IMG/VR virus record: IMGVR_UViG_3300020172_006270
Coordinates: 62,001 to 126,000 of that record
Length of the DNA: 64,000 bases
Reading direction: 5' to 3' (one strand)
From: a virus
In this document: positions 1 to 64,000 of the stretch, one piece after another
Layout of the letters: every line of letters starts with the position of its first letter
How positions within the stretch are numbered: the stretch's first letter is position 1
The notes under the pieces: generated by a model
What the model saw: the letters and a program-made list of their open reading frames with translations, nothing else
Told to the model about the DNA's origin: nothing
Databases searched by the model: none
Position numbers and translations under genes: made by a program

Positions 1-559
1 TATCGAATGGTTCGTAAACGTCAAAGGTCTTATTGAGTCTGACGGGCAGATCGGCCAACTTCCACATAGGGCTGTAGGATACAGAATAGTTGATATTTCC
101 ATCTGGTCGTGCGGCACTCTTCATGTCCTCTTTTGCAGGACCGATGCCGTGGAAGCCAACTGAAGTATCGAAGTCAACAGTGATGGTACGCTCACGCATA
201 CCGCCAGGGTGTTTCTTCTTCTCGGTCAACTTGTGAACTTCTGGATGATGATAGAGTTCCAGATATTCAAGAGGATCGGTATCGTCAGGATCGAATCGTT
301 GTGGCTCTTGAGCCTGTGCGTGAAACTCATCCAGTTGACGGCACCATGAATATTGGGAAATCACCAACTTCAATAGTTTGTATTTGTCCACCGCCTCGAA
401 GATTTGTTTCAGGGTGGTCCCTTCAGCAATCTCGCAGCGGGAGCGAAGATGGGTAATGATGCTCAGTTTTTTGGGACGCTTGCGAAGAAACATACGCTTC
501 TTGCCGTTCCACTTGTGAAGCACGAGTCCATTGGGAGTGAACTCAATATGCTCTGACAT
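1..559 (-). CDS. Hypothetical protein, 3' part outside window
   Basis: An open frame starts at an ATG at 559-557 (MSEHIEFTPNG...) and runs without a stop off the left edge, so at least 186 residues are coded. The N-terminal 35 residues are basic (KWNGKKRMFLRKRPKK). I do not recognise a family. The start sits two bases from the stop of the upstream gene (562), which is typical of the tightly packed minus-strand operon here. Confidence 0.75.
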   Translation of the reverse strand, partial: MSEHIEFTPNGLVLHKWNGKKRMFLRKRPKKLSIITHLRSRCEIAEGTTLKQIFEAVDKYKLLKLVISQYSWCRQLDEFHAQAQEPQRFDPDDTDPLEYLELYHHPEVHKLTEKKKHPGGMRERTITVDFDTSVGFHGIGPAKEDMKSAARPDGNINYSVSYSPMWKLADLPVRLNKTFDVYEPFD

Positions 560-561
560 GA

Positions 562-843
562 TTAGTCTCTTTCTATGAGTCGGGAACGGGTGCTGACAAC
601 GCCAGCTTTGTATTCTTCGGAAACCAACTCTGCGACGTTGATGTATCCTTCGCTTTCTAAGAAAGCGTTCAAGCCCCTAACGATTGAGTCGGGGCTTGAA
701 TTTTTGGACGTAGCACTAAAGGTGCGTAGGTCCGCTCGGAAATCGTCGTCATGCTTGAACCGATGAATCCAATACTGTGCAGTTCCATCTACTTCCAACA
801 AGTATATTCGGAAGGGTAAACTTTGAATAATGTCGTGCCTCAT
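562..843 (-). CDS. Hypothetical protein (93 aa)
   Basis: Small soluble protein, charged throughout, no cysteines, no signal peptide or membrane segment. It lies between the thrS gene and the partial gene at the left edge in the same direction, so it is probably cotranscribed with them. The only ATG giving the full frame is at 843; I see no strong Shine-Dalgarno site in front of it. Function unknown. Confidence 0.6.
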   Translation of the reverse strand: MRHDIIQSLPFRIYLLEVDGTAQYWIHRFKHDDDFRADLRTFSATSKNSSPDSIVRGLNAFLESEGYINVAELVSEEYKAGVVSTRSRLIERD

Positions 844-871
844 ACAACATTATGTACTGTTTGCCCACGGC

Positions 872-2095
872 TTACTCGTTTGTCATCATGCCCATCTTGG
901 GGAGGAATACTTCCAAAGGCAAGGTTTCCTGATCGCCCGAAGTTGATCTCATTTGCTTGAGAGTCACAGTCCTTGCGGTCTTTTCTTTTTCTCCCAAGAT
1001 GACCATATACGGTACTTTTTTCTCATACCCGATGGCAATCTTTTGTTGTAGCGTCCGATTCGAGTGATCGCATTCACACCGAATCCCTTGAGCGAGCAAG
1101 GCTTCTTTGACTTCGTTGGCGTAATCAGCAACCTTGTCGCTGATTGGTGCAATAGTAACACCGACCGGAGCCAACCACATTGGTAAATTCCCATCAGTGT
1201 GTTCTAACAGCACACCGATGAAACGCTCGAAGCTGCCATATATCGCTCGGTGAATAACAATCGGAGTTTGTTCTTTGTCTTCCTTGTCGGTGTAAGTGCA
1301 ACCGAATCGCTGCGGCAATTGGAAGTCTAACTGGATAGTAGCAGTTTGCCATTCACGACCCAGGGAGTCAGTTACAATGAAGTCGATTTTCGGTCCATAA
1401 AAAGCACCGTCTTTATGAGCCACGTCAAACTTCAAATTATTTTCACACAAGGCGTCTTCAAGGCTTGCTTCAGCATTATCCCAAGTCAATATATCGCCCA
1501 TGAAGTTATCGGGACGAGTGCTGAGTACGGATCGGAACTTCATTCCGAACCAGCCGTATACTCTGCCGATCATAATGAGAATTCGCTTGATCTCGCTTTG
1601 CAGGTTGTCCGGCGAAACGAAAATATGGGCATCATCTTGGCAGAACGCACGACAACGAGTAAGTCCACCCAAGGCACCGGAAACCTCGTTTCGATGCAAT
1701 GGGCCATACTCGGCGAACCGCACGGGCAAATCTCGATAGCTCCACTGCTTTGAGCGGAATATCTCCATATGCCCAGGGCAGTTCATTGGCTTCAAACAAC
1801 AATCTTCATGTTCTTCGTCTTGCTTCTCGCCAGTTGGCTTATCGCTGACGAAGAACATATTTTTCGCATAGTGGTCCAGATGCCCGCTGGTTGCATAAAG
1901 TTCGGACTTCCAGACGAGTGGGGTCCGAACTTCTTGGCAACCATTGGCTTCATTGAGTTGGCGAATGCGATTCAGCAATGATTGATAAAGGACAACTCCC
2001 TTCGGAAGCCAAATCGGACAGCCCGGAGATAGAGGGCTGAACATGAAGAGGTCTAGTTTCTGGCCGATTGCTCGGTGGTCCCGGTTGTTGTCCAT
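872..2095 (-). CDS. thrS: Threonyl-tRNA synthetase lacking TGS and editing domains
   Basis: Charges tRNA-Thr with threonine using ATP (class II synthetase). The 407-residue protein begins at MDNNRDHRAIGQKLDLF, matching the start of the catalytic core of bacterial ThrRS (about residue 240 of the 642-residue E. coli enzyme). The zinc ligands are present: Cys106 (MNCPGH), His157 (QDDAHIF) and His282 (IHRAIYGSFERF). Motif 2 (HRNE, Arg135) and the C-terminal anticodon-binding domain (from about residue 308) are intact. The N-terminal TGS and alanyl-type editing domains are absent, so misformed Ser-tRNA-Thr could not be cleared in cis. A GAGGG ribosome site lies inside the 3' end of the upstream gene, which overlaps it by 146 bases. 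No tRNA-Thr is seen in the window. Confidence 0.95.
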   Translation of the reverse strand: MDNNRDHRAIGQKLDLFMFSPLSPGCPIWLPKGVVLYQSLLNRIRQLNEANGCQEVRTPLVWKSELYATSGHLDHYAKNMFFVSDKPTGEKQDEEHEDCCLKPMNCPGHMEIFRSKQWSYRDLPVRFAEYGPLHRNEVSGALGGLTRCRAFCQDDAHIFVSPDNLQSEIKRILIMIGRVYGWFGMKFRSVLSTRPDNFMGDILTWDNAEASLEDALCENNLKFDVAHKDGAFYGPKIDFIVTDSLGREWQTATIQLDFQLPQRFGCTYTDKEDKEQTPIVIHRAIYGSFERFIGVLLEHTDGNLPMWLAPVGVTIAPISDKVADYANEVKEALLAQGIRCECDHSNRTLQQKIAIGYEKKVPYMVILGEKEKTARTVTLKQMRSTSGDQETLPLEVFLPKMGMMTNE

Positions 2096-2771
2096 TTATT
2101 CCCTCGATTAAGCCACGCAGTTCTTTGTTTTCGGAGCGTAACTCTTTCAGTTCTCTAAGAATTTGCAGAAGCAGAGAACCGTAGTCGATATACCCTTCTT
2201 CTGATTTCTTTTTCTTTTGATATTCTTCATTCTGGCGATCTCGTTCTTCAACATATCGAGGTTTATTCTCGGTCAGTCGAGCTTCAATTTCGCCCCAAAT
2301 CTTCAGTAGCTCTTTGCGACTCGAAGATTTCTTTTGGGTTGTCGCTAGTTCACGTTCGAGTCGTCGCTTTTCGTCCGTGAGCCATTGCCGTTCTTCAACG
2401 AAAGTGTCGAAGCTGGGGATGTCAATTTCCATCTTTTGAGCTTCCGCATATTTTTGTCTCTTTCGAGGGTTGTTTGTTGTCTTGGGTGGTCGGGCGAGTC
2501 CCCGATATGTTGGTTCGTCAGCAATTACTGTGACGAGCCGATATTCATCAATTGTTACTGATTCGAGAATGAACAACACTCCGGCGTTGAAGCTGTAAAC
2601 CGATCCATCTAAACGAGGGAGCGGATAGGGCAAAGGTTCGTTTTTCTTGATGACCCTGGACGCTTTTACGGCTTGAACGATCTCCTGTACGTTGACTTCT
2701 CCTGTTTTTGACGCACGTTCTTTCCATCGCAGTAAAGCGTGGTCCGTGACGTGGACGGTTTCGGCACGCAT
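1950..2771 (-). CDS. Hypothetical protein with coiled coil, overlaps thrS
   Basis: 273 residues. The first 90 form a compact domain (VTDHALLRWKERA..., then a beta-rich stretch ending LVTVIA) reminiscent of small toxin-like or DUF4258-like folds, but I cannot assign a family. Residues about 125-225 are strongly charged and predicted coiled coil, followed by a Pro-rich tail. The last 48 codons are read in another frame of thrS, an overlap of 146 bases, far more than elsewhere in the window. The start at 2771 follows a good AAGGGAG site. The C-terminal tail may have little function and simply tolerate the overlap. Confidence 0.7.
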   Translation of the reverse strand: MRAETVHVTDHALLRWKERASKTGEVNVQEIVQAVKASRVIKKNEPLPYPLPRLDGSVYSFNAGVLFILESVTIDEYRLVTVIADEPTYRGLARPPKTTNNPRKRQKYAEAQKMEIDIPSFDTFVEERQWLTDEKRRLERELATTQKKSSSRKELLKIWGEIEARLTENKPRYVEERDRQNEEYQKKKKSEEGYIDYGSLLLQILRELKELRSENKELRGLIEGINGQQPGPPSNRPETRPLHVQPSISGLSDLASEGSCPLSIIAESHSPTQ

Positions 2772-2796
2772 GTTATCTCCCTTGTAAGGTGAAAAA

Positions 2797-3063
2797 GGAG
2801 ATGCAACCGTCCGTAGCCTGGATTTTGTTCTATGTCGTCATTTATCTCGGAGTTACCTCCGGTCCTTGTGGACTGCACCGACCCGACCGTACAAACGCCC
2901 TGCTCACCGGCTCCGGTCTGTATGGCTTGCACCCTCGGTAGTTCAGACGCTAATCGCCCTTGCGGGTTTTCGCTCCTACCTTAAAAGCAGTGGTGTCCAG
3001 AACTTCCTCTATGATCTCCCCTTGCGAGGAATCACAGCGACGACTCGACCTTGTTGCATCCCC
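2797..3063 (-). ncRNA. rnpB: RNase P RNA (M1 RNA), compact form
   Basis: Catalytic RNA that removes 5' leaders from tRNA precursors. On the minus strand the termini pair as an 11-bp P1 helix (3063-3053 GGGGATGCAAC with 2807-2797 GTTGCATCTCC, one G-U), followed by T5. The conserved 5' box GAGGAAGTTCTGGACACC and the 3' box AGATAAATGAC...AGAACAAAATCCAGGCTA are both present. The universal P4 helix forms between AGTTCTGGA (3004-2996) and TCCAGGCT (2822-2815), with the expected single bulged U; relative to the bacterial consensus the changes in both strands keep pairing. At 267 bases it is shorter than typical type A RNAs (350-400). Two sigma70-type promoters lie directly upstream. No RNase P protein gene is seen, so it would have to use host RnpA. 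Confidence 0.93.
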
Positions 3064-3067
3064 TTAT

Positions 3068-3076
3068 ATCATACCA
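3068..3076 (-). promoter_or_regulatory. Extended -10 promoter P2 of rnpB
   Basis: Extended -10 element TGGTATGAT placed about 6 bases before the P1 helix of the RNase P RNA, so transcription could start at or next to the mature 5' end. The -35 region at the right distance is weak (TCGCAC). Confidence 0.5.
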
Positions 3077-3099
3077 ATGGAGCTTGACTGGTGCGATAG

Positions 3100-3128
3100 A
3101 TCATACCACGCATTGGCGAAACTGTAAA
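3100..3128 (-). promoter_or_regulatory. Sigma70-type promoter P1 of rnpB
   Basis: TTTACA (3128-3123), a 17-base spacer, then TGG-TATGAT (3105-3100). It starts two bases after the stop of the preceding gene. Same architecture as at least eight other sites in this window. Confidence 0.75.
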
Positions 3129-3129
3129 A

Positions 3130-4053
3130 TCAGAAGTAGGCCCCCAGGCCGTCTGATCGGTGAAAGAAGAATTTTTCATCCATCGGGCGATCATCGACAA
3201 TCGGGCGAATCCAATTTTCGTTCATCAGTCCGTTGAAAAACGGAGTGTCATATCTCCCACCTTTAATGCCGAATATCATTTGTAACATGCCACCAAGAAT
3301 CATATGTGATTTGCGCATGTTCTTTAACTCGTGAGCAATTGGCATCGAATAAGCACCACATCCTAATAATGCTATATCGAAATCAATGCTTTTTATTTTT
3401 TCAATCAACAAATCAGCGGTTTCAAACATATTGCCATTAGGCAGAACGCAAGAAAATCTTTTGGAGTTAAATGTGATTGGCGATTTAACAATGTGCAATT
3501 GTTCAAATTTGGGATAATCAAAAGAGAACAGTCGCTTGCCATATTGCATTTTTATGGAATATTCAAACGGACTTACAGCCAATATCTTTTTGTTAGCCAA
3601 TAATGGAAGCCATTCTGACAATCTATACATTGCCTCGATCACAGAAAAATCATGCAGTCTCTTTAGTTGCAACCAACTTACAATTGGCTTCGTATCGCTG
3701 CCACCAGTTCTGAACCAGTTCAGGAATTCACCTGCCGCAAACAACATACTTGAATCTCGCACGTTGTTTTCATATAGGTCCATGAATTTTTCTAAGTTGC
3801 TTTGTTTGTTTTCCAGGTCGTAGTATCCAGAAAACTCCTTTAATTTGTCGATTGCTTTTTCGGGACTGATCTGGAAACGCCGAGAGGCGGCGAGATTATG
3901 CTCGCCGCCTCCAACACGAATAAAAGAAAAATAGTCGCTGGCTATCTGCCTCTGCATTTCCTCGACCGTTCGATCTATTGGAACTAATTTGTTAATCGGC
4001 TCCATCAACATTTTGAAATTCCTGGTTCTGAAAGCGTCTACACCCTTCTTCAA
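3130..4053 (-). CDS. GT-D fold glycosyltransferase-like protein
   Basis: 307 residues. The N-terminal part has FSFIRVGGGEHN, matching the GDGE-type nucleotide-sugar site of the GT-D (formerly DUF1792) family, and the C-terminal part has GCGAYSMPIAHEL...GGMLQMIFGIKGGR, the family's second signature, ending with a conserved N-W-P segment. Such domains transfer sugars, usually in surface glycan or glycoprotein pathways. The usual acidic residue pair of the GDGE motif reads GGGE here, so catalysis is not certain. It overlaps the 78-aa gene upstream by 62 bases. Confidence 0.75.
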   Translation of the reverse strand: MKKGVDAFRTRNFKMLMEPINKLVPIDRTVEEMQRQIASDYFSFIRVGGGEHNLAASRRFQISPEKAIDKLKEFSGYYDLENKQSNLEKFMDLYENNVRDSSMLFAAGEFLNWFRTGGSDTKPIVSWLQLKRLHDFSVIEAMYRLSEWLPLLANKKILAVSPFEYSIKMQYGKRLFSFDYPKFEQLHIVKSPITFNSKRFSCVLPNGNMFETADLLIEKIKSIDFDIALLGCGAYSMPIAHELKNMRKSHMILGGMLQMIFGIKGGRYDTPFFNGLMNENWIRPIVDDRPMDEKFFFHRSDGLGAYF

Positions 4054-4228
4054 ATTCTGAGCGGGTAGGCAATACTGGTGCAGTATTTAATTGCACGCCA
4101 ACAATATTTGCAATCCTTTCAAACAAATCTGGATAATACCAGCAACGGTCATGGCCTTGTTTACTATCCCATTCGAGAATAACTTCTCGAATATCTTTGA
4201 TTTGCTCCTCGCTAGATTTGTTTGACAT
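3992..4228 (-). CDS. Hypothetical protein (78 aa)
   Basis: Small soluble protein (MSNKSSEEQIKDIREV...). It overlaps the gene before it by 17 bases and the GT-D gene after it by 62 bases, suggesting translational coupling. No recognised domain. Confidence 0.6.
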   Translation of the reverse strand: MSNKSSEEQIKDIREVILEWDSKQGHDRCWYYPDLFERIANIVGVQLNTAPVLPTRSEFEEGCRRFQNQEFQNVDGAD

Positions 4229-4544
4229 ATTGTCTTATAAACCTCACTTCTGCCGGGAATAGTTCTTCAGGAATTTGGCGAGCATCACTTCCTAGAATCA
4301 ACCAAGCGACTTGGTTTGCGGTTTTTGAGCTTGCAGCAATTTGACCACTTTGAGAAATAGACAAATGCCACGCTTTGATGGTTTCGTATATCTCATAGGT
4401 CAACATGATGTCCAATTCAACTTCATCAAAAGATGCTTGCCACAAACACTCTTTAGGGGCGAAAGGCGATTTGATAGGATCGTGCGGTCGCTCTATTGCA
4501 ATGCGTTTCATTTCGTTGATTAAATCATCATCAAGTTTTTTCAT
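4212..4544 (-). CDS. Hypothetical protein (110 aa)
   Basis: Soluble, mostly alpha-helical protein (MKKLDDDLINEMKRIA...). It follows the helicase start region by a few bases and is part of the same operon. No family recognised. Confidence 0.6.
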   Translation of the reverse strand: MKKLDDDLINEMKRIAIERPHDPIKSPFAPKECLWQASFDEVELDIMLTYEIYETIKAWHLSISQSGQIAASSKTANQVAWLILGSDARQIPEELFPAEVRFIRQYVKQI

Positions 4545-4553
4545 GTTGGGCTT

Positions 4554-5642
4554 CTAAAGATAATAGGGTCGGAATTCCTCAACAGCAATCCAAATCAGAC
4601 CGTTTTTTGCACGGCTGGCCGCTGTATAAGACCACCGCACGTTGTCCCACTTATCGCATCGCTGCTCATATACGATCACGTTGCCCCACTCGTCGCCCTG
4701 GGCTTTATGACAAGTAATCGCATACGCATAATCAAACGGGTTGGCAACCTGCGAGAAGTCAAACTGGTTGGAGTCCTTGCCGAATTGATCTGGGTCGTAA
4801 TGCACCTTCTCGAAGAAGTTGCCGTCCGAGATAAAGTCGAAGCGGTCGTTCTTGTGAATCTTCTGAACGACTCCCTGCATTCCGTTGAATAGACCCTGCT
4901 TCTTGTTGTTCCTCAAGCAGATAACCTTCTCGCCTTTTGCGATGAAGGTATATTGGATTTTCTTTTCAATACGCACTCGCTCGTTGAGTTGCACACGAGT
5001 CTTATTGAAGGCACAGATGATTTGATCGACCGAGGCAAGGTGTCGATCCTCGATCATCTTTTCTCGGACAATCTGAACTTGCTTCGCACCCTTAAATGAA
5101 TTCGCAGATTGGCCCTTGCGTAGATGCTCGGCAAAATATGCAATCTCGCCAGCATTACGGTGAACCGTCTCCAGCTTATACATTGGATTCTGCATAAGGT
5201 TGAATTTGGTTCCAATAGGCTCAAGCTGGCCGTGATCGCCGACATAGATAATCGGCAAGCCGAACGACATGAGATCGTCGTGTATTTCCTTGCTCACCAT
5301 CGACGCTTCATCAATGATGAAGCCATCCACACCTTTCGTCATCAGATCGGACTTATCTGTGAGGAACCATACAGTCTCTCCCTTTTCGTCTTTGTAGGGT
5401 TGATATATGGTGCTGTGGATCGTATTGGCATTCATTCCTTTTTTACGCAATACGTTAGTGGCTTTTCCGGTGAAAGCCGCTGCGCAAAAAGATCGCCCTT
5501 TGCGATGAAGGGCGTCGAGCATCACTCGAATAATTGTTGATTTTCCGGTCCCCGCATATCCACCAAGAGTTTGCATCTGGTGGTTGTCCATGTTGCCCAC
5601 CAGGAGCTTCAGAACATCTTTTTGTTCAGTTGTCAGGGACAT
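4554..5642 (-). CDS. SF1 DNA helicase, Dda/RecD-like
   Basis: ATP-driven 5'-3' DNA helicase of the RecD/Dda type, likely acting in phage replication. Motifs are clear (numbers from the upstream in-frame ATG at 5684): Walker A GGYAGTGKST (41-50), Walker B FIIDEASMV (122-130), motif III VGDHGQLEP (148-156), and near the C-terminus TCHKAQGDEWGNVIVYE and the motif VI segment YTAASRAKNGL. I prefer the start at MSLTTEQKD (5642, 362 aa), which aligns with the usual N-terminus of this family and leaves only a 17-base overlap with the HNH gene. Confidence 0.9.
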   Translation of the reverse strand: MSLTTEQKDVLKLLVGNMDNHQMQTLGGYAGTGKSTIIRVMLDALHRKGRSFCAAAFTGKATNVLRKKGMNANTIHSTIYQPYKDEKGETVWFLTDKSDLMTKGVDGFIIDEASMVSKEIHDDLMSFGLPIIYVGDHGQLEPIGTKFNLMQNPMYKLETVHRNAGEIAYFAEHLRKGQSANSFKGAKQVQIVREKMIEDRHLASVDQIICAFNKTRVQLNERVRIEKKIQYTFIAKGEKVICLRNNKKQGLFNGMQGVVQKIHKNDRFDFISDGNFFEKVHYDPDQFGKDSNQFDFSQVANPFDYAYAITCHKAQGDEWGNVIVYEQRCDKWDNVRWSYTAASRAKNGLIWIAVEEFRPYYL

Positions 5643-6168
5643 ATCGACCTTTTCCGTAAGCCCTAATGAGGGGTTCCCACTCACTTAATTCATCACAAGT
5701 CAATTCCCACGTCTCCGGGCTGGTATTTTCACACAAGCGGAGACAGACCTCCAATTCTTCTTTGGAGATTACGTCGATGATGTGATTCATGGCGTCGGCT
5801 TTATTGGCCTCAATCTCTAGCTTGAGACTCTGCAAATAAGCCCATTTATAGGAAGACTTGATTCTAGCATAAAGGTCTGCGGGAGCATATCCCGGAATTC
5901 CAATTCCAGTGGCATGAAGCTGCTCTGCCTTCTGGTGGCAATCAAGAGACGAACCTAACCACGAGGGCTTCGTGCAGCGATCCGTACAAAGAGAAATGCC
6001 ATTGGCAGCACAATAGCCGCCGAATGGCATGTAATGGCGATCAGTGATGTGGTGAGCGTCTAATTGGTCAACGCTCTCAGGCTTATGCCCGCACATAGCA
6101 CAGGCATATCCGTCCCGTTTGAATACGGCGTTACGAAAATCGTCCCTTAGTGATTTTTTGCTGCTCAT
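5626..6168 (-). CDS. HNH endonuclease domain protein
   Basis: 180 residues. RDGYACAMCGHKP gives a first CxxC (Cys23, Cys26) and LDAHHI (His39, His40) the HNH core, with further Cys/His residues (CTDRCTKP, LDCHQKA) that would complete metal binding. HNH proteins of this free-standing type nick or cut DNA and in phages may be homing, packaging or host-DNA nucleases. It overlaps the upstream 65-aa gene and the helicase gene. Confidence 0.85.
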   Translation of the reverse strand: MSSKKSLRDDFRNAVFKRDGYACAMCGHKPESVDQLDAHHITDRHYMPFGGYCAANGISLCTDRCTKPSWLGSSLDCHQKAEQLHATGIGIPGYAPADLYARIKSSYKWAYLQSLKLEIEANKADAMNHIIDVISKEELEVCLRLCENTSPETWELTCDELSEWEPLIRAYGKGRYVPDN

Positions 6169-6328
6169 TTTTGTAGCCTCGGAAGGTGAGTTTGTACCAC
6201 CACCATCGGACCCACGCTCGTAACTTTCGCCGCTTTTGTGACCGCTCGATATTGGCGAGCAGATTCATTGTGGAAGTATTCTTTTGCAGAATTTCCTGGT
6301 ATCGTTCTTCGTTTGGACTGTTGCTCAT
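6131..6328 (-). CDS. Small basic protein (65 aa)
   Basis: Start chosen at MSNSPNEERYQEI because GAGG lies 5 bases upstream. The second half is very basic and aromatic (RKLRAWVRWWWYKL), which could be a short membrane-surface or nucleic-acid-binding segment. It overlaps the HNH gene by 38 bases. Unknown function. Confidence 0.6.
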   Translation of the reverse strand: MSNSPNEERYQEILQKNTSTMNLLANIERSQKRRKLRAWVRWWWYKLTFRGYKNEQQKITKGRFS

Positions 6329-6335
6329 ATTTTCC

Positions 6336-7112
6336 TCACAGGTCAATATCGAAGTCGAAATCAAACCCATCGAAAAATTCACCGCTGGCACCCATTGCGC
6401 CGCCGATGAATTGCAGTCCATAAATCAACACTGCTAGTGGGGCAAACAATATTGTCGCCACTGCAAACACGACTGGCCTGCGATGGCTCTTTGACTTCCC
6501 CTTCGCCACACGGCGATAACCAATTCCAGAAGAAAAAGCCAACGCCATTCCACCACACAATAGCCAAACGATCACGACCCAACCGACCGATGAAATGCCT
6601 TCGAGTATACCAGCCGGGTTCTTGGCTGTTCTAACTCTTGTCAAGTCGTCCTCACTTCCGAATAGTCCATCTGGACCGGCAGATTGAATGGTTGCAATTT
6701 CATTGAACCACTTTTGGTGATAGCTCACCTTGATCTGTTGACCCCAGGGGTCGGTTTCAGTCAAGCCTTCAGTCTTCTCAAATCCGAAGCCATCTTTGGT
6801 TGCTTTTTCCTGGACCATAGTGGCCCACTTAGCAACCATTTCGTCTCCGTCTTTAAGCTGTTGAGCCTGCTGTTCGTGCTGGGCCTTGATTTGCTCCTGC
6901 TGCTCCTGGCGTTGTTTGGCTTCTAATTCCTTTTGTGCTGCGATTTCTTCGGGCGTCGGGCCTCCAAACCCTAATCGCTGAAGCATTGTCTTCTTTGGCG
7001 GTTCTGCCGCTGCCACCTGTGTCGATCCCGCCACGGCAGCGTTTTCTTTTGGCTTGCCATTGCATCCAATCAACAATAGACAAGTTAAAAACACAACCTT
7101 CGTCTTCATCAT
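6336..7112 (-). CDS. Lipoprotein with two C-terminal membrane segments
   Basis: 258 residues. N-terminal signal with lipobox LLIGC (Cys17), a Gln/Glu-rich coiled coil (about 55-90), a small globular part with DPWGQ...SAGPDG.FGSEDD that resembles the calcium-site core of type II secretion pseudopilins (GspG), and two hydrophobic segments near 175-195 and 205-240, then an acidic tail (DFDFDIDL). It probably sits in the cell envelope. Its 3' end follows the CoaB/aldolase gene in the operon with a four-base overlap. Confidence 0.65.
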   Translation of the reverse strand: MMKTKVVFLTCLLLIGCNGKPKENAAVAGSTQVAAAEPPKKTMLQRLGFGGPTPEEIAAQKELEAKQRQEQQEQIKAQHEQQAQQLKDGDEMVAKWATMVQEKATKDGFGFEKTEGLTETDPWGQQIKVSYHQKWFNEIATIQSAGPDGLFGSEDDLTRVRTAKNPAGILEGISSVGWVVIVWLLCGGMALAFSSGIGYRRVAKGKSKSHRRPVVFAVATILFAPLAVLIYGLQFIGGAMGASGEFFDGFDFDFDIDL

Positions 7113-8392
7113 ACTTCCTCTGCTAGAGTTCGGAGCGAGTCTAGGGTGTCAGGAGTCTTGAGGATTTGCCCCAGGCTCACATAGCCGCCAGTCTTGTCGC
7201 TCAGATCAAAATTGGCGTCAATGAAGTCGATCACTTCTTGTGGATCAATCGAGCGATTGAACACAATATTCGGACCATGCTCTTGAAGATACACAGCACT
7301 CAAGTTGCCAAACTTTTTCAATCCCTTGCTGGTGTTCTCGCCACACTGATGCGAACCACACTCGTATTCTCTCTGCGACACCTGTGGCACGTCCGACCCA
7401 TCTTTGATCGGGCAATGGAAGTGAACGATACAATCGTATTCAGCGTGATCGTGGAATACGATTCGCTGGCTCTGGCCACCAACGCTAGGTTTTGCTCCAT
7501 AGGCAATCACACTGTCCGGGCCATCGGTTTCAATGCGAACCAAGCCTGTATTCGGCAGATCGTTGAAGTTCGACTTCCGAATGCTTGTAAGGAAAGTATG
7601 GTCATTTACCTTACAAGCAAAATGCCCTACAGTGGCTCCCCGGAAGGGCTTATAGGCCCCAGCACTGATACAGTGGTCAACCACCGTGCGAAGTGCTTCA
7701 GGCACCAATTCGGAATCCCACGGCACGGCCTCACCAGCCACCACAGTTGACCGAGTAAAGGTCAAATGGGAGCGGAGCAGTGTCATTTCGATCAGGCCCA
7801 TCAAGGCAGCTTCACGATCAGTCGTTTCGTGATACCGAGCCTCTTCCGGCGTGATGACCATGTTCAGTCGAGTCTTCACGTCGTTGGCAAGAACCAAATT
7901 GACGCTGGCCTCTTTCAGAAGGTTCAGTCCAGCGATGTATTGTTCTTCTGGCGTGGCACCCGAAGTCGTTTTGAAGGCAACTGCGAAAATATCCTTGCGG
8001 TGTTTTCGGATATTGCCAACGATCTTCTTTGAAGGCACGAAGTCCAAATGAAGTTTTGGATTCTCACGAGACTTCAATCGTTTGCCGTATTTATCGGCCT
8101 CGCCGTCCAACTCGAAGTCCACCAGAGCGGCAGTCAAGAATACGATCTTGGATGCTGGATCAGCCACGATCTCGTCAATCAGCTTGGCAATATCGGCATT
8201 GGTTTCCAGTTCGCTCCCGCCTGCCATCTTGGTCAGGTAAAGTTCGGAATTCAAATTGTGTGCTTTCACTGAACAAATACGATGAATCGTATTTGCCACC
8301 TTGCCATAGGCCGGAGCGCACAAAGCCAAATGTGGGCCAATGTGTGCGACCGTTCCACCGCCGATGATATGAATCTTTTTGTTTGCAGCCAT
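7109..8392 (-). CDS. CoaB-like domain fused to class II aldolase/adducin domain
   Basis: About 427 residues. The N-terminal half resembles the phosphopantothenoylcysteine ligase (CoaB/DFP) domain: GGGTVAHIGPHLAL, FLTAALVDF, GKRLKSRENPKLHLDFVPS, and AVAFKTTSG...VNLVLANDV, in family order. The C-terminal half looks like class II aldolase/adducin: HFACKVNDHTFLTSIRKSNF, then HFHCPI, the usual zinc-site His pair. The two activities are not normally joined. Whether it works in coenzyme A synthesis or on a nucleotide or sugar is unknown. Start taken at 8392 (MAANKK) because AAGG lies 8-11 bases upstream; a GTG at 8401 is the alternative. Confidence 0.7.
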   Translation of the reverse strand: MAANKKIHIIGGGTVAHIGPHLALCAPAYGKVANTIHRICSVKAHNLNSELYLTKMAGGSELETNADIAKLIDEIVADPASKIVFLTAALVDFELDGEADKYGKRLKSRENPKLHLDFVPSKKIVGNIRKHRKDIFAVAFKTTSGATPEEQYIAGLNLLKEASVNLVLANDVKTRLNMVITPEEARYHETTDREAALMGLIEMTLLRSHLTFTRSTVVAGEAVPWDSELVPEALRTVVDHCISAGAYKPFRGATVGHFACKVNDHTFLTSIRKSNFNDLPNTGLVRIETDGPDSVIAYGAKPSVGGQSQRIVFHDHAEYDCIVHFHCPIKDGSDVPQVSQREYECGSHQCGENTSKGLKKFGNLSAVYLQEHGPNIVFNRSIDPQEVIDFIDANFDLSDKTGGYVSLGQILKTPDTLDSLRTLAEEV

Positions 8393-8444
8393 GATATTCA
8401 CCCTTCTTGCGACCTAGAGAGTTGGCAAGCCGTTCGGTTCAATG

Positions 8445-9590
8445 CTAATTCCCGTATTTTGGCCGAACACCGAAAATGTGCGGTATGAATCGACTCATGT
8501 TCCCCGTCACAAGGGTCTTGTCTTCTCGAATGCCGATTCCACATGCCCAGCCATTGACCATCCAACTCCCAATGCAGGCGTGGTTGCCGTCGAACTTGGG
8601 TAATTCCCAAAGATGCTGATATACACACGGGCCATCATAAGGACCATCAGTTTTGAGCAGCAATTCTCCATGCTCAAATATTTGCACATTAGCACCCTCA
8701 CGACTCAGAATAGGCTTCTGAACGTAAGGCTTATTGCGAAGCGGTTGGAATGATGCTTCCAACAGGTTCGGATGATCTGGAAACAACTCCCACAGCACAG
8801 GCAAGATTGCCTTATTGCTCAAGAGTGCCTTCCAAGGAGCCTCAAGCCATTTGCTTGTTTTGAGGAACAGCTTTTTGCCGAACTCATCAGTCTGCATCCA
8901 TTCCCACGGATACAGCTTGAAGCAGGTTTGAATGGGATTTTCATTCAGGTCGGTAAATGTACGGCGACCTTCGTTCCACCCAATGTTCTCAATGTCAATA
9001 TATTCCGTCTCCCAGCCAGCTTGGATGGCGGTATCACGGAGATAATTGACGTTCATGTAGTCTTCGAGATTGCCAGCAAGTGCTGTGAAGTACAACACTC
9101 CTGGCGTTACGGCTCTCAGTTCTTTCCACACTTCGATCAGTCGTTCGTGGATTGAGTTGAACTGGTTGCGATTCGGGAATTTGTCTTTGGCCCAATACCA
9201 TTGGGTTACAGCGGCTTCGATTAGGCCGGTTGGCGTATCAGCGTTATATTCCAACATTTTGGGTTGGGTTTTTCCGTCGTAGGAAAAATCAAACCGACCA
9301 TAAATGGTGTGTTCATCGTGTTCCCAACTGTCACGAATGAACTGATGGAATTCAGGCGGGATCAAGAAGGCATCGAAGAGATTATTGTCGATGACGTGTT
9401 GGACGGCCTCAAGACAACGATCATTCAGTTCGTAAGACGCCGCTTCGAGGGTGTTTATCTCGGCAGCATCAAATTCGTAGTATGCCGATTCATCCCAATA
9501 AATATCACCATCGAATGTATGAAACAACATGCCTTGACCTTCGACGGTCTTCTTCCAGTCGGGCCGAAGATCAGTTATATGGCGTTTCAT
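8445..9590 (-). CDS. Glutathionylspermidine synthase-like ATP-grasp ligase (YgiC/YjfC type)
   Basis: 381 residues, the usual length of the YgiC/YjfC family. Seen motifs: KMLEYNADTPTGLIEAA (111-127), KPYVQKPILSREGANVQI (about 287-304), and the terminal GSWMVNGWACGIGIRED region. These ATP-grasp enzymes join an amine to a carboxyl group using ATP. In bacteria the gene sits beside a YgiB/YjfM-type lipoprotein and a DUF350 membrane protein, exactly as here (9813-10494), so this is a captured functional cassette. AGGAG precedes the ATG. The peptide substrate is unknown. Confidence 0.88.
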   Translation of the reverse strand: MKRHITDLRPDWKKTVEGQGMLFHTFDGDIYWDESAYYEFDAAEINTLEAASYELNDRCLEAVQHVIDNNLFDAFLIPPEFHQFIRDSWEHDEHTIYGRFDFSYDGKTQPKMLEYNADTPTGLIEAAVTQWYWAKDKFPNRNQFNSIHERLIEVWKELRAVTPGVLYFTALAGNLEDYMNVNYLRDTAIQAGWETEYIDIENIGWNEGRRTFTDLNENPIQTCFKLYPWEWMQTDEFGKKLFLKTSKWLEAPWKALLSNKAILPVLWELFPDHPNLLEASFQPLRNKPYVQKPILSREGANVQIFEHGELLLKTDGPYDGPCVYQHLWELPKFDGNHACIGSWMVNGWACGIGIREDKTLVTGNMSRFIPHIFGVRPKYGN

Positions 9591-9811
9591 AATGCAACTC
9601 CTATTTCAGCATCTTCTGTGTTGAACATAATGTCCATTTCGTACATCAGATGTTCGCCATTGTCCCCATCGCCACCGGACTTCCAACAGAAGTAATCTCC
9701 CCCAAATTTGAAGTCGATTTCTGCTAATTTCTTAAACAGAGCGACACTTTTGGGATGATGGGGAATTCCTTGTTCCCATCGCTTTGTAATATCCGTTTCA
9801 ACTGCTGGCAT
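9587..9811 (-). CDS. Small acidic protein (74 aa) in YgiB/YgiC-like cassette
   Basis: Start chosen at MPAVETDITKRWEQG, one base after the lipoprotein stop codon, and its own stop overlaps the ligase start (ATGA). It has a DFKFGGDYFCWKSGGDGDNGEHLMYEMDIMF core that looks like a compact beta fold. Position between a lipoprotein and the ATP-grasp ligase suggests a role in the same pathway. Confidence 0.6.
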   Translation of the reverse strand: MPAVETDITKRWEQGIPHHPKSVALFKKLAEIDFKFGGDYFCWKSGGDGDNGEHLMYEMDIMFNTEDAEIGVAL

Positions 9812-9812
9812 G

Positions 9813-10154
9813 TTATGCTCCCGAACCGCCAAAGGCATGACCAGAAGCGCCAAAGCCGCCACGAGCGCTGACTGATGGTGATGCTTTGAAACTTCCACCA
9901 CCGCTCCGAACGCCACTACTTGAAACTATGCCGCCACCATGCGAAGTTGTGCCGGGGTGAAACCCACCGCTATAGCCACCACCGCCGACATAACCGCCGC
10001 TGTGATGAAAATACCACCAAGGATGAATACCGCCACCAACCGGGGCCGCTTGCGGCTGACCTTCTTGGGCCGGGTCTTGCTGCGGCACATGATGCGAACA
10101 ACCATTGAGGATCAAAGAAGACGAGATCAGAACAAGTCCGACCTTCTTTGTCAT
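9813..10154 (-). CDS. YgiB/YjfM-like lipoprotein, Gly/Ser-rich
   Basis: Signal peptide MTKKVGLVLISSSLILNGC with lipobox; the rest is rich in Gly, Ser and His and ends SVSARGGFGASGHAFGGSG, like the tail of the YgiB/YjfM (DUF1190) lipoproteins. In bacteria these are encoded beside the YgiC/YjfC ligase and are thought to be its partner or substrate; the Gly-rich tail could be the modified part (inference). Two earlier ATGs (10166, 10184) are in frame. Confidence 0.7.
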   Translation of the reverse strand: MTKKVGLVLISSSLILNGCSHHVPQQDPAQEGQPQAAPVGGGIHPWWYFHHSGGYVGGGGYSGGFHPGTTSHGGGIVSSSGVRSGGGSFKASPSVSARGGFGASGHAFGGSGA

Positions 10155-10275
10155 CTTGTTATCCATGAATCGACTTATTGACATGGCTCATATCCAAAAG
10201 AAAAAGTCCGACCAGACAAGCTGCAAATCGCTGCTCGCCTCTAGCCGGACCTGGGATCGGCAGCGTGTGTTTACG

Positions 10276-10494
10276 TTAGTGTACACACGAGGCGATGATG
10301 TGAGCCAGCGCCAAGAAGAATGATGCGACGACGATGGATGTTGCGAGTGGATTCCCCTTCATTTCGGCCTGGAAATCGACCTTGGGCAGAAGCCAGTCGA
10401 ACATCTTGAAGCCGCCGAGCAGCAGCACGATGCCCATGAAACCGAAAATCAACGAACCAAACACACCGATCCAAAAGTTCTCTGGCAGATTCAT
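10276..10494 (-). CDS. DUF350 family membrane protein (YjfL-like)
   Basis: 72 residues with two membrane helices (about 5-28 and 48-70) and the loop KMFDWLLPKVDFQAEMKGN, which matches the conserved F-D-x-L-x-P-K-x-D-F segment of DUF350/YjfL. It begins the cassette with the lipoprotein and the ATP-grasp ligase. A 91-base gap separates it from the lipoprotein gene. A good sigma70-type promoter lies 54-82 bases upstream (10548-10576). Confidence 0.85.
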   Translation of the reverse strand: MNLPENFWIGVFGSLIFGFMGIVLLLGGFKMFDWLLPKVDFQAEMKGNPLATSIVVASFFLALAHIIASCVH

Positions 10495-10547
10495 CTCAAC
10501 TCCCCTGAATGTGGACTGTGGACTGAAGGTTTAGAAGCAACGAGAAG

Positions 10548-10576
10548 ATTATACCTCGATTTTGTCGGGTTGTAAA
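10548..10576 (-). promoter_or_regulatory. Sigma70-type promoter of DUF350 cassette
   Basis: TTTACA (10576-10571), 17-base spacer, perfect TATAAT (10553-10548). It lies within the 3' end of the upstream gene and points into the membrane cassette. Confidence 0.75.
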
Positions 10577-11184
10577 CTCGTTTTGATAAAGTCGCCCTGT
10601 CGAGGATCGTAGTAGGCAAAAAGTCTCAAATCCTTGATGGCATTCGGGTTCCATATGCACCCACTGGCACAGTCCCAGCCGTAATACCACATGGACTCAA
10701 GCCTTTTGTCCCATTGATACGGGGTAATTTCGATCCCGCCGAAAGTTTCAGCGACCTTTCCGTAGTTCATGCTGTCGAAATATCGAGTTCGACTTAGCAT
10801 TGGAGGAAGATGGAAATCGAATGTCGGAAGTCCTTCTGCCTCTCTTAGCTGCTTACGCCATTCTGGTATATCGTTGTGTGCGTCCTCGAACTTCTCGAAG
10901 TCGGGGATATTGTCGATTTTCAATATCCTGGTTTCATCCACGATCACTTCGTAGATGTATTGGTGGATTCCACCGAAATTCTCGCTGATGCACCAGTCGA
11001 TCCAGGAGTCGGCAATACCATACCAAATGCCTTTTGGTTTATGGTCGGTTACTTGTGGACGATCATAAATGTCTGCTAAAGACAACTCGGTTCTTGTCGT
11101 GTGCAAACGACGGGGCTTGCGTCGTCGAATGTATCGAGACACGAACCTTTTTGCTGCTTCATGTATGTCATCTTCACGATTCAT
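10549..11184 (-). CDS. Hypothetical protein (211 aa)
   Basis: N-terminus is very basic (RYIRRRKPRRLHTTRTELS). The middle has KGIWYGIADSWIDWCISENFGGIHQYIYEV and the C-terminus GGIEITPYQW...MWYYGWDCASGCIWN, conserved-looking aromatic patterns I associate with unannotated phage proteins. No catalytic motif can be named. Its stop lies inside the promoter of the next unit. Confidence 0.65.
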   Translation of the reverse strand: MNREDDIHEAAKRFVSRYIRRRKPRRLHTTRTELSLADIYDRPQVTDHKPKGIWYGIADSWIDWCISENFGGIHQYIYEVIVDETRILKIDNIPDFEKFEDAHNDIPEWRKQLREAEGLPTFDFHLPPMLSRTRYFDSMNYGKVAETFGGIEITPYQWDKRLESMWYYGWDCASGCIWNPNAIKDLRLFAYYDPRQGDFIKTSLQPDKIEV

Positions 11185-11528
11185 CGACTTGTCCTGAAGT
11201 CTGGGGCCTCTTCAAATTCCAGAATCTCAAATCCACAATGGTAGTTGTCAACCTTATGTGGATATGTCATTTCTTTGATGACCCATCCTTTTTCTTTTAT
11301 CCACTCAATGTCACGGTCGGTCAGTTCGACACCACCGCATATCCAGTTTTTCGGAAGATTACGTTTTGCAAACTTCTTCGCAGTCAGTCCATCGTTAAAC
11401 AAAGGGACAATAGGATTCTCATCGGGGTTCGTTCTGTAAACGAATAGCGGCACCCATTTTCCTGGGACGCACTCGTTGCGAACTGCGTTGAGGTCCAATT
11501 CTCCATCCGTGCAAAGAACAGCCCACAT
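11181..11528 (-). CDS. Hypothetical protein (115 aa)
   Basis: Soluble protein of mixed fold (MWAVLCTDGELDLNAV...), overlapping the next gene by four bases. No family recognised. Confidence 0.6.
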   Translation of the reverse strand: MWAVLCTDGELDLNAVRNECVPGKWVPLFVYRTNPDENPIVPLFNDGLTAKKFAKRNLPKNWICGGVELTDRDIEWIKEKGWVIKEMTYPHKVDNYHCGFEILEFEEAPDFRTSR

Positions 11529-11535
11529 AAATGCC

Positions 11536-11949
11536 TCACAAGGTTTTCCAATTCCCGTCCGATTCCCTTTTCAGGTAAATCACTTCCACGCCTAATGGTT
11601 TTTCTTCTTTTTTGTCGAGTTCCAACTCAGGCCAGATTCGCTTCATGATCTTAGCCCAAATGAAATACAACACCAAGGTCAGGATAACGAAGTCAATCAT
11701 GGTTCCAATAAGACGGCCCACTTCTAGGTTCATCCCAGGAAAAGGATGTGCCACCCATGTTCTCCAATCGCCGCCAGTGCCAACCACTAAGTAATTGACA
11801 AATGGCATGATGAGATAATCGGATATGCCAGATACAGCCTTTTGAAATGCTGTGGCAAGTATCAGGCCGATAGCGACTCCCAGCATATTGCGATTGAAGG
11901 CGAAGTTTTTGTATTCTTGGAACTCTTTGTTTGGATCAATAGGTATCAT
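11536..11949 (-). CDS. mscL: Large-conductance mechanosensitive channel, MscL family
   Basis: 137 residues, the normal MscL length. The N-terminal FQEYKNFAFNRNMLGVAIGLI...ATAFQKAVSGISDYLIMPFVN matches the MscL amphipathic helix and TM1 with its A-x-G-x-x-x-G-x-A-F packing pattern and the I-M-P end. TM2 (about 78-100, GTMIDFVILTLVLYFIWAKIMKR) and a charged tail follow. MscL opens under membrane tension. In a phage it could alter osmotic release or host survival during infection (inference). It is in an operon with the nucleotidyltransferase gene, one base apart. Confidence 0.88.
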   Translation of the reverse strand: MIPIDPNKEFQEYKNFAFNRNMLGVAIGLILATAFQKAVSGISDYLIMPFVNYLVVGTGGDWRTWVAHPFPGMNLEVGRLIGTMIDFVILTLVLYFIWAKIMKRIWPELELDKKEEKPLGVEVIYLKRESDGNWKTL

Positions 11950-12555
11950 TTATTTGGGTGCTGCCTTACGAAATTTAGTTGCCAACTCATTGTATATTGG
12001 TTTGTATTTTTCTTCATAGTATGCCCACTCGTATTGTGGGTTGTGAAGAATATCAAACCAATAATGATTGGCGGCTGCGTAATCGTGGATTGCTCCCGTC
12101 TCGGCGATCTGAGCGCCAAAGTTTAGGATGCGAAGTGAGTGGAATAGGCTTTTCCAACCGATGTAGAAGTCCTTCTCTTTGTCGATCTTCTTTTTGGCTT
12201 TGACGAACGACTTAGAGGATTTCTCGCTGAGGGTGCTTCGCAATAACTTCAAGTTGATCTTGAGACGGAAGTGATTGCGACAGATTCCATCTGGAAGGAA
12301 GTAAGCCTCCAACGTATGAATCTTGTGGTCGTTTAGTTGATGTTGCCAATCTTTGTGATTGTATATGTGAATGTTCGTATCGCCGTGGCGATACTCTTCA
12401 CCAGTTTCAATTTTGCTTTGTTCGAGGATGACTGCCAAATAGTCGTGATCTGACTTTTCGCTGGCTGTCCCGTACACTCGACTCCCATAGGGGAATAGCA
12501 AAACGGCCTGATCTCTCAGGCCATAAGTTGCTTTGAATTGCTCAGTGCCGTTCAT
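11950..12555 (-). CDS. RlaP-like polymerase-beta-fold nucleotidyltransferase
   Basis: 201 residues with GSRVYGTASEKSDHDYLAV (24-42), the G-S-x-x-Y-G...S-D-x-D active-site pattern of the polymerase-beta superfamily, specifically the PF10127/RlaP type linked with RNA repair. The following helical part (FHSLRILNFGAQIAETG) fits that family. RNA-end modification beside a tRNA array is an attractive role but is inference. It overlaps the next gene upstream by ATGA. Confidence 0.7.
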   Translation of the reverse strand: MNGTEQFKATYGLRDQAVLLFPYGSRVYGTASEKSDHDYLAVILEQSKIETGEEYRHGDTNIHIYNHKDWQHQLNDHKIHTLEAYFLPDGICRNHFRLKINLKLLRSTLSEKSSKSFVKAKKKIDKEKDFYIGWKSLFHSLRILNFGAQIAETGAIHDYAAANHYWFDILHNPQYEWAYYEEKYKPIYNELATKFRKAAPK

Positions 12556-13073
12556 GGGTCACTCGTTTCGTATAGCTTCAGCCAATATTCATCTGACGTG
12601 AACTCTTGTTGTTTGAGTTCATCATCTTCTTTGAAGCAATCGGGTGCCTTTAGAACTTTCTCAGTGAGATCAATACGTTCGGTGTGGCGACCGCCTAAGT
12701 GAGAGGCTTCGTAATAGACGCCCTTCTTGGTCACGTCTTCTACCAAGAGTGGTTCATCTTGGCCGACGTACATTTCATGGTCGTAATTATCGAACAACCA
12801 AAAACTGTCGCCTTCTTGAAGCTCGCTGGCGGGGATCAAAAATCGGCGTTGAGCCGCTTCGATTTTTTCCTTGGCCGATAAGACCTTTTCGCCTTTGTCG
12901 CTATATCCGTGGACTTCATATCCACCATTCGACATTTTGGCGTTCAGGTCCAACAGCTTACGCACGAGGGGTTCGGCTTCTGTTTTGATGCTTTCCCAAT
13001 GATCTGGCAAGTTCTTCTCGCCAACCATCATTTCAAACATCATGCGACCGTAATCGCCAACAGAAACTTCCAT
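12552..13073 (-). CDS. Hypothetical protein (173 aa)
   Basis: Start chosen at MEVSVGDYGRMMFEMM (13073) because an upstream ATG would run through the tRNA-Leu gene. Acidic, mixed alpha/beta, with a region DSFWLFDNYDHEMYVGQDEPLLVEDVTKKGVYYE that looks like a small beta barrel. Unknown function; follows the tRNA with only two bases between. Confidence 0.65.
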   Translation of the reverse strand: MEVSVGDYGRMMFEMMVGEKNLPDHWESIKTEAEPLVRKLLDLNAKMSNGGYEVHGYSDKGEKVLSAKEKIEAAQRRFLIPASELQEGDSFWLFDNYDHEMYVGQDEPLLVEDVTKKGVYYEASHLGGRHTERIDLTEKVLKAPDCFKEDDELKQQEFTSDEYWLKLYETSDP

Positions 13074-13075
13074 AG

Positions 13076-13159
13076 TGACCTCGGTGGGACTTGAACCCAC
13101 ACGTCCTTTCGGACACAAGTTCCTAAGACTTGAGCGTATGCCAATTTCGCCACGAGGCC
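13076..13159 (-). tRNA. tRNA-Leu(UAG), class II
   Basis: Cloverleaf with acceptor GGCCTCG/CGAGGTC, anticodon loop CTTAGGA (UAG), long variable arm TGTCCGAAAGGACG, T loop TTCAAGT, discriminator A. No encoded CCA. Confidence 0.95.
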
Positions 13160-13203
13160 GTTATTTTGCGCATGAGTTCGCCAAATTTTCGTGTTCGCCA
13201 TAC

Positions 13204-13232
13204 ATTTTACCACGTTTTCGGCATCTTGTAAA
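13204..13232 (-). promoter_or_regulatory. Sigma70-type promoter upstream of tRNA-Leu(UAG)
   Basis: TTTACA (13232-13227), 17-base spacer, TGG-TAAAAT (13209-13204), lying between the two tRNA-Leu genes. Confidence 0.6.
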
Positions 13233-13235
13233 ACG

Positions 13236-13317
13236 TAGCCCTGGCGGGACTCGAACCCGCAATCCTTTCGGCGACAGATTTTAAGTCTGTTGTGTATACC
13301 AATTCCACCACAGGGCC
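13236..13317 (-). tRNA. tRNA-Leu(UAA), class II
   Basis: Acceptor GGCCCTG/CAGGGCT (G1-U72), D arm GGTGGAATTGGTATACAC, loop CTTAAAA (UAA), variable arm CGCCGAAAGGATTG, T loop TTCGAGT, discriminator A. No encoded CCA. Confidence 0.93.
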
Positions 13318-13319
13318 GC

Positions 13320-13508
13320 TCATTCGTCTTTATCGTCTTTGTGACAGTCGCAATGACAACCTTTGTGTTTGTTCTTGTATTCTATGTACTTCCTGTATCT
13401 GATTTTATTGTACCAGTTGGTGCCGGTCATTGTTCCTAAAATGGCAAGGATTGCTGTCACCAGGATATAACCAATTTCTAAAAAGCCACCACAAATACAA
13501 GCAATCAT
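13320..13508 (-). CDS. Small membrane protein with C-terminal Cys/His cluster
   Basis: 62 residues from MIACICGGF: one membrane helix (GYILVTAILAILGTM), a basic stretch, and a terminal HKGCHCDCHKDDKDE that could bind metal. An in-frame ATG at 13547 would give a longer form but lies inside the terminator hairpin of the RNA upstream, so the shorter start is preferred. Ends three bases before tRNA-Leu(UAA). Confidence 0.5.
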   Translation of the reverse strand: MIACICGGFLEIGYILVTAILAILGTMTGTNWYNKIRYRKYIEYKNKHKGCHCDCHKDDKDE

Positions 13509-13532
13509 TTCACTGTTCTTTCCTCGGAGTAT

Positions 13533-13577
13533 CAAAAAAATGAGCATATCACCTAAGCCTTCTTCGGTGATATGCTC
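13533..13577 (-). terminator. Intrinsic terminator of the 23S-like RNA
   Basis: Perfect 12-bp stem GAGCATATCACC / GGTGATATGCTC with a 12-base loop, followed on the minus strand by A-T7. Confidence 0.85.
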
Positions 13578-13838
13578 CCAGGCACCAGCAATGCAATGCC
13601 GGTGTCGAGTGTCAGGTTGGCTCGGCCAGTGTGCTATTACGCCAAAAGGGATCGCAAACAAGGAAGGCCCAAGTTTTCTCCCTACTCTTTGAATGGACCG
13701 GATTGCTCCGGCGCTGTGGCTGCTTCTAAGCCAACATCCTGGCTGTCTTTGTTTCCCCGAAAGGCAGGTCGTACCTTACCTCTAAATCACTCGATCTACC
13801 GTAGTCATTGTATTCACAATGCTTCCTACAGCGGTTTG
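13542..13838 (-). ncRNA. Free-standing RNA carrying the 23S rRNA GTPase-associated centre (H42-H44 mimic)
   Basis: On the minus strand 13747-13717 reads as 31 bases that match, as I recall it, E. coli 23S rRNA around 1048-1078 (starts GACAGCCAGGATGTTGGC, ends AGAAGCAGCCA). 13642-13621 (GCGTAATAGCACACTGGC then CGAG) matches the partner strand around 1092-1113 with two changes. Both L11/thiostrepton loops (around A1067 and A1095) are intact and GCCAG/CTGGC closes helix 42. In place of the short natural link there are two extra hairpins, one a CCGGA-GCAA-TCCGG stem with a GNRA loop. An outer 7-bp helix (13794-13788 with 13611-13605), a 5' hairpin (CATTGT-GAAT-ACAATG) and a 3' hairpin (CACCGGCA/TGCTGGTG) frame it. 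A terminator follows, so it is not a piece of a full rRNA gene. The 5' end is not fixed; I see no strong promoter of its own, so it may be cotranscribed with 13841-14275. Confidence 0.9.
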
Positions 13839-13840
13839 GC

Positions 13841-14275
13841 TCACTTATCCAACTTGGCAGGCACAGTGCCTTCCTTATTGGACTTGTCGGCAGCGATCTT
13901 TGGCTCAGGAACGAGCCATCGGGTCATTGCCGTAGTCTTAGTATAGCCAAATTGCTGAATGGCAGCGTGATACCCGTCTGCATAATTGTTTTCAGCACCG
14001 CAGAGCTTCAGTGCGTCATCCCAGCCGTCTTGATACGCACCGGGGGTTTGTGGGCCACCGATGCGAATCAGGGCGGCTTTATATCCCTGATCGTAGGTGG
14101 GCTTGCCAGCAAGCTCGGAGATTTCATCCTTGAGAATACGATGCTCGGCATCGTAGATGGAGTTCACCAGCGAGAGTCGCTGATTCTCCTTCTGAATATT
14201 CCAGGTGTGCCACGTCATTGCGCCAATGCACAATGCAGAAATCCCGGCAATGGTCCATCCAGTTTTCGTACTCAT
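13841..14275 (-). CDS. Membrane-anchored hypothetical protein (144 aa)
   Basis: Start at MSTKTGWTIAGIS (14275), preceded by GGAAGA. One N-terminal membrane helix (about 6-24), then a coiled-coil-like segment and a soluble region with two similar stretches, YDQGYKAALI.. and YADGYHAAIQ... The gene ends just upstream of the 23S-like RNA and may share its transcript. Function unknown. Confidence 0.65.
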   Translation of the reverse strand: MSTKTGWTIAGISALCIGAMTWHTWNIQKENQRLSLVNSIYDAEHRILKDEISELAGKPTYDQGYKAALIRIGGPQTPGAYQDGWDDALKLCGAENNYADGYHAAIQQFGYTKTTAMTRWLVPEPKIAADKSNKEGTVPAKLDK

Positions 14276-14356
14276 TTGCAATCTTCCTTCGGGTCTTGGT
14301 TTGGAAATCAACACAAAGTCGGAGTATACAGTCATGGAAGATAAAATCAAGCCGAG

Positions 14357-14773
14357 TTAGCTTGTCTTTTTGTCGCCATCACCACGTTGACGGGCGGCGA
14401 CGTAGAAGACGTAAGAAGTCTTGCTCTGACCCATAGCCATCTTGCTGGGAGATTCGGTTTGTCGGTAGGTAACTGCAAGTTTGGTTGTCGGAGTCTCGTA
14501 GGCCAGCAGTTCTTTCATCCTGGCTAGAATTGATGCAATAAACTGAGGACTGCCTGTGAGTCGCATTCCGTCTTCGCCATATGTGGAACCCTTGTGGGTA
14601 TAGTCAATGGCTTGCATCTGAACGGGCGTATCGGGACGTAAGTTCTTCCAGTAAGCCACAATTTCGTCTTTTGTGGCTTTCCATTTGGTCGATTGCTGAG
14701 AAGGGGCCGCTTGAGGCTGTTGTGCCTGCGGCTGCATTTCTTGCGATCCCATGAATTCCTTGAACGTCATCAT
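14357..14773 (-). CDS. Phage protein with capsid-targeting-like N-terminus (138 aa)
   Basis: Starts MMTFKEFMGSQE, resembling the T4 capsid-targeting sequence (M-K-T-[YF]-x-x-F-x-x-E), followed by a Gln/Pro-rich linker and a small globular domain. The possible cleavage site here (SQE) is weaker than in its siblings. TATATAAGG lies directly before the start, as before the next gene. Confidence 0.65.
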   Translation of the reverse strand: MMTFKEFMGSQEMQPQAQQPQAAPSQQSTKWKATKDEIVAYWKNLRPDTPVQMQAIDYTHKGSTYGEDGMRLTGSPQFIASILARMKELLAYETPTTKLAVTYRQTESPSKMAMGQSKTSYVFYVAARQRGDGDKKTS

Positions 14774-14776
14774 ACC

Positions 14777-15001
14777 TTATATACCGACTTTTGATCTGAT
14801 CTTGTCGCTGTGCTTGTGGACTTTTTTGTGATCCACGCCACCTTTGCGGTATGCCTTGTTCTTTTCTTCGGAATTCTGGTCGCTACAAGCCCCAATTACC
14901 TGATAATCACTGGTATCCGTGCAGTTTCCGATATACGGACCACTGCCCATTTCCCGGAGTTTGGCTTCTCTTGTCTGCATCCAGTCTTTGAATTTAATCA
15001 T
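14777..15001 (-). CDS. Small phage protein with capsid-targeting-like N-terminus (74 aa)
   Basis: Starts MIKFKDWMQTREAKLREM, with an L-R-E site that fits T4 prohead protease specificity. The remainder is basic and ends HKKVHKHSDKIRSKVGI, suited to binding DNA inside a head (inference). Preceded by TATATAAGG. Confidence 0.6.
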   Translation of the reverse strand: MIKFKDWMQTREAKLREMGSGPYIGNCTDTSDYQVIGACSDQNSEEKNKAYRKGGVDHKKVHKHSDKIRSKVGI

Positions 15002-15004
15002 GCC

Positions 15005-15724
15005 TTATATATCACTGGACAAATCTAATGCAATTCCCCACTCTCGGTTTTTATTGGCAACGTAATTTCTAGTAGTTTTCGCCTTATCCAATATTTCAGC
15101 GTTGATCCGCTGGGTTTCTTTGATGTTTTTGTTGCGAAAATTCCTTGCTCGTTCTTTTTCGTTGTGGTCAATTGCTCGGCAAAAACGGAGCGGCGTCTCT
15201 GCGTATTTCAATTTGTTGTGCATTGCTGCACGAAATTCAAAGTCTATATCATCCCAGCCCCAGCCTACGTTCATATCTTCGTTGTAGCCATTGACGCTAT
15301 AGAAGTGTTCTCGACGGACGGCGATTTTCCCACAACTGCCAGACATATTGAACATATCAAATACGGGAGCAGTCATGATGCGATCTTTATTCTGCATGAC
15401 TTCTTGGATCAACTGAACAAAGCCGTCGATCAAGAAATTGTCGGCGTCTAAATTGCAAAGAATATCGCCGGTCGCTTGGCGATGAGCAATGTTTTTGGCG
15501 TGAGATGCCTGAAAGTGTTCGGGAAGCTGAGTTCGATAGTATTTGACGGTTCCACGCTCGATCCAGGGCCGGATATTGTCACGGACCCATTCGTGCATTC
15601 CGTCTTTGCTGCCATAATTAAGCAGCACAAACTCGCAATCTGGTGCGACATGAAGGTTTATGGGCAGGGTTCTCATTAGATGATGAACCCTGCCCATGCA
15701 AGTTGTGCAAAATGATATTTTCAA
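15005..15724 (-). CDS. Family 2-type glycosyltransferase
   Basis: 239 residues, GT-A fold. KISFCTTCMGRVH at the N-terminus is the nucleotide-binding strand, NYGSKDGM and NLDADNFL (the DxD metal site) follow, and GWGWDDIDFEFRA is the typical acceptor-side motif. It would move a sugar from a nucleotide donor, perhaps to phage or host surface glycans. Cotranscribed with two methyltransferase-like genes upstream. Confidence 0.85.
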   Translation of the reverse strand: MKISFCTTCMGRVHHLMRTLPINLHVAPDCEFVLLNYGSKDGMHEWVRDNIRPWIERGTVKYYRTQLPEHFQASHAKNIAHRQATGDILCNLDADNFLIDGFVQLIQEVMQNKDRIMTAPVFDMFNMSGSCGKIAVRREHFYSVNGYNEDMNVGWGWDDIDFEFRAAMHNKLKYAETPLRFCRAIDHNEKERARNFRNKNIKETQRINAEILDKAKTTRNYVANKNREWGIALDLSSDI

Positions 15725-15725
15725 A

Positions 15726-16376
15726 TTAGCCCTTCAAGAACAAGGCCATGAATCCTCTTGATAGTGGCGAATCATAATATCCAGTACACCGAGGATGTTT
15801 GGCCAAAGCGAAAATCTTTTCTCTATATTCGCTTTGAGTTTGTGGGCTTGTCCAATCAGGAGCGGAGTCAGACCGATATGGCGAAGTATCGTGAAATACT
15901 GCAAGTTTACGCAGCGTTCCTTTGTTGAGCATAATCTCGCATTCGAGGGGTCTGATCTCAGTCAGACTATCGAAGAATCCAATATCGAATACCATATTGG
16001 ATTGTTGTAAGAATTCAAGAGAATCAACGCAATGTACTTCAGCCCATTTAAGCAAGTGTTCTTCTTCAAGAACGGTTTGCAATCGAACGCATTGGGGTGG
16101 CAGAACTTCGAGAGAATGAACCTTGCCGAAGCCATTGAGTTTGCACGCATGAGCCAGAGCAGTTGTACCGAAGCCTTCCCAGGCACCAGTTTCCAAAACC
16201 AAGTCGGGCTTCAATACTCGAATGGTTGAGTGCAGCCAATTGAGGACTTCATATTCTGTTGAGCCGCCATCGGCTACTTCAAATAAGTCTGCACGTTCCG
16301 CTGCGATGTGTGGGTGAACATCGCATTCTCTAAGAATGGGACTCCAAGCTGGTTTCCAAGTATAATCTCGTTCCAC
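15726..16376 (-). CDS. SAM-dependent methyltransferase-like protein, copy 2
   Basis: 216 residues with a Rossmann-type pattern: LVLETGAWEGFGTTALAHA (SAM-binding loop), KVHSLEVLPPQC, and VFDIGFFDSLTEIRPLECEIM...AVFHDTSPYR. This matches the Methyltransf_24-type small O-methyltransferases often linked with glycan clusters. Paralogue of the next gene upstream. Confidence 0.75.
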   Translation of the reverse strand: MERDYTWKPAWSPILRECDVHPHIAAERADLFEVADGGSTEYEVLNWLHSTIRVLKPDLVLETGAWEGFGTTALAHACKLNGFGKVHSLEVLPPQCVRLQTVLEEEHLLKWAEVHCVDSLEFLQQSNMVFDIGFFDSLTEIRPLECEIMLNKGTLRKLAVFHDTSPYRSDSAPDWTSPQTQSEYREKIFALAKHPRCTGYYDSPLSRGFMALFLKG

Positions 16377-16377
16377 T

Positions 16378-17019
16378 TCAACCCCTTAAAAACAAAGCAA
16401 TAAATCCTCTGGATAAAGTCCACTCAAAGTAGCCAGTGCAAAGAGGATTTTTTGCCATGTCGAATATTTTGTTTCTGAATGTGTCTTGTTCTTCTTTGGT
16501 AGTATACACTGTGGTTCGAGTTGCGGCTGTGTCGTGAAACACTGCTATTTTTTTGATTATTCCACGACGCATACAAATCATGCCTTCGTCGGCTTTGATT
16601 TCAATCAAAGTATCGAAGAACCCAATATCAAATATTAGATCGGTTTCTTCTAAAAACTTCATTGAATCGCATTCGTGAACCTCAGCCCATTCACTTAACC
16701 CCTCGTCAGCAAGTCGTTGTCGAACTTGTGCGCAAGTCTCCGGGTTATGTTCAAGAGAGTGAACTTTGCCAAATCCATTTAGCTTGCAGGCGTGAGCCAA
16801 AGCAATTGTCCCCATGCCCTCCCAGGCACCAGTTTCCAAAACCACTTCAGGTTTCATGACCCTAACGGTTGCATGGAGCCAATTCAGAACTTCAAATTCG
16901 GTAGAGCTAGGATCAGCAACATCGAACAAATGTGCTTTTTCACAGGCATCATGCAGATGAATATCAGCTTCGATTTGCAATGGAGTCCATGCAGGCTTCC
17001 AAGTGTAGTCTTTTTCCAT
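16378..17019 (-). CDS. SAM-dependent methyltransferase-like protein, copy 1
   Basis: 213 residues, clearly a tandem duplicate of the neighbouring gene (shared YTWKPAWxP start, LETGAWEG, GKVHSLE, DIGFFD, AVFHDT and the end SRGF.ALFL.G). The copies differ throughout, so the duplication is old and both may have distinct acceptors. Confidence 0.75.
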   Translation of the reverse strand: MEKDYTWKPAWTPLQIEADIHLHDACEKAHLFDVADPSSTEFEVLNWLHATVRVMKPEVVLETGAWEGMGTIALAHACKLNGFGKVHSLEHNPETCAQVRQRLADEGLSEWAEVHECDSMKFLEETDLIFDIGFFDTLIEIKADEGMICMRRGIIKKIAVFHDTAATRTTVYTTKEEQDTFRNKIFDMAKNPLCTGYFEWTLSRGFIALFLRG

Positions 17020-17298
17020 TTAACCGCCTAAAGATATTACCGATGCTGTGACTTCTTCGCCCGCTTCTTTTTGCTTTTGGCATTCTTTGAAAACACAAAT
17101 CATGCACAAAGCCGGGACGTGAGGGTTATTGACTTTCATTGTGGTTTGGCGAGGTCCAATCCAACATCCAACTCCACAATTCTCACAGGGAATCCTACCT
17201 GAACCTGCATGTGGAACATATGGCACATCTTCCATTCCAAGTCGATCTTTGGCTTCGATTGGAATAAGTGCCAATACATTCATTCTTTGCTCGTCCAC
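17020..17298 (-). CDS. Small zinc-binding protein (92 aa)
   Basis: Carries IPCENCGVGCWIG and LCMICVFKEC, enough cysteines for one or two zinc sites. Ends one base before the methyltransferase gene. MNVLALIP (17283) is an alternative start. Function unknown. Confidence 0.6.
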   Translation of the reverse strand: MDEQRMNVLALIPIEAKDRLGMEDVPYVPHAGSGRIPCENCGVGCWIGPRQTTMKVNNPHVPALCMICVFKECQKQKEAGEEVTASVISLGG

Positions 17299-17316
17299 GA
17301 TTATTTCCTTCTTGGA

Positions 17317-17550
17317 TTATATATCGCCCCGGCGAATGATCCCGGATTTCATCAGCGATGGAACGTCATTGGGATTAAGACCATGTAATTCTTTGTAGTG
17401 CCTTTGCACCAAGTATCTTTCAACACCAATGCTGAAAGGCATCCATTCACCAAGTTCAGCGGACAGTTTGGTGATTTCCGCTTCTTTGTTTTTGTCCCGA
17501 TAGTGCAGGGGAAGGCCACAAGCACAGCGTTTGACTTGATTTCTACTCAT
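17317..17550 (-). CDS. Hypothetical protein (77 aa)
   Basis: Start placed at MSRNQVKRCACGLPLHY (17550), overlapping the end of the upstream gene by eight bases. CACGLPLHY could be half of a zinc site. No family recognised. Confidence 0.55.
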   Translation of the reverse strand: MSRNQVKRCACGLPLHYRDKNKEAEITKLSAELGEWMPFSIGVERYLVQRHYKELHGLNPNDVPSLMKSGIIRRGDI

Positions 17551-17914
17551 CGAACTGCCCTTTTGGAATTGGTCCATATTGTCTTGCCATGCACGCTCTG
17601 AGGTATCGTCTTGTAAGACGTTCAAGGCTTGGCAAATACATGGTGATGAAAGCCTGTCGCAGTTCGCTGATTTCTTTTTTGCCGGGGTTGAAGCCTTTGG
17701 GTCGAAGGTATCCTGATATGCTCACGCCTGTTGGCCGGTGTATCAGAAATACCGCTCGCAACTTTTTGTGTTTTTCGTTTTTGTCTGACCGGACGCAGAC
17801 TTCTCCTGGTCGTATTTTGAATTTTCCAAAAGAATAATCCGACACGCATCTTTGAAGCACGCTGTTGTCAATGTGCATTGATTCTCGAACTTGCGTGGCG
17901 TTAGGTTTTCGCAT
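17543..17914 (-). CDS. Hypothetical protein (123 aa)
   Basis: Basic protein with IRPGEVCVRSDKNEKHKKLRAVFLIHRPTGVSI, a compact beta-rich region. Start assumed at MRKPNATQVRES, overlapping the upstream stop by 14 bases; MDCLPF (17962) is possible. Unknown function. Confidence 0.55.
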   Translation of the reverse strand: MRKPNATQVRESMHIDNSVLQRCVSDYSFGKFKIRPGEVCVRSDKNEKHKKLRAVFLIHRPTGVSISGYLRPKGFNPGKKEISELRQAFITMYLPSLERLTRRYLRACMARQYGPIPKGQFDE

Positions 17915-18086
17915 TGGCTTTTTGTTTCCAACAGACTGCGTGGTAAATGGCAGGCAATCCATCTATCGCTATGATTTCTGGATCGAGGACATATTTGCGG
18001 TTGATCTTGAGTGCATGGCCGCACTTACGACATTGCCGATTCTTATGCTTGCAATTTTTCGTGACTTTGTATTCGGGTCGCATCAT
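17901..18086 (-). CDS. Small zinc-ribbon-like protein (61 aa)
   Basis: Start MMRPEYKVTK overlaps the TGA of the previous gene. KNCKHKNRQCRKCGHALK with a later HAVCWK gives four or more metal ligands. Basic, possibly nucleic-acid binding. Confidence 0.6.
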   Translation of the reverse strand: MMRPEYKVTKNCKHKNRQCRKCGHALKINRKYVLDPEIIAIDGLPAIYHAVCWKQKANAKT

Positions 18087-18361
18087 CGTTCCTCGATGTC
18101 GGTTCCCCAAAAACCAAATCGGAACCAGAAGGTCTTGCCGTCTTCGACTTGGACTTTATAGATGCGACAATTTTTGCTATGCCAGAACGGTCCAATATCG
18201 AAATGGTGTCGATCTATGCTGGAAACAACATGCTTGTTCGTCGCAGCCCAGGTATTTATTTCCTTTCGGTCGCTGGATTCCTGCGCAGGCAGAATTATGA
18301 GTGCCAATAGCAAAAACACAACAACGACGACAGCCAAAATCTTCTTTTCCATGATCTCCAT
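18083..18361 (-). CDS. Small secreted or membrane-anchored protein (92 aa)
   Basis: One strong N-terminal hydrophobic helix (ILAVVVVVFLLLALIILP) then a soluble domain with DIGPFWHSKNCRIYKVQVEDG. GGAG precedes the ATG, and a promoter with perfect TGG-TATAAT lies 24 bases upstream inside the tuf terminator region. Confidence 0.65.
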   Translation of the reverse strand: MEIMEKKILAVVVVVFLLLALIILPAQESSDRKEINTWAATNKHVVSSIDRHHFDIGPFWHSKNCRIYKVQVEDGKTFWFRFGFWGTDIEER

Positions 18362-18372
18362 CCATAAACGAC

Positions 18373-18400
18373 AAAAGCGTGGTGATTATACCACGCTTTT
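18373..18400 (-). terminator. Hairpin after tuf, likely terminator
   Basis: 11-bp stem AAAAGCGTGGT / ACCACGCTTTT with a six-base loop directly after the tuf stop codon. The T stretch is short, so termination may be partial; the loop also contains the -10 box of the next gene. Confidence 0.55.
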
Positions 18401-18413
18401 GCGTTTCTTTACA
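18385..18413 (-). promoter_or_regulatory. Promoter of 18083-18361
   Basis: Perfect extended -10 TGG-TATAAT (18390-18385) with TGTAAA 17 bases upstream, overlapping the tuf stop codon and the tuf hairpin. Confidence 0.55.
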
Positions 18414-19581
18414 GCAGTTCCGTCACGACGCCTGAGCCAATCGTCATACCGCCCTCTCGGATAGCGAAATGACTGCCTTTTTCAATGGCAATCGGCTTAT
18501 CCAGGGTGATAAACAGGCAAGTGTTCTCGCCCGGCATAACCAATTCGATTCCTTCCGGCATTTCAACAAGGCCGGTGACGTTAGTGGTTCGGAAGAAGAA
18601 CTGCGGCTTATAACCGTTGAAGATCGGGGTGTGACGCCCGCCCTCATCCTTGCCCAAGACGTAAATTTCACTCTTGAACTTGGTGTGAGGTTTGATACTT
18701 CGTGGTTGTGCCACAACCTGTCCACGCTCCACCTGATCGGCTTTGATGCCTCTCAGCAGCAACCCGACGTTCTGACCAGCTTCGCCAAATTCCAATTGCT
18801 TGTTGAAGGCTTCGACGCTGGTGACAACCGATTCCAGAATGTCTCCCAGGCCCAAGATTTCAACTTTGGTTCCGACCGTGACGGTTCCTTGCTCGATCTT
18901 GCCCGTGACTACACAGCCACGACCTTCGATGTTGTGAACGCCCTCGATAGGCATCAAGAAAGGACGGTCAATAGAACGGCTGGGGTCAGGGATATAAGAA
19001 TCCAGAGCCGCCATCAGTTCTACGATGCACTTGCTTGCTGCGGGATCGGCAGGGTTATCCAGAGCGGGCTTTGCGGCCCCACGGATAAAGGGAGTCTTCT
19101 CACCATCGAAGCCATACTTCGTCAGCAAGTCTCTCGTTTCCATCTCGACCAGTTCGAGCAATTCCTTATCCTGAACCAGATCACACTTATTGAGGAACAC
19201 GACAATATCCGGCACGCCCACCTGACGAGCGAGCAGAATATGCTCTTTCGTCTGAGGCATAGGACCGTCTGCTGCATTGACGAGCAATACAGCGCCGTCC
19301 ATTTGAGCGGCCCCGGTAATCATGTTCTTCACATAGTCGGCGTGACCAGGGCAGTCGATGTGAGCATAGTGACGGGTATCCGTCTCATACTCAACGTGCG
19401 ACGTGGTGATCGTTACCGTTTTGGTAACGTCACGAACGGTGCCGCCCTTGGCGATGTCGCCGTATGCTTTCTTTTTTGCGAAACCCTTTTCGGCCTGAAC
19501 AGCGAGAATAGCTGCGGTCAGGGTCGTCTTCCCGTGGTCAATGTGACCAATCGTTCCGACATTGATGTGGACTTTCTTCAC
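18409..19581 (-). CDS. tuf: Elongation factor Tu with altered switch I
   Basis: GTPase that carries aminoacyl-tRNA to the ribosome. The 390-residue protein keeps all three domains: G1 GHIDHGKT (12-19), DCPGH (76-80, with catalytic His80), NKCD (131-134), and domains 2 and 3 through FAIREGG near the C-terminus. It lacks the short N-terminal tail of E. coli EF-Tu. The odd part is switch I: the usual A-P-E-E-K-A-R-G-I-T-I is replaced by [13 protein letters not shown], keeping only the magnesium-binding Thr57. The rest is very close to bacterial EF-Tu, so this is a local change. A tRNA-Leu gene lies just upstream, like bacterial tRNA-tufB operons. A 7-bp hairpin sits before the AGGAG site. Confidence 0.96.
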
Positions 19582-19594
19582 TTTACTTTCTCCT

Positions 19595-19615
19595 GTGATC
19601 TTTACGATAGATCAC
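19595..19615 (-). promoter_or_regulatory. 5' UTR hairpin of tuf
   Basis: GTGATCT-ATCGTAA-AGATCAC, directly 5' of the AGGAG ribosome site. It could be a translational control hairpin or simply an mRNA end left after tRNA processing. Confidence 0.45.
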
Positions 19616-19705
19616 TGTTGGAGGTTTTGATCTCTATATCCCCACTACAGAATAGTGTTTCTACTCACAACGAGTAAGAGCCAAGGCATCCAGAAATCGA
19701 AACAG

Positions 19706-19789
19706 TGCCGCTCCCCGGACTTGAACCGGGACGCCGGTAAAGGCATCAGATTTTGAGTCTGACGTGTCTGCCAATTCCACCAGAGCGGC
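19706..19789 (-). tRNA. tRNA-Leu(CAA), class II
   Basis: Acceptor GCCGCTC/GAGCGGC, D arm with GGCAGACAC, loop CTCAAAA (CAA), variable arm TGCCTTTACCGGCG, discriminator A. No encoded CCA. Lies 124 bases upstream of tuf. Confidence 0.95.
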
Positions 19790-19802
19790 ATAAACAAAAC
19801 AG

Positions 19803-19877
19803 TGACGGGTGTGGGACTCGAACCCACAAAACCATGATTTTAAGTCACGGATGTCTGCCTAGTTGCATCAACCCGCC
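19803..19877 (-). tRNA. Leu-like tRNA(UAA) with short variable loop
   Basis: Acceptor GGCGGGT/ACCCGTC, anticodon stem CGTGA/TCATG with loop CTTAAAA (UAA), variable loop of only five bases (GTTTT), T arm GTGGG-TTCGAGT-CCCAC, discriminator A. The D arm (GATGCAACTAGGCAGACATC) has the GGCAGACA of tRNA-Leu, but the long arm of leucine tRNAs is missing. Confidence 0.85.
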
Positions 19878-19883
19878 ATACAG

Positions 19884-19960
19884 TGCCAGCGGTGGGACTC
19901 GAACCCACAAAACCCCGGCTCTCGACCGGAGATGTCTACCATAGGTTGCATCACGCTGGC
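19884..19960 (-). tRNA. Leu-like tRNA(GAG) with short variable loop
   Basis: Acceptor GCCAGCG/CGCTGGC, anticodon stem TCCGG/CCGGG with loop TCGAGAG (GAG), unusual C at position 33, variable loop GTTTT, discriminator A. D arm GATGCAACCTATGGTAGA then CATC is leucine-like. Confidence 0.8.
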
Positions 19961-19964
19961 ATAT

Positions 19965-19986
19965 AGTGCCGGATCGCTCCAGCACT
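19965..19986 (-). other. Hairpin upstream of short-arm tRNA pair
   Basis: AGTGCTGGA-GCGA-TCCGGCACT, a 9-bp stem with a GNRA-type loop, four bases upstream of the Leu-like tRNA(GAG). No T run follows, so it is more likely a processing or leader structure than a terminator. Confidence 0.45.
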
Positions 19987-19992
19987 AATCTC

Positions 19993-20295
19993 TTAATCCT
20001 CACCACGCAACTCTTTGAGTTGTTCGTTGTAGTCCACGTCAGACTTCAATTCGTGATTGTGCTTTGACCGCTTTGGATACTTGTCGCTATGACAGATGCC
20101 GCACTGCGGATTGCCACAATCGAAAGCGTCTTTCTTACGGAATCGACCCTTCTGTTCATCACATTCACAGTCAACAACATATGCGCTGACGCCAATGCGA
20201 TTTCTTGTCCAGGTTTTGTTGCTCTCAACGTGAGAGCGCCGGTGTTTCTTCCACTCACGCAGAGTGATCTTGTAATCCTCGTGCCACCGCTTCAT
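19993..20295 (-). CDS. Small zinc-binding phage protein (100 aa)
   Basis: Start at MKRWHEDYKITLREWKKH, preceded by GGAGG. Basic, with VDCECDEQKGRFRKKDAFDCG then NPQCGICHSDKYPKR, a four-plus cysteine metal site of a type common in unannotated phage proteins. Function unknown. Confidence 0.7.
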   Translation of the reverse strand: MKRWHEDYKITLREWKKHRRSHVESNKTWTRNRIGVSAYVVDCECDEQKGRFRKKDAFDCGNPQCGICHSDKYPKRSKHNHELKSDVDYNEQLKELRGED

Positions 20296-20365
20296 CGTTC
20301 CCTCCATAATGGGTTTGGGTAATAGGCTCGATGAAGCCGATGATTTGCGTGTGGTGAGTGTTCAT
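20255..20365 (-). CDS. Possible 36-aa small protein
   Basis: ATG at 20365 follows AGAGAG and reads MNTHHTQIIGFIEPITQTHY... to a stop at 20255, overlapping the next gene by 41 bases. It fills the only gap in this stretch. Supported only by ribosome site and context. Confidence 0.35.
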   Translation of the reverse strand: MNTHHTQIIGFIEPITQTHYGGNDEAVARGLQDHSA

Positions 20366-20376
20366 GTTTATTCTCT

Positions 20377-20829
20377 CTAGTTAAGGAAGCAACAGTCCGG
20401 GTTGGGACACCAATCTCCGAACTCTTCGGATTGGGTGTCAGAAATCAATCGTGTGTAACAGCAACGGCAATGTCCTTTGACCCACCATGCTGGGCCGAAC
20501 CATCGAAAGCCGCCACGAGTTGTTTCGTAGTAGCATCCAATTCGTTCTAGCCAATCCATAATAGTGTGGGCGATCATTCGCCGTTCAGCATCACGCCATG
20601 AGTAAGGAAATTCATGCCACTCATAGCCATGACCACTTTCTCGGTATTGATGATCTCGACCGAGATACTTCCATGATTTTTGCTTGCGAACAAACTGATC
20701 GTCCCATGCCGTGGGAAGGTTTCGTCTCTTCCCACGGACATAGGGATCATTGCGGTCTTGGTTCGCTCTTATTTCTTGTGTTGTTCTCGGATACCGAAGG
20801 CACGTCGAGAACCATCTTTTCTTTGCCAT
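20377..20829 (-). CDS. Hypothetical protein with C-terminal zinc ribbon (150 aa)
   Basis: Basic N-terminal half, then a segment RDAERRMIAHTIMDWLERIGCYYETTRGG and a terminal GHCRCCYTR...DWCPNPDCC zinc-ribbon pattern. AGGAGA precedes the ATG, with a small hairpin (AAGTGC-ATTCC-GCACTT) partly covering it. Unknown function. Confidence 0.65.
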   Translation of the reverse strand: MAKKRWFSTCLRYPRTTQEIRANQDRNDPYVRGKRRNLPTAWDDQFVRKQKSWKYLGRDHQYRESGHGYEWHEFPYSWRDAERRMIAHTIMDWLERIGCYYETTRGGFRWFGPAWWVKGHCRCCYTRLISDTQSEEFGDWCPNPDCCFLN

Positions 20830-20954
20830 GTAGCGTTTCTCCTAAGTGCGGAATGCACTTAAAAGACGCTACCCAGCCTTTCGTGAATTTTCATACGAGT
20901 CCTTTTACTTTGTTCTTTCAAATATGTGGACTGTCGAATCCTTGACAGTTTTAC

Positions 20955-21029
20955 TTACCGATCATAGGCGATCCTATCGCTACCGGGGTCAGCCTCATGT
21001 TCATCCTGAACATCAGCGTCCACTTCCAT
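20955..21029 (-). CDS. Possible 24-aa acidic peptide
   Basis: ATG overlaps the TGA of the upstream gene (TGATG) and reads MEVDADVQDEHEADPGSDR... to a stop at 20955. The other bases of the 20830-21028 gap hold only the leader of the next gene. Low support. Confidence 0.3.
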   Translation of the reverse strand: MEVDADVQDEHEADPGSDRIAYDR

Positions 21030-21541
21030 CAACCCGTCCAAATTTCTTCTTTTCCAGTCGGCGGGTCATTCAATCTCTTCAAAAATTTACCTGTATATTT
21101 ATGGTCTTCGGGGTTCAAACCCTTCCGCAAATACCGCACATCTGGTGTTACTTCTCGTTCCGAATACTGATATTCAATGCCCAGCCGAGTGTGTTTGATG
21201 ATTTTCTTTTCTTTATCCACCCATTCGTATTCACGAGCCTGATCGACAACTACAGTGCCTTTCATGCCTTCGATGTCGATGTCATATTCGTGCATGTTCT
21301 GGATTTCAATTTCGTCTTCTTCAACCAACGCCCAACAAGGATAGCTGTACCGTTTAGGCGGTGGGTTTTCATGGATCGGTCCACCCATCAACATTCGTCG
21401 CAAGAGAGCCGAGTGGCCAACATCAGCCGAACTTGAACCTCGTTTATTGTCTTCGCAGATATTCATCCACTGGCAAACCATCTTGCAAGCGAACTCACAC
21501 TGCTCACGAGTCAACGATGTAACTTTTTCTTCGTCCATCAT
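21029..21541 (-). CDS. Hypothetical protein (170 aa)
   Basis: Start at MMDEEKVTSLTRE (21541), with GGAG six bases upstream and the tRNA 3' end close by. Acidic, with a beta-rich middle (YPCWALVEEDEIEIQNMHEYDIDIEG). No family recognised. Confidence 0.65.
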   Translation of the reverse strand: MMDEEKVTSLTREQCEFACKMVCQWMNICEDNKRGSSSADVGHSALLRRMLMGGPIHENPPPKRYSYPCWALVEEDEIEIQNMHEYDIDIEGMKGTVVVDQAREYEWVDKEKKIIKHTRLGIEYQYSEREVTPDVRYLRKGLNPEDHKYTGKFLKRLNDPPTGKEEIWTG

Positions 21542-21555
21542 ATTCTCCAACAAAG

Positions 21556-21632
21556 TACCCAGGACGGGACTCGAACCCGTAAAACCGATATTTTGAGTAT
21601 CGGATGTCTACCGAAGGTTGCATCACCTGGGC
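21556..21632 (-). tRNA. Leu-like tRNA(CAA) with short variable loop
   Basis: Acceptor GCCCAGG/CCTGGGT, D arm GATGCAACCTTCGGTAGA then CATC, anticodon stem CGATA/TATCG with loop CTCAAAA (CAA), variable loop GTTTT, T arm ACGGG/CCCGT, discriminator A. A TGTACA-17-TGG-TAGAAT promoter-like site (21663-21635) abuts the 5' end, closer than a normal start site would allow. Confidence 0.85.
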
Positions 21633-21669
21633 ATATTCTACCAAATCTCGTCTTGGCTGTACAGCCAAG

Positions 21670-21757
21670 TGGACAGCGACGGAATCGAACCGCTCCGGCA
21701 CCCACCCTACTTTTTTAATGCCAACGGATTTACAGTCCGCCGTAAGGAACGCTATCC
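21670..21757 (-). tRNA. tRNA-Tyr(GUA) with nearly absent D arm
   Basis: Acceptor GGATAGC/GCTGTCC, anticodon stem GCGGA/TCCGT with loop CTGTAAA (GUA), a large variable arm closed by GGCA/TGCC, T loop TTCGATT, discriminator A. Only about ten bases (GTTCCTTACG) lie between acceptor and anticodon stem, compared with about 19-25 in normal tRNA-Tyr, so the D arm is reduced to at most a 2-bp stem. Confidence 0.75.
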
Positions 21758-21813
21758 ATGTTTTCCTAAAAACAGGTGTTTTCCCACATAGGAAAACATG
21801 CGTTTTTAGGAAA
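21757..21813. repeat. Overlapping palindromes beside tRNA-Tyr
   Basis: Two perfect inverted repeats share one arm: CATGTTTTCCT (21757-21767) with 21790-21800, and TTTCCTAAAAAC (21762-21773) with 21802-21813. They cannot form at once, so the leader of tRNA-Tyr could switch between two hairpins. Confidence 0.7.
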
Positions 21814-21814
21814 G

Positions 21815-21888
21815 TCGCTCCGGTGGGACTCGAACCCACAGCATCCCTGGTTCTAAGCCAAGGTGGTCTGCCAATTGCCTACAGAGCG
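21815..21888 (-). tRNA. Leu-like tRNA(UAG) with short variable loop
   Basis: Acceptor CGCTCTG/CGGAGCG, anticodon stem CTTGG/CCAGG with loop CTTAGAA (UAG), short variable loop, T arm GTGGG-TTCGAGT-CCCAC, discriminator A. D loop carries GGCAGACC. Confidence 0.8.
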
Positions 21889-21894
21889 TTCAAG

Positions 21895-21966
21895 TGGACT
21901 GTGAGGCGCTCGAATCCTCGTCTCAGCGTTTTCAGCGCTGCGCTACACCATCTCAGCTAACAGTCC
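21895..21966 (-). tRNA. tRNA-Phe(GAA), copy 1
   Basis: Acceptor GGACTGT/ACAGTCC, anticodon stem CAGCG/CGCTG with loop CTGAAAA (GAA), discriminator A. The T arm (GAGGA-TTCGAGC-GCCTC) has one mismatch. Confidence 0.88.
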
Positions 21967-21974
21967 ATATACAG

Positions 21975-22058
21975 TGTCCGAGGGGAGAGTCGAACTCCCA
22001 CGCCTTTTACGGCACAAGGCCCTCAACCTTGCGTGTCTACCAATTTCACCACTCGGAC
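21975..22058 (-). tRNA. tRNA-Leu(GAG), class II
   Basis: Acceptor GTCCGAG/CTCGGAC, D arm GGTGAAATTGGTAGACAC, loop TTGAGGG (GAG), variable arm TGCCGTAAAAGGCG, discriminator A. Confidence 0.95.
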
Positions 22059-22070
22059 AAAACAAATCAG

Positions 22071-22145
22071 TGGGCTGTCTCAGAGTCGAACTGAGTTCTC
22101 ATGTTCTTCAGACATGCGCTGAATGACCGCACTAGCTCACAGCCC
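22071..22145 (-). tRNA. tRNA-Phe(GAA), copy 2
   Basis: Acceptor GGGCTGT/ACAGCCC, anticodon stem CATGT/ACATG with loop CTGAAGA (GAA), T arm CTCAG-TTCGACT-CTGAG, discriminator A. Sequence differs strongly from copy 1, so it is not a recent duplicate. Confidence 0.88.
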
Positions 22146-22154
22146 AATATTCAA

Positions 22155-22334
22155 TTATTCTTTTGTTGCTTCTTCAAGTTCCCTGATGCAATCTCGCAAT
22201 GATATTGTTCGTCCATGCTGGACGCCCATTGCAGTCAATGGGTTCATATCTTTTGCGACATTAGGATTCTCTTGAAATCGCTTCAATCGTTCTTTCCATT
22301 TTTGAATCAATTCTTGTATATTTGTTTCTTGCAT
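22155..22334 (-). CDS. Small helical protein (59 aa)
   Basis: Start MQETNIQELIQKWKERLK, with AAGGA upstream. Likely two amphipathic helices with the segment NPLTAMGVQHGRTISLRDCIRELEE. Sits inside the tRNA array. Unknown function. Confidence 0.6.
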   Translation of the reverse strand: MQETNIQELIQKWKERLKRFQENPNVAKDMNPLTAMGVQHGRTISLRDCIRELEEATKE

Positions 22335-22350
22335 ATTTAATCCTTCCAAG

Positions 22351-22434
22351 TCTCCGGGGGGAGAGTCGAACTCCCACGCCTTTTACGGCACAAGATTCTG
22401 AGTCTTGCGTGTCTACCAATTCCACCACCCGGAG
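22351..22434 (-). tRNA. tRNA-Leu(CAG), class II
   Basis: Acceptor CTCCGGG/CCCGGAG, loop CTCAGAA (CAG), variable arm TGCCGTAAAAGGCG nearly identical to tRNA-Leu(GAG), discriminator A. It completes the set of five leucine anticodons. Confidence 0.95.
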
Positions 22435-22441
22435 ATAAAAG

Positions 22442-22530
22442 CGGAAGTCAAGGGAATTGAACCCTTACCGGATATTTCACCGGGCCTGTTTTCAAGACAG
22501 GTGCAACAAACCAATATTTGCCTAACTTCC
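22442..22530 (-). tRNA. tRNA-Ser(UGA)
   Basis: Acceptor GGAAGTT/GACTTCC, loop CTTGAAA (UGA), long variable arm CCCGGTGAAATATCCGGT, discriminator G. Confidence 0.94.
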
Positions 22531-22548
22531 ATATTGTGTCAACAACTT

Positions 22549-22632
22549 TGACATAGAGGATACACCGGCTTCGACACCGGATATGTCCCGTTTCTAGCAG
22601 GATGAGTTACATTTCTCCATGTACTCCATATC
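22549..22632 (-). ncRNA. Degenerate tRNA-like element
   Basis: Lies between two tRNA-Ser genes. Ends can pair (GATATGGAG with CTCTATGTC), TACAT/ATGTA could be a D stem, TCCTG-CTAGAAA-CGGGA looks like an anticodon stem-loop (AGA), and CCGG-TGTCGAAG-CCGG resembles a T arm. The T arm does not abut the acceptor, so it is either a decayed tRNA or a tRNA-shaped RNA. Confidence 0.35.
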
Positions 22633-22646
22633 GCATTTGACACAAG

Positions 22647-22733
22647 CGGAAGCCAAGGGAATTGAACCCTCACCGGGATTAACCGGGCCTGTTTTCGAGA
22701 CAGGTGCAACAAACCAGTATTTGCCTAGCTTCC
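22647..22733 (-). tRNA. tRNA-Ser(CGA)
   Basis: Acceptor GGAAGCT/GGCTTCC, loop CTCGAAA (CGA), variable arm CCCGGTTAATCCCGGT, discriminator G. Confidence 0.94.
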
Positions 22734-22746
22734 ATAAAACAACAAG

Positions 22747-22836
22747 CGGAGGACAAGGGAATCGAACCCTCACCGGGTATTTCACCGGATCGGTTTAGCA
22801 AACCGACGTAGCAACACCACCATCTACCTATCCTCC
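22747..22836 (-). tRNA. tRNA-Ser(GCU)
   Basis: Acceptor GGAGGAT/GTCCTCC, loop TTGCTAA (GCU), long variable arm closed by CCGG, discriminator G. Confidence 0.94.
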
Positions 22837-22842
22837 ATTCAG

Positions 22843-22931
22843 CGGAAGCCAAGGGAATTGAACCCTCACCGGATATTTCACCGGACCCGCTTTCCAGGCG
22901 AGCGCAACAAACCAGTATTTGCCTAGCTTCC
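22843..22931 (-). tRNA. tRNA-Ser(GGA)
   Basis: Acceptor GGAAGCT/GGCTTCC, loop CTGGAAA (GGA), long variable arm, discriminator G. D and acceptor arms are nearly identical to tRNA-Ser(CGA). Confidence 0.94.
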
Positions 22932-22987
22932 GTGTAATGCACTATACTTTGAACATTAACCAGGGCTAATGTTCATTCTATCGTACA

Positions 22988-23287
22988 TTATGCTTCAACC
23001 TTCACCAACTTGCCAAAGATACAGTTCCGGCCAACCCAGCCATTGATATGGCCTTTGTTGTTGCCGATCTGGAATCGGTCGCCTTGTATTGCTTTGATTA
23101 AGTGCAGGTATTGTTTGCCTGCAACTTTGCACAATACAATGTCGCCCGTATCCAAAACGCCAGTCACCGGCTCGACAGTGCATAACTGTCCTGATTCGAT
23201 CTTCCCGACCATTGAGTTGCCTCGTGGTCGAAACGAAACCGTCTCACCTGTTTGGAGTTTCGCTATGTAACCAGTCGCCCATCCCAT
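22988..23287 (-). CDS. S24/S26-type peptidase-like protein
   Basis: 99 residues forming just a LexA/signal-peptidase catalytic fold: FRPRGNSMVGKIESGQ holds the likely nucleophile Ser in G-N-S-M, VLDTGDIVLCKV the second strand, and YLHLIKAIQGDRFQIGNN the region with the general-base Lys. There is no DNA-binding domain and no membrane anchor. It could be a self-standing protease domain or an inactive relative. It sits inside the tRNA array. Confidence 0.75.
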   Translation of the reverse strand: MGWATGYIAKLQTGETVSFRPRGNSMVGKIESGQLCTVEPVTGVLDTGDIVLCKVAGKQYLHLIKAIQGDRFQIGNNKGHINGWVGRNCIFGKLVKVEA

Positions 23288-23302
23288 AGTAATTCTCCAA
23301 GT

Positions 23303-23386
23303 GCATCCGGCAGGAATCGAACCTGCATGTCCCGAAGGAGGCTGGGTTACAGCCAGCTAGACCCACCACACTGTCTAACGGATGCG
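23303..23386 (-). tRNA. tRNA-Tyr(GUA), class II
   Basis: Acceptor GCATCCG/CGGATGC, anticodon stem GCTGG/CCAGC with loop CTGTAAC (GUA), variable arm with CTCCTTCGGGACAT, T loop TTCGATT, discriminator A. A normal D arm is present, unlike the other tRNA-Tyr. Confidence 0.93.
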
Positions 23387-23393
23387 TATGCCA

Positions 23394-23835
23394 ATAAAAA
23401 AACCCCCGGCAACTTTTTCCATCTTCTGGAGAAAGCTGCCGGGGGTTTGTATTTCCCCACAATTGTCCCGTTTAAGTCAGGACGCAGCCTTCCCCGTCGC
23501 TAAACAAATATAGCGATGAGTAAGAGAGCGACAGACTGAGGGATAAAGTGTTCACGATGAAAACTCCAATTGTGCGTGCCAATTAAAGGCACATTTATTG
23601 TGTTGTTTCTTATAGTAGTTGTGTCGAAACAAAATTTCAAGACGGAATCCGAAATTTTTCTCAACTCGCAGGCGGGTGGTCTGATTACGGCACAGACAAC
23701 CCATAGAAGCCGACGCTTGCTTATGCTTTGGTGCAAAACATTAAAACCCGGTCGTTAGGTTGACTCCCACCCTCGTCTGATAATGAGGCAAGCCTCACAC
23801 GCTCAGACTTACAAGAAGCGTTGTCCGATCAGGAC
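23394..23835 (-). ncRNA. Structured RNA of unknown family with promoter and terminator
   Basis: About 440 bases with no convincing gene, bounded by a promoter (23842-23870) of the same form as the rnpB promoter and a strong terminator. Clear hairpins: GTCTGA...TGAGG-CTTG-CCTCA...TCAGAC near the 5' end, GGGTTGTCTG...CAGACCACCC, GTGCC...GGCAC, TCGCTA...TAGCGA. CTGCGTCCTGA occurs both at the start and near the end (about 23838-23828 and 23483-23473), each able to form a small GTCC/GGAC hairpin. It is not tmRNA, 6S, SRP or 5S RNA as far as I can tell. Confidence 0.65.
23397..23448 (-). terminator. Strong intrinsic terminator of unknown RNA
   Basis: Long stem: AAACCCCCGGCA with TGCCGGGGGTTT, extended by a second 9-bp stem inside, followed by T6 on the minus strand. 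It lies only 11 bases before tRNA-Tyr. Confidence 0.88.
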
Positions 23836-23841
23836 GCAGGT

Positions 23842-23870
23842 ATCATACCACGGCTTTTGCCGGTTGTAAA
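23842..23870 (-). promoter_or_regulatory. Promoter of unknown structured RNA
   Basis: TTTACA (23870-23865), 17-base spacer, TGG-TATGAT (23847-23842), identical in both boxes to the rnpB P1 promoter. The spacer holds a CGGC-AAAA-GCCG hairpin and the region is flanked by the inverted repeat AGGACGCAG/CTGCGTCCT. Confidence 0.75.
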
Positions 23871-24178
23871 GCTGCGTCCTCAATTTTCAAAATTTGCATT
23901 CGATATTCCTCTGCCAAGAATTCGTTGTATTCAGGGCAGAAGTCATCTTCCTGATACGAGGCCCAACCAAATTCTTTGACTGCCAATTCGACAATCGTTC
24001 CGGCTGGACGAATCACCTTTCTGCCTTGCTTGAGGTCTTTTTCTGACCTTATCACAAACAGGGTCACAGTTTTTGGTTCGCCCCAATCAGGGGCGCATCC
24101 ATCTTCTGTGTCTCGTCTGGCAAATCGAGCCGAAACTTTCACGCCGTCGTATAAATCTTGAAGGTTGATCGGGTTCAT
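23843..24178 (-). CDS. Hypothetical protein (111 aa)
   Basis: Start MNPINLQDLYDGVKVSARFA overlaps the stop of a 20-codon upstream frame (ATGA), suggesting coupled translation. A beta-rich region (KTVTLFVIRSEKD..., GTIVELAVKEFGW) follows. The last codons overlap the promoter of the RNA downstream. Unknown function. Confidence 0.65.
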   Translation of the reverse strand: MNPINLQDLYDGVKVSARFARRDTEDGCAPDWGEPKTVTLFVIRSEKDLKQGRKVIRPAGTIVELAVKEFGWASYQEDDFCPEYNEFLAEEYRMQILKIEDAALQPAKAVV

Positions 24179-24237
24179 GGGACGATCTCTTTGTCGGTCC
24201 AGAAAACCAAGCCGTTTTTGTTGTAAAGCGTGTCCAT
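24175..24237 (-). CDS. Possible 20-aa leader peptide
   Basis: ATG at 24237 has GAGG seven bases upstream and reads MDTLYNKNGLVFWTDKEIVP, ending ATGA on the next start. The strong ribosome site belongs to this frame and not to the larger gene, so it may drive coupled translation. Confidence 0.5.
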   Translation of the reverse strand: MDTLYNKNGLVFWTDKEIVP

Positions 24238-24325
24238 TTTGTTTCCTCAACTACCTAGAGAGCCAAAACTGATCTAGGTTCATGGTGATTTGGAAAATTT
24301 CCGATTTCCACCACTACATAAGAGG

Positions 24326-24634
24326 ATGAATACCTTCAAGAAATTTCTCGAAACCAAATTGCATGAAGCCGCACCGCCTGCTGCTCCACCGCCACCGGGC
24401 GGGGGTGGAATCGGTGGTCCTGGCGCTTTGCCTCCCGCTGGCGGCGCTCCACCAATGGGAATGCCACCGATGGGCGGCGGTATGGGCGCACCCCCAATGG
24501 GCGGCGGTATGCCTGGCGCTCCAACAGGTGGAACGGCACCCCAGAAACTCAAAGCATACAACGTCTGGGACGTTTTGGAAAGAGTTCTCAGCGGCGACGG
24601 GCAGGAACAAGAAAAGCCCGATAAGCAAAGCTGA
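24326..24634 (+). CDS. Pro/Gly-rich phage protein with capsid-targeting N-terminus
   Basis: 102 residues. MNTFKKFLETKLHEA resembles T4 capsid-targeting sequences, with L-H-E before Ala as a fitting prohead-protease site. The rest is a low-complexity Pro/Gly/Met tract and a short helical tail (YNVWDVLERVLSGDG). An in-frame TTG at 24290 is the alternative start. Terminator follows at 24687. Confidence 0.65.
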   Translation: MNTFKKFLETKLHEAAPPAAPPPPGGGGIGGPGALPPAGGAPPMGMPPMGGGMGAPPMGGGMPGAPTGGTAPQKLKAYNVWDVLERVLSGDGQEQEKPDKQS

Positions 24635-24686
24635 TCTCTCCTCTCTTTCTCGTCAATTTACTTTTATGTGTATCAAGTTTGCTTTA

Positions 24687-24720
24687 TAGACGACTCTTTA
24701 ACGAGTCGTCTATTTTTTTA
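24687..24720 (+). terminator. Intrinsic terminator
   Basis: TAGACGACTC-TTTAAC-GAGTCGTCTA followed by T7. Confidence 0.9.
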
Positions 24721-24763
24721 TCTTGTCTTGATTGAATGCACTGGTTTATGCACAATACGCCCC

Positions 24764-25045
24764 ATGAAAACCAGTATCGTACACTGTGTTCGTGATGAGT
24801 ACGACGTTTATATCGGGCGACCTTCAATCTGGGGCAATCCTTTCAGTCACAAGCCAAGTTGCTTGGCCGAGATAAAAGTTGCAACCCGCTATGAAGCCAT
24901 CGACAAATATCGGGAATGGATAAAGACCCAACCGGATTTGATGGCTGCTCTTGAAGACCTGCGTGGCAAACGTCTGGGCTGCTGGTGTCGGCCTAAACTC
25001 TGTCATGGTGATGTCCTACTCGAACTGCTTGGAGAATCGGCATGA
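24764..25045 (+). CDS. DUF4326 family protein
   Basis: 93 residues. VHCVRDEYDVYIGRPSIWGNPF and the end RGKRLGCWCRPKLCHGDVLLELL match the DUF4326 family common in phages; the CWCxPxxCHG motif suggests metal binding. Function unknown. The stop overlaps the gp47-like start. Confidence 0.85.
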   Translation: MKTSIVHCVRDEYDVYIGRPSIWGNPFSHKPSCLAEIKVATRYEAIDKYREWIKTQPDLMAALEDLRGKRLGCWCRPKLCHGDVLLELLGESA

Positions 25046-26100
25046 GCGATGAAGTCTTGATCTTTAGTGACATTCACATTCACCCGCACAAGCGGAGCAA
25101 TGACCGATTAGAGCATTGCCTGAAGGCACTCGATTGGGTATTCGATGTTGCTGAACAACGGGGTATCACTCAAATCTTATTCGGCGGCGACCTATATCAC
25201 GACCGCCAAAAGATCGAGGTTTATACCTACCAGAGAACATTTGAAACTCTGGAGAAGCGTCTTCGTGGCGGCAAATTCAAACTATATTTGCTGCTGGGAA
25301 ATCACGACCTGTGGTATAACGATAAAACCTCGGTCAGTAGCGTGATCCCATTGTCGGCCTTGCCCGGCGTGCAGATTATATCGCAGCCTGAACGACTCAA
25401 TATCGCTGGATCGAATTGGGACTTTATCCCATTCACTCACAATCCGATAACCACTCTGGAAGAACTCAAGAAAAAGTCGGGCAACCCAGAATACGCTCTG
25501 GGACATATTGCCATCGACGGTGCCATTCTTCATGGCACTCAATATTCTGATGTTGCGATTGAACACGACGGCGACATGGTGAGTGTTGGCGTTAGCTTAT
25601 TCGATCACTATAAGCACACCTTCCTTGGTCACTATCACGCCGAACAGAGGGTCAATGAGAAGGTTGAATATGTTGGATCGCCATTGGAACTATCCTTTGG
25701 CGAAGCCTTCCAGAAAAAGCACATTATCGCTTTCAATGGCAAGACTGGCAAAAGGACGTATATCCCGAACGATTTCAGTCCGGTCCATTTGGTCATTGGC
25801 ATCAAGGATAAAGACAAATACGATCTGACCAATAATTTCGTTCGTATTAAAGTGGATGACATCGGAGCAACCGATTTGGTTGCCATGCGTAAAGAGATGC
25901 TGGAATCCAACAATATGGGCAGCTTGGAAATCAAGCAGCAAAAAAAGATATTGGACCAGCATGTAATCCAAGACGCCAAAGCTATCTTATACACGGGCGA
26001 TGAAATGCTCGCCAAGTATGTTGATGAGATTGGTCCCAAGAATCTTGACCGAGATGAACTTCTCCGTATCGGTCGCAAAATATGTCAAAAAGTGGAATGA
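25042..26100 (+). CDS. gp47/SbcD-type (Mre11 family) nuclease
   Basis: Manganese-dependent exo/endonuclease that works with the gp46 ATPase in recombination-dependent replication and host DNA breakdown. 352 residues; phosphodiesterase motifs are DIHIH (10-14), GDLYHDR (49-55), GNHD (86-89), ILHGT and GHYH. In T4 47 and 46 are adjacent; here a transferase gene and a reversed gene separate them. Confidence 0.92.
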   Translation: MSDEVLIFSDIHIHPHKRSNDRLEHCLKALDWVFDVAEQRGITQILFGGDLYHDRQKIEVYTYQRTFETLEKRLRGGKFKLYLLLGNHDLWYNDKTSVSSVIPLSALPGVQIISQPERLNIAGSNWDFIPFTHNPITTLEELKKKSGNPEYALGHIAIDGAILHGTQYSDVAIEHDGDMVSVGVSLFDHYKHTFLGHYHAEQRVNEKVEYVGSPLELSFGEAFQKKHIIAFNGKTGKRTYIPNDFSPVHLVIGIKDKDKYDLTNNFVRIKVDDIGATDLVAMRKEMLESNNMGSLEIKQQKKILDQHVIQDAKAILYTGDEMLAKYVDEIGPKNLDRDELLRIGRKICQKVE

Positions 26101-26101
26101 T

Positions 26102-26848
26102 ATGAAAAACTATGTGGTAACTGGTTTTGATGAAGAATATTGGCACTTGTGGGGTGCATCCTGGTTGGTTTCTCTTCGAGAACTCGCCAAGTTCGATCCA
26201 GAACACATAGTCATTGTTGGCTTTAATCTCTCTGACAACACAAAAGCCAAAATTCAAGAAACCGGGGCAATGCTTTTCCCCGGTGTTTCTTCTGGCGATA
26301 TACGATCCGATACGCTGCGGGCCATCACTGACTTCGCAAAAAAAGAAGCGGCCATATTTGCGTATTGGGATGCTGATGTTTATTTTCAAGAAGACATCGG
26401 TGAGGTATTCAAGATCGCCAAAGACGATTTAGTTGTATCGTCTAATCGTAGCCCTGGTTTTTTAGCTGGACCATCGTACCAGTGGATGTGCGTCCAAGAT
26501 GTTTTGAACATTATGTCGTTCATGAACGACAAGGGGAATGTTCACGAATGTCTGACAACTCACTTCAGCAAGTTCATCACAAAGATCGACAGCACTTGGA
26601 ACTTCACGGATATTCCTCATCTTAAAGATGTCGGTGGCAAGTTGGCTTATAAAGGAAAAATCCAGAAGGTTGTTCACCCAACTGGACAGATCAAACGAAC
26701 GCTCAACAATAGAAACATTTTCTTCTGGGAGCGACACAAAGAGCTATATCAGTCAGTGGACCGCAAAAAGACAGTCGTTCGTAAATTGATGCCAAAGAGT
26801 GGGCTTAATCGTATTGCAGCAATAGACTCGGATTTGCTAACTGATTGA
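26102..26848 (+). CDS. Putative GT-A glycosyltransferase
   Basis: 248 residues from MKNYVVTGFDEEYWHLWG, one base after the gp47 stop. A DxD-like site appears in AIFAYWDADVYFQ, and the preceding strands (HIVIVGFNLSD) fit a nucleotide-sugar fold. The family is not certain. Its 3' end carries the first copy of a 29-base direct repeat. Confidence 0.65.
   Translation: MKNYVVTGFDEEYWHLWGASWLVSLRELAKFDPEHIVIVGFNLSDNTKAKIQETGAMLFPGVSSGDIRSDTLRAITDFAKKEAAIFAYWDADVYFQEDIGEVFKIAKDDLVVSSNRSPGFLAGPSYQWMCVQDVLNIMSFMNDKGNVHECLTTHFSKFITKIDSTWNFTDIPHLKDVGGKLAYKGKIQKVVHPTGQIKRTLNNRNIFFWERHKELYQSVDRKKTVVRKLMPKSGLNRIAAIDSDLLTD
26793..26821 (+). repeat. Direct repeat, left copy
   Basis: 29-base unit beginning CAAAGAGTGGGCTTAA, ending TCGTATTGCAGCA, at the 3' end of the transferase gene. 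A second copy lies at 27326-27382. Confidence 0.85.
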
Positions 26849-26860
26849 ATAAAACCAAAT

Positions 26861-27211
26861 TTAAGGCGTAACAAATTTACAGATTTCAGCGTCATGGATT
26901 TCAGATGTGATAATTAGTTGTTGGGTTTGATCCACGATAAATTCAAAATTCATACCAATTCCAATCCAATTTTCTTTTCCAATTAGACTTCCAGTCTTTG
27001 TCGAACCCACTGGGCTGATTAAAGTGGGTATAGAAAAGCGCAGACTTTGATTTGGCAATCTTCCTCCAACAATCATGGCCTTTTGATTTTCAATCAATTC
27101 TAATTCGTAGCTAGAATTTTTGGTTTTTAATATGATTTTGGTTCTTGGGGGCAACTTTCCAAAATCGAATCCTTTATCTTCGCAAACATTTTTTTTCATT
27201 AAGTTAAACAT
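26861..27211 (-). CDS. Hypothetical protein inserted between gp47 and gp46
   Basis: 116 residues, beta-rich (TKIILKTKNSSYELELIENQ...), on the opposite strand from all its neighbours and more AT-rich than they are. It lies between two copies of a 29-base repeat, so it looks like an acquired unit. No family recognised. Confidence 0.6.
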   Translation of the reverse strand: MFNLMKKNVCEDKGFDFGKLPPRTKIILKTKNSSYELELIENQKAMIVGGRLPNQSLRFSIPTLISPVGSTKTGSLIGKENWIGIGMNFEFIVDQTQQLIITSEIHDAEICKFVTP

Positions 27212-27325
27212 AGACTCCCTTATTGCATAACAATCACAATTTATTTACCATAAATCACTCAATTTCATTTCTAAAGTTGAGAACAATTCATGGAAGCAAT
27301 CAAACGACCAGAATTCTTAAATTGT

Positions 27326-27382
27326 CAAAGAGTGGGCTTAACAGCAATATAAATAACAATAAATAACAATCGTATTGCAGCA
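27326..27382 (+). repeat. Direct repeat, right copy, split by AT-rich insert
   Basis: The same 29 bases as at 26793, split after 16 by a 28-base AT-rich insert made of AATAACAATA-like units. The insert creates TATAAATA (27348-27355), a perfect T4-type late promoter box, ahead of the gp46 gene. Confidence 0.8.
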
Positions 27383-27409
27383 CATTGCGAGAAGTTCTAT
27401 ACTGTCCGC

Positions 27410-29458
27410 ATGAGAAACCTAACCTTCAAACACATTGCAGCTTGGAATTTCTTGCCCTTCGGTCCCGAAGGCATTCAGTTCCCGTTAAATAAATATGGGA
27501 ACATCATTTTGATTCGTGGAGAGAATCGAGATGCCAGGGCAATTGAGAATCAATTGCCTGATGGACAATCTGAAGAATGCAAGACGAGCAGTAATGGTTC
27601 TGGCAAAAGCTCGCTTCAAGAAATCATTGTTTACGGTCTGTTTGGCAAGACCGTAAAACAAAAATTAGGTGTCAACGATGTCGTTCATAATATTGAACGC
27701 AAAGACTGCAAGATCGAACTTATCTTTGGTGATTATCGCATCATCAGAACACGTTCTGAAGGTGGCGTTAAAACAAAAAACAGCCTGAGACTGTGGGAAA
27801 GTGCCGATGGCATTTGGGACAAAACCACAGAGATCACTCAAGGCACAATGCCGACCACTCAGAAGCAGATCGAAAGCATCATTGGCTTGTCCTATGATGC
27901 CTTTGTGAATATGTGCATATTCACGGACGATCAACGCTTGTGCTTCTTGGAGTGCGATAATCCCCACAAGAAAGAGATCGTAGAAAATCTGCTTTCATTG
28001 GGTGAATATCGAGAGTGGCATGAGAACGCCAAAGAGTTGCGTAAGGCCATCAAGCAGAATATCGACTCGAAGGCCAAAGAATATAACTTGCTATTGTCCA
28101 ACAAGGATGATGCGAATCGTCGTCTTTTGTTGACTGAGAAAAAGCATACTGATTGGCAACTCGCAAAGACGACGGAGATTGCTACACTTGAGAAGTCGAT
28201 CCTGACAAAGAAGCAAGCTCTTGCATCTACAGACAACGGAGCGGCACTTCTGGCCTATCAAGAGGCTCAGGCCAAGATTACCTCAATCAATGATGCCTTG
28301 CCTCCTTTGGAGGTTTCTAAGGCTGACTTTGAGAAGAAGCTCCAATTGGTAAAGGAAAAGGAAGCCGAGATTAAAGTCGAGGCCCAAGAACTCACCAAGC
28401 AATTCGGAGAGTTCTCCACGACTGCCAAAACCAAGTTGGCCGACCGCAAAAAGAAAGAAGCTGAGATTGCTGACTTGGAAAGCAATACGCCCGGCACCCG
28501 TTGCAATAAGTGCCGAAGTGTTGTTGAAGAGGAAAATATCGTTGAATATGTTAATGGTCTGAAATTAGAGATCAACGACATCAATCTTGATATTCAAACT
28601 GCTATGACTGGCGGTAAAGATGTCGCTGCCAAAACCGAAGAACTGAAGCGGCGACAAGACAAAGCTGCGACGATGGTAAAGGCCGTCGAAGCGAAAATTG
28701 CTTCTATCGACAATGAGCTTAGATCATTGCGAAACGATTTGGTCATCGCATCTAAAGTGCGTGAGCCAAAGGCTGACAGTTCTGAAGCTCTCCTGGAACA
28801 AGAGATTGCTCAGATCAAGAATTCAGTCGAAAGTAAGAAGACTGAATTAGCGGGTCGTTCGCCATATCAGGATATTATCGACAACGATAAAGTCGAACTT
28901 GATAGGGTTACGCTTAATGTGGCCGATAAAGAACTTGAGGTAAAAACCCTCGAAACAGAATTGCCATATCTTGATTATTGGATTGCCGGGTTCGGAGAGC
29001 AGGGCATTCGCAAATGGGTTGTGGAAGGCATTATTCCAGAACTCAATACTCGCATCAATTATTGGCTTCAGTTCCTTATCGACAATAAGATCACTCTGAA
29101 ATTCGATAATGAGTTGAACGAAAAAATTGAGCGTAATCCTGTGGATGGTGATCCGTATGTATATCACGCCATGTCCACGGGCCAACGGCGTCGGCTTAAT
29201 CTCGCCGTGAGCCAATCGTTCGCACACGTCATGACCATTAGCTCCGGGTCCATTCCGTCTATTGTGTTTCTTGATGAAGTAAGCACCAACGTCGATCCTC
29301 TGGGCGTCCAGGGCATTTACAATATGATCTGTGAATTGGCCGAGGATAAACAAGTATTTGTAACCACTCACGACCCAGACCTCCTTCGTATGCTCGAAGG
29401 AGCAGACGTTATTAAGCTGGTTCACGAGAATGGGTATACAAAATTGGTTCAAGAATGA
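27410..29458 (+). CDS. gp46/SbcC-type (Rad50 family) ATPase
   Basis: DNA end-processing ATPase, partner of gp47. 682 residues: Walker A SNGSGKSS (61-68), long coiled coils, zinc hook CNKC (Cys365, Cys368) at the apex, ABC signature STGQRRRLNLA (about 589), Walker B SIVFLDE (about 617-623) and a switch His near the end (TTHD). All parts needed for activity are present. Confidence 0.94.
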   Translation: MRNLTFKHIAAWNFLPFGPEGIQFPLNKYGNIILIRGENRDARAIENQLPDGQSEECKTSSNGSGKSSLQEIIVYGLFGKTVKQKLGVNDVVHNIERKDCKIELIFGDYRIIRTRSEGGVKTKNSLRLWESADGIWDKTTEITQGTMPTTQKQIESIIGLSYDAFVNMCIFTDDQRLCFLECDNPHKKEIVENLLSLGEYREWHENAKELRKAIKQNIDSKAKEYNLLLSNKDDANRRLLLTEKKHTDWQLAKTTEIATLEKSILTKKQALASTDNGAALLAYQEAQAKITSINDALPPLEVSKADFEKKLQLVKEKEAEIKVEAQELTKQFGEFSTTAKTKLADRKKKEAEIADLESNTPGTRCNKCRSVVEEENIVEYVNGLKLEINDINLDIQTAMTGGKDVAAKTEELKRRQDKAATMVKAVEAKIASIDNELRSLRNDLVIASKVREPKADSSEALLEQEIAQIKNSVESKKTELAGRSPYQDIIDNDKVELDRVTLNVADKELEVKTLETELPYLDYWIAGFGEQGIRKWVVEGIIPELNTRINYWLQFLIDNKITLKFDNELNEKIERNPVDGDPYVYHAMSTGQRRRLNLAVSQSFAHVMTISSGSIPSIVFLDEVSTNVDPLGVQGIYNMICELAEDKQVFVTTHDPDLLRMLEGADVIKLVHENGYTKLVQE

Positions 29459-29499
29459 AGTTCATGCCATACTTGAAGCCAGTCAATTCGGTAGCTCTT

Positions 29500-29538
29500 G
29501 CAAGACATAAGTTACATTTAGAATAACTTATGTCTTGC
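29500..29538. other. Long perfect hairpin in nrdJ leader
   Basis: 15-bp perfect stem GCAAGACATAAGTTA / TAACTTATGTCTTGC with a 9-base loop, followed by CTTAAAAG. It may be a weak terminator after gp46 or a leader element of nrdJ. Confidence 0.6.
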
Positions 29539-29556
29539 CTTAAAAGACCCTAAAAG

Positions 29557-29584
29557 CTATTATTGTGACCCCCGACAATAATAG
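29557..29584. other. Second hairpin in nrdJ leader
   Basis: CTATTATTGT-GACCCCCG-ACAATAATAG, 10-bp perfect stem with a C5 loop. No cobalamin riboswitch consensus was found in this 209-base gap. Confidence 0.55.
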
Positions 29585-29667
29585 TCAAAAATTTCGTCTC
29601 ATAACGACTAGCTACCTTCCCAGCAAACAAGACCAACCAAGAATTTGGAAGAAGGAAAGAGGAAAAA

Positions 29668-31926
29668 ATGTCTATAAAGGCTTTACAGGAATACACTTAC
29701 GTCAGCAGATATGCTCGATTTAACGAAAAAGAAAAACGAAGAGAGACATGGAACGAAGCGGTCGAGCGAGTGATGCAGATGCACATTCGCAAGTTCCCGC
29801 ATATGGCTGAAGTGATTAAATCAGCATTTGAAAAAGTTGAGCATAAATTAGTTTTAGGCTCACAAAGAGCGCTCCAATTTGGCGGCAAGCCAATTGAACA
29901 AAAAAATGCCCGCATGTACAACTGCTGCGTGTCATTCTGTGACAGAGTTCGGTTCTTCCAGGAAACATTCTGGCTTCTATTGTGCGGTTGCGGCACAGGT
30001 TTTTCTGTGCAACATCATCATATTGCGAAACTGCCTGATTTCCACGAAAGCCGTACAAATGGACAGGCTCACAAAAAGCGAAAGCATATCATTCCCGACT
30101 CAATCGAGGGCTGGTCTGATGCTTTGGGCATTTTGTTGGCAACATACATGCCTCACGAAGAATTTTCAGAATGGTATGGTTGCGATGTAACATTTGACTT
30201 TTCAGAAATTCGACCAGCCGGTGCTGTATTGGCATCTGGCGTTGGTAAGGCCCCAGGGCCAGAGCCACTGCGACGTTCACTAGAGATTATTCGTAAGCTC
30301 CTGGATGATCGCTGCCAACACTTCAATCGTCTGCGGTCTATTGACGCATACGATATTGTCATGCACGCCAGCGATGCTGTGTTGAGTGGTGGCGTGCGTC
30401 GTTCAGCTACCATCTGCTTGTTCTCGGCAGACGACATGGAAATGCGTAAAGCCAAGACTGGTAATTGGTTTACGGACAATCCTCAACGTGCAAGGTCCAA
30501 CAACTCTATGTTGCTCATTCGTGGTGAAACCACCAAAGAGCAATTTGAAGAGGCAATGAAGGACGTAAAAGAATTCGGCGAGCCTGGATTCGTATTCGCT
30601 GACCATCGTGATTTTCTTGTCAACCCATGTGTTGAAATCGGCATGTGGCCGGTTCACTGGAAGACTGGTGTTTCTGGTTGGCAAATGTGCAATCTTTGCG
30701 AAATCAATGGTCGCAAGATTAAGACTAAAGAAGATTTTGCCATTGCCGCCAAAGCTGCTGCTATTATTGGAACGCTTCAGGCTTCATATACAAACTTTGA
30801 ATATCTTGGTCAAACATCCAAGGAGATTGTCGAACGAGAAGCGTTGTTGGGCGTCAGCATTACGGGCATGATGGATAATCCTGATATTATCTTCGATGAG
30901 AAGACTCAGCAGGAAATGGCAAAGCTCATTCTGGATACGAACGAGTGGATGGCCAAGCAGATCGGCATCAATCCAGCCGCTCGTGCAACATGCGTAAAGC
31001 CAGCCGGTACGACTAGCTGCATTCTTGGTAGCGCCAGTGGCATTCACCCGCATCACGCCAAGCGATATTTCCGTCGTATTCAGGGCAACTATATGGAAGC
31101 CCCGCTGCAATACTTCAAGGAACGCAATGGCATTGCTGTTGAAAAGTCTGTATGGAGTGCCAACAAGACCGACGAGGTTATTACGTTCTGCGTCGAAGTT
31201 CCCGATGGAGCGAAGACCAAGAATCAGTTGTCTGCATTGAAGCTCCTGGAACACGTTAAGAGTACACAGGCAAATTGGGTCATGGCTGGAACACGTCCTG
31301 AGCTTTGCACCCAGCCTTGGCTTACTCACAACGTCTCCAATACGATCAACGTGCGTCTCGACGAATGGGAAGGCATCACAGATTACATCTACGACAATAG
31401 GAATTTCTTTGCAGGCATTGCATTGCTTCCTCAGTCGGGCGACCTGGATTATCCCCAGGCTCCAATGTGTACGGTACACACCGCCCGTGAAATTGTTCAG
31501 ATGTATGGCGAAGGCAGCTTGTTCGCCAGCGGACTTATTGTCGATGGCCTGCGTGCCTTTGATGATAATCTATGGGCAGCGTGCGTAACCGTTCTTGGTC
31601 ATGGCGAGCCTTTGGTTGAACCCAAAATGCCCGAATCGCCACGCTTGCCTGAAAACTATGAAGAGTGGAGCCAATGGGAAGCTCTGCATTGTGTTTGGGA
31701 GGCGAAGAAGGATTTTGTCCGTCGTGCCGTTCAATTCGCCAACCGATATTTTGAAGGCGATGCTCGACATATGACGCATTGTCTCAAGGAAGTTCACAAT
31801 TGGAAGCTCTGGCAAGATTTGAACAGAGAATATAAAGATGTGGATTATTCGACGATGATCGAGGAAACCGACGAAACTAAGCCGATGGACACGATTGCGT
31901 GTGCCGGTGGAGCTTGTGCAATCTGA
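29668..31926 (+). CDS. nrdJ: Adenosylcobalamin-dependent ribonucleotide reductase (class II, monomeric type)
   Basis: Makes deoxynucleotides from ribonucleoside triphosphates using a coenzyme-B12 radical, so it works with or without oxygen. 752 residues, close to the 739 of the Lactobacillus enzyme. Seen: MYNCCVSFC and LCGCGTGFSV near the N-terminus, SGGVRRSATICLF, NPCVEIG...QMCNLCEING with the radical and redox cysteines, CVKPAGTTSCILG, and the terminal C-A-G-G-A-C pair (Cys745, Cys750) that recharges the active site. It depends on host B12. GAGG precedes the ATG. Confidence 0.94.
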   Translation: MSIKALQEYTYVSRYARFNEKEKRRETWNEAVERVMQMHIRKFPHMAEVIKSAFEKVEHKLVLGSQRALQFGGKPIEQKNARMYNCCVSFCDRVRFFQETFWLLLCGCGTGFSVQHHHIAKLPDFHESRTNGQAHKKRKHIIPDSIEGWSDALGILLATYMPHEEFSEWYGCDVTFDFSEIRPAGAVLASGVGKAPGPEPLRRSLEIIRKLLDDRCQHFNRLRSIDAYDIVMHASDAVLSGGVRRSATICLFSADDMEMRKAKTGNWFTDNPQRARSNNSMLLIRGETTKEQFEEAMKDVKEFGEPGFVFADHRDFLVNPCVEIGMWPVHWKTGVSGWQMCNLCEINGRKIKTKEDFAIAAKAAAIIGTLQASYTNFEYLGQTSKEIVEREALLGVSITGMMDNPDIIFDEKTQQEMAKLILDTNEWMAKQIGINPAARATCVKPAGTTSCILGSASGIHPHHAKRYFRRIQGNYMEAPLQYFKERNGIAVEKSVWSANKTDEVITFCVEVPDGAKTKNQLSALKLLEHVKSTQANWVMAGTRPELCTQPWLTHNVSNTINVRLDEWEGITDYIYDNRNFFAGIALLPQSGDLDYPQAPMCTVHTAREIVQMYGEGSLFASGLIVDGLRAFDDNLWAACVTVLGHGEPLVEPKMPESPRLPENYEEWSQWEALHCVWEAKKDFVRRAVQFANRYFEGDARHMTHCLKEVHNWKLWQDLNREYKDVDYSTMIEETDETKPMDTIACAGGACAI

Positions 31927-32052
31927 TTTGTTGCCGCATGGTTGTATAGTCCATGCGGCGTAGAGATCGCTTGCTTATTTTCTCGGATTGCATTATGCTT
32001 TACTCCCATATGTAAGCAACTGGAAAAAGGCCAACTATATGTGGGAGCGAGC

Positions 32053-33702
32053 ATGTGCAAGTATTTAATTGTCGTCGGTGGTGTGATCTCAGGAACGGGG
32101 AAGGGCGTCTCAGCAGCGAGTGTTGGCCTTTTGTTGAAGTTTCGTGGCCATAATATCACCCTTGTAAAATTTGACCCGTATCTGAACACCAATGCCGGAA
32201 TTCTGGCTCCCCGTGAACACGGGGAGTGTTTTCTCTGCGATGATGGCACGGAAACTGACCTCGATCTCGGCCACTATGAGCGTATTGCTGGCATCAATGT
32301 CAACAAGATGAATATTTGCACGTCCGGGACGTTGCACAAGGAGTTGATCGAGGAGCAGGAATCAGGCAAATACCTCGGCCAAACCATTCAGCTTATTCCC
32401 CATTTGACGGATAAAATCCAACAACGTCTGGTGGATTTGGGCAAAGATAAAGATGTCGTTATTGTTGAGATTGGTGGCACTGTTGGCGATAGCGAGAGTT
32501 TCGCCTTCTTTGAAGCCATGCGACAATTCAAACAGAAGTTCAAAGACGACGTATTGATCGCTATGGTCGCTCCCATTCTGTGGGTGAATACGATCAAGGA
32601 ATTCAAGACAAAGCCCCTCCAAAACAGCGTGAAAGAGCTTCAGCGGCATGGCTTGCAGCCCGATGTGATTTTCTGCCGTGTAGATCGAGCCATCCCAGAG
32701 AAGTTGTTGGCCAAAGTCTCAATGCTCACCAACGTAAAGCGTGAGTGCATTTTCGACGCTCCAGACGTTCAGAGCATTTATCAAGTTCCGCTGGAGTTCT
32801 ATGATCGGCACGTTGACGATCTTTTCGTTGACCTTTTCCGATTGAATCGGAGCGCTTGCCGCATTCACAAATATCGTGAAGTTGTAGAAAAATACGTTGC
32901 TAACCATATGCCAGCTATCGAGATCGGTGTATTTGGCAAGTACGACAATTGCGACGAAGCGTATATGTCCCTGAAGGAATCTTTGATTCACGCCGGTATT
33001 GCCAATGATGTTCGTGTAAACATCAAATGGATCAGGGCTGATGAATTGGAGAAATATAAAGACCTTCGAGGTATTCATAAGCATTTTGAGGGCTTGGATG
33101 GCATCGTTGTCCCCGGTGGCTTCGACAATCGAGGTACTGAGGGCAAGATTAAAGCTATTCAATACGTTCGTGAGAAGAAGATTCCGTTCTTGGGTATTTG
33201 CCTGGGCCTCCAGTGTGCAGTTATTGAATTCGCCCGAAATGAGTGCGATTTAGACGGAGCCAATAGCCTTGAATTTAACAAGGAAACTCCGTATCCGGTC
33301 ATTCACTTCGTTGAAGGGCAAGAAAAGCTGAACAAAAAATCAGCCAATATGCGATTGGGGTCGTATGAGTGTGAATTGACCAAGGATAGTATTGCCGCCG
33401 AAGTTTATGGCAAGCCTCTTATTAGCGAACGCCATCGCCACCGATATGAAGTCAATCCAGAGTTTGCCGATCAATATGCCAAGCGTGGATTGAAGATTAG
33501 CGGTCGAAATCCTGATTCTGGACTCATTGAAATGATGGAATTGGATCGCAATATCCATCCTTATTTCATTGGCACCCAAGCTCACCCGGAATTCAAAAGC
33601 AGGCTAATGAACGCCGCTCCGTTGTTCCGTGGGCTGATTGCGGCAGCAGTTCAGCACCGAGGATTGAAACTTCAGCCAGAGATTCCCGTAGAGTCTCAGT
33701 GA
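32053..33702 (+). CDS. pyrG: CTP synthase
   Basis: Converts UTP to CTP using glutamine and ATP. 549 residues from MCKYLIVVGGVISGTGKG (usual length about 545). The synthase part has KFDPYLN and DDGTETDLDLGHYER; the glutaminase part has VPGGFDNRG, the nucleophile Cys in FLGICLGLQ, and the His/Glu pair in QAHPEF. A longer reading from 31942 lacks homology. TTGCTT-17-TATGCT upstream may be its promoter. Next to nrdJ it points to phage-driven nucleotide supply. Confidence 0.95.
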   Translation: MCKYLIVVGGVISGTGKGVSAASVGLLLKFRGHNITLVKFDPYLNTNAGILAPREHGECFLCDDGTETDLDLGHYERIAGINVNKMNICTSGTLHKELIEEQESGKYLGQTIQLIPHLTDKIQQRLVDLGKDKDVVIVEIGGTVGDSESFAFFEAMRQFKQKFKDDVLIAMVAPILWVNTIKEFKTKPLQNSVKELQRHGLQPDVIFCRVDRAIPEKLLAKVSMLTNVKRECIFDAPDVQSIYQVPLEFYDRHVDDLFVDLFRLNRSACRIHKYREVVEKYVANHMPAIEIGVFGKYDNCDEAYMSLKESLIHAGIANDVRVNIKWIRADELEKYKDLRGIHKHFEGLDGIVVPGGFDNRGTEGKIKAIQYVREKKIPFLGICLGLQCAVIEFARNECDLDGANSLEFNKETPYPVIHFVEGQEKLNKKSANMRLGSYECELTKDSIAAEVYGKPLISERHRHRYEVNPEFADQYAKRGLKISGRNPDSGLIEMMELDRNIHPYFIGTQAHPEFKSRLMNAAPLFRGLIAAAVQHRGLKLQPEIPVESQ

Positions 33703-33740
33703 TTTGGAGAAATTATGTGAATCCGTTCTCTAAATAGAGC

Positions 33741-34268
33741 ATGAGGTTCAAACAGTTTCTACTTAACGAGTCACAAGCCTATCTCGGTCAGAAGGTCGGC
33801 GATATATTGACCGCTGCGCAAGAATTGCGTGACGATGCTAACAATATGGGAACCAGGGACTTAACCCGATTCTCAGAGCGTATTGTCAATCAAATTCGCC
33901 GAATATTGCACAGTAATTGGCCCAGGGAAGAAAAGAAGCATTTATTGACGCTTCAAAAGGTCGGCGTTGCCTTAATGAAATCCATTGAGGAAAAAGACGA
34001 TCTACCTGGGACCGTTGCTGGTTGTGCTGCATCTCTTGAAAAGCTAGTCGGCGATCTTGGCGTGCCAATTCACAAATTGGCTACTACGGATTCGGCTCCA
34101 GAAGAAGACAATAAAGGCACAGATAAGCCACAAGACCAGTCCACTCCACCACCACAATCGACTACAATTGATAAAGCTGGCCCTGTCGCACCGCCAGCAG
34201 GTGGCACCGGCCAAGATTTGGCGGCACCGCCATTGGGTGGTAGCTCTGGTCCTATGGATGGCTTTTAA
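33741..34268 (+). CDS. Phage protein with capsid-targeting N-terminus (175 aa)
   Basis: MRFKQFLLNESQAYLG has the targeting pattern and an L-N-E site before Ser. A helical domain (about 20-115) and a Pro/Gly/Ser-rich tail follow. CTAAATA (33730-33736) lies directly upstream, resembling T4-type late promoter boxes. Probably a head-packaged or core protein (inference). Confidence 0.65.
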   Translation: MRFKQFLLNESQAYLGQKVGDILTAAQELRDDANNMGTRDLTRFSERIVNQIRRILHSNWPREEKKHLLTLQKVGVALMKSIEEKDDLPGTVAGCAASLEKLVGDLGVPIHKLATTDSAPEEDNKGTDKPQDQSTPPPQSTTIDKAGPVAPPAGGTGQDLAAPPLGGSSGPMDGF

Positions 34269-34720
34269 TGTACGATATAGAAAAAGAAAAACGTAAACTT
34301 GAACATATCAGGGATCGTTACTTTCGCCCTGTGATTGCATATCCTGCTGGTCATTTATGTCATCATGGGGATTGCAGTGTTCACAGAGCAATTGACGTTT
34401 ACGGCACAGCGGCTTGCACTTGTGGTTTCCTTCATGATTTAAGGATTGTGACTGAAAGCCTTAAATCAAAGTTGCATCCCGCCTTTTATGAAGAATTGTG
34501 TTTGGAAGATGGTCCTCCAAGAACTCCAACTCCAGAAGACAAAGAAGAAATGGAAAAGCTATTGGATAAGTTGGGGTTCAAACCTGCGGTCGGGCCATCA
34601 CCACAAGAATGGGAAGCTACTTGCATTCAAGATTGGGCGCTAGTCGAAGATGTCTTTGGAGAAGACTTCCGCAAACGAAAAGAAATTGAATGGCTGGCGC
34701 TAGATGACGAGGGGTACTAA
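34268..34720 (+). CDS. Hypothetical protein with Cys/His cluster (150 aa)
   Basis: LCHHGDCSVHRAIDVYGTAACTCGF could bind zinc; the rest is helical and acidic. Start and stop each overlap neighbours by a single base, indicating coupled translation with the amidotransferase. Confidence 0.65.
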   Translation: MYDIEKEKRKLEHIRDRYFRPVIAYPAGHLCHHGDCSVHRAIDVYGTAACTCGFLHDLRIVTESLKSKLHPAFYEELCLEDGPPRTPTPEDKEEMEKLLDKLGFKPAVGPSPQEWEATCIQDWALVEDVFGEDFRKRKEIEWLALDDEGY

Positions 34721-35907
34721 TGTGTGGAATTGCTGGGTATATTGGCGAATCAAAAAAGCCCGTTCTTACCTACCAACTTATAACGAAGCTATTTGAGAAA
34801 AGTGAATGCCGAGGCATTGATGCTGCTGGTTATTGGGGAACAGAAAGTGGCGTCAACGGCAATGTCCTTTATCACAAAGAACCGGGCAAATCGAGTGCCT
34901 TCGTCAAGAAGGATGTTTGGAAGTTAGTGTCCAAGCATAATCCAAATCTCTTATTGGTTCATGCCCGTGGTGCATCCAAGGGTGTTGGCGAGCCAAGTAA
35001 CAATCACAATAATCATCCATTTACCAGCTTGGACAAATCAATAGGTTTGATTCACAATGGTCGTGTTGATGATTGTGAATATCATTCTCTGAAACAGAAA
35101 TACGGACTGCAAACTCAATGCGATTCAGAAATCCTACTCAGGATATTTGAATCTGGCGAGAGCTATTCATCTAAAGAATTAAAAGACTTCTTTGGTGATG
35201 CTGACCATCCTCAAAGGTTGGCTGGCATTCGTGATGTTTTCGGCCTCATCAATGAAGGACACATGGCCGTTGCTGTGGGTGAGCGAGGGCTGAATGGTAG
35301 TCGTATGCTATGGCTCTTTCGCAATCGTCACCGTCCCTTGTGGATTGTTGATATGCGAGAACCATTAGGTCAGGTCTTCTTTGTCTCCGAGCCGACCATA
35401 TGGGAAGAAGCCATTCATGAATGCTCAGGCATAAAAAGCCTAGCTCGCACACAGAAACTCATTGAGTTACCAACTGAAGAGATTTGGCAGTTCAAAGTTA
35501 CGCCTGAAGAAGCGTGTCCTAAGAATGTGCAGCGATTTGAAGTTTGCAAAGAAGGCTCAACGCCCTGGCAGTTTGATGGCAAGAAACACGATCCAGTTCA
35601 TCGCAATGGTTCGTTTGAAGTCATCACTGGCCTCGATGATAATGATCGTGTCCTTCATCCAGGCCAAAAGCCACAACCGGCTAAAGAGCGACCACTTCCT
35701 AAGATCGTTGAATGGGAAGAGTTCCCTTTATCCGAAGTGGAGAAGAAGTGCGATGAGATGATTGATGTGATTAACAATATACGCACATATACAGAACAAC
35801 TGGTTCAGGAACAATCAATACAGCGGCACGATTTCGATCAATTATTGCAAGACCTTGAACAGCAACGTCAAGACCTGGAGCAATTGAGTTCCATTATAGC
35901 TCGGTGA
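34720..35907 (+). CDS. Class II glutamine amidotransferase domain protein
   Basis: 395 residues. MCGIAGYIG gives the N-terminal nucleophile Cys2 of Ntn-type glutaminases; LLVHARGASKG, NHPF and LIHNGRVDD follow in family order. The part after about residue 250 is not a synthase or sugar-isomerase domain but an unknown region ending in a coiled coil. It could release ammonia for a separate partner or modify a protein. Confidence 0.85.
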   Translation: MCGIAGYIGESKKPVLTYQLITKLFEKSECRGIDAAGYWGTESGVNGNVLYHKEPGKSSAFVKKDVWKLVSKHNPNLLLVHARGASKGVGEPSNNHNNHPFTSLDKSIGLIHNGRVDDCEYHSLKQKYGLQTQCDSEILLRIFESGESYSSKELKDFFGDADHPQRLAGIRDVFGLINEGHMAVAVGERGLNGSRMLWLFRNRHRPLWIVDMREPLGQVFFVSEPTIWEEAIHECSGIKSLARTQKLIELPTEEIWQFKVTPEEACPKNVQRFEVCKEGSTPWQFDGKKHDPVHRNGSFEVITGLDDNDRVLHPGQKPQPAKERPLPKIVEWEEFPLSEVEKKCDEMIDVINNIRTYTEQLVQEQSIQRHDFDQLLQDLEQQRQDLEQLSSIIAR

Positions 35908-35935
35908 TCCCTATATAATAAGTAGGAGATACACC

Positions 35936-36505
35936 ATGCAAAATGATTTCGAGGATATGGATGATTTCGTCACCGATGACATCCTCAGCAAGAAGAAGGC
36001 CAAAAAAGTAGATGGCAAAAAGAAAGGCAATCGCACAGAGCTTGATCTCACGAAAGTTCTAAACACCAGATTTGGTGAGGGCTTTAGTCGTTCTGTTGGC
36101 TCCGGCAACCGCTGGGGTCAGGTCAATCATCTGCCCAAACACGCCAGGGAAGTCTTCTCTGGTGATCTAATCGTTCCCCAGGGCTTCCGCTTCGTCATAG
36201 AGAGCAAAGGCGGCTACGATGCCATCGACATGAGTTCTGTCTTCGTGCGTGGCAACAGCGAGCTAGATGGCTTTTTGGATCAAGTCACCAAAGACAGCAA
36301 ACGATGCGGACGCAAGCCGATGTTGTGTTGGAAGAAGACTCGCAAGCCGTGGTTGGCTTTTGTGCATACCAAAGATTTGGTCGGTCGCACATTCAAATAC
36401 AAACTTCAATACGGAAAATGGTCAGTTGTTGCCCTAGAGCATCTACTCAAACTTGAGGATGACTTCTTTATTGAACCTGGAATATCACCAGAAGTAAAAG
36501 AATAA
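35936..36505 (+). CDS. Holliday-junction-resolvase-like PD-(D/E)XK nuclease
   Basis: 189 residues. GNRTELDLTK (Glu35), SGDLIV (Asp77) and FVIESKGG (Glu89, Lys91) form the PD-(D/E)XK core in the order seen in Hjc-type resolvases. N-terminal 30 residues are acidic then Lys-rich. Likely resolves branched DNA before packaging (inference). Confidence 0.75.
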   Translation: MQNDFEDMDDFVTDDILSKKKAKKVDGKKKGNRTELDLTKVLNTRFGEGFSRSVGSGNRWGQVNHLPKHAREVFSGDLIVPQGFRFVIESKGGYDAIDMSSVFVRGNSELDGFLDQVTKDSKRCGRKPMLCWKKTRKPWLAFVHTKDLVGRTFKYKLQYGKWSVVALEHLLKLEDDFFIEPGISPEVKE

Positions 36506-36508
36506 ACA

Positions 36509-36538
36509 AAAAGCACCGAAGACCTCGGTGCTTTTTTC
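36509..36538 (+). terminator. Intrinsic terminator between convergent units
   Basis: AAGCACCGA-AGACC-TCGGTGCTT followed by T6; A-rich on the other side, so it may work both ways. Confidence 0.88.
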
Positions 36539-36588
36539 TTTTTGATATACTCTTGAGATGTTCCCACCTTTTAGTGGAACATCTTTAC

Positions 36589-37092
36589 TCAAGAGACTGG
36601 TCGATCCGAATCTGCTTTCGGAAGATCATCCGGGGTCCAGTTGTTAAGAAGATTGTCCGGGACGGTCCATCCTTCATCCCAGGCAAATACATCTTCTTTC
36701 AACGGCCTGAGAGAATTGAGTGTTCTTCCCTCCATATAAGCCTTTGCAGCACAGACCGTTCGTTGATATACCGAAACGGTTTCATGTCCTGGCTTTTGCA
36801 AAAACTTCCATAGTAGAAATGCAGGATCGTTTTGGCCTTCAAAAAAGCCATTACGCAAAGCCTTACAAAACTCCGACACACGACTGTCGTTGTACTTGAT
36901 AAGACACTTGACGACAACGGCAGGCACCGCAGCACTACTTCGAGGAAGATTGTCAATAGCCCAGGAAATATGCTTCTCGTGCCGCAACTGAAAGTTCTCT
37001 TTCTGCTTATCCGTAGCAACAAGCCGTCCCGGACGACCGGCTTTCATCATTTGGCTCGCCACTTGTTCGACTAGCGCTGGTTTCGACGGCAT
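36589..37092 (-). CDS. Stand-alone relative of ParB-like protein C-terminal domain
   Basis: 167 residues. Its C-terminal LRPLKEDVFAWDEGWTVPDN matches RLYERDEDIFQWQEGWELPH at the end of the ParB-like protein at 44560, and the preceding helices also correspond, but the ParB nuclease-like domain is absent. AAGGGAGG lies upstream of the ATG. Confidence 0.65.
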   Translation of the reverse strand: MPSKPALVEQVASQMMKAGRPGRLVATDKQKENFQLRHEKHISWAIDNLPRSSAAVPAVVVKCLIKYNDSRVSEFCKALRNGFFEGQNDPAFLLWKFLQKPGHETVSVYQRTVCAAKAYMEGRTLNSLRPLKEDVFAWDEGWTVPDNLLNNWTPDDLPKADSDRPVS

Positions 37093-37123
37093 AGTAAACC
37101 TCCCTTCTGGCTGGTTTGTTGGG

Positions 37124-37160
37124 GAGCGACCCTCATGCGATCATGAGGGTCGCTCTTTTT
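37124..37160 (+). other. 14-bp hairpin with T run on plus strand
   Basis: GAGCGACCCTCATG-CGAT-CATGAGGGTCGCTC followed by T5. It points plus but both flanking genes are minus, so it may be an antisense terminator or a leader hairpin of 36589-37092. Confidence 0.55.
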
Positions 37161-37647
37161 ATTGACCATCATGGAACTCCTTGGGAATAAACTCACGTTC
37201 CCATTGAAGCAATTGCGATTTTAAGTTTGGGTCTTTGACGTGATCCCACGACAGATTCAAATAGTCAGTGAAATTATTGAACTTGTTAGGTTCACCTTTC
37301 CATTTGTCGCTGATTCCATCATCCCCAATAGTTCCATTGAATCGAACAGCAACCTCATTGAGAATTGTCGCATCAATCCACCATGCGAATTGTGAACCGC
37401 CGCCGTGTCTCATTTCAAAGTGACGGCCAGTCTCAAGCCAACAAACCCTGGTTGCCCATTCTTGGCCTTCTGACTGATAGCTCAGAAGCCAAGTGTGTGG
37501 CCCCCAACCAGGGCTTTCCGGTGTAGACAAATGATATTCAATCTGAAGGTTTCCCTTGAAGAGAGAAGCATTCAGTTCATCCAACATGGCCGTGATTTGC
37601 TCAGGCTTCATTGGCTTTCGAGTTTTTGTCCAACCGTGGTTAGCCAT
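37159..37647 (-). CDS. Hypothetical protein (162 aa)
   Basis: Aromatic-rich soluble protein (SPGWGPHTWLLSYQSEGQEW). Overlaps the next gene by eight bases. No family recognised. Confidence 0.6.
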   Translation of the reverse strand: MANHGWTKTRKPMKPEQITAMLDELNASLFKGNLQIEYHLSTPESPGWGPHTWLLSYQSEGQEWATRVCWLETGRHFEMRHGGGSQFAWWIDATILNEVAVRFNGTIGDDGISDKWKGEPNKFNNFTDYLNLSWDHVKDPNLKSQLLQWEREFIPKEFHDGQ

Positions 37648-38074
37648 TTCTCAATATCCCATCTTCATCGGGACCGAATACAGTTTTGGAACCAAACATT
37701 TCGGCCACGGCATTTACAGTAGTTTTGTTGATGTTTTCCAGCTTTTTTCCGACCTGTCTTGTCTCCAGGGCATCTACTGCCCAAGGAGAATCAGGAAGTG
37801 GTTGCATTCCTTTGTTAATATCTGCCAATAACATATCGGAAGTCATTGGCGATAAAAACAATGCCGTTTTGCCCTGTGCGGTAATGATGTTGTGCATGTC
37901 ACGCTGCATCATCATTACATCGAACGGCAGGCGTGTAAGAGCCTCACGGAATGGAATCTCGACGATTACTCCGTCGATGCAAAACACCGTCACCTGAGCG
38001 TCATCTGGAGCCTCAGCTAAGATTGATTCGATCTCTTTCGGCGTCAAAGGTCGCTCAGTTGTTGACGGCATCAC
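37640..38074 (-). CDS. Hypothetical protein (144 aa)
   Basis: N-terminal helix LTPKEIESILAEAPDDAQVTVFCIDGVIVEIPF then a mixed region. Part of a four-gene minus operon with small overlaps. Unknown. Confidence 0.6.
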   Translation of the reverse strand: MMPSTTERPLTPKEIESILAEAPDDAQVTVFCIDGVIVEIPFREALTRLPFDVMMMQRDMHNIITAQGKTALFLSPMTSDMLLADINKGMQPLPDSPWAVDALETRQVGKKLENINKTTVNAVAEMFGSKTVFGPDEDGILRNG

Positions 38075-38622
38075 ACTTCCTCGAAATACAGGTTGATTTT
38101 GGAAAGATGCAACCGATAAAAAGCACGAGGGTCAAGCCAATCTCGTTCACGTCCATCGTCGGGCTTCAACCCAACAACATCGTAAACTTCCGGTTCTGGT
38201 TCTGCTCGTTCATCGGCCCGTCCTGATCGACTGATGCGAACATTGCTGCCAGCCATTTGAGCGAACATTTGCTCCAAGGCTTGGAACATCTTTTCATCTT
38301 GTCGCTCATGTTCGGCTCTTTCGTGAATGGCTCGGCCACGGTGTTCGATGAACAATGAACCTTCGCCTAAGACAACGACTTCGCCTTTGTCTGGTGTGGA
38401 TGGCTTAAAGCCACGAGCGAGATCGCCCATGTGTGGAGAACGAACAGGAATCAGGACTTCGGCGACGAGTCGGCCCTGCTTGCCCTCCAGAACGTCTAAG
38501 GCTGGGTCCAGGAGAACATCCTTGTCCTTGTCGTCATTAAGACGAACCGATCCGTAGCGGTCGCTACGTCGCTCTACAGCGTCCCAGGTGAAGTAACCAG
38601 TTGCCAGCAGTGTACGGTTCAT
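38071..38622 (-). CDS. Hypothetical protein (183 aa)
   Basis: Beta-rich N-terminal half (GRLVAEVLIPVRSPHMGDL, GEVVVLGEGSLFIEHRG), then a charged helix. Stop overlaps the next start by four bases. Unknown. Confidence 0.6.
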   Translation of the reverse strand: MNRTLLATGYFTWDAVERRSDRYGSVRLNDDKDKDVLLDPALDVLEGKQGRLVAEVLIPVRSPHMGDLARGFKPSTPDKGEVVVLGEGSLFIEHRGRAIHERAEHERQDEKMFQALEQMFAQMAGSNVRISRSGRADERAEPEPEVYDVVGLKPDDGRERDWLDPRAFYRLHLSKINLYFEEV

Positions 38623-39798
38623 CTAAATACTCCAAAGAAGTTCTTTTCCGGCCTGCGTGGAAAGCAATTCCGGGTTCGGGATAATACCAACTCTCGTCAG
38701 GTCCAAACGATCTGCATCCCAGCAAACCCCAATAGTAGGGTCGTCAGTGATCTGTCCATCGTTGTGAAACTTGCAGGCTTCCATCAACACAGCGAGTTGG
38801 CTTTCAGTAATATCCAACTTTCCCTGTTTGAAAAGTTCTTCGGCGTATACCGCTGAACGATGACCATGTTCCGGGTCTTCATCTTCGTTTTGTCGTTTTG
38901 TATCGTGGATCAAAGCAAACAACTGTGCCACCAGTTTGTCGGCACCAGGAGTTTTCTTCGCTAGGATCAAAGCGTTCTTTTCAACCTTCTCCCAATGCCA
39001 CGGTCCATGAACCGACATATGCCCATTACGTCGGCCTAGACCCAAGGAAAAAGTGTTCTCGAATTCTTCCTTGGCAGCTTCAAGCCAACGTGGTCGCTTC
39101 ATGGTCTTGCGTACCGTTTCAATTTTCAGGTGTTTGGGCGAGGCGACAATCTCAAATTCGTTACGGCCCAACAGTGCGGCAACGACGTGTTCCTTTTTGA
39201 TTTTTGCTTTTACGACGCCTTGGCCTTTTTGATCGAAGCGTTTAGCAAACCACTTGGCTCGCCAATAGCTTAATGTCCAAGAATATCCAAGGCGATTTTT
39301 AGTTTGATGCCCACGATAGATTGTGAATTCGTCCGGCAGCTTTGCCAAGAACTCTTTCTCGTGTTCATCCATCATGGCTTCACGGCCAGGACGATCCTTG
39401 TTGATAAACCAGCCCAGGATCGAGCCGTACTGCCATAGGTTTTCACTATCTGACCAAATGCTTCCTAGCAGTTCCCAATATTCTTGGTCTGATAGTTCGC
39501 CTTCAATCTCCGAGAACTTTTCCAGTCGATAAGGACGCTCGTGAATCCAAATATAACTGGACCAGTTCTTTTGTGTTTTTGCCCGTTCAATATATTCGAG
39601 TTTGGCTTTATATTGAGCGTTGTACATGGCGTTCATACCTTCGTGGTAGAACAAGCCAATGATTAGTGGGTGCTTGAGACATTGCCCAAAGGAAGTGTTT
39701 TCAATCCAAGGCACGAGATCAGGGTGGAGGTCTTCCTTCCGAGTCATCATGTCTACGAAGTCGGGCGGCAAAGTCCCAATTTGTTTTTCATCGTCCAC
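38623..39798 (-). CDS. ADP-ribosyltransferase-like domain fused to HD hydrolase domain
   Basis: 391 residues. The middle shows an R-S-E pattern: FTIYRGH (Arg162), YSWTLS (Ser173) with RAKWFAKRF, and NEFEIV (Glu214, Glu216), the layout of Arg-type ADP-ribosyltransferases that use NAD. The C-terminal part has HGPWHWEKV (His254/258), LIHDT (His288, Asp289) and WDADRLDL (Asp351), an HD-type metal phosphohydrolase. N-terminal 140 residues are unassigned. Both families are recognised by motif only. A promoter lies at 39841-39869. Confidence 0.65.
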   Translation of the reverse strand: MDDEKQIGTLPPDFVDMMTRKEDLHPDLVPWIENTSFGQCLKHPLIIGLFYHEGMNAMYNAQYKAKLEYIERAKTQKNWSSYIWIHERPYRLEKFSEIEGELSDQEYWELLGSIWSDSENLWQYGSILGWFINKDRPGREAMMDEHEKEFLAKLPDEFTIYRGHQTKNRLGYSWTLSYWRAKWFAKRFDQKGQGVVKAKIKKEHVVAALLGRNEFEIVASPKHLKIETVRKTMKRPRWLEAAKEEFENTFSLGLGRRNGHMSVHGPWHWEKVEKNALILAKKTPGADKLVAQLFALIHDTKRQNEDEDPEHGHRSAVYAEELFKQGKLDITESQLAVLMEACKFHNDGQITDDPTIGVCWDADRLDLTRVGIIPNPELLSTQAGKELLWSI

Positions 39799-39820
39799 AG
39801 ATCACCTTTGCCTATGCAAA

Positions 39821-39858
39821 TACAAAAATCTCCGTGGTAGATTGTACCACGGAGATTT
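39821..39858 (-). terminator. Intrinsic terminator of 39877-41295
   Basis: 14-bp stem AAATCTCCGTGGTA / TACCACGGAGATTT followed by T-rich sequence on the minus strand; overlaps the next promoter. Confidence 0.8.
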
Positions 39859-39869
39859 CTAGTTGTACA
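39841..39869 (-). promoter_or_regulatory. Promoter of the ART-HD operon
   Basis: TGTACA (39869-39864), 17-base spacer, TGG-TACAAT (39846-39841), inside the terminator hairpin of the upstream gene. Confidence 0.6.
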
Positions 39870-39876
39870 GCAAAAA

Positions 39877-41295
39877 TTAAACCGTCTTGAATTCATCAGG
39901 CGGTGCAATCAGCGAGAACTTTTGCCCATCGTCAGTCAGGGCGTCGATCTGGATCATATTCGATCCAAGATCGACTACCTTTACTATTTTGCCTTGAGTT
40001 CCAGGACCAACAGGACATTCTTCTGCTTGAACAATCTCAATCCTTTGCCCTGCTTTCAATCCTGGTTCTGGCGGCGGCAATTGCGTCGGTGTATTGGCTA
40101 ACATTTCTGGTGGCGGCGCTGGTTGAGGATTCGCCCGACCTGGATGGATCGTATAAGTAACGCTGGCGTCCTTAATATCCCCCAGAAAGTATTTGGCTCG
40201 AATCAATACCGGCTTACGGAAGATCATCCGTCGTTCACGGCGACCAATGCCACAAGGTTGCATTGCAAAATGCCCACGTCGCCAGTGAGATCGAGGCGAC
40301 TTATGCAGCTTTTCAATATCGACGCCTTGTGCCACTTCGATTTGTTCTTCAACCTCATCATAGAATTCAACCTTCTGGTCAAATTGAATGAGTTGCATAG
40401 CAGCAGCCAGTTTTTGCTGTGCTTCTACTGCCCTATTGGTTGGAACACCGCCACGTCGAACCGCTCTTGCTTCTTGTTGCCAAATCTTGTAGTTTTTAGC
40501 ATCCAAGGGTCCGGCCACTTTTACAGTGTATAGCGACATCATCATGGCGAAGTTAATGCCAAGTCGCTGCACGTTCTCAGCAGCATCGAATTCACCTTCG
40601 GTACTGCCTTGAATGGCTGGATTGCCGGGCATCAAAAATCGTCCAGCCTCAACTTCTTGTACGTCGTCTTGGCGGCGATCACGGTTCCGAACTAGGCTTT
40701 CTTCAATCGTTGCATATTCAGCCCGGTCAGGCGTAATATGCGTGATGATATTTCCTTTGTTATAAAAGGCACTTACGGTAATGAATCTGTTCTTGTCATC
40801 GTGATTGACTAGAACATATCGAGGCGATTCATCAATGCCGTATTTTTGTTGAAGCTGCTGCCGATATTCCTCCGGTATTTCCAGAGTGATGACCGGGAAC
40901 GGCTGTTTGTAATCCTTAAAGGCATACCGTGCTTCAGCGTGTTGCAACGCTTCGCACTGAAGCGGCGTAGGACGAAAAATCTTCGGCCCGCCCGCCAATG
41001 CTTTGGCGAGCGTGTTGTACCAAAGAGTTCCCACTACATCGAACTCAAGGACGTTCATGATCTCCCGCAACACCTTCCACATATCTGCGGGGTAGCGGTT
41101 GAATTCTTTTTCACCCACAGTAATTGGAGACTCAGGCCCAGGAGCAGGAAATTGCTTGGGCTTGAGTACCAATTTGCGTGGCTTGGCGCTGATGGCTCGT
41201 TGGGCTGGAATGTCTTGGTAGAGCATCCAGTCTTTACGACCCAACCATGTGAGCGCCGTCATATGCTCACGATGGTCGAATACTGTGAAGTCCAT
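39877..41295 (-). CDS. Conserved phage protein with RSHWRRGHF motif
   Basis: 472 residues. The region HKSPRSHWRRGHFAMQPCG followed by a small beta domain is a motif I have seen in uncharacterised phage and plasmid proteins. The C-terminal 60 residues (KAGQRIEIVQ...GTQGKIVKV) look like a KOW/SH3-type barrel. No catalytic residues are recognised. It sits directly after the VWA gene in the same direction. Confidence 0.65.
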   Translation of the reverse strand: MDFTVFDHREHMTALTWLGRKDWMLYQDIPAQRAISAKPRKLVLKPKQFPAPGPESPITVGEKEFNRYPADMWKVLREIMNVLEFDVVGTLWYNTLAKALAGGPKIFRPTPLQCEALQHAEARYAFKDYKQPFPVITLEIPEEYRQQLQQKYGIDESPRYVLVNHDDKNRFITVSAFYNKGNIITHITPDRAEYATIEESLVRNRDRRQDDVQEVEAGRFLMPGNPAIQGSTEGEFDAAENVQRLGINFAMMMSLYTVKVAGPLDAKNYKIWQQEARAVRRGGVPTNRAVEAQQKLAAAMQLIQFDQKVEFYDEVEEQIEVAQGVDIEKLHKSPRSHWRRGHFAMQPCGIGRRERRMIFRKPVLIRAKYFLGDIKDASVTYTIHPGRANPQPAPPPEMLANTPTQLPPPEPGLKAGQRIEIVQAEECPVGPGTQGKIVKVVDLGSNMIQIDALTDDGQKFSLIAPPDEFKTV

Positions 41296-41304
41296 TGTTG
41301 CCCT

Positions 41305-42747
41305 CTATTCAAAGTCACCCAGGTTATAGAAGTTACATGCCCGGTCGATGTAACTTTTCACACCACCCTCAGTGATAAACCAATACCAGTTATCCGGCTT
41401 ATCGGGCTTGATGGCATTGCCATATCCGTCAGTGATAACGAATACAGCTTCGGGATACTTCGTAATCATCGGCACTTCTTTGCCATCAAGGGTTTTCTTG
41501 GTGCCGCCGCCTTTGCGGAGTTCGTTCTGAATTTCGGATTCGAGAATATCGAATGCCGTTCCACCACCACCGTATACCTTTCGGCTTTCGAGGGTGGTTT
41601 CTTCGACCTTCGTATCGAAGCAGAAAAGACGGACGTTGAACCGTTCCGTAGGCAGGCTAAGTGCCGCCTCGAAGAAGCGATCCTTCAATCCCCAACACGA
41701 TCCTGACGTGTCGAGATAGAACCATACGTCTATCTTCGTCTTTTCCTTTTCGTTATCTTCGACTTCCATTTCAGTTGGCAGGAACATATTCCTCGGCAGC
41801 ATAGCCATGCGCCGCTGAAGTCTGGCCCACTGTTCAACGTCTTTGTCTTTGTCAATCAGGTACTTCCTGCTCCATTTCTTGATGACGGTTTCCCACTTGG
41901 CCTTTTTCTTTACCTTTCCGACGTTGGAAAATACCCACTGACCGCCCGTGCCGACGCCTGCGGGTTGGTTTTTCTTGGACTTCGGTTCCGACTTCTGAAA
42001 GTGCTTGTTGACGGTAGCCTTGAGAGATTCCTTCTCTTCTTCCGACATGCCTTCGTTCAGTTGGTCGATAACCTTGTCCCAATTGTCGGAACCTTCGCCC
42101 ATCATTTCGTGGTCATCAACAAGACCTGGGCCACCACCTTCTCCGTCGCCCATGCCGCCGTCGCCATAGACCTTATCGAAGAGGTTGTAGTAATACTCGT
42201 ACATTTCGTTTTCAGGCGGCAACGGTTTCTTGTCTTTGAATACCGTATCCACCCAACAATAATCTTGCCACCCTTCGATATTGTTCCGGTCAAATCCGAA
42301 GTTGTTGGCGAGGGTGTGATTCACTACAACGTCGAGAGCGACATTGGTGGCCCGACGATTCGAGCCGCAATCTCTTGTGCGAAGTCCGTGGTTCAAGACA
42401 ATGTGCAATGCTTCGTGACAGATCACGAATAGTTTGTCTTTGAACTGGAGTCGCTTCCAGAAATGGGGATTGAAATGGAACCAAATGAAGTTTCCATTTT
42501 CATCGAACTGCACAGCAGCAGTTTCGATTTCATCGTTGAAAATCGGCTTTCCCATCTGCCACACTTTGTAGAAGACAGCGTGGTGAGGTTCGAGCGCCCG
42601 GCTGATCTCAAACCATTCTTCGTTTGAGATTTTTACTTTGTACTTATTGGACGAAGCAACATCCAACGTGCCGTCTGCGGCTACGCTAGGAACATTGTCC
42701 AATTCGCCTTCGGCGTCGTCGTTTGCTTCGATATGGATCATGCTCAT
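41305..42747 (-). CDS. Metallopeptidase-like plus VWA domain protein (DUF2201)
   Basis: 480 residues. The N-terminal half has CHEALHIVLNH (HExxH at 111-115, His120), a zinc-peptidase-like site; the C-terminal half has a VWA fold with the metal-site pattern D-T-S-G-S. This domain pair is the usual partner of a MoxR ATPase, encoded just upstream. Such pairs act as metal-dependent chaperones or remodelling machines. It has its own promoter despite the linked function. Confidence 0.88.
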   Translation of the reverse strand: MSMIHIEANDDAEGELDNVPSVAADGTLDVASSNKYKVKISNEEWFEISRALEPHHAVFYKVWQMGKPIFNDEIETAAVQFDENGNFIWFHFNPHFWKRLQFKDKLFVICHEALHIVLNHGLRTRDCGSNRRATNVALDVVVNHTLANNFGFDRNNIEGWQDYCWVDTVFKDKKPLPPENEMYEYYYNLFDKVYGDGGMGDGEGGGPGLVDDHEMMGEGSDNWDKVIDQLNEGMSEEEKESLKATVNKHFQKSEPKSKKNQPAGVGTGGQWVFSNVGKVKKKAKWETVIKKWSRKYLIDKDKDVEQWARLQRRMAMLPRNMFLPTEMEVEDNEKEKTKIDVWFYLDTSGSCWGLKDRFFEAALSLPTERFNVRLFCFDTKVEETTLESRKVYGGGGTAFDILESEIQNELRKGGGTKKTLDGKEVPMITKYPEAVFVITDGYGNAIKPDKPDNWYWFITEGGVKSYIDRACNFYNLGDFE

Positions 42748-42757
42748 GTGTGTATCC

Positions 42758-42791
42758 TAAAAAAACAGGAGGCTGGGTTGTCCCAGCCTCC
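42758..42791 (-). terminator. Intrinsic terminator after MoxR gene
   Basis: GGAGGCTGGG-ACAA-CCCAGCCTCC followed by T7 on the minus strand. Confidence 0.9.
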
Positions 42792-42793
42792 CG

Positions 42794-42822
42794 ATTATAC
42801 CACGATTTGTGCCGCTTGTATA
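42794..42822 (-). promoter_or_regulatory. Promoter of VWA/metallopeptidase gene
   Basis: TATACA (42822-42817), 17-base spacer, perfect TGG-TATAAT (42799-42794), placed before the terminator hairpin, so new transcripts must read through it. Confidence 0.6.
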
Positions 42823-42826
42823 TCGT

Positions 42827-44428
42827 TTATGGCGTATACAACCGGGAAGACAACCCGCCGATTTTGATCTTCTCCAGCAACGTCTTGAAGTGAACGCCAT
42901 GCTTGCTGAGAATCGTAGTCCAGTCCGATCCGGTATTCCGGTGGATTTCTGCGATGCAGTGGTTCACAACTCCCATCAGCTTTTCAAAAGGCTTGGCAGT
43001 GATGCTAGAGGCAAACTGGTTGCCGCTAAACACTACGTTGAGAAGTTCCAACGTCGCCAATGCCTCATCTGCCGTTTGCTTCTCCGGTACATTGGATGCA
43101 ATCTTGTCGTAAATCTGGATGCGTTGTTGCGACGTATCCTGCGGAGCGGTCTTCAATTCGGCCAAGGTAGCACTCCAACTTTTCGACCCTACCTTGGCCT
43201 TGTTAAAATGCGATTCAGCCGGAGGCACTGAAGCATCAGATTCAGATGCGAATGCCGTTGCCAAATCCTGATTCTCCGTCAACGCCCGGCGAATCTTCTT
43301 GTTGAGACGAACATTGGTGTTGGCGTTGAGAATTTCCTTACACACCGCTTTGAACACCGGCACCTTGTCGGTATTGGCGATGATGTAATTGCACGTCTTG
43401 TCGTCGTCGTTCATCAACGCTGCCATCTTTTCCTTCGGCAGCAGCGGAATGAAGTATGCCGTCAATGTTTCCGACTTCGGGATAAACTTCATCGCCGCCG
43501 TGTAGTTGTTTTCGTTGTTGAGGAAAGTCCGTGCCTCGGCAACGTCCTTTGATTTCATCAACGCTTCCAACTTCTCGGTAATCGGTCCAGTATTCAACGC
43601 CGTAGTCAACTTGCTGACGTTGATATTGGCAGGCAGAACGTCTCTCATATCGCCACGCTCACGATATACATCGAGAGCATATTGAAGCCGACGAGGACTG
43701 ACCCGGTTCTTGTCTTCTTCGCCCAAGTCATCCCACCACTGGATTGCAGCGTCACCCACTCGCTGACCATATTCCCCACGGAACCAGTCGGCATTCGGAC
43801 GATACGGAACCTCTACGGTGACGTGGTATCGGTCGGCCTGGGCAGGGTCGAGACGTTCAACGTCGTAGGTTTCGTTTTCGTCTTCGTCCGGGTTGATTGC
43901 CGCCCATACGATACGAAGGTTTGGAAACTTCATGCCGTTGATGGATTTGAACTGAATCAGTTCCATCACAGCGTTACGAACCTTCTTCGGCGAACGATTG
44001 TATTCGTCAAAGAACAGTGCCTCTACTTCGCCAGCAGCGAAGGTTTGAGGACGAACCAGATCGAGGTAGGTCAATCCTTGCTCACGGTTCATGGCATGAT
44101 CGACCACACGTTTAGCCGAGTCCTGGCCGAGCTTCCAGTTGTTCTGGACCCACTCGTAGGCAAGAGCGAAATCAAGAGTGGCGAGTTCCTTGATGATCTC
44201 GAATTGTTCGGGAACCTTGTTATCGGTTTTTTCTCGTGGCACACCGATGAAGTCAACCCACGGGTCCATCGTGGAAGCAGAAAAGTAGCGCCAGTTCAGA
44301 CCGTGACGGTCAAATGTGTCTTTGACCATAGCTGTTTTGCCGACGCCGTGTTTTCCGATGAAAAGCACGTTCTTGTTGTGCTTCACCCAGAAGTCTAACT
44401 TCGTCGTCAATACGCTGTTGTTCGCCAT
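42827..44428 (-). CDS. MoxR-type AAA+ ATPase
   Basis: 533 residues from MANNSVLTTKLDFW. Walker A GKHGVGKT (25-32), Walker B ALFFDEYNRSP, sensor segment WAAINPDED. The C-terminal third is an unassigned helical extension. Works with the VWA protein downstream (established for this family). Start chosen because GGGAG lies 11 bases upstream. Confidence 0.9.
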   Translation of the reverse strand: MANNSVLTTKLDFWVKHNKNVLFIGKHGVGKTAMVKDTFDRHGLNWRYFSASTMDPWVDFIGVPREKTDNKVPEQFEIIKELATLDFALAYEWVQNNWKLGQDSAKRVVDHAMNREQGLTYLDLVRPQTFAAGEVEALFFDEYNRSPKKVRNAVMELIQFKSINGMKFPNLRIVWAAINPDEDENETYDVERLDPAQADRYHVTVEVPYRPNADWFRGEYGQRVGDAAIQWWDDLGEEDKNRVSPRRLQYALDVYRERGDMRDVLPANINVSKLTTALNTGPITEKLEALMKSKDVAEARTFLNNENNYTAAMKFIPKSETLTAYFIPLLPKEKMAALMNDDDKTCNYIIANTDKVPVFKAVCKEILNANTNVRLNKKIRRALTENQDLATAFASESDASVPPAESHFNKAKVGSKSWSATLAELKTAPQDTSQQRIQIYDKIASNVPEKQTADEALATLELLNVVFSGNQFASSITAKPFEKLMGVVNHCIAEIHRNTGSDWTTILSKHGVHFKTLLEKIKIGGLSSRLYTP

Positions 44429-44484
44429 TTTTCTTGCTCCCTTTATATTCCTGGGGATATTCGAGTGCCACGATTGATGGGAAT

Positions 44485-44513
44485 ATTCTACCACGGAAAT
44501 TCAGGAGTGTAAA
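44485..44513 (-). promoter_or_regulatory. Promoter of MoxR gene
   Basis: TTTACA (44513-44508), 17-base spacer, TGG-TAGAAT (44490-44485). Confidence 0.7.
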
Positions 44514-44519
44514 CCCGAA

Positions 44520-44549
44520 ACAAAACTGGCCCGGATATTTCCGGGCCAG
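44520..44549 (-). terminator. Intrinsic terminator of ParB-like gene
   Basis: CTGGCCCGGA-AATA-TCCGGGCCAG, 10-bp perfect stem, followed by TTTTG-TTT on the minus strand. Confidence 0.85.
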
Positions 44550-44559
44550 CCTTTGGAAT

Positions 44560-45783
44560 TTACTCGTGGTTGTTCGCCCACCACGACCCATGCGGGAGTT
44601 CCCATCCCTCTTGCCACTGGAAAATATCCTCATCCCGTTCATACAGTCGAGAAAGAGGCTTATTGGTCATTGTGGCTTCGACACTTGCCAACGTCTTCTT
44701 GTATGCGACCAGAGCGACGTTGATGCGATTGATTTTGGCTTTGGTCAGAGCCAAATACAACGCTCGTGCCGGATCGCCATCTTCCGTGAACTTCACTTCT
44801 CGAAGACGCTCGGCGAACGGTTCGATCTTCTCCGGGCCATACCAGAGGTATGCCTTTGCGACTGCCGCCTGAACTTCTGCTCGTGCGCCGGGCAGATTGG
44901 TGCTGATCCAGGCAACCAAATCCTGCCACTTGTGGGCGAATTCGGCGATCTCCGTCTCTGTATATCGAACCTTGTTCTGAAGACCTTTCATGATGGCCTT
45001 GCAGAAGCCAGTGGTTCGATTCCCTAGCTTCGTGTCGATCACGAGTCGCAACTTCTCTGCGGAGTTGCGCTTTGCCCCGGAATCGACCGTGAACTTGGCC
45101 TCTTCCAAGCAATTGAACGTGACGTAGAACGGCCACTCTTTGCCCGATTCCATCAGAGCGGTCAGGCGGTGTCGCCCGTTGTACACCACTCCATTGAAGT
45201 CGATGCCGATGGCCTCGTCTGAGGGAATCCAGCGATCCCCATCAATGTCACGCTTGTAGGCATCCTTCAGCCAGACCTTCAGCTTCCGGTTGCCTTCCGT
45301 TTCGGTCCAGATGCTTTCAAGCAAAGCCTTGGCCATATCCGTCGTGAGCATCACGAATTCAGAATACTGGCTCTCTTTGCGAACATAGCGGAACCACGGC
45401 AATTTTTCGCCGTCTTCCAATTGCTTCATGAGGTAGAAGTCACGGTTCTCGGCAGCTTCCCGAAAGATCATCTCTTTGTGTCGAGCGCTGGCAATGATGG
45501 GGTCGGGTGTGGCCACGACCGGCTTTTCGAGTGCTGGTGATGCAACGCTGGGCTTGTCACCCGGAGTCTTCGTCAGAGGGGGCGCAGGTGGTGCCTGAAC
45601 TACCTGTACAGAGGGTTTTTCGGGATGAAGGAACCTAGTTCGGGCCAGGATCAGATCAGCTACCGAAGTGCGGCCCACGTTTCCGGTTAGCTTGTTGGAC
45701 TCAGCCATTTCTCTCTCCTGATGTTCAAGTTTCTGACGTGCGATACGCTCGTTCCGTCTGCGAAGACCTCGCTTTGATGCCAT
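44560..45783 (-). CDS. ParB/sulfiredoxin-fold domain protein
   Basis: 407 residues. The centre has DGDRWIPSDEAIGIDFNGVVYNGRHRLTALMESG, the ParB-like N-G-x-H-R-L nucleotide-binding signature. A basic N-terminus and a Pro-rich linker precede it; the C-terminal helical domain has a separate relative at 36589. This family uses CTP or ATP in various DNA or regulatory roles; the exact one is unknown. Confidence 0.8.
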   Translation of the reverse strand: MASKRGLRRRNERIARQKLEHQEREMAESNKLTGNVGRTSVADLILARTRFLHPEKPSVQVVQAPPAPPLTKTPGDKPSVASPALEKPVVATPDPIIASARHKEMIFREAAENRDFYLMKQLEDGEKLPWFRYVRKESQYSEFVMLTTDMAKALLESIWTETEGNRKLKVWLKDAYKRDIDGDRWIPSDEAIGIDFNGVVYNGRHRLTALMESGKEWPFYVTFNCLEEAKFTVDSGAKRNSAEKLRLVIDTKLGNRTTGFCKAIMKGLQNKVRYTETEIAEFAHKWQDLVAWISTNLPGARAEVQAAVAKAYLWYGPEKIEPFAERLREVKFTEDGDPARALYLALTKAKINRINVALVAYKKTLASVEATMTNKPLSRLYERDEDIFQWQEGWELPHGSWWANNHE

Positions 45784-45823
45784 TGCACCCTCCTTTCGTG
45801 AAGAAGGTCGATTGCTCCCACAG

Positions 45824-45852
45824 ATAGTACGTCAAAAATGTTGGGTTGTAAA
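45824..45852 (-). promoter_or_regulatory. Promoter of ParB-like gene
   Basis: TTTACA (45852-45847), 17-base spacer, TACTAT (45829-45824). The -10 lacks the TGG extension. Confidence 0.6.
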
Positions 45853-45871
45853 TGCCGAAGAGAAAAATTCT

Positions 45872-45899
45872 TTGATGGGAGACTCTTCTCTCCCATCAA
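45872..45899. other. Hairpin upstream of ParB-like gene
   Basis: 11-bp stem TTGATGGGAGA / TCTCCCATCAA. T-rich sequence follows on either strand at a short distance, so it may be a bidirectional terminator. The gap 45784-46023 otherwise holds the promoter and the next terminator. Confidence 0.5.
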
Positions 45900-45965
45900 G
45901 TTTTCCAGCCTAAGTTCCTTTGGCAGCAAAGAGTTACGGAAAATTGGCGTCGAGTGATTTTACAC

Positions 45966-45994
45966 GAAAAAAGGCTCGCCAATTGGCGAGCCTT
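45966..45994 (-). terminator. Intrinsic terminator of structural unit
   Basis: AAGGCTCGCC-AATT-GGCGAGCCTT followed by T6 on the minus strand. Confidence 0.9.
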
Positions 45995-46023
45995 CTGATT
46001 GAACTTCGGGAGGATTCTTCGAT

Positions 46024-46539
46024 TTAACTGTTTTCTGTGTCGTCTTTGGGCTTTCTGGCTACTCGTTTCACGCTTTTGCCCTTATGCCCTTCTGGATGGA
46101 CTCTTTCGATGTGGGTGAACTGGACGGTGACTTTGTGTTCGAGATTATCTGGCGAATCAATCCCGTAGGCATTCTGTGAATTGCTCATATTGCAGGTGTG
46201 TTCAAAAACATAAAGTCCTTCCATGACCAATATGCACCTGTGTTTATTGTCTTCGTCTAAGAAGAATAGCGTAACGACTTCATCTTCAGGCACTTCTAAA
46301 AGCCAGTCAATCCAATTGTATTGACCGTTCTCAATGGTATTGAAGATCAGTTCCTTACGGCCCAGGTCAAGCAATAGTCCATGTACGCTGTCGCCCAAAT
46401 ACGGGTCGGACTTAAAGACCAATTGAAACTTGTTTGGCATAACTTTCGATGCCATTTGTTCTGCTGAGGGGGCCTGTGCAGTTTGTATTGCTTTTCCTGC
46501 TGGCGAATCCGGCTCATCGGGCAGATTAAAAATTGCCAT
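46024..46539 (-). CDS. Hypothetical structural-region protein (171 aa)
   Basis: Beta-rich middle with ELIFNTIENGQYNWIDWLLEVPEDEVVTLFFLDED. Start overlaps the upstream stop by one base. Placed after baseplate genes; a virion role is inferred only from position. Confidence 0.6.
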   Translation of the reverse strand: MAIFNLPDEPDSPAGKAIQTAQAPSAEQMASKVMPNKFQLVFKSDPYLGDSVHGLLLDLGRKELIFNTIENGQYNWIDWLLEVPEDEVVTLFFLDEDNKHRCILVMEGLYVFEHTCNMSNSQNAYGIDSPDNLEHKVTVQFTHIERVHPEGHKGKSVKRVARKPKDDTENS

Positions 46540-47282
46540 TAGCTGTATACCTGGAAAGAGTTTTTGTCGGATACGAACACGTTTTCACCAAAGGCAAGTT
46601 CAAACCAAATATTGTAAATGCCTTCATCATATTCTTCCGTATCGAGGAAGAAATATGCGTAACCTTTTTCACGATAGTCCACGAGAGTCCGATCTTCTAT
46701 CAGGCGCAAGTCTTGCTCTGCCGGGACACACTCCCCACATGCAAGCTCTATAGATACCCGTAAATCTGAGACTATGGCGAGATTTTCGTAGTAGGGAAGA
46801 ATCTCGGACCCTCGTGGAACATTCGGGACGACCTGGATCAGCAGATAACGCTTTGATCCTTTTCGTATTTTGTTAGGACGGAAGTTGAAATTAAAGTCGT
46901 ATATTGGCGGGATTGGCGTTGTGAACCACAAATCAGAATAAATCTGAAAGTTGTTCGCAACCTGGGCAGTTTCACATTCGCCGTCCTCGAAGACAACAGA
47001 CCAAACATCTCTATAAGAGCCGATTGTATACAGTGGGTCTGAAACCGCTAACTGTATAAGATATTGACCTGTTGCTTCTTGCACGACATCATCGCCAAGA
47101 ACAGTTTGAACTAATCGCAATCCTTGCGGGTTGTCAGCCGACTTGAAGGTATCGTCGTAAGTGTAAATGTCCACTTTCTCGATAGACTGCACATCTCTCC
47201 GGTTGTTGCTGTTGTAAGTAAACAACCGGAGATTTACTGAATCGCCGCAGGAAGGATTTTGGTATCGTTCTTTTGTTGCCAT
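46539..47282 (-). CDS. Hypothetical structural protein (247 aa)
   Basis: Two beta-sandwich-like halves (SVNLRLFTYNSNNR...; KIRKGSKRYLLIQVVPNVPRGSEILPYY...), typical of phage fibre- or baseplate-associated proteins. ATG follows three bases after the stop of the frameshift extension. No specific family recognised. Confidence 0.6.
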   Translation of the reverse strand: MATKERYQNPSCGDSVNLRLFTYNSNNRRDVQSIEKVDIYTYDDTFKSADNPQGLRLVQTVLGDDVVQEATGQYLIQLAVSDPLYTIGSYRDVWSVVFEDGECETAQVANNFQIYSDLWFTTPIPPIYDFNFNFRPNKIRKGSKRYLLIQVVPNVPRGSEILPYYENLAIVSDLRVSIELACGECVPAEQDLRLIEDRTLVDYREKGYAYFFLDTEEYDEGIYNIWFELAFGENVFVSDKNSFQVYS

Positions 47283-47285
47283 TTT

Positions 47286-47528
47286 TTATCGCCTTGACTT
47301 TGATTGAGACTGCGCTTTTCTGCGTGAGGCTTCCATTGCCTCGTTTTCTTTTTCTTTTTGCTCGATAAAACGCTCGATCATCCATTTCCGCAGATTGATC
47401 GGCAGACTCATTGATCCTGACATAGCTAAGTGTAAGTGATATTGGAAGAAGAATATTTCTTCCGCTAGTCCCTTCCAGAGTTCTATGCTTGGGTCTTGGT
47501 TTTCTTCCGTCGAGGGAAGAAAAAATTT
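47286..47528 (-). CDS. Probable -1 frameshift extension of baseplate protein
   Basis: In the -1 frame from the heptamer A-AAT-TTT (47528-47522) the reading stays open for 80 codons: ...PSIELWKGLAEEIFFFQYHLHL then MSLPINLRKWMIERFIEQKEKENEA... and a basic tail. The L-x-x-E-I...Y-H-x-H...L-P...R-x-W pattern is that of small proteins found beside baseplate genes in contractile tails (DUF6760-like). The conserved part lies before the first ATG (47423), and no ATG, GTG or TTG precedes it in frame. A short form of 45 residues from 47423 is the alternative. Confidence 0.6.
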   Translation of the reverse strand, partial: KFFLPSTEENQDPSIELWKGLAEEIFFFQYHLHLAMSGSMSLPINLRKWMIERFIEQKEKENEAMEASRRKAQSQSKSRR

Positions 47529-48667
47529 GCCTCCAGTGGGAGATCAACCTCAAAGTCCTGAAGACAGCTAGGGCAAGTAATTTCTACGTTTGTATCAACA
47601 CCGAATGGCGGCTCGTTGATGCAATTGCGGATATACGACACGTCGCTGATTGGCAGATTTTTCAAGAGGATTTGCAGTTCTCCCTTGTTGGTCAAGCCGT
47701 CGATATTATCGAGCAGCATAGACGTTCTGTAAATCAGAGTATCGTCAGCCGAAGCGTCACCGAAAGCCTTGATGCGACGATCACGGTATTCCGTGATCTC
47801 TTGCTCATCTCGGCCAGTTGAAAGCCGATATGAGAAAGGCAACTTGGTTGTCGGCAATACATCCTGCAATACTGGACCATAATCGGCAGGGCATGGTTCA
47901 ACATATAGCGTGTTGAGGTCAATGGTTGTTCCGAACTTCTTTTCACATTCAGGACACTTTACCTCAACGTCGTAATTCGGGGAATACGAAATACCACGCA
48001 GGTAAATAAGCATGTAAGTTCGGTCGATGGTGAGAAGCTGCTCTGGACGGAACTGCTCCTTCAGACATCGTTGGAAAATCATGTTGATGGCCTGACCCTT
48101 ACGAACGAATCGAGGGGTAGCAAGAATTTGTTCTTCTTCGCCCGTCATTGGACGAATAGAAACAACACCATTAGCAGGACCATCGGTGTCGTCATAGAAA
48201 CGACCCTTGGAAGGCAATTCAATCTCTTCATAAATTGTGGTTGAACCTTTCAGTCCTTCCAACAATTCCTTCAAGTGACCAGAGCTTGATGAAACAGCAT
48301 CTCGCTTCTTTGCAGGTGCGGCAGGAGTCGAACCAGGGCCTTCGCCACCACCAGACATCTGACCGAAGCCACGTCTTGGTTCGTTTCCAGATGTTTCACG
48401 CTGAACTTTTTGCTGCGGGCCACCCTGAGCGGCCTTTAGTGCTTGCATGAATTCAGGCGGGGCGTTTTCCATGCCCTTGATGTTGAAGTTGCCAGATAGC
48501 TTAGGACCGTCATCTGAGTGACCTTCCTCGCCAGCGGCCTGTTGTCGCATCTTCTCTGCCATATTCAAAGCGGCCATGCCGCCTTCATTCTCTTCGCCAG
48601 CACCAACTTGATCGTCATCGTCTTGCGGTGCTTGTGGCCGTCTTGGACGGAAAGTATCATCAGCCAT
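47483..48667 (-). CDS. T4-type baseplate protein (gp26-like) with zinc site
   Basis: 394 residues. After a 130-residue Gly/Gln-rich disordered start comes IELPSKGRFYDDTDGPANGVVSIRPMTGEEEQIL, the T4 baseplate family pattern, then VKCPECEKKF and ITCPSCLQDF, a split zinc ribbon as in the family. Needed to build the tail baseplate hub. The slippery site lies 13 codons before its stop. Confidence 0.78.
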   Translation of the reverse strand: MADDTFRPRRPQAPQDDDDQVGAGEENEGGMAALNMAEKMRQQAAGEEGHSDDGPKLSGNFNIKGMENAPPEFMQALKAAQGGPQQKVQRETSGNEPRRGFGQMSGGGEGPGSTPAAPAKKRDAVSSSSGHLKELLEGLKGSTTIYEEIELPSKGRFYDDTDGPANGVVSIRPMTGEEEQILATPRFVRKGQAINMIFQRCLKEQFRPEQLLTIDRTYMLIYLRGISYSPNYDVEVKCPECEKKFGTTIDLNTLYVEPCPADYGPVLQDVLPTTKLPFSYRLSTGRDEQEITEYRDRRIKAFGDASADDTLIYRTSMLLDNIDGLTNKGELQILLKNLPISDVSYIRNCINEPPFGVDTNVEITCPSCLQDFEVDLPLEANFFFPRRKKTKTQA

Positions 48668-48727
48668 ATTTGTCTCCTTAGATTACTAGCTTATTGCAAG
48701 TCATCATCTTGGGGTTAACATAGTGTC

Positions 48728-49087
48728 ATGGAAATAAATCTGCAAAATATCGAGGAGCTAATTTTCTTCGACAAAAAGGCACACGCCTTGTTCCCCGAAT
48801 TTCGCCACCTTTTCGACCAGTGGCAGTTGGGCCAACGTATTCCAGGAATGAAAACCCTTGGTCAACGCAGTGTATTGGAATTCCTCAACTCGCTTGACGA
48901 AATTCGTATTCGCAAATTAGAAGAGTATTTCTCCGATACAATTCTAGTGGATAAAATAGATCATCGGCTGGCAGCTTGTTATAACTGGCAAATCGGTGAA
49001 GCTGACGAACTCTGCGAGTTCACTGGCTACAGGGATTTTTGTATCCACAGAGATAAGGATAGAATCTACGCTACATTTTGGCGGTGA
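48728..49087 (+). CDS. Hypothetical protein (119 aa)
   Basis: Soluble helical protein (MEINLQNIEELIFFDKKAHALF...). First of a plus-strand run diverging from the baseplate gene. No family recognised. Confidence 0.65.
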   Translation: MEINLQNIEELIFFDKKAHALFPEFRHLFDQWQLGQRIPGMKTLGQRSVLEFLNSLDEIRIRKLEEYFSDTILVDKIDHRLAACYNWQIGEADELCEFTGYRDFCIHRDKDRIYATFWR

Positions 49088-49119
49088 TTTTTCCTCCAAA
49101 ACCTAAATAAAGGAAAGCT

Positions 49120-49458
49120 ATGAGCATTGAAACTTTGATTTTGTTTGCCTTGAGTACCATTGGAATGGCCCACATCATTGTAGATGGGTCCATAATGGAA
49201 TGGTTTCGCACACTCGTTAAGTCCCTTACCGCTAAGATTGGCGTGCCTAGTCTGGGTGGCGTAGTGGACTGTTACCTATGTTGCGGTACTTGGTGTGGAT
49301 TTTTAATGGGTGCAATATGGATTTCATATAGCCCACTTCAAATCTTTGCCTGTGGCTGCGCAGGTGGGTTTTTGGCAAACTTAGCTGCCGTTGTCCTCAA
49401 TTGGCTTGAGGCGGCAACTATTGTCAACTTACCAAATGATGAGAAACATGAGTCTTAA
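49120..49458 (+). CDS. DUF1360-like membrane protein
   Basis: 112 residues with two or three membrane helices and CYLCCGTWCGFLMG between them, the cysteine-rich pattern of the DUF1360 family known from phages and sporeformers. CTAAATA (49103-49109) and AAGGA precede the start. Function unknown. Confidence 0.7.
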   Translation: MSIETLILFALSTIGMAHIIVDGSIMEWFRTLVKSLTAKIGVPSLGGVVDCYLCCGTWCGFLMGAIWISYSPLQIFACGCAGGFLANLAAVVLNWLEAATIVNLPNDEKHES

Positions 49459-49768
49459 AACATATCAGTTCTTTTGTGACAATTGCGGCTACAAAAGATT
49501 CACCAAGGGCGACGACATTCAGGATTTAGTCCAAGTTAAACAAGCGGCTGTGCCTCGTGGATCGCCCTTTGTTGACCCCTTTACAAAAAAAGTAGTCATT
49601 CCTCCATCCATGAATCGGGCAAAATCATTCAAATGTCCTGGTTGTGGATATGTGATTAAAGCGACAAAATTGACCTTAGTGGAGACAACACCAGATGAGC
49701 AGACCAATCGGATTGATGGACGTGAAGCAGGCCCTACGGGACAAGCGCTTCCGGGAGAGCTTGTCTAG
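49448..49768 (+). CDS. Zinc-ribbon protein (106 aa)
   Basis: Start MSLKTYQFFCDNCGYKR overlaps the membrane gene by 11 bases. CDNCG and CPGCG make a zinc ribbon separated by a Pro-rich loop. Unknown role. Confidence 0.7.
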   Translation: MSLKTYQFFCDNCGYKRFTKGDDIQDLVQVKQAAVPRGSPFVDPFTKKVVIPPSMNRAKSFKCPGCGYVIKATKLTLVETTPDEQTNRIDGREAGPTGQALPGELV

Positions 49769-50075
49769 TGACTTTATAGACGACATACAGAAATATTTGC
49801 AAAATCCTGGCTGTGCTTGTAATGTGCCGATTTACAAAAAGATAATGATTCATGCAAAGGAGCAACTTCAAGCATATTACCCAAGCAGATCAGTGGCAAA
49901 CTTAGATGAAGAAGCTAAAAAGTTAGCCGACAACAACTTTAGCGTCATCAACTGTCATGTTGATGAATTAGAGGCACGCCTCAGAAAGTTGCCACCTGGA
50001 CGTAAACAGCTTGCTGTGGCACGGTTTGAAGACACAGTTACGGTAGTCGTAAATGAATTAGATGTTGTTTATTGA
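49695..50075 (+). CDS. Hypothetical phage protein (126 aa)
   Basis: Helical protein (MSRPIGLMDVKQALRDKRFRESL...) with a CAC motif, overlapping the zinc-ribbon gene by 74 bases. The C-terminal strand-rich part (FEDTVTVVVNELDVVY) looks conserved. Unknown. Confidence 0.65.
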   Translation: MSRPIGLMDVKQALRDKRFRESLSSDFIDDIQKYLQNPGCACNVPIYKKIMIHAKEQLQAYYPSRSVANLDEEAKKLADNNFSVINCHVDELEARLRKLPPGRKQLAVARFEDTVTVVVNELDVVY

Positions 50076-50100
50076 GGATATATAATTTGGGAGGTAGATT

Positions 50101-50580
50101 ATGATGAACGATCAAGAAGAATACAAAGACTTGTATGAGATGGCACCAGTGGGTCTATGGCGAACCCACATTGACAATGGACATTTTATTCATGCCAATG
50201 AAGCCGCCATAAGCATACTTGGTTTTTCTGATTTTGATGATCTTTCAACGCACTCTGCCACTGATTTTTATGACGAAAAAGAACGAGAGGAATTGATTAA
50301 AGAGCTTCGTAGACATGGGGCAATATCTGATTTTCAAGTGGCCATGAAACGCAAAGATGGCAAAGAAATCACTGTCAGTCTGACTGCCAAGCTCAATGAA
50401 GAAAAAGGTTATATTGAAGGAACGATTCGTGATGTGACCGGCATCATAAGCATAAAAGCATCAGCCATAATTCCTCATTTGGAAAAGATGTCCGAACTCA
50501 AGAGACATATTCTTGAGAAGATCAAGGGCGATTGTTGTGACTCTGATTCTTTGACCCATAGAATCGCAAAGACTGCTTGA
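50101..50580 (+). CDS. Stand-alone PAS domain protein
   Basis: 159 residues. YKDLYEMAPVGLWRTHIDNGHFIHANEAAISILGFSDFDDL is a typical PAS start, followed by a DFQVAMKRKDGKEITVSLTAKL beta sheet and EGTIRDVTG end. PAS domains sense ligands or bind partners. There is no kinase or other output domain, only a helical tail with CC. The 3' end overlaps the convergent gene by 59 bases. Confidence 0.85.
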   Translation: MMNDQEEYKDLYEMAPVGLWRTHIDNGHFIHANEAAISILGFSDFDDLSTHSATDFYDEKEREELIKELRRHGAISDFQVAMKRKDGKEITVSLTAKLNEEKGYIEGTIRDVTGIISIKASAIIPHLEKMSELKRHILEKIKGDCCDSDSLTHRIAKTA

Positions 50581-51508
50581 TCTTTTTGCAGCCTTCAATC
50601 ATTTTCTGAGGGTATTCTTTGTATTTGGATATTTCTAGCGGCCAACCATCATCCTTGAGCCGCCTACTTCCCAAAAGTATGGCGTTTTCATAAAACGTAT
50701 TTGCTCTGTCATAATCTTTGATTGCATAATACGCATCTCCCAATAAACACCAAAATTCTGCCATTGTTGGCTTTTTAGCCAAGCATGGAAGCAATGACTG
50801 TATTGCGTGTTGGTAATCTTTTTTAATGTAGCAGTTTACCATCGAGCAATAATAGTGCGTCATATACACAGACATTGCATCGGATTTTTCTTGATGCAAA
50901 TACAGTCCAGCCCAATTCAAAAACGTATCCCAATTCTTGCCATTCAGGTGAGAGCAAGCGGTGTAATAGATTGGCTCAGTTGCCAACGGACAACGATCTC
51001 GCCACTTCTCGACAAGTTCTAAATATAGGCTTGAGTTGTTGTTTGGCCCCACGGCGATATATGCTGGAAGGTCTTTGGCGTCTTCATTTGTCAATGTTTC
51101 AAACACTGGATTCTTAAATCTCAGACCTGTGTTTTTGTGCCAAAGCCTGATCTGTTTGGTTATCACATCTCCCTGAATAATGCTCATTTTGTAGGCTATT
51201 TGTGGTCCTAGTAGAGCCTGTTGGATGACTTCATGCCCGGTCAGAATTGTCTCCCAAGGTTCAATGTGCAAATTCCATTTGGAGTCTGAGGACTTCAACA
51301 AATGGTTTCTTGCCTGGGATAGATCATCGTTTAGAGAAAGCCGAACAATAGTCGCTCCGTATTGGCGACATTTGCTTACAGTTTCGTCTTTACACCCAAG
51401 ATCACCGACCAAGATATTGGCGTTTAATGGCAACAAGGACTCAAGGGTGTGTTCAATCGTCTCTTCGTTGTTCTTGATTATCAGGTAGATCGTTAGGGGT
51501 ACTGACAT
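50522..51508 (-). CDS. Family 2 glycosyltransferase with TPR-like tail
   Basis: 328 residues. LTIYLIIKNNEETIEHTLESLL...ILVGDLGCKDET is the GT2 nucleotide-binding start; WNLHIEPWETIL takes the place of the DxD strand, so the metal motif is atypical. The C-terminal part (KPTMAEFWCLLGDAYYAIKDYDRANTFYENAILLG) is a TPR repeat. Confidence 0.75.
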   Translation of the reverse strand: MSVPLTIYLIIKNNEETIEHTLESLLPLNANILVGDLGCKDETVSKCRQYGATIVRLSLNDDLSQARNHLLKSSDSKWNLHIEPWETILTGHEVIQQALLGPQIAYKMSIIQGDVITKQIRLWHKNTGLRFKNPVFETLTNEDAKDLPAYIAVGPNNNSSLYLELVEKWRDRCPLATEPIYYTACSHLNGKNWDTFLNWAGLYLHQEKSDAMSVYMTHYYCSMVNCYIKKDYQHAIQSLLPCLAKKPTMAEFWCLLGDAYYAIKDYDRANTFYENAILLGSRRLKDDGWPLEISKYKEYPQKMIEGCKKIKQSLRFYGSKNQSHNNRP

Positions 51509-51659
51509 CTTTTTTCTCGAACTTCTTCTCTATTAAGTGACTGATGGCAGATGCCTCATGCTCCATACCAATGGTTTGGTAGTGTTGTCGAAGCTCACGA
51601 TAGAACTTCGGCACATCGGGCTTGTCCAATATGGCAAGTAGTATCTGATAGATTTCCAT
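51453..51659 (-). CDS. Small helical protein (68 aa)
   Basis: Start MEIYQILLAILDKPDVPKFYREL; overlaps the glycosyltransferase start by 56 bases. Helical with a charged C-terminus. Unknown. Confidence 0.5.
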   Translation of the reverse strand: MEIYQILLAILDKPDVPKFYRELRQHYQTIGMEHEASAISHLIEKKFEKKDVSTPNDLPDNQEQRRDD

Positions 51660-51680
51660 AAATGAAATAGAGCGACACAA

Positions 51681-52529
51681 GTGAAAAAGGATTTGGCCCC
51701 GATTAGAAATGTCCCCCAATGGCAACAACCTTGGGAGGGTAATTGCACTAAGAAGCCTTGGCAGTATCGTGTAACGGCAGTAGTGCCGGTTCTTGATACC
51801 TATGACCAGCTAGAAATATGCGTTCGCTTATTGCAAATGCAGACAGAGCGACCATATGTATTGATTATCGACACAGGAAGCTCTCCAGAGCAATACGCTC
51901 AAATTGAGACTCTTCGTGACGAAGATGTGGAAGTACATGCCATCCGACTAAATGGTGTGTTGCACCCTTCTGACTTCCCAGCTATGGCAATGGATATGGC
52001 CTTTAGCTTGTGCCGCACCGAACTTTTATTTGCCACTCACGCCGATGTGTTTTTACGTCGGCGTGATTTCGTAGAACATCTCACAACCTTATGCCCAAGC
52101 AAATCACCTGTTGTTGGATACGAAATCAGTCCCCGCTGTCATGCAGATTGGCACGGCATGGTTTCTCACACGGCCAGCATGTATCACATGCCAACTATGG
52201 ACCGAATTGGATTTGGCTGGAGCATGAGAAGATTATGTAACTATTACAACATTCAAGATTACAGGCCCAATGTCTCTCGCCCTCAATGGCCGGACACAGA
52301 GATATTGGGCAATTACATTTTGAGATCGTTCAAGATCAAACCTCATTTGATCGGCAGTGAACAAAACTTTGAAAGAAAGAAAGACGAGAACATTGACCAT
52401 CTTCGTAGTTTCACTTCGGGCAAGTTATACAGCCCGGATTACTACGAAAGGGTTAACAAATGGTACGAGGATGCCAAGATTGAAGCTCTTGAAAGACTGA
52501 GAAGTTGGGAGCAAGCGAGCGAGAAATGA
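51681..52529 (+). CDS. Putative GT2-like glycosyltransferase
   Basis: 282 residues. YRVTAVVPVLDTYDQLEICVRLLQMQ and VLIIDTGSSPEQ match the GT2 start; LFATHADVFLRRRDF supplies the DxD-type site. The C-terminal region RPQWPDTEILGNYILR is acceptor-side. Divergent from the preceding gene. Confidence 0.78.
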   Translation: MKKDLAPIRNVPQWQQPWEGNCTKKPWQYRVTAVVPVLDTYDQLEICVRLLQMQTERPYVLIIDTGSSPEQYAQIETLRDEDVEVHAIRLNGVLHPSDFPAMAMDMAFSLCRTELLFATHADVFLRRRDFVEHLTTLCPSKSPVVGYEISPRCHADWHGMVSHTASMYHMPTMDRIGFGWSMRRLCNYYNIQDYRPNVSRPQWPDTEILGNYILRSFKIKPHLIGSEQNFERKKDENIDHLRSFTSGKLYSPDYYERVNKWYEDAKIEALERLRSWEQASEK

Positions 52530-52598
52530 CTATAGGCGCAGTATATAGATACCCCAATTTCTTTATCACGGACCCCTTGCGGGGCCTCAAGGAGCTTG

Positions 52599-53147
52599 AT
52601 GGCAACAACAGAATATCTAAACAATAAGACGTTCGAGAGTCTGATTGTGAAATTCCAGCAAGCCAAGAAAGAACGTACCAAATACCAGATGTTTATGGAT
52701 GACATCGCTGCAACTGAACAAAGGACGTTGAAGCGGGGTAAGTACCAGAAGCCTGCCGCATGGGTCACTATTGAAAAGACCTATCATGTCGTAGCTTTTG
52801 AGTTCTCACAGGTACAAGACGAATTGGCATTAGCTTTTTACACTCTGTCGCAGAATATTGTACGCTACGCAAAGTTCAATCTCATTGACCAGGATGACGC
52901 AGTACAAGAAGGCGTCATGATTTGCTTTGAGAAGATTGATCGTTTTGACCCAAAAAAGGGCAAGGCGTTCAACTACATGACTACCTGCATACTAAACCAC
53001 TTTCGACAACTATATCGTACCGCCAGAAACTACAATGAACTAAAGCGTAAGTATCTCGATTTCTTGCAGATTCAGATGGACCAACAACTACCAGCATCGA
53101 AGGCAAAAAGCATATACAAAAAGCACAATATTGCTAATGACTCTTGA
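52599..53147 (+). CDS. Late-transcription sigma factor, gp55-like
   Basis: 182 residues from ATG at 52599, preceded by AAGGAG. LIDQDDAVQEGVMICFEKIDRFDPKKGKAFNYMTTCILNHFRQLYRTARNY is a sigma region 2 with the T4 gp55 style spacing; region 4 is absent, as in gp55. It would direct host RNA polymerase to late promoters with a -10-only TATAAATA-type box. Confidence 0.82.
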   Translation: MATTEYLNNKTFESLIVKFQQAKKERTKYQMFMDDIAATEQRTLKRGKYQKPAAWVTIEKTYHVVAFEFSQVQDELALAFYTLSQNIVRYAKFNLIDQDDAVQEGVMICFEKIDRFDPKKGKAFNYMTTCILNHFRQLYRTARNYNELKRKYLDFLQIQMDQQLPASKAKSIYKKHNIANDS

Positions 53148-53180
53148 TTCGTGGTTGTAAAGACCTAGAATTCTTTAGGC

Positions 53181-53214
53181 AGACCAGGGTAGATAGTTGC
53201 CCTGGTCTTTTTTC
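53181..53214 (+). terminator. Intrinsic terminator of sigma gene
   Basis: AGACCAGGG-11-base loop-CCCTGGTCT with a T6 run. Confidence 0.88.
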
Positions 53215-53229
53215 TTGGTTGTGAGGAAT

Positions 53230-53508
53230 ATGGCAAATTATATCAGTAATTCATTCGATCAGCTTGAGAATCAGGAGTTGATTCAAAAATTGATTGATAG
53301 TGGGTATGGCAATCTTGTTGATGCTTTTCTACTAAATGACGGCAAAGTGTACACAAAAAAAGGCAGACTCAACAAAAGTGGAGCCTGCCGTGTTCTTAAA
53401 TGTAAACCTAAAGAACTTGAAGATGCAATAAAAGCATGTCAAGAACTTTTGAAAAGAGAAATGAGCGAAGAAGACGAAGAAGAGGAAGAAGAAAACAGCG
53501 AAGATTAA
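53230..53508 (+). CDS. Late transcription coactivator, gp33-like
   Basis: 92 residues from MANYISNSFDQLENQ (GAGG upstream). KVYTKKGRLNKSGACRVLKCKPKELEDAI resembles gp33 of T4-like cyanophages, and it lies right after the gp55-like gene as expected. The tail is a run of Glu/Asp. In T4 gp33 links late polymerase to the sliding clamp. Ends four bases inside the convergent tube gene. Confidence 0.6.
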   Translation: MANYISNSFDQLENQELIQKLIDSGYGNLVDAFLLNDGKVYTKKGRLNKSGACRVLKCKPKELEDAIKACQELLKREMSEEDEEEEEENSED

Positions 53509-54140
53509 GCAATAATCAAATTCCTGTTTCTCTCTCTTTGCAATCTTAGGAAGTCTTGGTAGCTCAACGAGGCACCAGTGCCGCCGCCGCCGCCACCGCC
53601 ACCGCCACCGCCACCATTTTCGATGTAAGCTCGGTCATATCTGAGGGTCAAGTCGCAAGTGATTAGCTCGCTGGTGGACATATCTAAGTCGCCAAATTCT
53701 ACAGCCTGTGGCCAAACAGTCTCGAAAATCCAAGTTTCAATCTTTGAACCACATCCATCGTAAAGTTCTAGTGTGGCTTGTGGTTTTTTGAATCCATCAC
53801 AAGATGGGCCGTATTGACTATTGGATCGAGGATCGTAAAGTTCTGACAGCCATTCAAATACGGGATTGAGAGAATTCTTCTTTAGATCATAAAGTGTCAG
53901 TGTTATCGGCTTCCATTCAGGTTTGCCAGGATAAAATACTGTTTCGGTTAAGTGTTGAACTTCAATTTCTCTGAAGGACACCGAAGGACGTGCAGCTTTA
54001 GATGGAGGTAAAGAACTTACTCCGTCTGCGCTCACGTCTTGAATTTTGAATAACCAGCGGTTTTTTCTCTTAAAGCAAGCATTTGGGTCTTCTAGCCCAA
54101 AGTCAAAGCCCATACTTCTACCGCTACCACTTCTTGCCAT
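53505..54140 (-). CDS. Tail tube protein, copy 3 (gp19 family)
   Basis: 211 residues of the gp19 tube fold: ARPSVSFREIEVQHLTETVFYPGKPEWKPITLTLYD, FEWLSELYD, and TWIFETVWPQAVEFGDLDMSTSELITCDLTLRYD. A run of 12 Gly follows, then a basic helix (FLRLQRERNRN), not usual for a tube protein. It could be a capping or specialised ring. Confidence 0.85.
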   Translation of the reverse strand: MARSGSGRSMGFDFGLEDPNACFKRKNRWLFKIQDVSADGVSSLPPSKAARPSVSFREIEVQHLTETVFYPGKPEWKPITLTLYDLKKNSLNPVFEWLSELYDPRSNSQYGPSCDGFKKPQATLELYDGCGSKIETWIFETVWPQAVEFGDLDMSTSELITCDLTLRYDRAYIENGGGGGGGGGGGGTGASLSYQDFLRLQRERNRNLIIA

Positions 54141-54148
54141 GATTTACC

Positions 54149-54931
54149 TCAAAAGTTTGTTCCAGGTACTCTTAATTGAACATTCAAGGCAGAAGAATTC
54201 AGCGGAATTCCACCAACACCAGCATATAAAAAGTTCAAGTTTCCACCAACCAATCCTGGATTGTTTGATCCTTGACCACTGCCAATTCCTGCTCCCAACG
54301 GGAGCGTTTCTGGTGGTATCAAAGGGAAATTGCTGAAGCTATTATTGCCACCAACGGAAATGCCTAAGCAACCACCACAAGCAGGATTGATTGGCGCACC
54401 ACAATTTTGCAATACTTCAACGGCACTGTATCGCAAGGTCAGTTCAATATTCACTTCTTCTGATGACGAATAATCTAATTCGCCGAAGTTGATTGCTTGC
54501 GGCCACATATTGTAGAGATTCCACGTTTCCATAGTCGTTCCGCAACCATCAAAGAGCTTCAATACGCCTACTCCGGCATATGATCTTCTTGTTGACGCTT
54601 GGTGTAATCCGACTGTATCCGTGAAATTGTAAACTGAAGCGAGCCAGTCCCAGAGGGGTTTCATGGCTACCGCATTGGTGTCGTAGTAGGTAACAGAAAT
54701 AGTTTCCCACTTACCTTTACCTGGAATCCAATCGGTTCCATGTAGGTAATTGATTTCTGTTTCTTCGACATTGAGGTTGGGTCGAGCGGCCAGTTTTACA
54801 TAATGAGATGGTACATCCCCACGGACAAGACCTTGTACTTCAAACGCCCATCGAAATTTGCGCTTGAATACAAGGTCTGAGTCCGCAAGATGCCCAAGGC
54901 CCATATCCTGACCATTACCTGATCTTGGCAT
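54149..54931 (-). CDS. Tail tube protein, copy 2 with C-terminal extension
   Basis: 260 residues. Shares NVEETEINYLHGTDWIPGKGKWETISVTYYD and MWPQAINFGELDYSSSEEVNIELTLRYS with copy 1 but has a 75-residue extra C-terminal domain rich in Gly, Asn and Pro after a CGGC motif. Confidence 0.88.
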   Translation of the reverse strand: MPRSGNGQDMGLGHLADSDLVFKRKFRWAFEVQGLVRGDVPSHYVKLAARPNLNVEETEINYLHGTDWIPGKGKWETISVTYYDTNAVAMKPLWDWLASVYNFTDTVGLHQASTRRSYAGVGVLKLFDGCGTTMETWNLYNMWPQAINFGELDYSSSEEVNIELTLRYSAVEVLQNCGAPINPACGGCLGISVGGNNSFSNFPLIPPETLPLGAGIGSGQGSNNPGLVGGNLNFLYAGVGGIPLNSSALNVQLRVPGTNF

Positions 54932-54955
54932 GGGTATATCCTATCTGTAGGGTGA

Positions 54956-55546
54956 TTAGCAACCTGCACAGCAAGGATTGATTTGACCACCGCAAAGCGG
55001 GATGTACTGTACTTCGCTATAACGAAGCGTCAATTCAACCGTTACTTCTTCCGAAGAAGAATAGTCCAGTTCACCAAAGTTAATGGCCTGTGGCCACATA
55101 TGACTTAGGTTCCACTGTTCCATTGCAACACCGCAACCATCAAACAGCAACAGTGTGCCGTCTGCGGAATATCCGCTCGAACCTGGACCGGCTCCTCTCT
55201 TCGAGGACTGGTGCAGACCGATTGGATCGGTGAAGTTGTAAACTGTTGCGAGCCAACTGAACAAACCTGTGATACCATTACCGCCGTTACCAATGTCATA
55301 GTAGGTAACAGTAATAGTTTCCCAAGAACCCTTTCCTGGAATCCACATCTTGCCGTGCAAGAAGTTGATTTCTGTTTCTTCTACCGTTAAGTTAGGCCGT
55401 GAAGCCAACTTTACGAAGTGAGCAGGAATCAACTGGCCGCAGTACGGCTGGACTTCAAATGTCCATCTATATTTTCTTTTGAAGACTAGATCGGGACCGG
55501 CCAATTGGCCCAATCCCATATCACGTCCCCCACCTGATCTTGCCAT
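54956..55546 (-). CDS. Tail tube protein, copy 1 (likely main tube)
   Basis: 196 residues, the simplest of three tandem gp19-type genes, next to the sheath gene with a strong AAGGAG site, so the best candidate for the main tube subunit. Ends with ICGGQINPCCAGC-like cysteines, also seen at the same place in copy 2. Confidence 0.9.
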   Translation of the reverse strand: MARSGGGRDMGLGQLAGPDLVFKRKYRWTFEVQPYCGQLIPAHFVKLASRPNLTVEETEINFLHGKMWIPGKGSWETITVTYYDIGNGGNGITGLFSWLATVYNFTDPIGLHQSSKRGAGPGSSGYSADGTLLLFDGCGVAMEQWNLSHMWPQAINFGELDYSSSEEVTVELTLRYSEVQYIPLCGGQINPCCAGC

Positions 55547-55587
55547 AATTATCTCCTTGTGGTCTACTCTCTATCTGAGCCAGTTTG

Positions 55588-57954
55588 TTAGAAGGCATCT
55601 GCGTTCTCTGTGAAGCTACCTGTTCTGTGAATCGAGAACTCGATGAAGATGAATTCAGCGGCTCTCGTTGGCTGAACGCCAATCTGCGCACGGAACTCAT
55701 TACGGTCGATTACATCAGGAGTGTTCAATTCAGCATCGGCCTTGATGATGAAGTCGGTAACGCCCCGACCCACCTGAACCTCACGCAAAATCTGCGAAGC
55801 AATGCTTACAAACTTGCGCTGGAACGTCTCGTCGTTTGGATCGAATAGAAGCTGACGGCTCGCAGAGCGGATTCGCTTCTCTAGGTAGAACATCAATCGA
55901 CGCACGTTTACACGGTCCAAAGCTGTTGGGCGGCGTTGCAGAGTCTTTTGACCCCAAACCAAGAAGCCGTCAACATCATTGAAGTGAACGATTGGGTTGA
56001 TGCAGTTACGATTTCCATACATCAAGTCACGCTCGGCAAGCGTCGGACGGTTGTAAACGTCGGTGATCGCCGGAACGATACCACGAGTCATACCAGCCGG
56101 AGCAAACCAAGGAGCAGACAAGAAATCGCTTCGAGCGATAACTGCCATGATTGAGCCGCTAGGTGGAACCCAAACGTCAACCCGGTTGAAATTGTCACGA
56201 ATCTTAACCCAAGGCCAGTACAATGCACCGAAGTCCGAGTCAAAACGTGTGAGGTTCAATGGGTGAGTACCGTTCTGCCACGCTACGATTTCACCAACCG
56301 TTAGACCGAATGGAGGATCAATGATCGCCAAGCAGTCCATACGGGTGTTCTGGCAGAAGTCCAACAGGGCTGTTACTACGCTGGTGCTGGAGTGACCAGG
56401 AACAGCGATGAGGTCGATGTCGATCTGCTCTGGCTCGGACATCGTGTAGATGCCGGTGTAGCCGATCTGACTTCCGATAATCAAAGCGTCCTGTGCGTCT
56501 GGGTCAGCCGGAATACCGTCTGATCCACCAGACAAGCTGTAAGTACCGTCCAAAGGACCAGCACCTTCAGCAGTGTTGTCACTGATTCGGATGAAATCCG
56601 AAACCAGAGCCATGTAGGTTTCAACATAGAACCGACTTGTCTGGTTCTTTGTCAAGTTGCCCCATGCTTCTACCGATACGCCGTTATTGAAGACTTCGAT
56701 AACGAAGTGGTCTTCACGAACGTCGTTTGTAATTCTGATCTGTGTCTGATTGCCTTCGATACCAGGGCTGTCAGCATTGACGGTGAATGCGATGCTGCCG
56801 GTGTTGTTAGAGGCACCAGTTACAATACCGTAAGATGCAGTGCTACCACCAGTTATACCCTCTGGGCTATCGCCAGCGTGCGTCACTGTGTCTAATCCGA
56901 ACACAAGTTCTGCTGTGCTATCTGGCTTAATGCGAAGACGAGCATCATTTCCAGTGTGGTTAGTGTTAAACTGTACGTTGTTTCCAACAGCCACAGCCGT
57001 CCACCCACCTGGAAGCGTTCCACCGTTTTCAACCTTTTCAGCATTGATTGCGATGATAACATCAGCGATGACATTAGATGTGCCTTCGAGAGCCGACAAG
57101 TCAATTGTTTGAACAATACCGTCGATCAACACATTATCTGTGCCGTCTACGACGATCTGTAGATTCAAGCCTGTTAAGCCTGTGAAGTCAAAAACACCAG
57201 GAGTCTGATATGCCACGTTCGGATACATGCCCATTGAGCCAGTAACCGATGCTTGAGTCATACCCGTGCCAAGGCCAGTTGGGTTTCCACCGATAACTGT
57301 ATTGCCATAAATGGAACTCTGTACAGAAACCAATTCCAGCGAAGCGTCAGGACCATATGCCCAAGTGGTTTTAACACCAATTGAACCGATTCCTGTCTTG
57401 TAGAATTGAATGCCGTCGTTTTCAAAGTCAAGCTGTGCGTTCAAGTCATCAACGACTTCTTGAACTAGGTAAGTTCCTTCCAAGACAACCAGTGTCTTAG
57501 CGGACAGATTACCATTCAGTCTCCAGCGGAAGAACGAGTCTGCGTCGAACGTGTAATATCCGTTACTTCCTGGTCCTGTGTAAGCTGATTCAATCTTTAC
57601 CAATGTGCCAGCAGCAGGTACATCAACCGTAGCGGATAATGCCTGTTCATCACTGACCGGATCGGTATCCGCAACTCGAACGACGAATAGCTCATTAGCA
57701 ACAAGCAAATACTGCTCGGCTGCATAAATGAGGAACGGATCGCCAACGTCCGGGTGTGGATTGCCAAATGTAACGTGCAATTGACGGTTCGTCGCAATAA
57801 GAGTCGGCAGATTGACTGGACCCTTGGAAGCGAAGCCGACCAAGCCCGCACGGTGGAAGGACTGGTCAGGAGCAATGTAGCTCAAGTCTTTCTCAGTGAT
57901 TCTAACACTTGGGCTAATGGTGTTAGAAGGCGGGAACCCCTGTAGAATCGCCAT
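55588..57954 (-). CDS. Contractile tail sheath protein (gp18 family)
   Basis: 788 residues. The start (SPSVRITEKDLSYIAPDQSFHRAGLVGFASKGPVNLPTL) and the C-terminal region (WGQKTLQRRPTALDRVNVRRLMFYLEKRI...) are the conserved inner domains of T4-type sheath proteins; the middle 350 residues form the variable outer domains with beta-rich repeats. Its contraction drives DNA injection. Confidence 0.95.
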   Translation of the reverse strand: MAILQGFPPSNTISPSVRITEKDLSYIAPDQSFHRAGLVGFASKGPVNLPTLIATNRQLHVTFGNPHPDVGDPFLIYAAEQYLLVANELFVVRVADTDPVSDEQALSATVDVPAAGTLVKIESAYTGPGSNGYYTFDADSFFRWRLNGNLSAKTLVVLEGTYLVQEVVDDLNAQLDFENDGIQFYKTGIGSIGVKTTWAYGPDASLELVSVQSSIYGNTVIGGNPTGLGTGMTQASVTGSMGMYPNVAYQTPGVFDFTGLTGLNLQIVVDGTDNVLIDGIVQTIDLSALEGTSNVIADVIIAINAEKVENGGTLPGGWTAVAVGNNVQFNTNHTGNDARLRIKPDSTAELVFGLDTVTHAGDSPEGITGGSTASYGIVTGASNNTGSIAFTVNADSPGIEGNQTQIRITNDVREDHFVIEVFNNGVSVEAWGNLTKNQTSRFYVETYMALVSDFIRISDNTAEGAGPLDGTYSLSGGSDGIPADPDAQDALIIGSQIGYTGIYTMSEPEQIDIDLIAVPGHSSTSVVTALLDFCQNTRMDCLAIIDPPFGLTVGEIVAWQNGTHPLNLTRFDSDFGALYWPWVKIRDNFNRVDVWVPPSGSIMAVIARSDFLSAPWFAPAGMTRGIVPAITDVYNRPTLAERDLMYGNRNCINPIVHFNDVDGFLVWGQKTLQRRPTALDRVNVRRLMFYLEKRIRSASRQLLFDPNDETFQRKFVSIASQILREVQVGRGVTDFIIKADAELNTPDVIDRNEFRAQIGVQPTRAAEFIFIEFSIHRTGSFTENADAF

Positions 57955-57958
57955 AGTC

Positions 57959-58180
57959 TTATTCTCCCTTTCTTAACTTGTTTGGTATGTGCCTTGTGGA
58001 AATCAATCCATCCTTTTCTGCTCTATCTATGTATTCAGTTGCTCTTTCATCTTCGAGAAGATAAATATTTTTTCCGCAACCTATTCCTGGCACATTCAGT
58101 ACCGTGAAAGAGCGTGGGGCCGTCCTCGACCTTATGACTAATTGAACCGGAAATTTCTGTTTGTTTTTGATTTCTAGCAT
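57959..58180 (-). CDS. Small conserved tail-region protein (73 aa)
   Basis: KFPVQLVIRSRTAPRSFTVLNVPGIGCGKNIYLLEDE is a compact beta fold; small proteins of this sort lie beside sheath genes in T4-like phages. It overlaps the gp15-like gene by seven bases. Role unknown. Confidence 0.65.
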   Translation of the reverse strand: MLEIKNKQKFPVQLVIRSRTAPRSFTVLNVPGIGCGKNIYLLEDERATEYIDRAEKDGLISTRHIPNKLRKGE

Positions 58181-59175
58181 TCTAATTCCTTGACAGATTC
58201 TTCTATTCTCGCCATAACCTCAGTTATTTCTTCCTCGGTCATACCGTCAACAAAGTCAATCTTCATTTTTAGGACTGCCTTCTTGCGTTCAATCGGTTGA
58301 GGTATATAGGTCTGAGCCGTCATATTAAATTCGTATTTAATTACTCGAATTGCTTGATCGCCCGGTTCAACTTCCAGGTTATTAGCAATAGAGTCCAGCT
58401 TGACCATGACCTCCCAAGGGACACCTGTTACTCGTATGTATGCCGCATGGCTGAATTTTGTTAGAATTTGTTCCACTATCTGATTCATATCTTCACGGTA
58501 CATGGTCCATGCCGTGATTGAATAACCAATATTTACTGGAACGCCTCTTGCCAAACCGAATACTGTGTCTTTGTTATATTTTTCGCTAATCGCTAAACCT
58601 GGACGGTCATTGCTGCCGTTGCGAAATAGATTGATTGCTTTGTGGTATGTATAGCGATCAAGATCATAATCAATTTGAGTTTGTGTTAATGCCAGCAACG
58701 GCAACTTGAGTCGATCAACAACCAACGTCTCGTCTTTGTGAACATTATCTTGAACAATCGCAGCAACCGCTTTCTCTGGCGGTCCCAACATCACCGGAAT
58801 GGGCCAAGCCTTGCCATCCTCGTCAATGACAACAATGTTGTTAAACATATCCAACATGGCTTCATCTGTACCACGAATTGATTTAGAATAACGATAGAGG
58901 ACATTCCGCTCAGGATTCTCCAGGTCGTTAATAATGAAACCACGCTGCATCGGGTCGCAGTCAACTCTGGCCCCGAAGCCGGTCTTTTTCATTGTTTCGT
59001 CTTTGAGGAAATTCAAACTGTCGTCATTGATTCCTCTTCGATTGTCTGCGTCTCGTTCTGGGTCTTTACCACAGTACGGAGGAGAAGGATCGAGATTTAC
59101 GTCCGCAGGAATTCCTGGAACAGCGCAATTGTCCAGATTTCTTTGCTGATGATTTGGGTTATTGGTGCTGCTCAT
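58174..59175 (-). CDS. Tail terminator/sheath stabiliser, gp15-like
   Basis: 333 residues. INIGYSITAWTMYREDMNQIVEQILTKFS matches T4 gp15 (Y-E-D-D-M-x-Q-I-V-E-Q-I-L), preceded by LPLLALTQTQIDYDLDR as in gp15's LPRINL-type stretch. gp15 caps the tail and joins it to the head. It has an extra 100-residue N-terminal part. Confidence 0.78.
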   Translation of the reverse strand: MSSTNNPNHQQRNLDNCAVPGIPADVNLDPSPPYCGKDPERDADNRRGINDDSLNFLKDETMKKTGFGARVDCDPMQRGFIINDLENPERNVLYRYSKSIRGTDEAMLDMFNNIVVIDEDGKAWPIPVMLGPPEKAVAAIVQDNVHKDETLVVDRLKLPLLALTQTQIDYDLDRYTYHKAINLFRNGSNDRPGLAISEKYNKDTVFGLARGVPVNIGYSITAWTMYREDMNQIVEQILTKFSHAAYIRVTGVPWEVMVKLDSIANNLEVEPGDQAIRVIKYEFNMTAQTYIPQPIERKKAVLKMKIDFVDGMTEEEITEVMARIEESVKELEC

Positions 59176-59214
59176 TGTTTCTCCTACAATTAGGTATTCA
59201 GGTGAAAGTCAAAT

Positions 59215-60063
59215 ATGAATAAGCTCGAAATCAAATATCGGTCTTGGTACAAGGGCATTCCTCCTCGACCAATCAAACTTCAAATTCCTGGCTGGGCTGG
59301 CGAGCCTAACGATCATACTACTGGCGACAAACCGCAGCCGTGGCATTGTCCACCATTTGTTGATGGTGCCACTTATGGGTTGGAACTCTGCTACCCATTT
59401 GAAACAGAGTGTCGAGTTAGTATGGTTAATGACCAAGTTGTATTTGACGGTGATTTCACTGAAGAACAAAAAGAATGCACTGATGTTTCTTTGCCGCCTT
59501 TCATGTGCTTTGCACCCGGACACTTTGGTATGACTTCGGCTCTCGATATTAAAGTGCCAACAGGATACGTTCTCAGAACAGAATGTCACCCAAGGTACTA
59601 CACTGATACCACATACACAGTTCCTTGTTGCTTGCCGGGCCATATTCAGACCGAATGGTGGCCCAAAATCTTCTTTGTGGTATTCAAAAATCCAATGCCA
59701 GGGCAAACTCTAATCTTTAGGAAGGGCGAGCCATATGGACAGGCTCTCGTGCTTCCCAAGAAAGTCAGCTATGACATTAAAGAAATGACTATTGCTGAAG
59801 CAACCCAGCGTGTAACAACTGATGACAAGCTAGGTAAATATTGCAAGAGATTTGTCAAAAATGATTGGTATGACCATTTGGGCCATAATTTCGATGACAA
59901 ATACAAGGTGCTAAGTGCTGTTTTCAATAAAAATGGCGCAAAAGGCGTTCAAGAGTTTATTGATGCCGTGGCAAACAAAATTGAAAACAAAAAGAAATTC
60001 CGTGGCAAATTGGTCATGAAGAGGAAAGATGAAGGCATTCAAGATAAAGAAGAGAAGTCATAG
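59215..60063 (+). CDS. DUF6065-like phage protein
   Basis: 282 residues. RPIKLQIPGWAGEPNDH, PWHCPPFVDGATYGLEL and MTSALDIKVPTGYVLRTECHPR are conserved in T4-like cyanophage proteins of unknown role. Divergent from the gp15-like gene. Confidence 0.75.
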   Translation: MNKLEIKYRSWYKGIPPRPIKLQIPGWAGEPNDHTTGDKPQPWHCPPFVDGATYGLELCYPFETECRVSMVNDQVVFDGDFTEEQKECTDVSLPPFMCFAPGHFGMTSALDIKVPTGYVLRTECHPRYYTDTTYTVPCCLPGHIQTEWWPKIFFVVFKNPMPGQTLIFRKGEPYGQALVLPKKVSYDIKEMTIAEATQRVTTDDKLGKYCKRFVKNDWYDHLGHNFDDKYKVLSAVFNKNGAKGVQEFIDAVANKIENKKKFRGKLVMKRKDEGIQDKEEKS

Positions 60064-60358
60064 GCAACCAGTGTTTATCATTGGCCCGCCTATAACTTCT
60101 TTCTCGAAACCTAAATTACCACAAATGTTCTTTGGTCGTGTTCACCAACCAGCTTTGTTCAAACCTCAGCCTACTTTTGAGGTTATTGAGGTTGACCCGG
60201 TTGACCCGGTTGACCCGGTGGTTGAGCCTGCGTCTGTCCTGGACCTGGAGAAGCCTGAGCTTGCGGCGATGCTGGACTTTGTTGCGGGGAACCTCCAGGC
60301 TGGATTCCAGCGGCTTTCTGGAATTGTTGAAACGCCTGCTGAATTTTCGGGTCTTTAA
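60029..60358 (+). CDS. Possible basic protein, overlaps opposite-strand gene
   Basis: 109 residues from an ATG with GAGG four bases upstream. The first 45 residues (KIKKRSHRQPVFIIGPPITSF...) look protein-like; the last 58 lie opposite the coding sequence of 60183-60602, where the plus-strand text is largely VDP repeats. The true length is uncertain. Confidence 0.45.
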   Translation: MKAFKIKKRSHRQPVFIIGPPITSFSKPKLPQMFFGRVHQPALFKPQPTFEVIEVDPVDPVDPVVEPASVLDLEKPELAAMLDFVAGNLQAGFQRLSGIVETPAEFSGL

Positions 60359-60602
60359 TGCCGGAGATTGTCTGGAACGCCTGAGCAACTTTAGGGTCAG
60401 ACATTGGATTTGGTGGTACAGGCGGGGAAGTTTGCCCACCCTGTATTGGTGCAGCCGGTGCATTGGGCTGACCTGGGGCCGGTTGGCCAGGAGCAGCACC
60501 AGGAGCCGGAGCGCCAGGAGCCGCACCTGGGGCTGGTGGCTGACCAGGAACCGGAGCGGCTTCCTTCAACATTTTCTGATAGAACTGATAAAACGATTGC
60601 AT
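60183..60602 (-). CDS. Pro/Gln/Ala-rich protein with capsid-targeting N-terminus
   Basis: 139 residues from MQSFYQFYQKMLKEAAPVPG: targeting-type start and L-K-E before Ala as likely cleavage site. The rest is low-complexity Pro/Ala/Gln with one short helical region (SDPKVAQAFQTISGIKD). GTTGACCCG repeats three times at its 3' end. Confidence 0.65.
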   Translation of the reverse strand: MQSFYQFYQKMLKEAAPVPGQPPAPGAAPGAPAPGAAPGQPAPGQPNAPAAPIQGGQTSPPVPPNPMSDPKVAQAFQTISGIKDPKIQQAFQQFQKAAGIQPGGSPQQSPASPQAQASPGPGQTQAQPPGQPGQPGQPQ

Positions 60603-60616
60603 TGTGGTGTCCTCGA

Positions 60617-61159
60617 TTAAACGATTTTGATTTTCAAATCTGGTTGTTTTTGTGTAACTTTGCCTTCGCCTGTTACCACGTCTTCCTGGAATCGTTGGCA
60701 AATCAGTTCAATACGGAGTGCGCCCCATAGTTTGAACTCGCCCAGGTTTCTTTGAACAATGACCCAATTTTCTCTAAGGTGTGGGGTAAACAGCCTTGAT
60801 CCAATTTTGGGTGGATGCCCGACGCTCTGTAGTACAGATCGGTAGTTAAGCTCGAATTTCATTTCGTCGGGGGCATCAATGCCAAACTGATTGACTAGGT
60901 TTTGTGAAGGAATTGGCTCGTAGTTGCACCATAATTGAACAGGGTTGTTTGAAAACAATTTACCACGAGCTTCCAAATACACCGGATCAATCATGTTAGG
61001 GGTGATAACCACTTCATAGTAGTAAAGCGGCGATCCACCCCGTAAGATCGCTTCTTGATCCCACAGATTGAAAAGATCGTGCGTTCGATCATTTGGATCA
61101 AACATTTGCACGCTTCCACGCAATTGATACGGTGTCCCGTCTAAGTTCTTCAGTCCCAT
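60617..61159 (-). CDS. Hypothetical structural-region protein (180 aa)
   Basis: Begins MGLKNLDGTPYQLRGSVQMFDPND, a pattern shared with the gene at 61719 (L-R-N-K-D-G-T-x-Y-x-L). Beta-rich with YYYEVVITPNMIDP. TATATAAGG precedes the start. Virion role inferred from position. Confidence 0.6.
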   Translation of the reverse strand: MGLKNLDGTPYQLRGSVQMFDPNDRTHDLFNLWDQEAILRGGSPLYYYEVVITPNMIDPVYLEARGKLFSNNPVQLWCNYEPIPSQNLVNQFGIDAPDEMKFELNYRSVLQSVGHPPKIGSRLFTPHLRENWVIVQRNLGEFKLWGALRIELICQRFQEDVVTGEGKVTQKQPDLKIKIV

Positions 61160-61181
61160 ACCTTATATAGAACCATCAAAA

Positions 61182-61210
61182 GAAAAAGCTCGCCCCTTTC
61201 GGGACGAGCC
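61182..61210 (-). terminator. Intrinsic terminator
   Basis: GCTCGTCCC-GAAA-GGGGCGAGC followed by T5 on the minus strand. Confidence 0.88.
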
Positions 61211-61240
61211 ATTCAATAGTCAAAATGTCAAAGCTGAAAA

Positions 61241-61672
61241 TCAATTAAGTGTAAAGCGTGGGGATATTGCGATCTCGCCACCGCCTGCTGGCAAAGTGTA
61301 CGGAGCCGTGGAAAATCTTTCCACCCACAATAATCTAGGTGTAGCTTCAATTGTAGTAACGTAGTAACCGTAAATGGTCACACCTGTTGTAAATGAAAAA
61401 GTATGTTCGCTGTATACTGCGGAGTTTACACCGAGCGAAGAAGTCGTTGTCCAACCGCTTCCTAGCATTGTATAAGGAGCGTAACCAGTTGGTGCCGTTG
61501 CCTCAGTAATATTTGCTGCCAAATCGGTTGTTTTACCGGGCGTCAAATTATTTGTGAAAAGGCGAAGCAGGCGTTGACCACCCGAAGGGGCAGCACCGCC
61601 ATCTTGTCCAATCATGTTTACAATGTATTGAAGCATGAGAACATCGGACATATTTGGAACCACTAGCGACAT
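61241..61672 (-). CDS. Phage virion-like beta protein (143 aa)
   Basis: MSLVVPNMSDVLMLQYI then RLLRLFTNNLTPGKTTDLAANITEATAPTGYAPYTM is a pattern common to small phage structural proteins annotated around tail genes. Beta-strand rich with conserved GYYV. Specific role unknown. Confidence 0.65.
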   Translation of the reverse strand: MSLVVPNMSDVLMLQYIVNMIGQDGGAAPSGGQRLLRLFTNNLTPGKTTDLAANITEATAPTGYAPYTMLGSGWTTTSSLGVNSAVYSEHTFSFTTGVTIYGYYVTTIEATPRLLWVERFSTAPYTLPAGGGEIAISPRFTLN

Positions 61673-61718
61673 AATTCATTCTTCCTTTTTTCTAATCACC
61701 AATCGACGTATATAGTGC

Positions 61719-62345
61719 ATGACACTACGCAATAAAGATGGCACTGTATATAAGCTCGCTGGACCAAATCCGGTTATGAAGACCCAAGAAATATGGGAAG
61801 GCTTCAAAGTCCATAATATGCAGTGGGATGGCGAAACCGCCAAAGACACTAATCAAGTTACCCCTTTAGCATCCGATTTTGATGTTCGGGATACCTTTTT
61901 GTCTGCATTAGACAAAGCTAAGGCCGATATTAAGGTGTCTGAGGCTAAGACAGAATCCACTCCTCAACCTCAAATTGAAAGAAAGCCTGTCGTTCAGCCC
62001 GATCTACAAAGAGAAGAACTCAGAGCATCTACAGACAGCGGAATTGAAAAGACGTTTATTCACTGTCTACCTGCCGTTCTAAGAACCAGAAAAGATTCTC
62101 TTTATGGTGATTCGTACACCACTGTCCAATATGGAAGGCCAACTTCTTTTGAAGGAGTGATTCTTAATCAGCAAGATTTGTTCATTGAAGTTTGGACTGA
62201 CACCGATGCAATCAACGCTGGGTCGATCCTCTTTCCGAAGCAAGGTTACAAACGATGGTGGCGAGTCCAGGGAAAAGAGCAAAAAGGAGGGGGCTGGGTC
62301 TTATCGGCAACGCCTTCAGATCACCAGCCCTCTTTCGATCTATGA
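61719..62345 (+). CDS. Phage protein (208 aa), structural region
   Basis: LRNKDGTVYKLAGPNPVMKTQEIWEGFKVHN is a conserved N-terminal module also seen in part at 60617. The C-terminal domain (HCLPAVLRTRKDSLYGD...WWRVQGKE) looks like a small barrel. Its 3' end overlaps the convergent gene by six bases. Confidence 0.65.
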   Translation: MTLRNKDGTVYKLAGPNPVMKTQEIWEGFKVHNMQWDGETAKDTNQVTPLASDFDVRDTFLSALDKAKADIKVSEAKTESTPQPQIERKPVVQPDLQREELRASTDSGIEKTFIHCLPAVLRTRKDSLYGDSYTTVQYGRPTSFEGVILNQQDLFIEVWTDTDAINAGSILFPKQGYKRWWRVQGKEQKGGGWVLSATPSDHQPSFDL

Positions 62346-62609
62346 CTTTCCTGGCGGTACGATCCGTGCAACCAGTCCTGCCTTTTGAAGTTGTTCTCTA
62401 TGGTCGTTGACAGCTTTCAAATAAGCCATCTCGTAAATGTCACCGACCATTTTCAAAAATGCAGTAAGGTCGTTCTCTGTAAGGAGGGTGACTCCCATTC
62501 TTTCAATTATCTGCTCATTCTGTGCGTATCTTTCTTGCAATACTTCAAACATTGTCTTCTTTAAGTAATGCCCACGGGGGTTACTCATGTAATCCATCCA
62601 ACTTGCCAT
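62340..62609 (-). CDS. Hypothetical protein (89 aa)
   Basis: Helical protein (MASWMDYMSNPRGHYLKK...) immediately downstream of the 461-aa gene with a one-base overlap. Unknown. Confidence 0.6.
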   Translation of the reverse strand: MASWMDYMSNPRGHYLKKTMFEVLQERYAQNEQIIERMGVTLLTENDLTAFLKMVGDIYEMAYLKAVNDHREQLQKAGLVARIVPPGKS

Positions 62610-64000
62610 TAGGCTTCTCCCCTTATTGATTTTTCAAGATTAGCAACAGCCGAAGCATATTCGTGCGGTTGGTATTTGTCCTTGTTTGTATGGAAGTGAT
62701 TGAGTAACTTCTTCTTCTGTTCTATCAAAGCTGGCGAGTGAGTTCCCAAATAATGTGGGTGGTGAGCAACACCAAGCCAATTCTTTTTAGCAAATAACTC
62801 ACTGACGCTTTCTGTAGGCGCAGGCACTTGCTGTCCGGCTGGTGCCGTAGCCGGGGCTGGTGCTGGTGCTGCTGTAGCTGTAGCCGCTGCCGGTGTAGGA
62901 GCAGGAGCTACCGGATTTGCTTCTGGCGCAGCGGTTTGTCCCAGCTTTCGTTTGGCAATAGTATCCCTCAAACGAGTGCCTTGAGCTTTTGTATCTACAT
63001 CTGCCGTTGGCTTTGTCGGAGGCGTAATTTCTCTAGCCGCTTGTGATGCCGCTGGTGCTGGCAAATTAAAGCGTCGATTGATTTCAGCCTGAACTCGATC
63101 CATTACATTGGTGTTGTCCTTACCGACAATTTTTTTGGATACAAGTTCTTGTATAAAGTTGCCATATTTTGCGCCCCGCTTTGCCAGCAAGTTGAATTTC
63201 ATTTCATCTTTTTCTTCAAAATCAGCTTCTTCCATATTGTCGAATGCCAATTGCAAGTAATGCAAAGCACTCTTTAACTCTTTGTCTGATTCTTGACCGT
63301 TATCAACGGGACGAATTTTTCCAGGATCGCCTGATCCAACTTCGATTGCTTGTTTTACCAAGGGGTGATTTTGGAACGCAGACATCAATTGTTCGGATGT
63401 TCTAAGTCCATCTTCATCAATCCAACCCTTAACTAACCTCTCTGCGGTTTCTTTGGCCTCTTCTTGCGACATTCCGGTGTTTCTATACAGAGTGCCAAGT
63501 GTGTTGCCTAAGAATAACTTGAAGTCAATTTGCGAGTTGATGCCATCACGAATCATTTTAATGATGTGAACACCAGTTTCATGATTGCTTAGTTCTTTTG
63601 CTGTATGAGTAAGTTCATCGGCCTTTGCTGCATCTTGTTGCATTTTCAGTATGGCGTCACGCATAACGGAAATGTTGTATGGAGTTTGCAACCCACTTGT
63701 GTCCCACGCCCGTTCGCCTTTGCCACGCTTTTTTTTGCCAATACCGCCGCCAGATTTAACTCGACTCATTAGATCGTCTTCAATGTTGGCATCTCCACCA
63801 TCACTAAAGCTGACTGTGTGAGCATCCTCTCCACCACCTAGCATTCTCATGCGACGACTGCCACCACCTTTGCCTTGGTCTTTTTGCATGAGGTTTGATA
63901 ATTTACCTTTCGCAAACTTCCTGCGACCCTCTGGCGTGAGTAGCTCAGGGTCGTCCATAGATTGAATCATTTTTGAATAGATGTATGAGTGCAATCCTTC
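62609..64000 (-). CDS. Large helical protein with Ala/Pro-rich linker, 5' part outside window
   Basis: The frame is open to the right edge; the first internal start-like codon is TTG at 63994, so the true start is probably outside. Seen: Gly/Lys-rich patches, a helical middle (NMEEADFEEKDEMKFNLLAKRGAKYGNF), an Ala/Pro-rich linker (about 340-400) and a C-terminal helical hairpin. May be a scaffold or head-associated protein; not proven. Confidence 0.65.
   Translation of the reverse strand, partial: EGLHSYIYSKMIQSMDDPELLTPEGRRKFAKGKLSNLMQKDQGKGGGSRRMRMLGGGEDAHTVSFSDGGDANIEDDLMSRVKSGGGIGKKKRGKGERAWDTSGLQTPYNISVMRDAILKMQQDAAKADELTHTAKELSNHETGVHIIKMIRDGINSQIDFKLFLGNTLGTLYRNTGMSQEEAKETAERLVKGWIDEDGLRTSEQLMSAFQNHPLVKQAIEVGSGDPGKIRPVDNGQESDKELKSALHYLQLAFDNMEEADFEEKDEMKFNLLAKRGAKYGNFIQELVSKKIVGKDNTNVMDRVQAEINRRFNLPAPAASQAAREITPPTKPTADVDTKAQGTRLRDTIAKRKLGQTAAPEANPVAPAPTPAAATATAAPAPAPATAPAGQQVPAPTESVSELFAKKNWLGVAHHPHYLGTHSPALIEQKKKLLNHFHTNKDKYQPHEYASAVANLEKSIRGEA

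Follow-up and report, generated by a model that had tools for sequence, protein, structure and literature searches.

The window, as we call the whole stretch of 64,000 nucleotides under study, comprises bases 62,001-126,000 of a 223,268-base viral record. This record is that of a myophage, judged by the presence of tail sheath, tail tube and baseplate proteins; it also encodes a ribonucleotide-reductase-like protein and a recombination-type protein. RNase P belongs to the small set of near-universal ribozymes, and its gene is regarded as cellular. Covariance searches place a homologue of its RNA at 3063→2797 on the minus strand of the window, and homology, together with a conserved and covarying structure, identifies this element as a reduced RNase P RNA gene of a phage. 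The RNA and its neighborhood consist of the following features:

872..2095, minus strand: class II aminoacyl-tRNA synthetase, with domain matches to the catalytic core and the HGTP anticodon-binding domain
1950..2771, minus strand: open reading frame with no function assigned, downstream of the RNA and adjoining it also in L003-L005
2797..3063, minus strand: reduced, class-A-like RNase P RNA, 267 nt from P1 to P1, matched by RF00010 and by the viral covariance model R1
3073-3068, minus strand: second -10-like box, TATGAT, immediately before P1
3128-3100, minus strand: sigma-70-like putative promoter, TTTACA-17-TATGAT, with an extended -10 TG (TATCAT in L003)
13075..23385, minus strand: 14 tRNA genes (7 Leu, 4 Ser, 2 Phe, 1 Tyr), putative substrates
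18409..19581, minus strand: phage EF-Tu inside the tRNA block, complete, 390 amino acids, three domains

We take the synthetase to be threonyl-like. The open reading frame next to the RNA was considered as a possible new protein partner; its sole match is weak and leads to a family without known function, and this neighborhood is kept only in close relatives. EF-Tu proteins with 74% identity to that of the window are encoded in viral records 436 and 533 kb long. The window further encodes a glutathionylspermidine synthase-like ATP-grasp protein (8445-9590, minus strand; PF03738, E 5e-146) and a large open reading frame (31942-33702, plus strand) that strongly matches a phage family without known function and that we presume to encode a CTP synthase.

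An earlier reading of this DNA, made from its letters alone, had credited the RNA with promoters of its own. This claim stands in part: both promoter-like sites are largely conserved in two related phages, L003 and L005, but the promoter scan by itself is not above chance (4 sites found vs 2.7 expected). An intrinsic terminator was sought after the RNA and not found.

Identification and architecture of the RNA

At the curated Rfam thresholds, only tRNAs are reported in the window and no RNase P RNA. When the threshold of cmscan was relaxed, the model of bacterial class A RNase P RNA (RF00010) matched over its full length (1-367) at 3058-2798 on the minus strand with 47.4 bits (E 1.6e-13). This score does not reach the gathering score of 100 bits, and routine annotation therefore misses the RNA. 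A second covariance model, R1, was built from an alignment of 19 short viral RNAs from which the window and its close relatives were left out; it matches at 3045-2814 (minus strand) with 81.9 bits (E 3.2e-18). The runner-up elsewhere in the 223-kb record scores 14 bits (E 0.19), no other R1 match reaches E 0.1, and a further search across the whole record likewise gave this site alone. The minimum free energy of the RNA corresponds to a z-score of -3.0. The sequence-only reading had proposed an RNase P RNA at 2797-3063 and had named the Rfam bacterial models as the way to check it; by both searches the RNA is real at these coordinates, on the minus strand, even though the RF00010 match stays under the gathering score. 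Its parts, in the direction of transcription, are:

3063-3053, minus strand: P1 5' strand GGGGAUGCAAC, pairs with 2807-2797
3039..3044, minus strand: P2 5' strand GUCGUC, pairs with GACGAC at 2834-2839; P2 covaries in viral relatives
3009..3038, minus strand: P3 hairpin, with compensated changes relative to L003
2996..3009, minus strand: 5' conserved box GAGGAA and P4 5' strand with the bulged U, GAGGAAGUUCUGGA
within 2927..2995, minus strand: P5, CACC 2995-2992 / GGUG 2933-2930
2986..2990, minus strand: P6 5' strand CUGCU, forming a pseudoknot with AGCAG 2904-2900 in L17
between the P5 strands, minus strand: P7, the residual specificity arm, GGUAG 2980-2976 / CUACC 2941-2937, which replaces P8-P12
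2929-2927, minus strand: J5/15, CAA
2875..2926, minus strand: P15-P16-P17 with the GGU box CGGGU
2848..2873, minus strand: two small hairpins at the position of P18
2839..2847, minus strand: J18/2, AGAUAAAUG
2814..2828, minus strand: 3' conserved box and P4 3' strand, ACAAAAUCCAGGCUA
2807-2797, minus strand: P1 3' strand GUUGCAUCUCC, pairs with 3063-3053

P1 comprises 11 bp and closes exactly at 3063 and 2797, and all eight of the eight P4 pairs form. P1, the 5' and 3' boxes and P4 with its bulged U are all present, as had been read from the sequence, and where P4 departs from the bacterial consensus the differences are indeed compensated changes. The core made up of P1-P2-P3 and P5-P15 is found as well, with the conserved adenosines of J5/15 and J18/2. 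The GGU box of bacterial RNase P RNA binds the 3' CCA of tRNAs; in the window RNA, the GGU motif is present in L15 as CGGGU at 2885-2881. RNase P RNAs of class A are separated from those of class B by the P6 pseudoknot and P16/P17, and the window RNA carries this mark of class A: its P6 pseudoknot (CUGCU/AGCAG) accompanies P16/P17 and covaries in the relatives.

The CR-II and CR-III motifs of the bacterial specificity domain help to bind the T arm of tRNAs. In the window RNA, P8-P12 are gone along with both motifs, and about 110 positions of the Rfam model stand opposite 20 nt in the alignment. It is this loss of the specificity domain that makes the RNA compact. The RNA is thus shortened, as the sequence-only reading had it; its size is not unusual among its viral kin, for the loss of P8-P12 is typical of the viral family. 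Both motifs are absent from 83 of the 95 listed viral RNAs, that of the window included, and the usual viral arm has the form GUGGGAG-[hairpin]-CGUU...ACCAC. In a few viral RNAs (L025, L050, L061 and L117), only the P6 strand is left between the two P5 strands, so that RNAs of about 156-160 nt remain that are almost the catalytic domain alone.

Two side observations concern the residual arm. A recurrent internal-loop motif, GGGAG-[hairpin]-CGUUANNACC, is kept between very different phages (e.g., L105 and L016) and is weaker in the window (2980-2937). In another viral RNase P RNA (L126:765-977, minus strand), the arm harbors a 68-nt tRNA-like sequence with an acceptor-like closing stem and a T arm with GGUUCAAGUCC; this insert folds in a cloverleaf-like manner.

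Viral relatives and covariation

A scan of IMG/VR for the 3' box, in which sequences with a GAGGAA box upstream were kept, yielded at least 95 distinct viral RNase P RNAs, among them those of the window, its relatives and Stenotrophomonas phage DLP6. When annotated phages were searched for similarity to the window RNA, a sole match of 35 nt emerged, in DLP6; it corresponds to the 3' box of an entire RNase P RNA. R1 scores 78-79 bits in the two relatives of the window, 84 bits in DLP6, and 79.7 and 96.6 bits in the huge phages LR756508 (484 kb) and LR756511 (595 kb). Weak matches in Enterocloster, Fusobacterium, Lactobacillus 521B and Xanthomonas XaC1 phages were rejected as chance after the R1 test.

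The bulged U of P4 is invariant in all 95 listed viral RNAs, in which P4 is paired in 99.3% of cells vs 78.5% (maximum 82.2%) with permuted 3' strands; the search pattern by which the sequences were collected dictates part of the counts for P4 and the 3' box, but not the variable positions of P4. In the alignment of 19 sequences, 91.0% of cells are paired vs 67.7% after shuffling, changes on both sides occur in 33 of the 45 pairs, and the covariation score amounts to 0.580 vs 0.174 for shuffled alignments; when the partners are displaced by one to three columns, only 31-45% of cells still pair. Besides P4, the viral RNAs covary in P2, P5, P6, P7, P15 and P16. P6 played no part in the selection of sequences; its complement averages 5.4 nt vs 4.0 in mismatched combinations, and the whole helix is swapped between RNAs (e.g., CUGCU/AGCAG, GUGAGAA/UUCUCAC and GCAAGAAG/CUUCUUGC). 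The length of P1 is 11-13 bp.

Viral records that were chosen by their phage EF-Tu, and not by the RNA, carry the RNase P RNA in nine of 21 cases, including the records of 436 and 533 kb. All nine belong to the ten records with an EF-Tu of 70% identity or more; the match in one of them, G061, is weak (31 bits). A phage-type motif gave 10 matches in viral contigs vs none in 84,980 prokaryote genomes; it covers one sub-group only and therefore leaves room for such an RNA in bacteria.

Association with tRNA genes and proposed role

The 14 tRNA genes of the window form one block, and no others were found elsewhere in the record. As had been noted from the sequence, CCA is encoded in none of the 14; 13 of them end in discriminator-C-T instead, and this C could still pair with the GGU box. 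The sequence-only reading had also placed the RNA upstream of the block, and here it was mistaken: with regard to the direction of transcription, the RNA follows the tRNAs at a distance of 10-20 kb and is therefore downstream of them. In many other phages the two are closer. Among the 82 listed phage-type loci, 52 have a tRNA within 500 bp of the RNA, always on the same strand (52 of 52); as a tRNA is found at this distance or less from 40% of random positions in the same loci, the linkage exceeds the background but not by an extreme margin. A same-strand tRNA, of 14 types in all, starts 14-32 nt past the P4 3' strand, just after P1, in 34 of 94 listed loci. In DLP6, whose genome has a cluster of 30 tRNAs (PMC5349666), the RNase P RNA lies unannotated between a CDS and tRNA-Arg. 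Two viral contigs with phage RNase P RNA also carry tmRNA genes (L018:929-1353 and L101:1020-1389). The homology to RNase P RNA and the tie to phage tRNAs put forward by the sequence-only reading are thus strongly supported by the covariance models, the covariation in 95 relatives and the tRNA linkage in other phages.

Searches for RnpA (PF00825) in the 223,268-base record, which is possibly partial, and in 50 other viral records found none. The record likewise gave no match for a protein-only RNase P (PIN_5, PF08745) or for a CCA-adding enzyme (PF01743). Judged from sequence, the reduced phage RNA probably joins host RnpA to cleave the 5' leaders of phage pre-tRNAs. It would be transcribed in the infected cell and would bind the RnpA protein of the host, because the phage encodes none; given that RnpA was found in none of 51 viral records, the simplest model is a hybrid enzyme whose RNA comes from the phage and whose protein comes from the host. 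The parts retained by the RNA amount to the catalytic domain: P1-P5, P15-P17, the bulged U of P4, the P6 pseudoknot, the GGU box and the adenosines of J5/15 and J18/2. The hybrid enzyme would then cut the 5' leaders off phage pre-tRNAs. Where a tRNA directly follows the RNA, its 5' end lies just past the P1 3' strand, so that cleavage there would at the same time create the 3' end of the RNase P RNA. The absence of RnpA agrees with reliance on a protein of the host; we infer catalysis, use of the host protein, the tRNA substrates and self-maturation. Since the RNA usually resides inside the tRNA clusters of large viruses, such viruses may mature their own tRNAs.

A wider proposal is more tentative, though not far from an even chance. 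The RNAs may form a virus-specific class that has lost the specificity domain, occurs widely among tRNA-rich and huge phages and often serves as the 5' leader of a tRNA; cleavage that releases both tRNA and ribozyme would make it a natural cis-linked ribozyme-substrate unit, and the phage would be partly independent of the host in 5' maturation of tRNAs. Several points speak against the main reading, cleavage of phage pre-tRNAs. The host already possesses an RNase P, and the benefit to the phage is not obvious; CR-II and CR-III are missing and the RF00010 score is under the curated cut-off; and the window RNA is 10 kb away from the tRNAs of its own phage, whereas many relatives lie in an array.

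Of the alternatives, we consider a decoy improbable: an RNase P RNA mimic that cuts no tRNAs and titrates host RnpA, thereby lowering host tRNA processing, would agree with phages devoid of RnpA and with the missing specificity domain, but the catalytic P4, the bulged U, the GGU box and the J5/15 adenosines, which the viral RNAs have all retained under covariation, would be superfluous in a decoy, as would placement within same-strand tRNA arrays. A changed specificity, with substrates that are mainly other than tRNAs, e.g., phage mRNAs or tRNA-like structures, seems slightly less probable still. Retention of the GGU box and the position of many relatives directly before or after tRNAs argue against it, even though the domain that binds the T arm is lost and the gene is distant from the tRNAs of the phage in the window.

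That the RNA is a functionless, decaying rnpB copy acquired by the phage from a host is very improbable. Its divergence, its shortening and its score under the Rfam cut-off would fit; yet compensatory change maintains the helices across the 95 listed sequences, which strongly disfavors decay, the RNA and its promoter-like sites are kept between related phages, and the same RNA recurs in nine of the 21 records selected by EF-Tu. An assembly artefact joining a bacterial rnpB fragment to a phage contig, conceivable in a metagenomic record when full-length RNase P RNA of bacterial appearance is present in some contigs from the pattern scan, is refuted in practice by the same RNA in the isolated genome of DLP6 and by identical synteny in three contigs from other samples, and the phage-type motif, with matches in viral contigs and none in 84,980 prokaryote genomes, likewise speaks against it. 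Cleavage of phage pre-tRNAs with the aid of host RnpA is hence the reading that we prefer.

Relation to known RNase P RNAs and phage ribozymes

Huge phages encode tRNAs, tRNA synthetases, EF-Tu, tmRNA and a CCA-adding enzyme, and the main text of the paper describing them does not mention RNase P (PMC7162821). We found no prior report of a phage-encoded RNase P RNA in the openly accessible literature that the search covered. A shrunken RNase P RNA carried by viruses of many phage lineages would add 5' maturation of tRNAs to the host steps taken over by phages, and the Rfam cut-off conceals a whole class of RNA from standard phage annotation. Theta ribozymes of gut phages also adjoin phage tRNA genes, with a proposed role in tRNA maturation; they are self-cleaving and HDV-like, are proposed to act on 3' trailers, and differ from the viral RNAs in their unrelated fold and in not being a trans-acting enzyme (PMC10879173).

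With bacterial class A RNA (RF00010), the viral RNA has in common the order and identity of P1-P5 and P15-P17, the bulged U of P4, the P6 pseudoknot, J5/15 and J18/2; it differs in its score (47.4 bits, below 100) and in the short P7 arm that takes the place of P8-P12 with CR-II/CR-III. Because the specificity domain is lacking and the curated score is not attained, we place it outside Rfam class A, as a viral variant of RNase P RNA. From the bacterial RNase P holoenzyme it differs in being encoded by a phage without rnpA.

The archaeal type T RNase P RNA of Pyrobaculum has likewise kept the catalytic domain and lost the specificity domain. In this outline it resembles the viral RNAs. Type T has archaeal protein partners and an archaeal sequence, whereas the viral RNAs are read as bacterial class A by the Rfam scan, and some of them, at about 156-160 nt, are shorter than type T. 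The viral RNAs would provide biochemistry with natural minimal RNase P RNAs, and they would show how far the loss of the specificity domain can go with a protein partner of the bacterial type.

Follow-up and report, generated by a model that had tools for sequence, protein, structure and literature searches.

We find that many large phages carry a free-standing RNA that is almost certainly a mimic, maintained by selection, of the domain of 23S rRNA that binds L11 (helices 42-44). In the window, the whole 64,000-nt stretch of a virus record analysed here, this RNA is a non-coding element of about 300 nt on the minus strand at approximately 13541-13838. A search of open-licence papers found no description of a phage RNA mimicking either the L11 site or the L1 stalk, the RNA lies outside the Rfam 15 families, and to our knowledge no virus has been reported to copy a piece of rRNA as a separate RNA. 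This agrees with the remark in a first-pass annotation of the sequence that an RNA of this kind was undescribed.

The L11-site RNA gene of the window

The first-pass annotation had proposed that a free-standing phage RNA copies the GTPase-associated centre of 23S rRNA, and sequence searches bear this out. In a BLAST comparison, positions 1043-1077 of E. coli 23S rRNA matched window 13751-13717 at 34/35 bases (97%, E 9e-9), which confirms the 5' block of that proposal and places the RNA on the minus strand, a correction to the annotation. This was the single match of E. coli 23S rRNA in the window; other rRNA parts are absent, as had been stated. The bacterial large-subunit covariance model (LSU_rRNA_bacteria), which had been named as a check, matched window 13621-13751 on the minus strand (G000:C1:75621-75751 in the 223-kb virus record) with an E-value of 1.6e-7. 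The score for this LSU rRNA family (RF02541) was 27.3 bits, under its gathering cut-off of 50 and for model positions 1084-1153 only, and the family was missing from the cmscan output when the window stretch was scanned alone. Among the Rfam 15 families, only tRNAs reached the gathering score in the window and in 15 related loci, and L002 gave no match. A DUF805b hit (21.3 bits against a cut-off of 35.6) spanned the strand of helix 44 and some of the inserted sequence, and was set aside as a likely chance similarity to AAAGAGUAGG. The parts of the gene and its neighbours are as follows.

13541-13838, minus strand: whole RNA gene; the terminator marks its 3' end, and the 5' end is inferred from the hairpin and the stop codon that lies upstream
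13799-13834, minus strand: 5' hairpin CCGCUGUAG...CUACGG (MFE fold)
13788-13794, minus strand: outer closing helix, 5' strand UCGAGUG (sequence and MFE fold)
13717-13751, minus strand: 23S 1043-1077, comprising the 5' strand of helix 42 together with helix 43, whose loop is UUAGAAGC (97% identity over 35 nt by blastn, E 9e-9)
13696-13716, minus strand: insertion 1, a hairpin between A1077 and C1079 (sequence)
13684-13695, minus strand: 23S 1079-1090, CAUUCAAAGAGU (sequence comparison)
13643-13683, minus strand: insertion 2, between U1090 and G1091, 37 nt plus a UUUG linker, at the family-wide site
13619-13642, minus strand: 23S 1091-1114, helix 44 tip with loop GUAAUA and helix 42 3' strand (sequence and LSU model)
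13605-13611, minus strand: outer closing helix, 3' strand CACUCGA (sequence and MFE fold)
13534-13577, minus strand: intrinsic terminator, 12-bp stem and U tract (sequence and MFE fold)
13235-13317, minus strand: tRNA-Leu(UAA), downstream neighbour on the same strand
13075-13159, minus strand: tRNA-Leu(UAG), downstream neighbour on the same strand

The gene is flanked by a 169-aa open frame (ending at 13841) and by the two tRNA-Leu genes. Its 3' block GCGTAATAGCACACTGGCCGAG equals 23S 1091-1112 with the changes U1101A and U1108C, and corresponds to the 22-base block with two changes of the first reading. The earlier view that two hairpins replace the natural link needs revision: two separate insertions are indeed present, but the block CAUUCAAAGAGU, which holds the 1082-1086 pair and the 5' strand of helix 44, is retained. 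Because this middle block had been missed, helix 44 is less rebuilt than was thought. Insertion 2 contains the helix AGGGA/UCCCU, in which 13683-13679 pair with 13651-13647. The outer closing helix (13794-13788 with 13611-13605) and the strong terminator (13577-13534), both described in the first reading, are found in the sequence as well as in the MFE fold, and a further hairpin lies between them. The counterparts of A1067 and A1095 are 13727 and 13638, and this copy has A at both. When folded, the 301-nt whole RNA is more stable than its shuffles (z -3.5), and the 216-nt part without the terminator is unremarkable against them (z -1.0).

Distribution and conserved fold of the RNA family

The search for the same RNA in other phages, which had also been suggested, proved productive. 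The RNA with both halves was extracted from 206 loci, corresponding to 159 distinct cores, and is present in 19 isolated phages including GAP32, CBB, BF, XacN1, ME3 and pf16. The first relative was an unannotated 26-base match in Pectobacterium phage CBB, found by BLAST of a phage collection; the CBB copy has the same anatomy as the window RNA with a larger insert. The RNA occupies one conserved genome position in CBB, GAP32, BF, XbC2 and Kaldavass, and six Erwinia SNUABM phages gave matches equal to those of this group. It is found at other positions in XaC1, XacN1, ME3, 4_4572, pf16 and UNO-G1W1, and in Astolliot and Milchi the match is in two pieces. Several members belong to isolates whose hosts can be grown (GAP32, CBB, BF, XacN1, ME3, pf16, 4_4572 and UNO-G1W1), which makes the RNA testable now.

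DNA patterns that differed in gap length retrieved 5, 48 and 18 contigs from IMG/VR, one of the first five (L007) being probably a chance match. The 3' signature alone was found in at least 119 IMG/VR contigs, and a search for only the 5' half, from which real rRNA was removed, gave 76; all of the newly found complete 5'-half copies have a 3' half 20-330 nt downstream. The 3' signature also occurred in 16 contigs of a bacterial genome collection, 12 of them with the 5' half too. A narrow DNA pattern for the window's own layout gave no match, nor did a second one aimed at near relatives of this copy. Two contigs carry two copies of the RNA in one phage (3300021399_000004 with L016 and L133; 3300028591_000087 with L116 and L163), and at L159 two L11-site RNA copies are about 300 nt apart. 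The record of Paenibacillus phage Pd_22F (MZ092003.1; L003:906-4011) contains unannotated full 23S and 5S genes, which are probably host sequence.

In every copy an insert interrupts the domain between U1090 and G1091; its length ranges from 23 to 365 nt (median 140). Position 1101, which is U in rRNA, is A in nearly all copies and G in a few, so that U1090 can pair with A1101. A covarying helix that directly abuts U1090 on one side and the UUUG/UUUA linker on the other joins the ends of the insert; its first four steps are paired in 164/164, 163/164, 150/164 and 112/164 distinct members, compared to shuffle means of 100, 86, 67 and 62. Inserts of 23-62 nt exist, and because they shrink to as little as 23 nt (L195), the core is the constant part of the RNA. 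Classes of insert have their own conserved motifs (CACCCCGUAAAUGGUAAGG; GACCCUUAGAG; GUGCGAAAUG...AUGAUGUGC), and a minority of copies (the window, L010, L022, L029, L063, L132 and L155) has a second insertion after A1077. Below approximately 1047/1112, helix 42 is an unrelated plain helix in nearly all members, which likewise have a plain helix instead of the L10 stalk kink-turn sequence; the window copy retains rRNA-like bases at 1043-1055 and 1104-1113. Judged from sequence, the shared split, U1101 change and insert helix are derived features that argue for a probable single origin of the family from rRNA.

Across 64 diverse cores, helices 42, 43 and 44 together with the 1082-1086 pair gave 92.6% paired cells, 336 double-changed cells and a covariation of 0.582. 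Shuffled alignments averaged a covariation of 0.136 (sd 0.010), and controls with slid partners did not exceed 0.195. None of 500 shuffles attained the observed paired cells, double changes or covariation. Helix 44 is nearly invariant across the cores and adds no covariation because it hardly varies. The tertiary pair 1082-1086 is paired in 150/159 cores, as UA, CG or AU. Phage ME3 has U1072.(U1092-A1099) where other copies have C.(C-G), an exchange reportedly seen in genuine rRNA; an exception is L220, with a U-A pair at 1092-1099 but C1072 kept. Invariant in the 159 cores are G1059, U1060, U1066, G1071, C1072, A1077, C1079, A1084, A1085, G1087, A1088, G1091, G1093, A1098 and C1100, some of which had been part of the search patterns.

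The bases A1067, A1095 and A1096, which are the thiostrepton and factor-contact bases of 23S rRNA, behave differently. In unbiased sets, that is, copies not selected for the bases being counted, A1067 is not A in 18/68 copies (found by the 3' half alone), while A1095 is changed in 6/32 and A1096 in 13/32 (found by the 5' half alone). In genuine rRNA, A1067 and A1095 are near-invariant. Drift at these three positions around an invariant core would point to a ligand that recognises the folded core, for example uL11, rather than to a drug or an elongation factor, and it would also fit another ligand reading the same core. The hundreds of natural variants amount to an evolutionary mutagenesis of one of the best-studied RNA folds, separating the bases needed by the fold from those needed only by a working ribosome.

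Genomic context and proposed function

Of 183 loci, 104 have a tRNA gene within 500 nt of the RNA, in each case on its strand, compared to 36% for random points in the same loci, and the RNA is therefore probably made and processed together with the phage tRNAs. The window itself has 14 tRNA genes including the two near 13 kb, 7/14 of them Leu; the other 12 lie at 19705-23385 (minus) and are specific for Leu, Phe, Ser and Tyr only. A search of 17 carriers revealed no L11 gene, and any L11 target would therefore belong to the host. Annotated carrier phages share no downstream gene; next to the RNA they have tRNAs and hypothetical genes.

In the first 17 genomes the RNA seemed to co-occur strikingly with phage L12 or EF-Tu, but this was lost against controls, which were 25 large tRNA-rich contigs, one of them also with the RNA signature. 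L12 above cut-off was present in 4/25 carriers and 2/25 controls (any L12 match, 9/25 and 5/25), and a GTP_EFTU protein in 1/25 large carriers and 1/25 controls. Clear L7/L12 C-terminal domain proteins occur in two carriers (G014:C1:292735-292932 and G018:C1:284586-284783, in 131-151 aa frames), and the GTP_EFTU match of carrier G013 (433 kb) falls in a frame of 695 aa, as long as an EF-G.

Titration of L11 is the reading that we favour. We judge it somewhat more likely than not that the RNA binds uL11, and the chances seem evenly balanced that it is a trans-acting decoy which adopts the fold of the L11 site and holds host uL11 off the ribosome. Under this mechanism, the phage RNA would fold like helices 42-44 and capture host uL11 away from the ribosome, and it may be abundant enough to deplete the protein. 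Ribosomes poor in L11 could then help the phage, most plausibly by way of blunted RelA-dependent ppGpp synthesis. L11 depletion may also alter termination and elongation; L11 matters for RF1 termination. Free GAC RNA is bound by L11 only in its folded state (PMC8373061), and RelA activation requires L11 and its N-terminal domain (PMC4974054). The insert helix, which would replace upper helix 44, may keep the RNA out of the 50S assembly path and may carry the family-specific additions; the insert at U1090/G1091 could also disturb the L11 site. The weak point of the decoy mechanism is the amount of RNA, as ribosomes are many: because uL11 is as abundant as ribosomes, titration would need a very abundant RNA. 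Less RNA would suffice if newly made uL11 were captured or if the protein exchanged off the stalk base, which is accessible. If uL11 is bound, phages would have a direct hold on the ribosomal region behind translation-factor action and the stringent response.

Another kind of decoy, which we regard as unlikely, would soak up a host nuclease, modification enzyme or defence factor recognising the GTPase-associated centre and thereby spare the ribosome. A conserved core with a variable insert would suit this role, as would the spread over unrelated phages and the position beside tRNA genes (phage tRNA genes can also answer host nuclease attack). However, our literature search found no enzyme targeting helices 43-44, we know of no defence enzyme that does so, and the loop bases 1067, 1095 and 1096 drift. 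Marginally less likely again is a scaffold, in which uL11 or a phage protein grips the GAC core while the function resides in the variable insert, for instance as a regulatory or packaging RNA. The insert classes with conserved motifs and the covarying helix that closes the insert are consistent with a scaffold, but the 23-62 nt inserts mean that no large payload is common to all members.

It is improbable that the RNA is a trap for a thiostrepton-type antibiotic or for EF-G/EF-Tu. The first-pass annotation had considered both the blocking of antibiotics and a link with the phage EF-Tu; the A1067 and A1095 loops are present, and the window encodes a full-length EF-Tu (18409-19581, minus; 390 aa, TIGR00485 601 bits). 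Neither idea fared well, as the loop bases drift in the unbiased sets and EF-Tu genes are not enriched in carriers. We find it more improbable still that the RNA is a cis-acting leader of a phage ribosomal-protein or translation gene. Ribosomal-protein leaders are known to mimic rRNA, the L10 leader being an Rfam family, and this offers a precedent, but the 17 carriers are without an L11 gene, annotated phages share no downstream gene, many copies lie between tRNA genes and several, such as those of the window and L009, end in a terminator. Finally, contamination by host rRNA, which the annotation had itself raised, or a decaying rRNA pseudogene is refuted: although the first search had matched 27 phage records, a good many of which are clearly contaminating 23S, other 23S parts are absent near 204/206 loci (the two exceptions are L1-stalk mimics), the cores show compensatory changes, and the copies share the insert, U1101A and a fixed position in complete phage genomes.

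Comparison of other E. coli rRNA with the locus flanks gave two further strong matches, both to the L1-binding stalk (23S 2110-2182) and both free-standing, in two contigs of large phages.

L095:1640-1713, minus strand: L1-stalk mimic
L207:1720-1793, plus strand: L1-stalk mimic

Each is on the same strand as the L11-site RNA, 0.7-2 kb apart from it, and the changes are compensatory (GGUGG/CCACC to GGCGA/UCGCC; GGC/GCC to GAC/GUC). Covariation was 0.587 versus 0.219 for shuffles, in an alignment that includes six genuine rRNAs. A model of the L1 stalk run over 348 loci matched only its two source copies. A weaker match at L010:371-440 (plus) is a hairpin like the 16S 530 loop (UCCGUGGUGUUCCAGCAGCCGCGGAAAUACGGA; 27 nt, two changes, E 0.002), on the strand opposite the L11-site RNA and with a possible pseudoknot counterpart. 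The L1-stalk mimics in L095 and L207 point to ribosomal-protein sites as the shared theme, and so support the view that such binding sites are being copied. Beyond the titration of L11 that we favour, we tentatively suggest, as something short of an even prospect, that large phages may have a toolkit of free ribosomal-domain RNAs that strip or withhold stalk proteins and reprogram host ribosomes in infection. It would comprise the L11 site, copied by hundreds of them, the L1 stalk of L095 and L207, and perhaps the 16S 530 loop of L010.

Comparison with known systems

The phage RNA shares with the GTPase-associated centre of 23S rRNA the sequence and base pairs of helices 43 and 44, along with the contacts 1082-1086, C1072 with C1092-G1099 and U1060 with A1088. 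Whereas that centre is a 58-nt L11-binding domain within the ribosome, the phage RNA is free-standing and outside any ribosome. It further differs in its U1090/G1091 insert, in the change of U1101 to A, in the replacement of lower helix 42 in nearly all copies and in its drifting 1067, 1095 and 1096 bases.

Ribosomal-protein leaders (L10, L1 and others) are likewise RNAs outside rRNA that copy a ribosomal-protein site. However, they are cis-acting leaders of bacterial mRNAs, while the phage RNA is a separate gene, often among tRNAs and without an adjoining ribosomal-protein gene. GOLLD and ROOL are often found near phage tRNA genes. They too are structured phage non-coding RNAs, of large and ornate form (PMC12286853), but they form separate Rfam families without known similarity to rRNA, and neither matches the present RNA. 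The pseudo-ToxI RNA of phage PhiTE is also a phage-encoded RNA that imitates a host RNA, but its model is the antitoxin of a toxin-antitoxin system (PMC3475682), whereas the RNA described here imitates ribosomal RNA.
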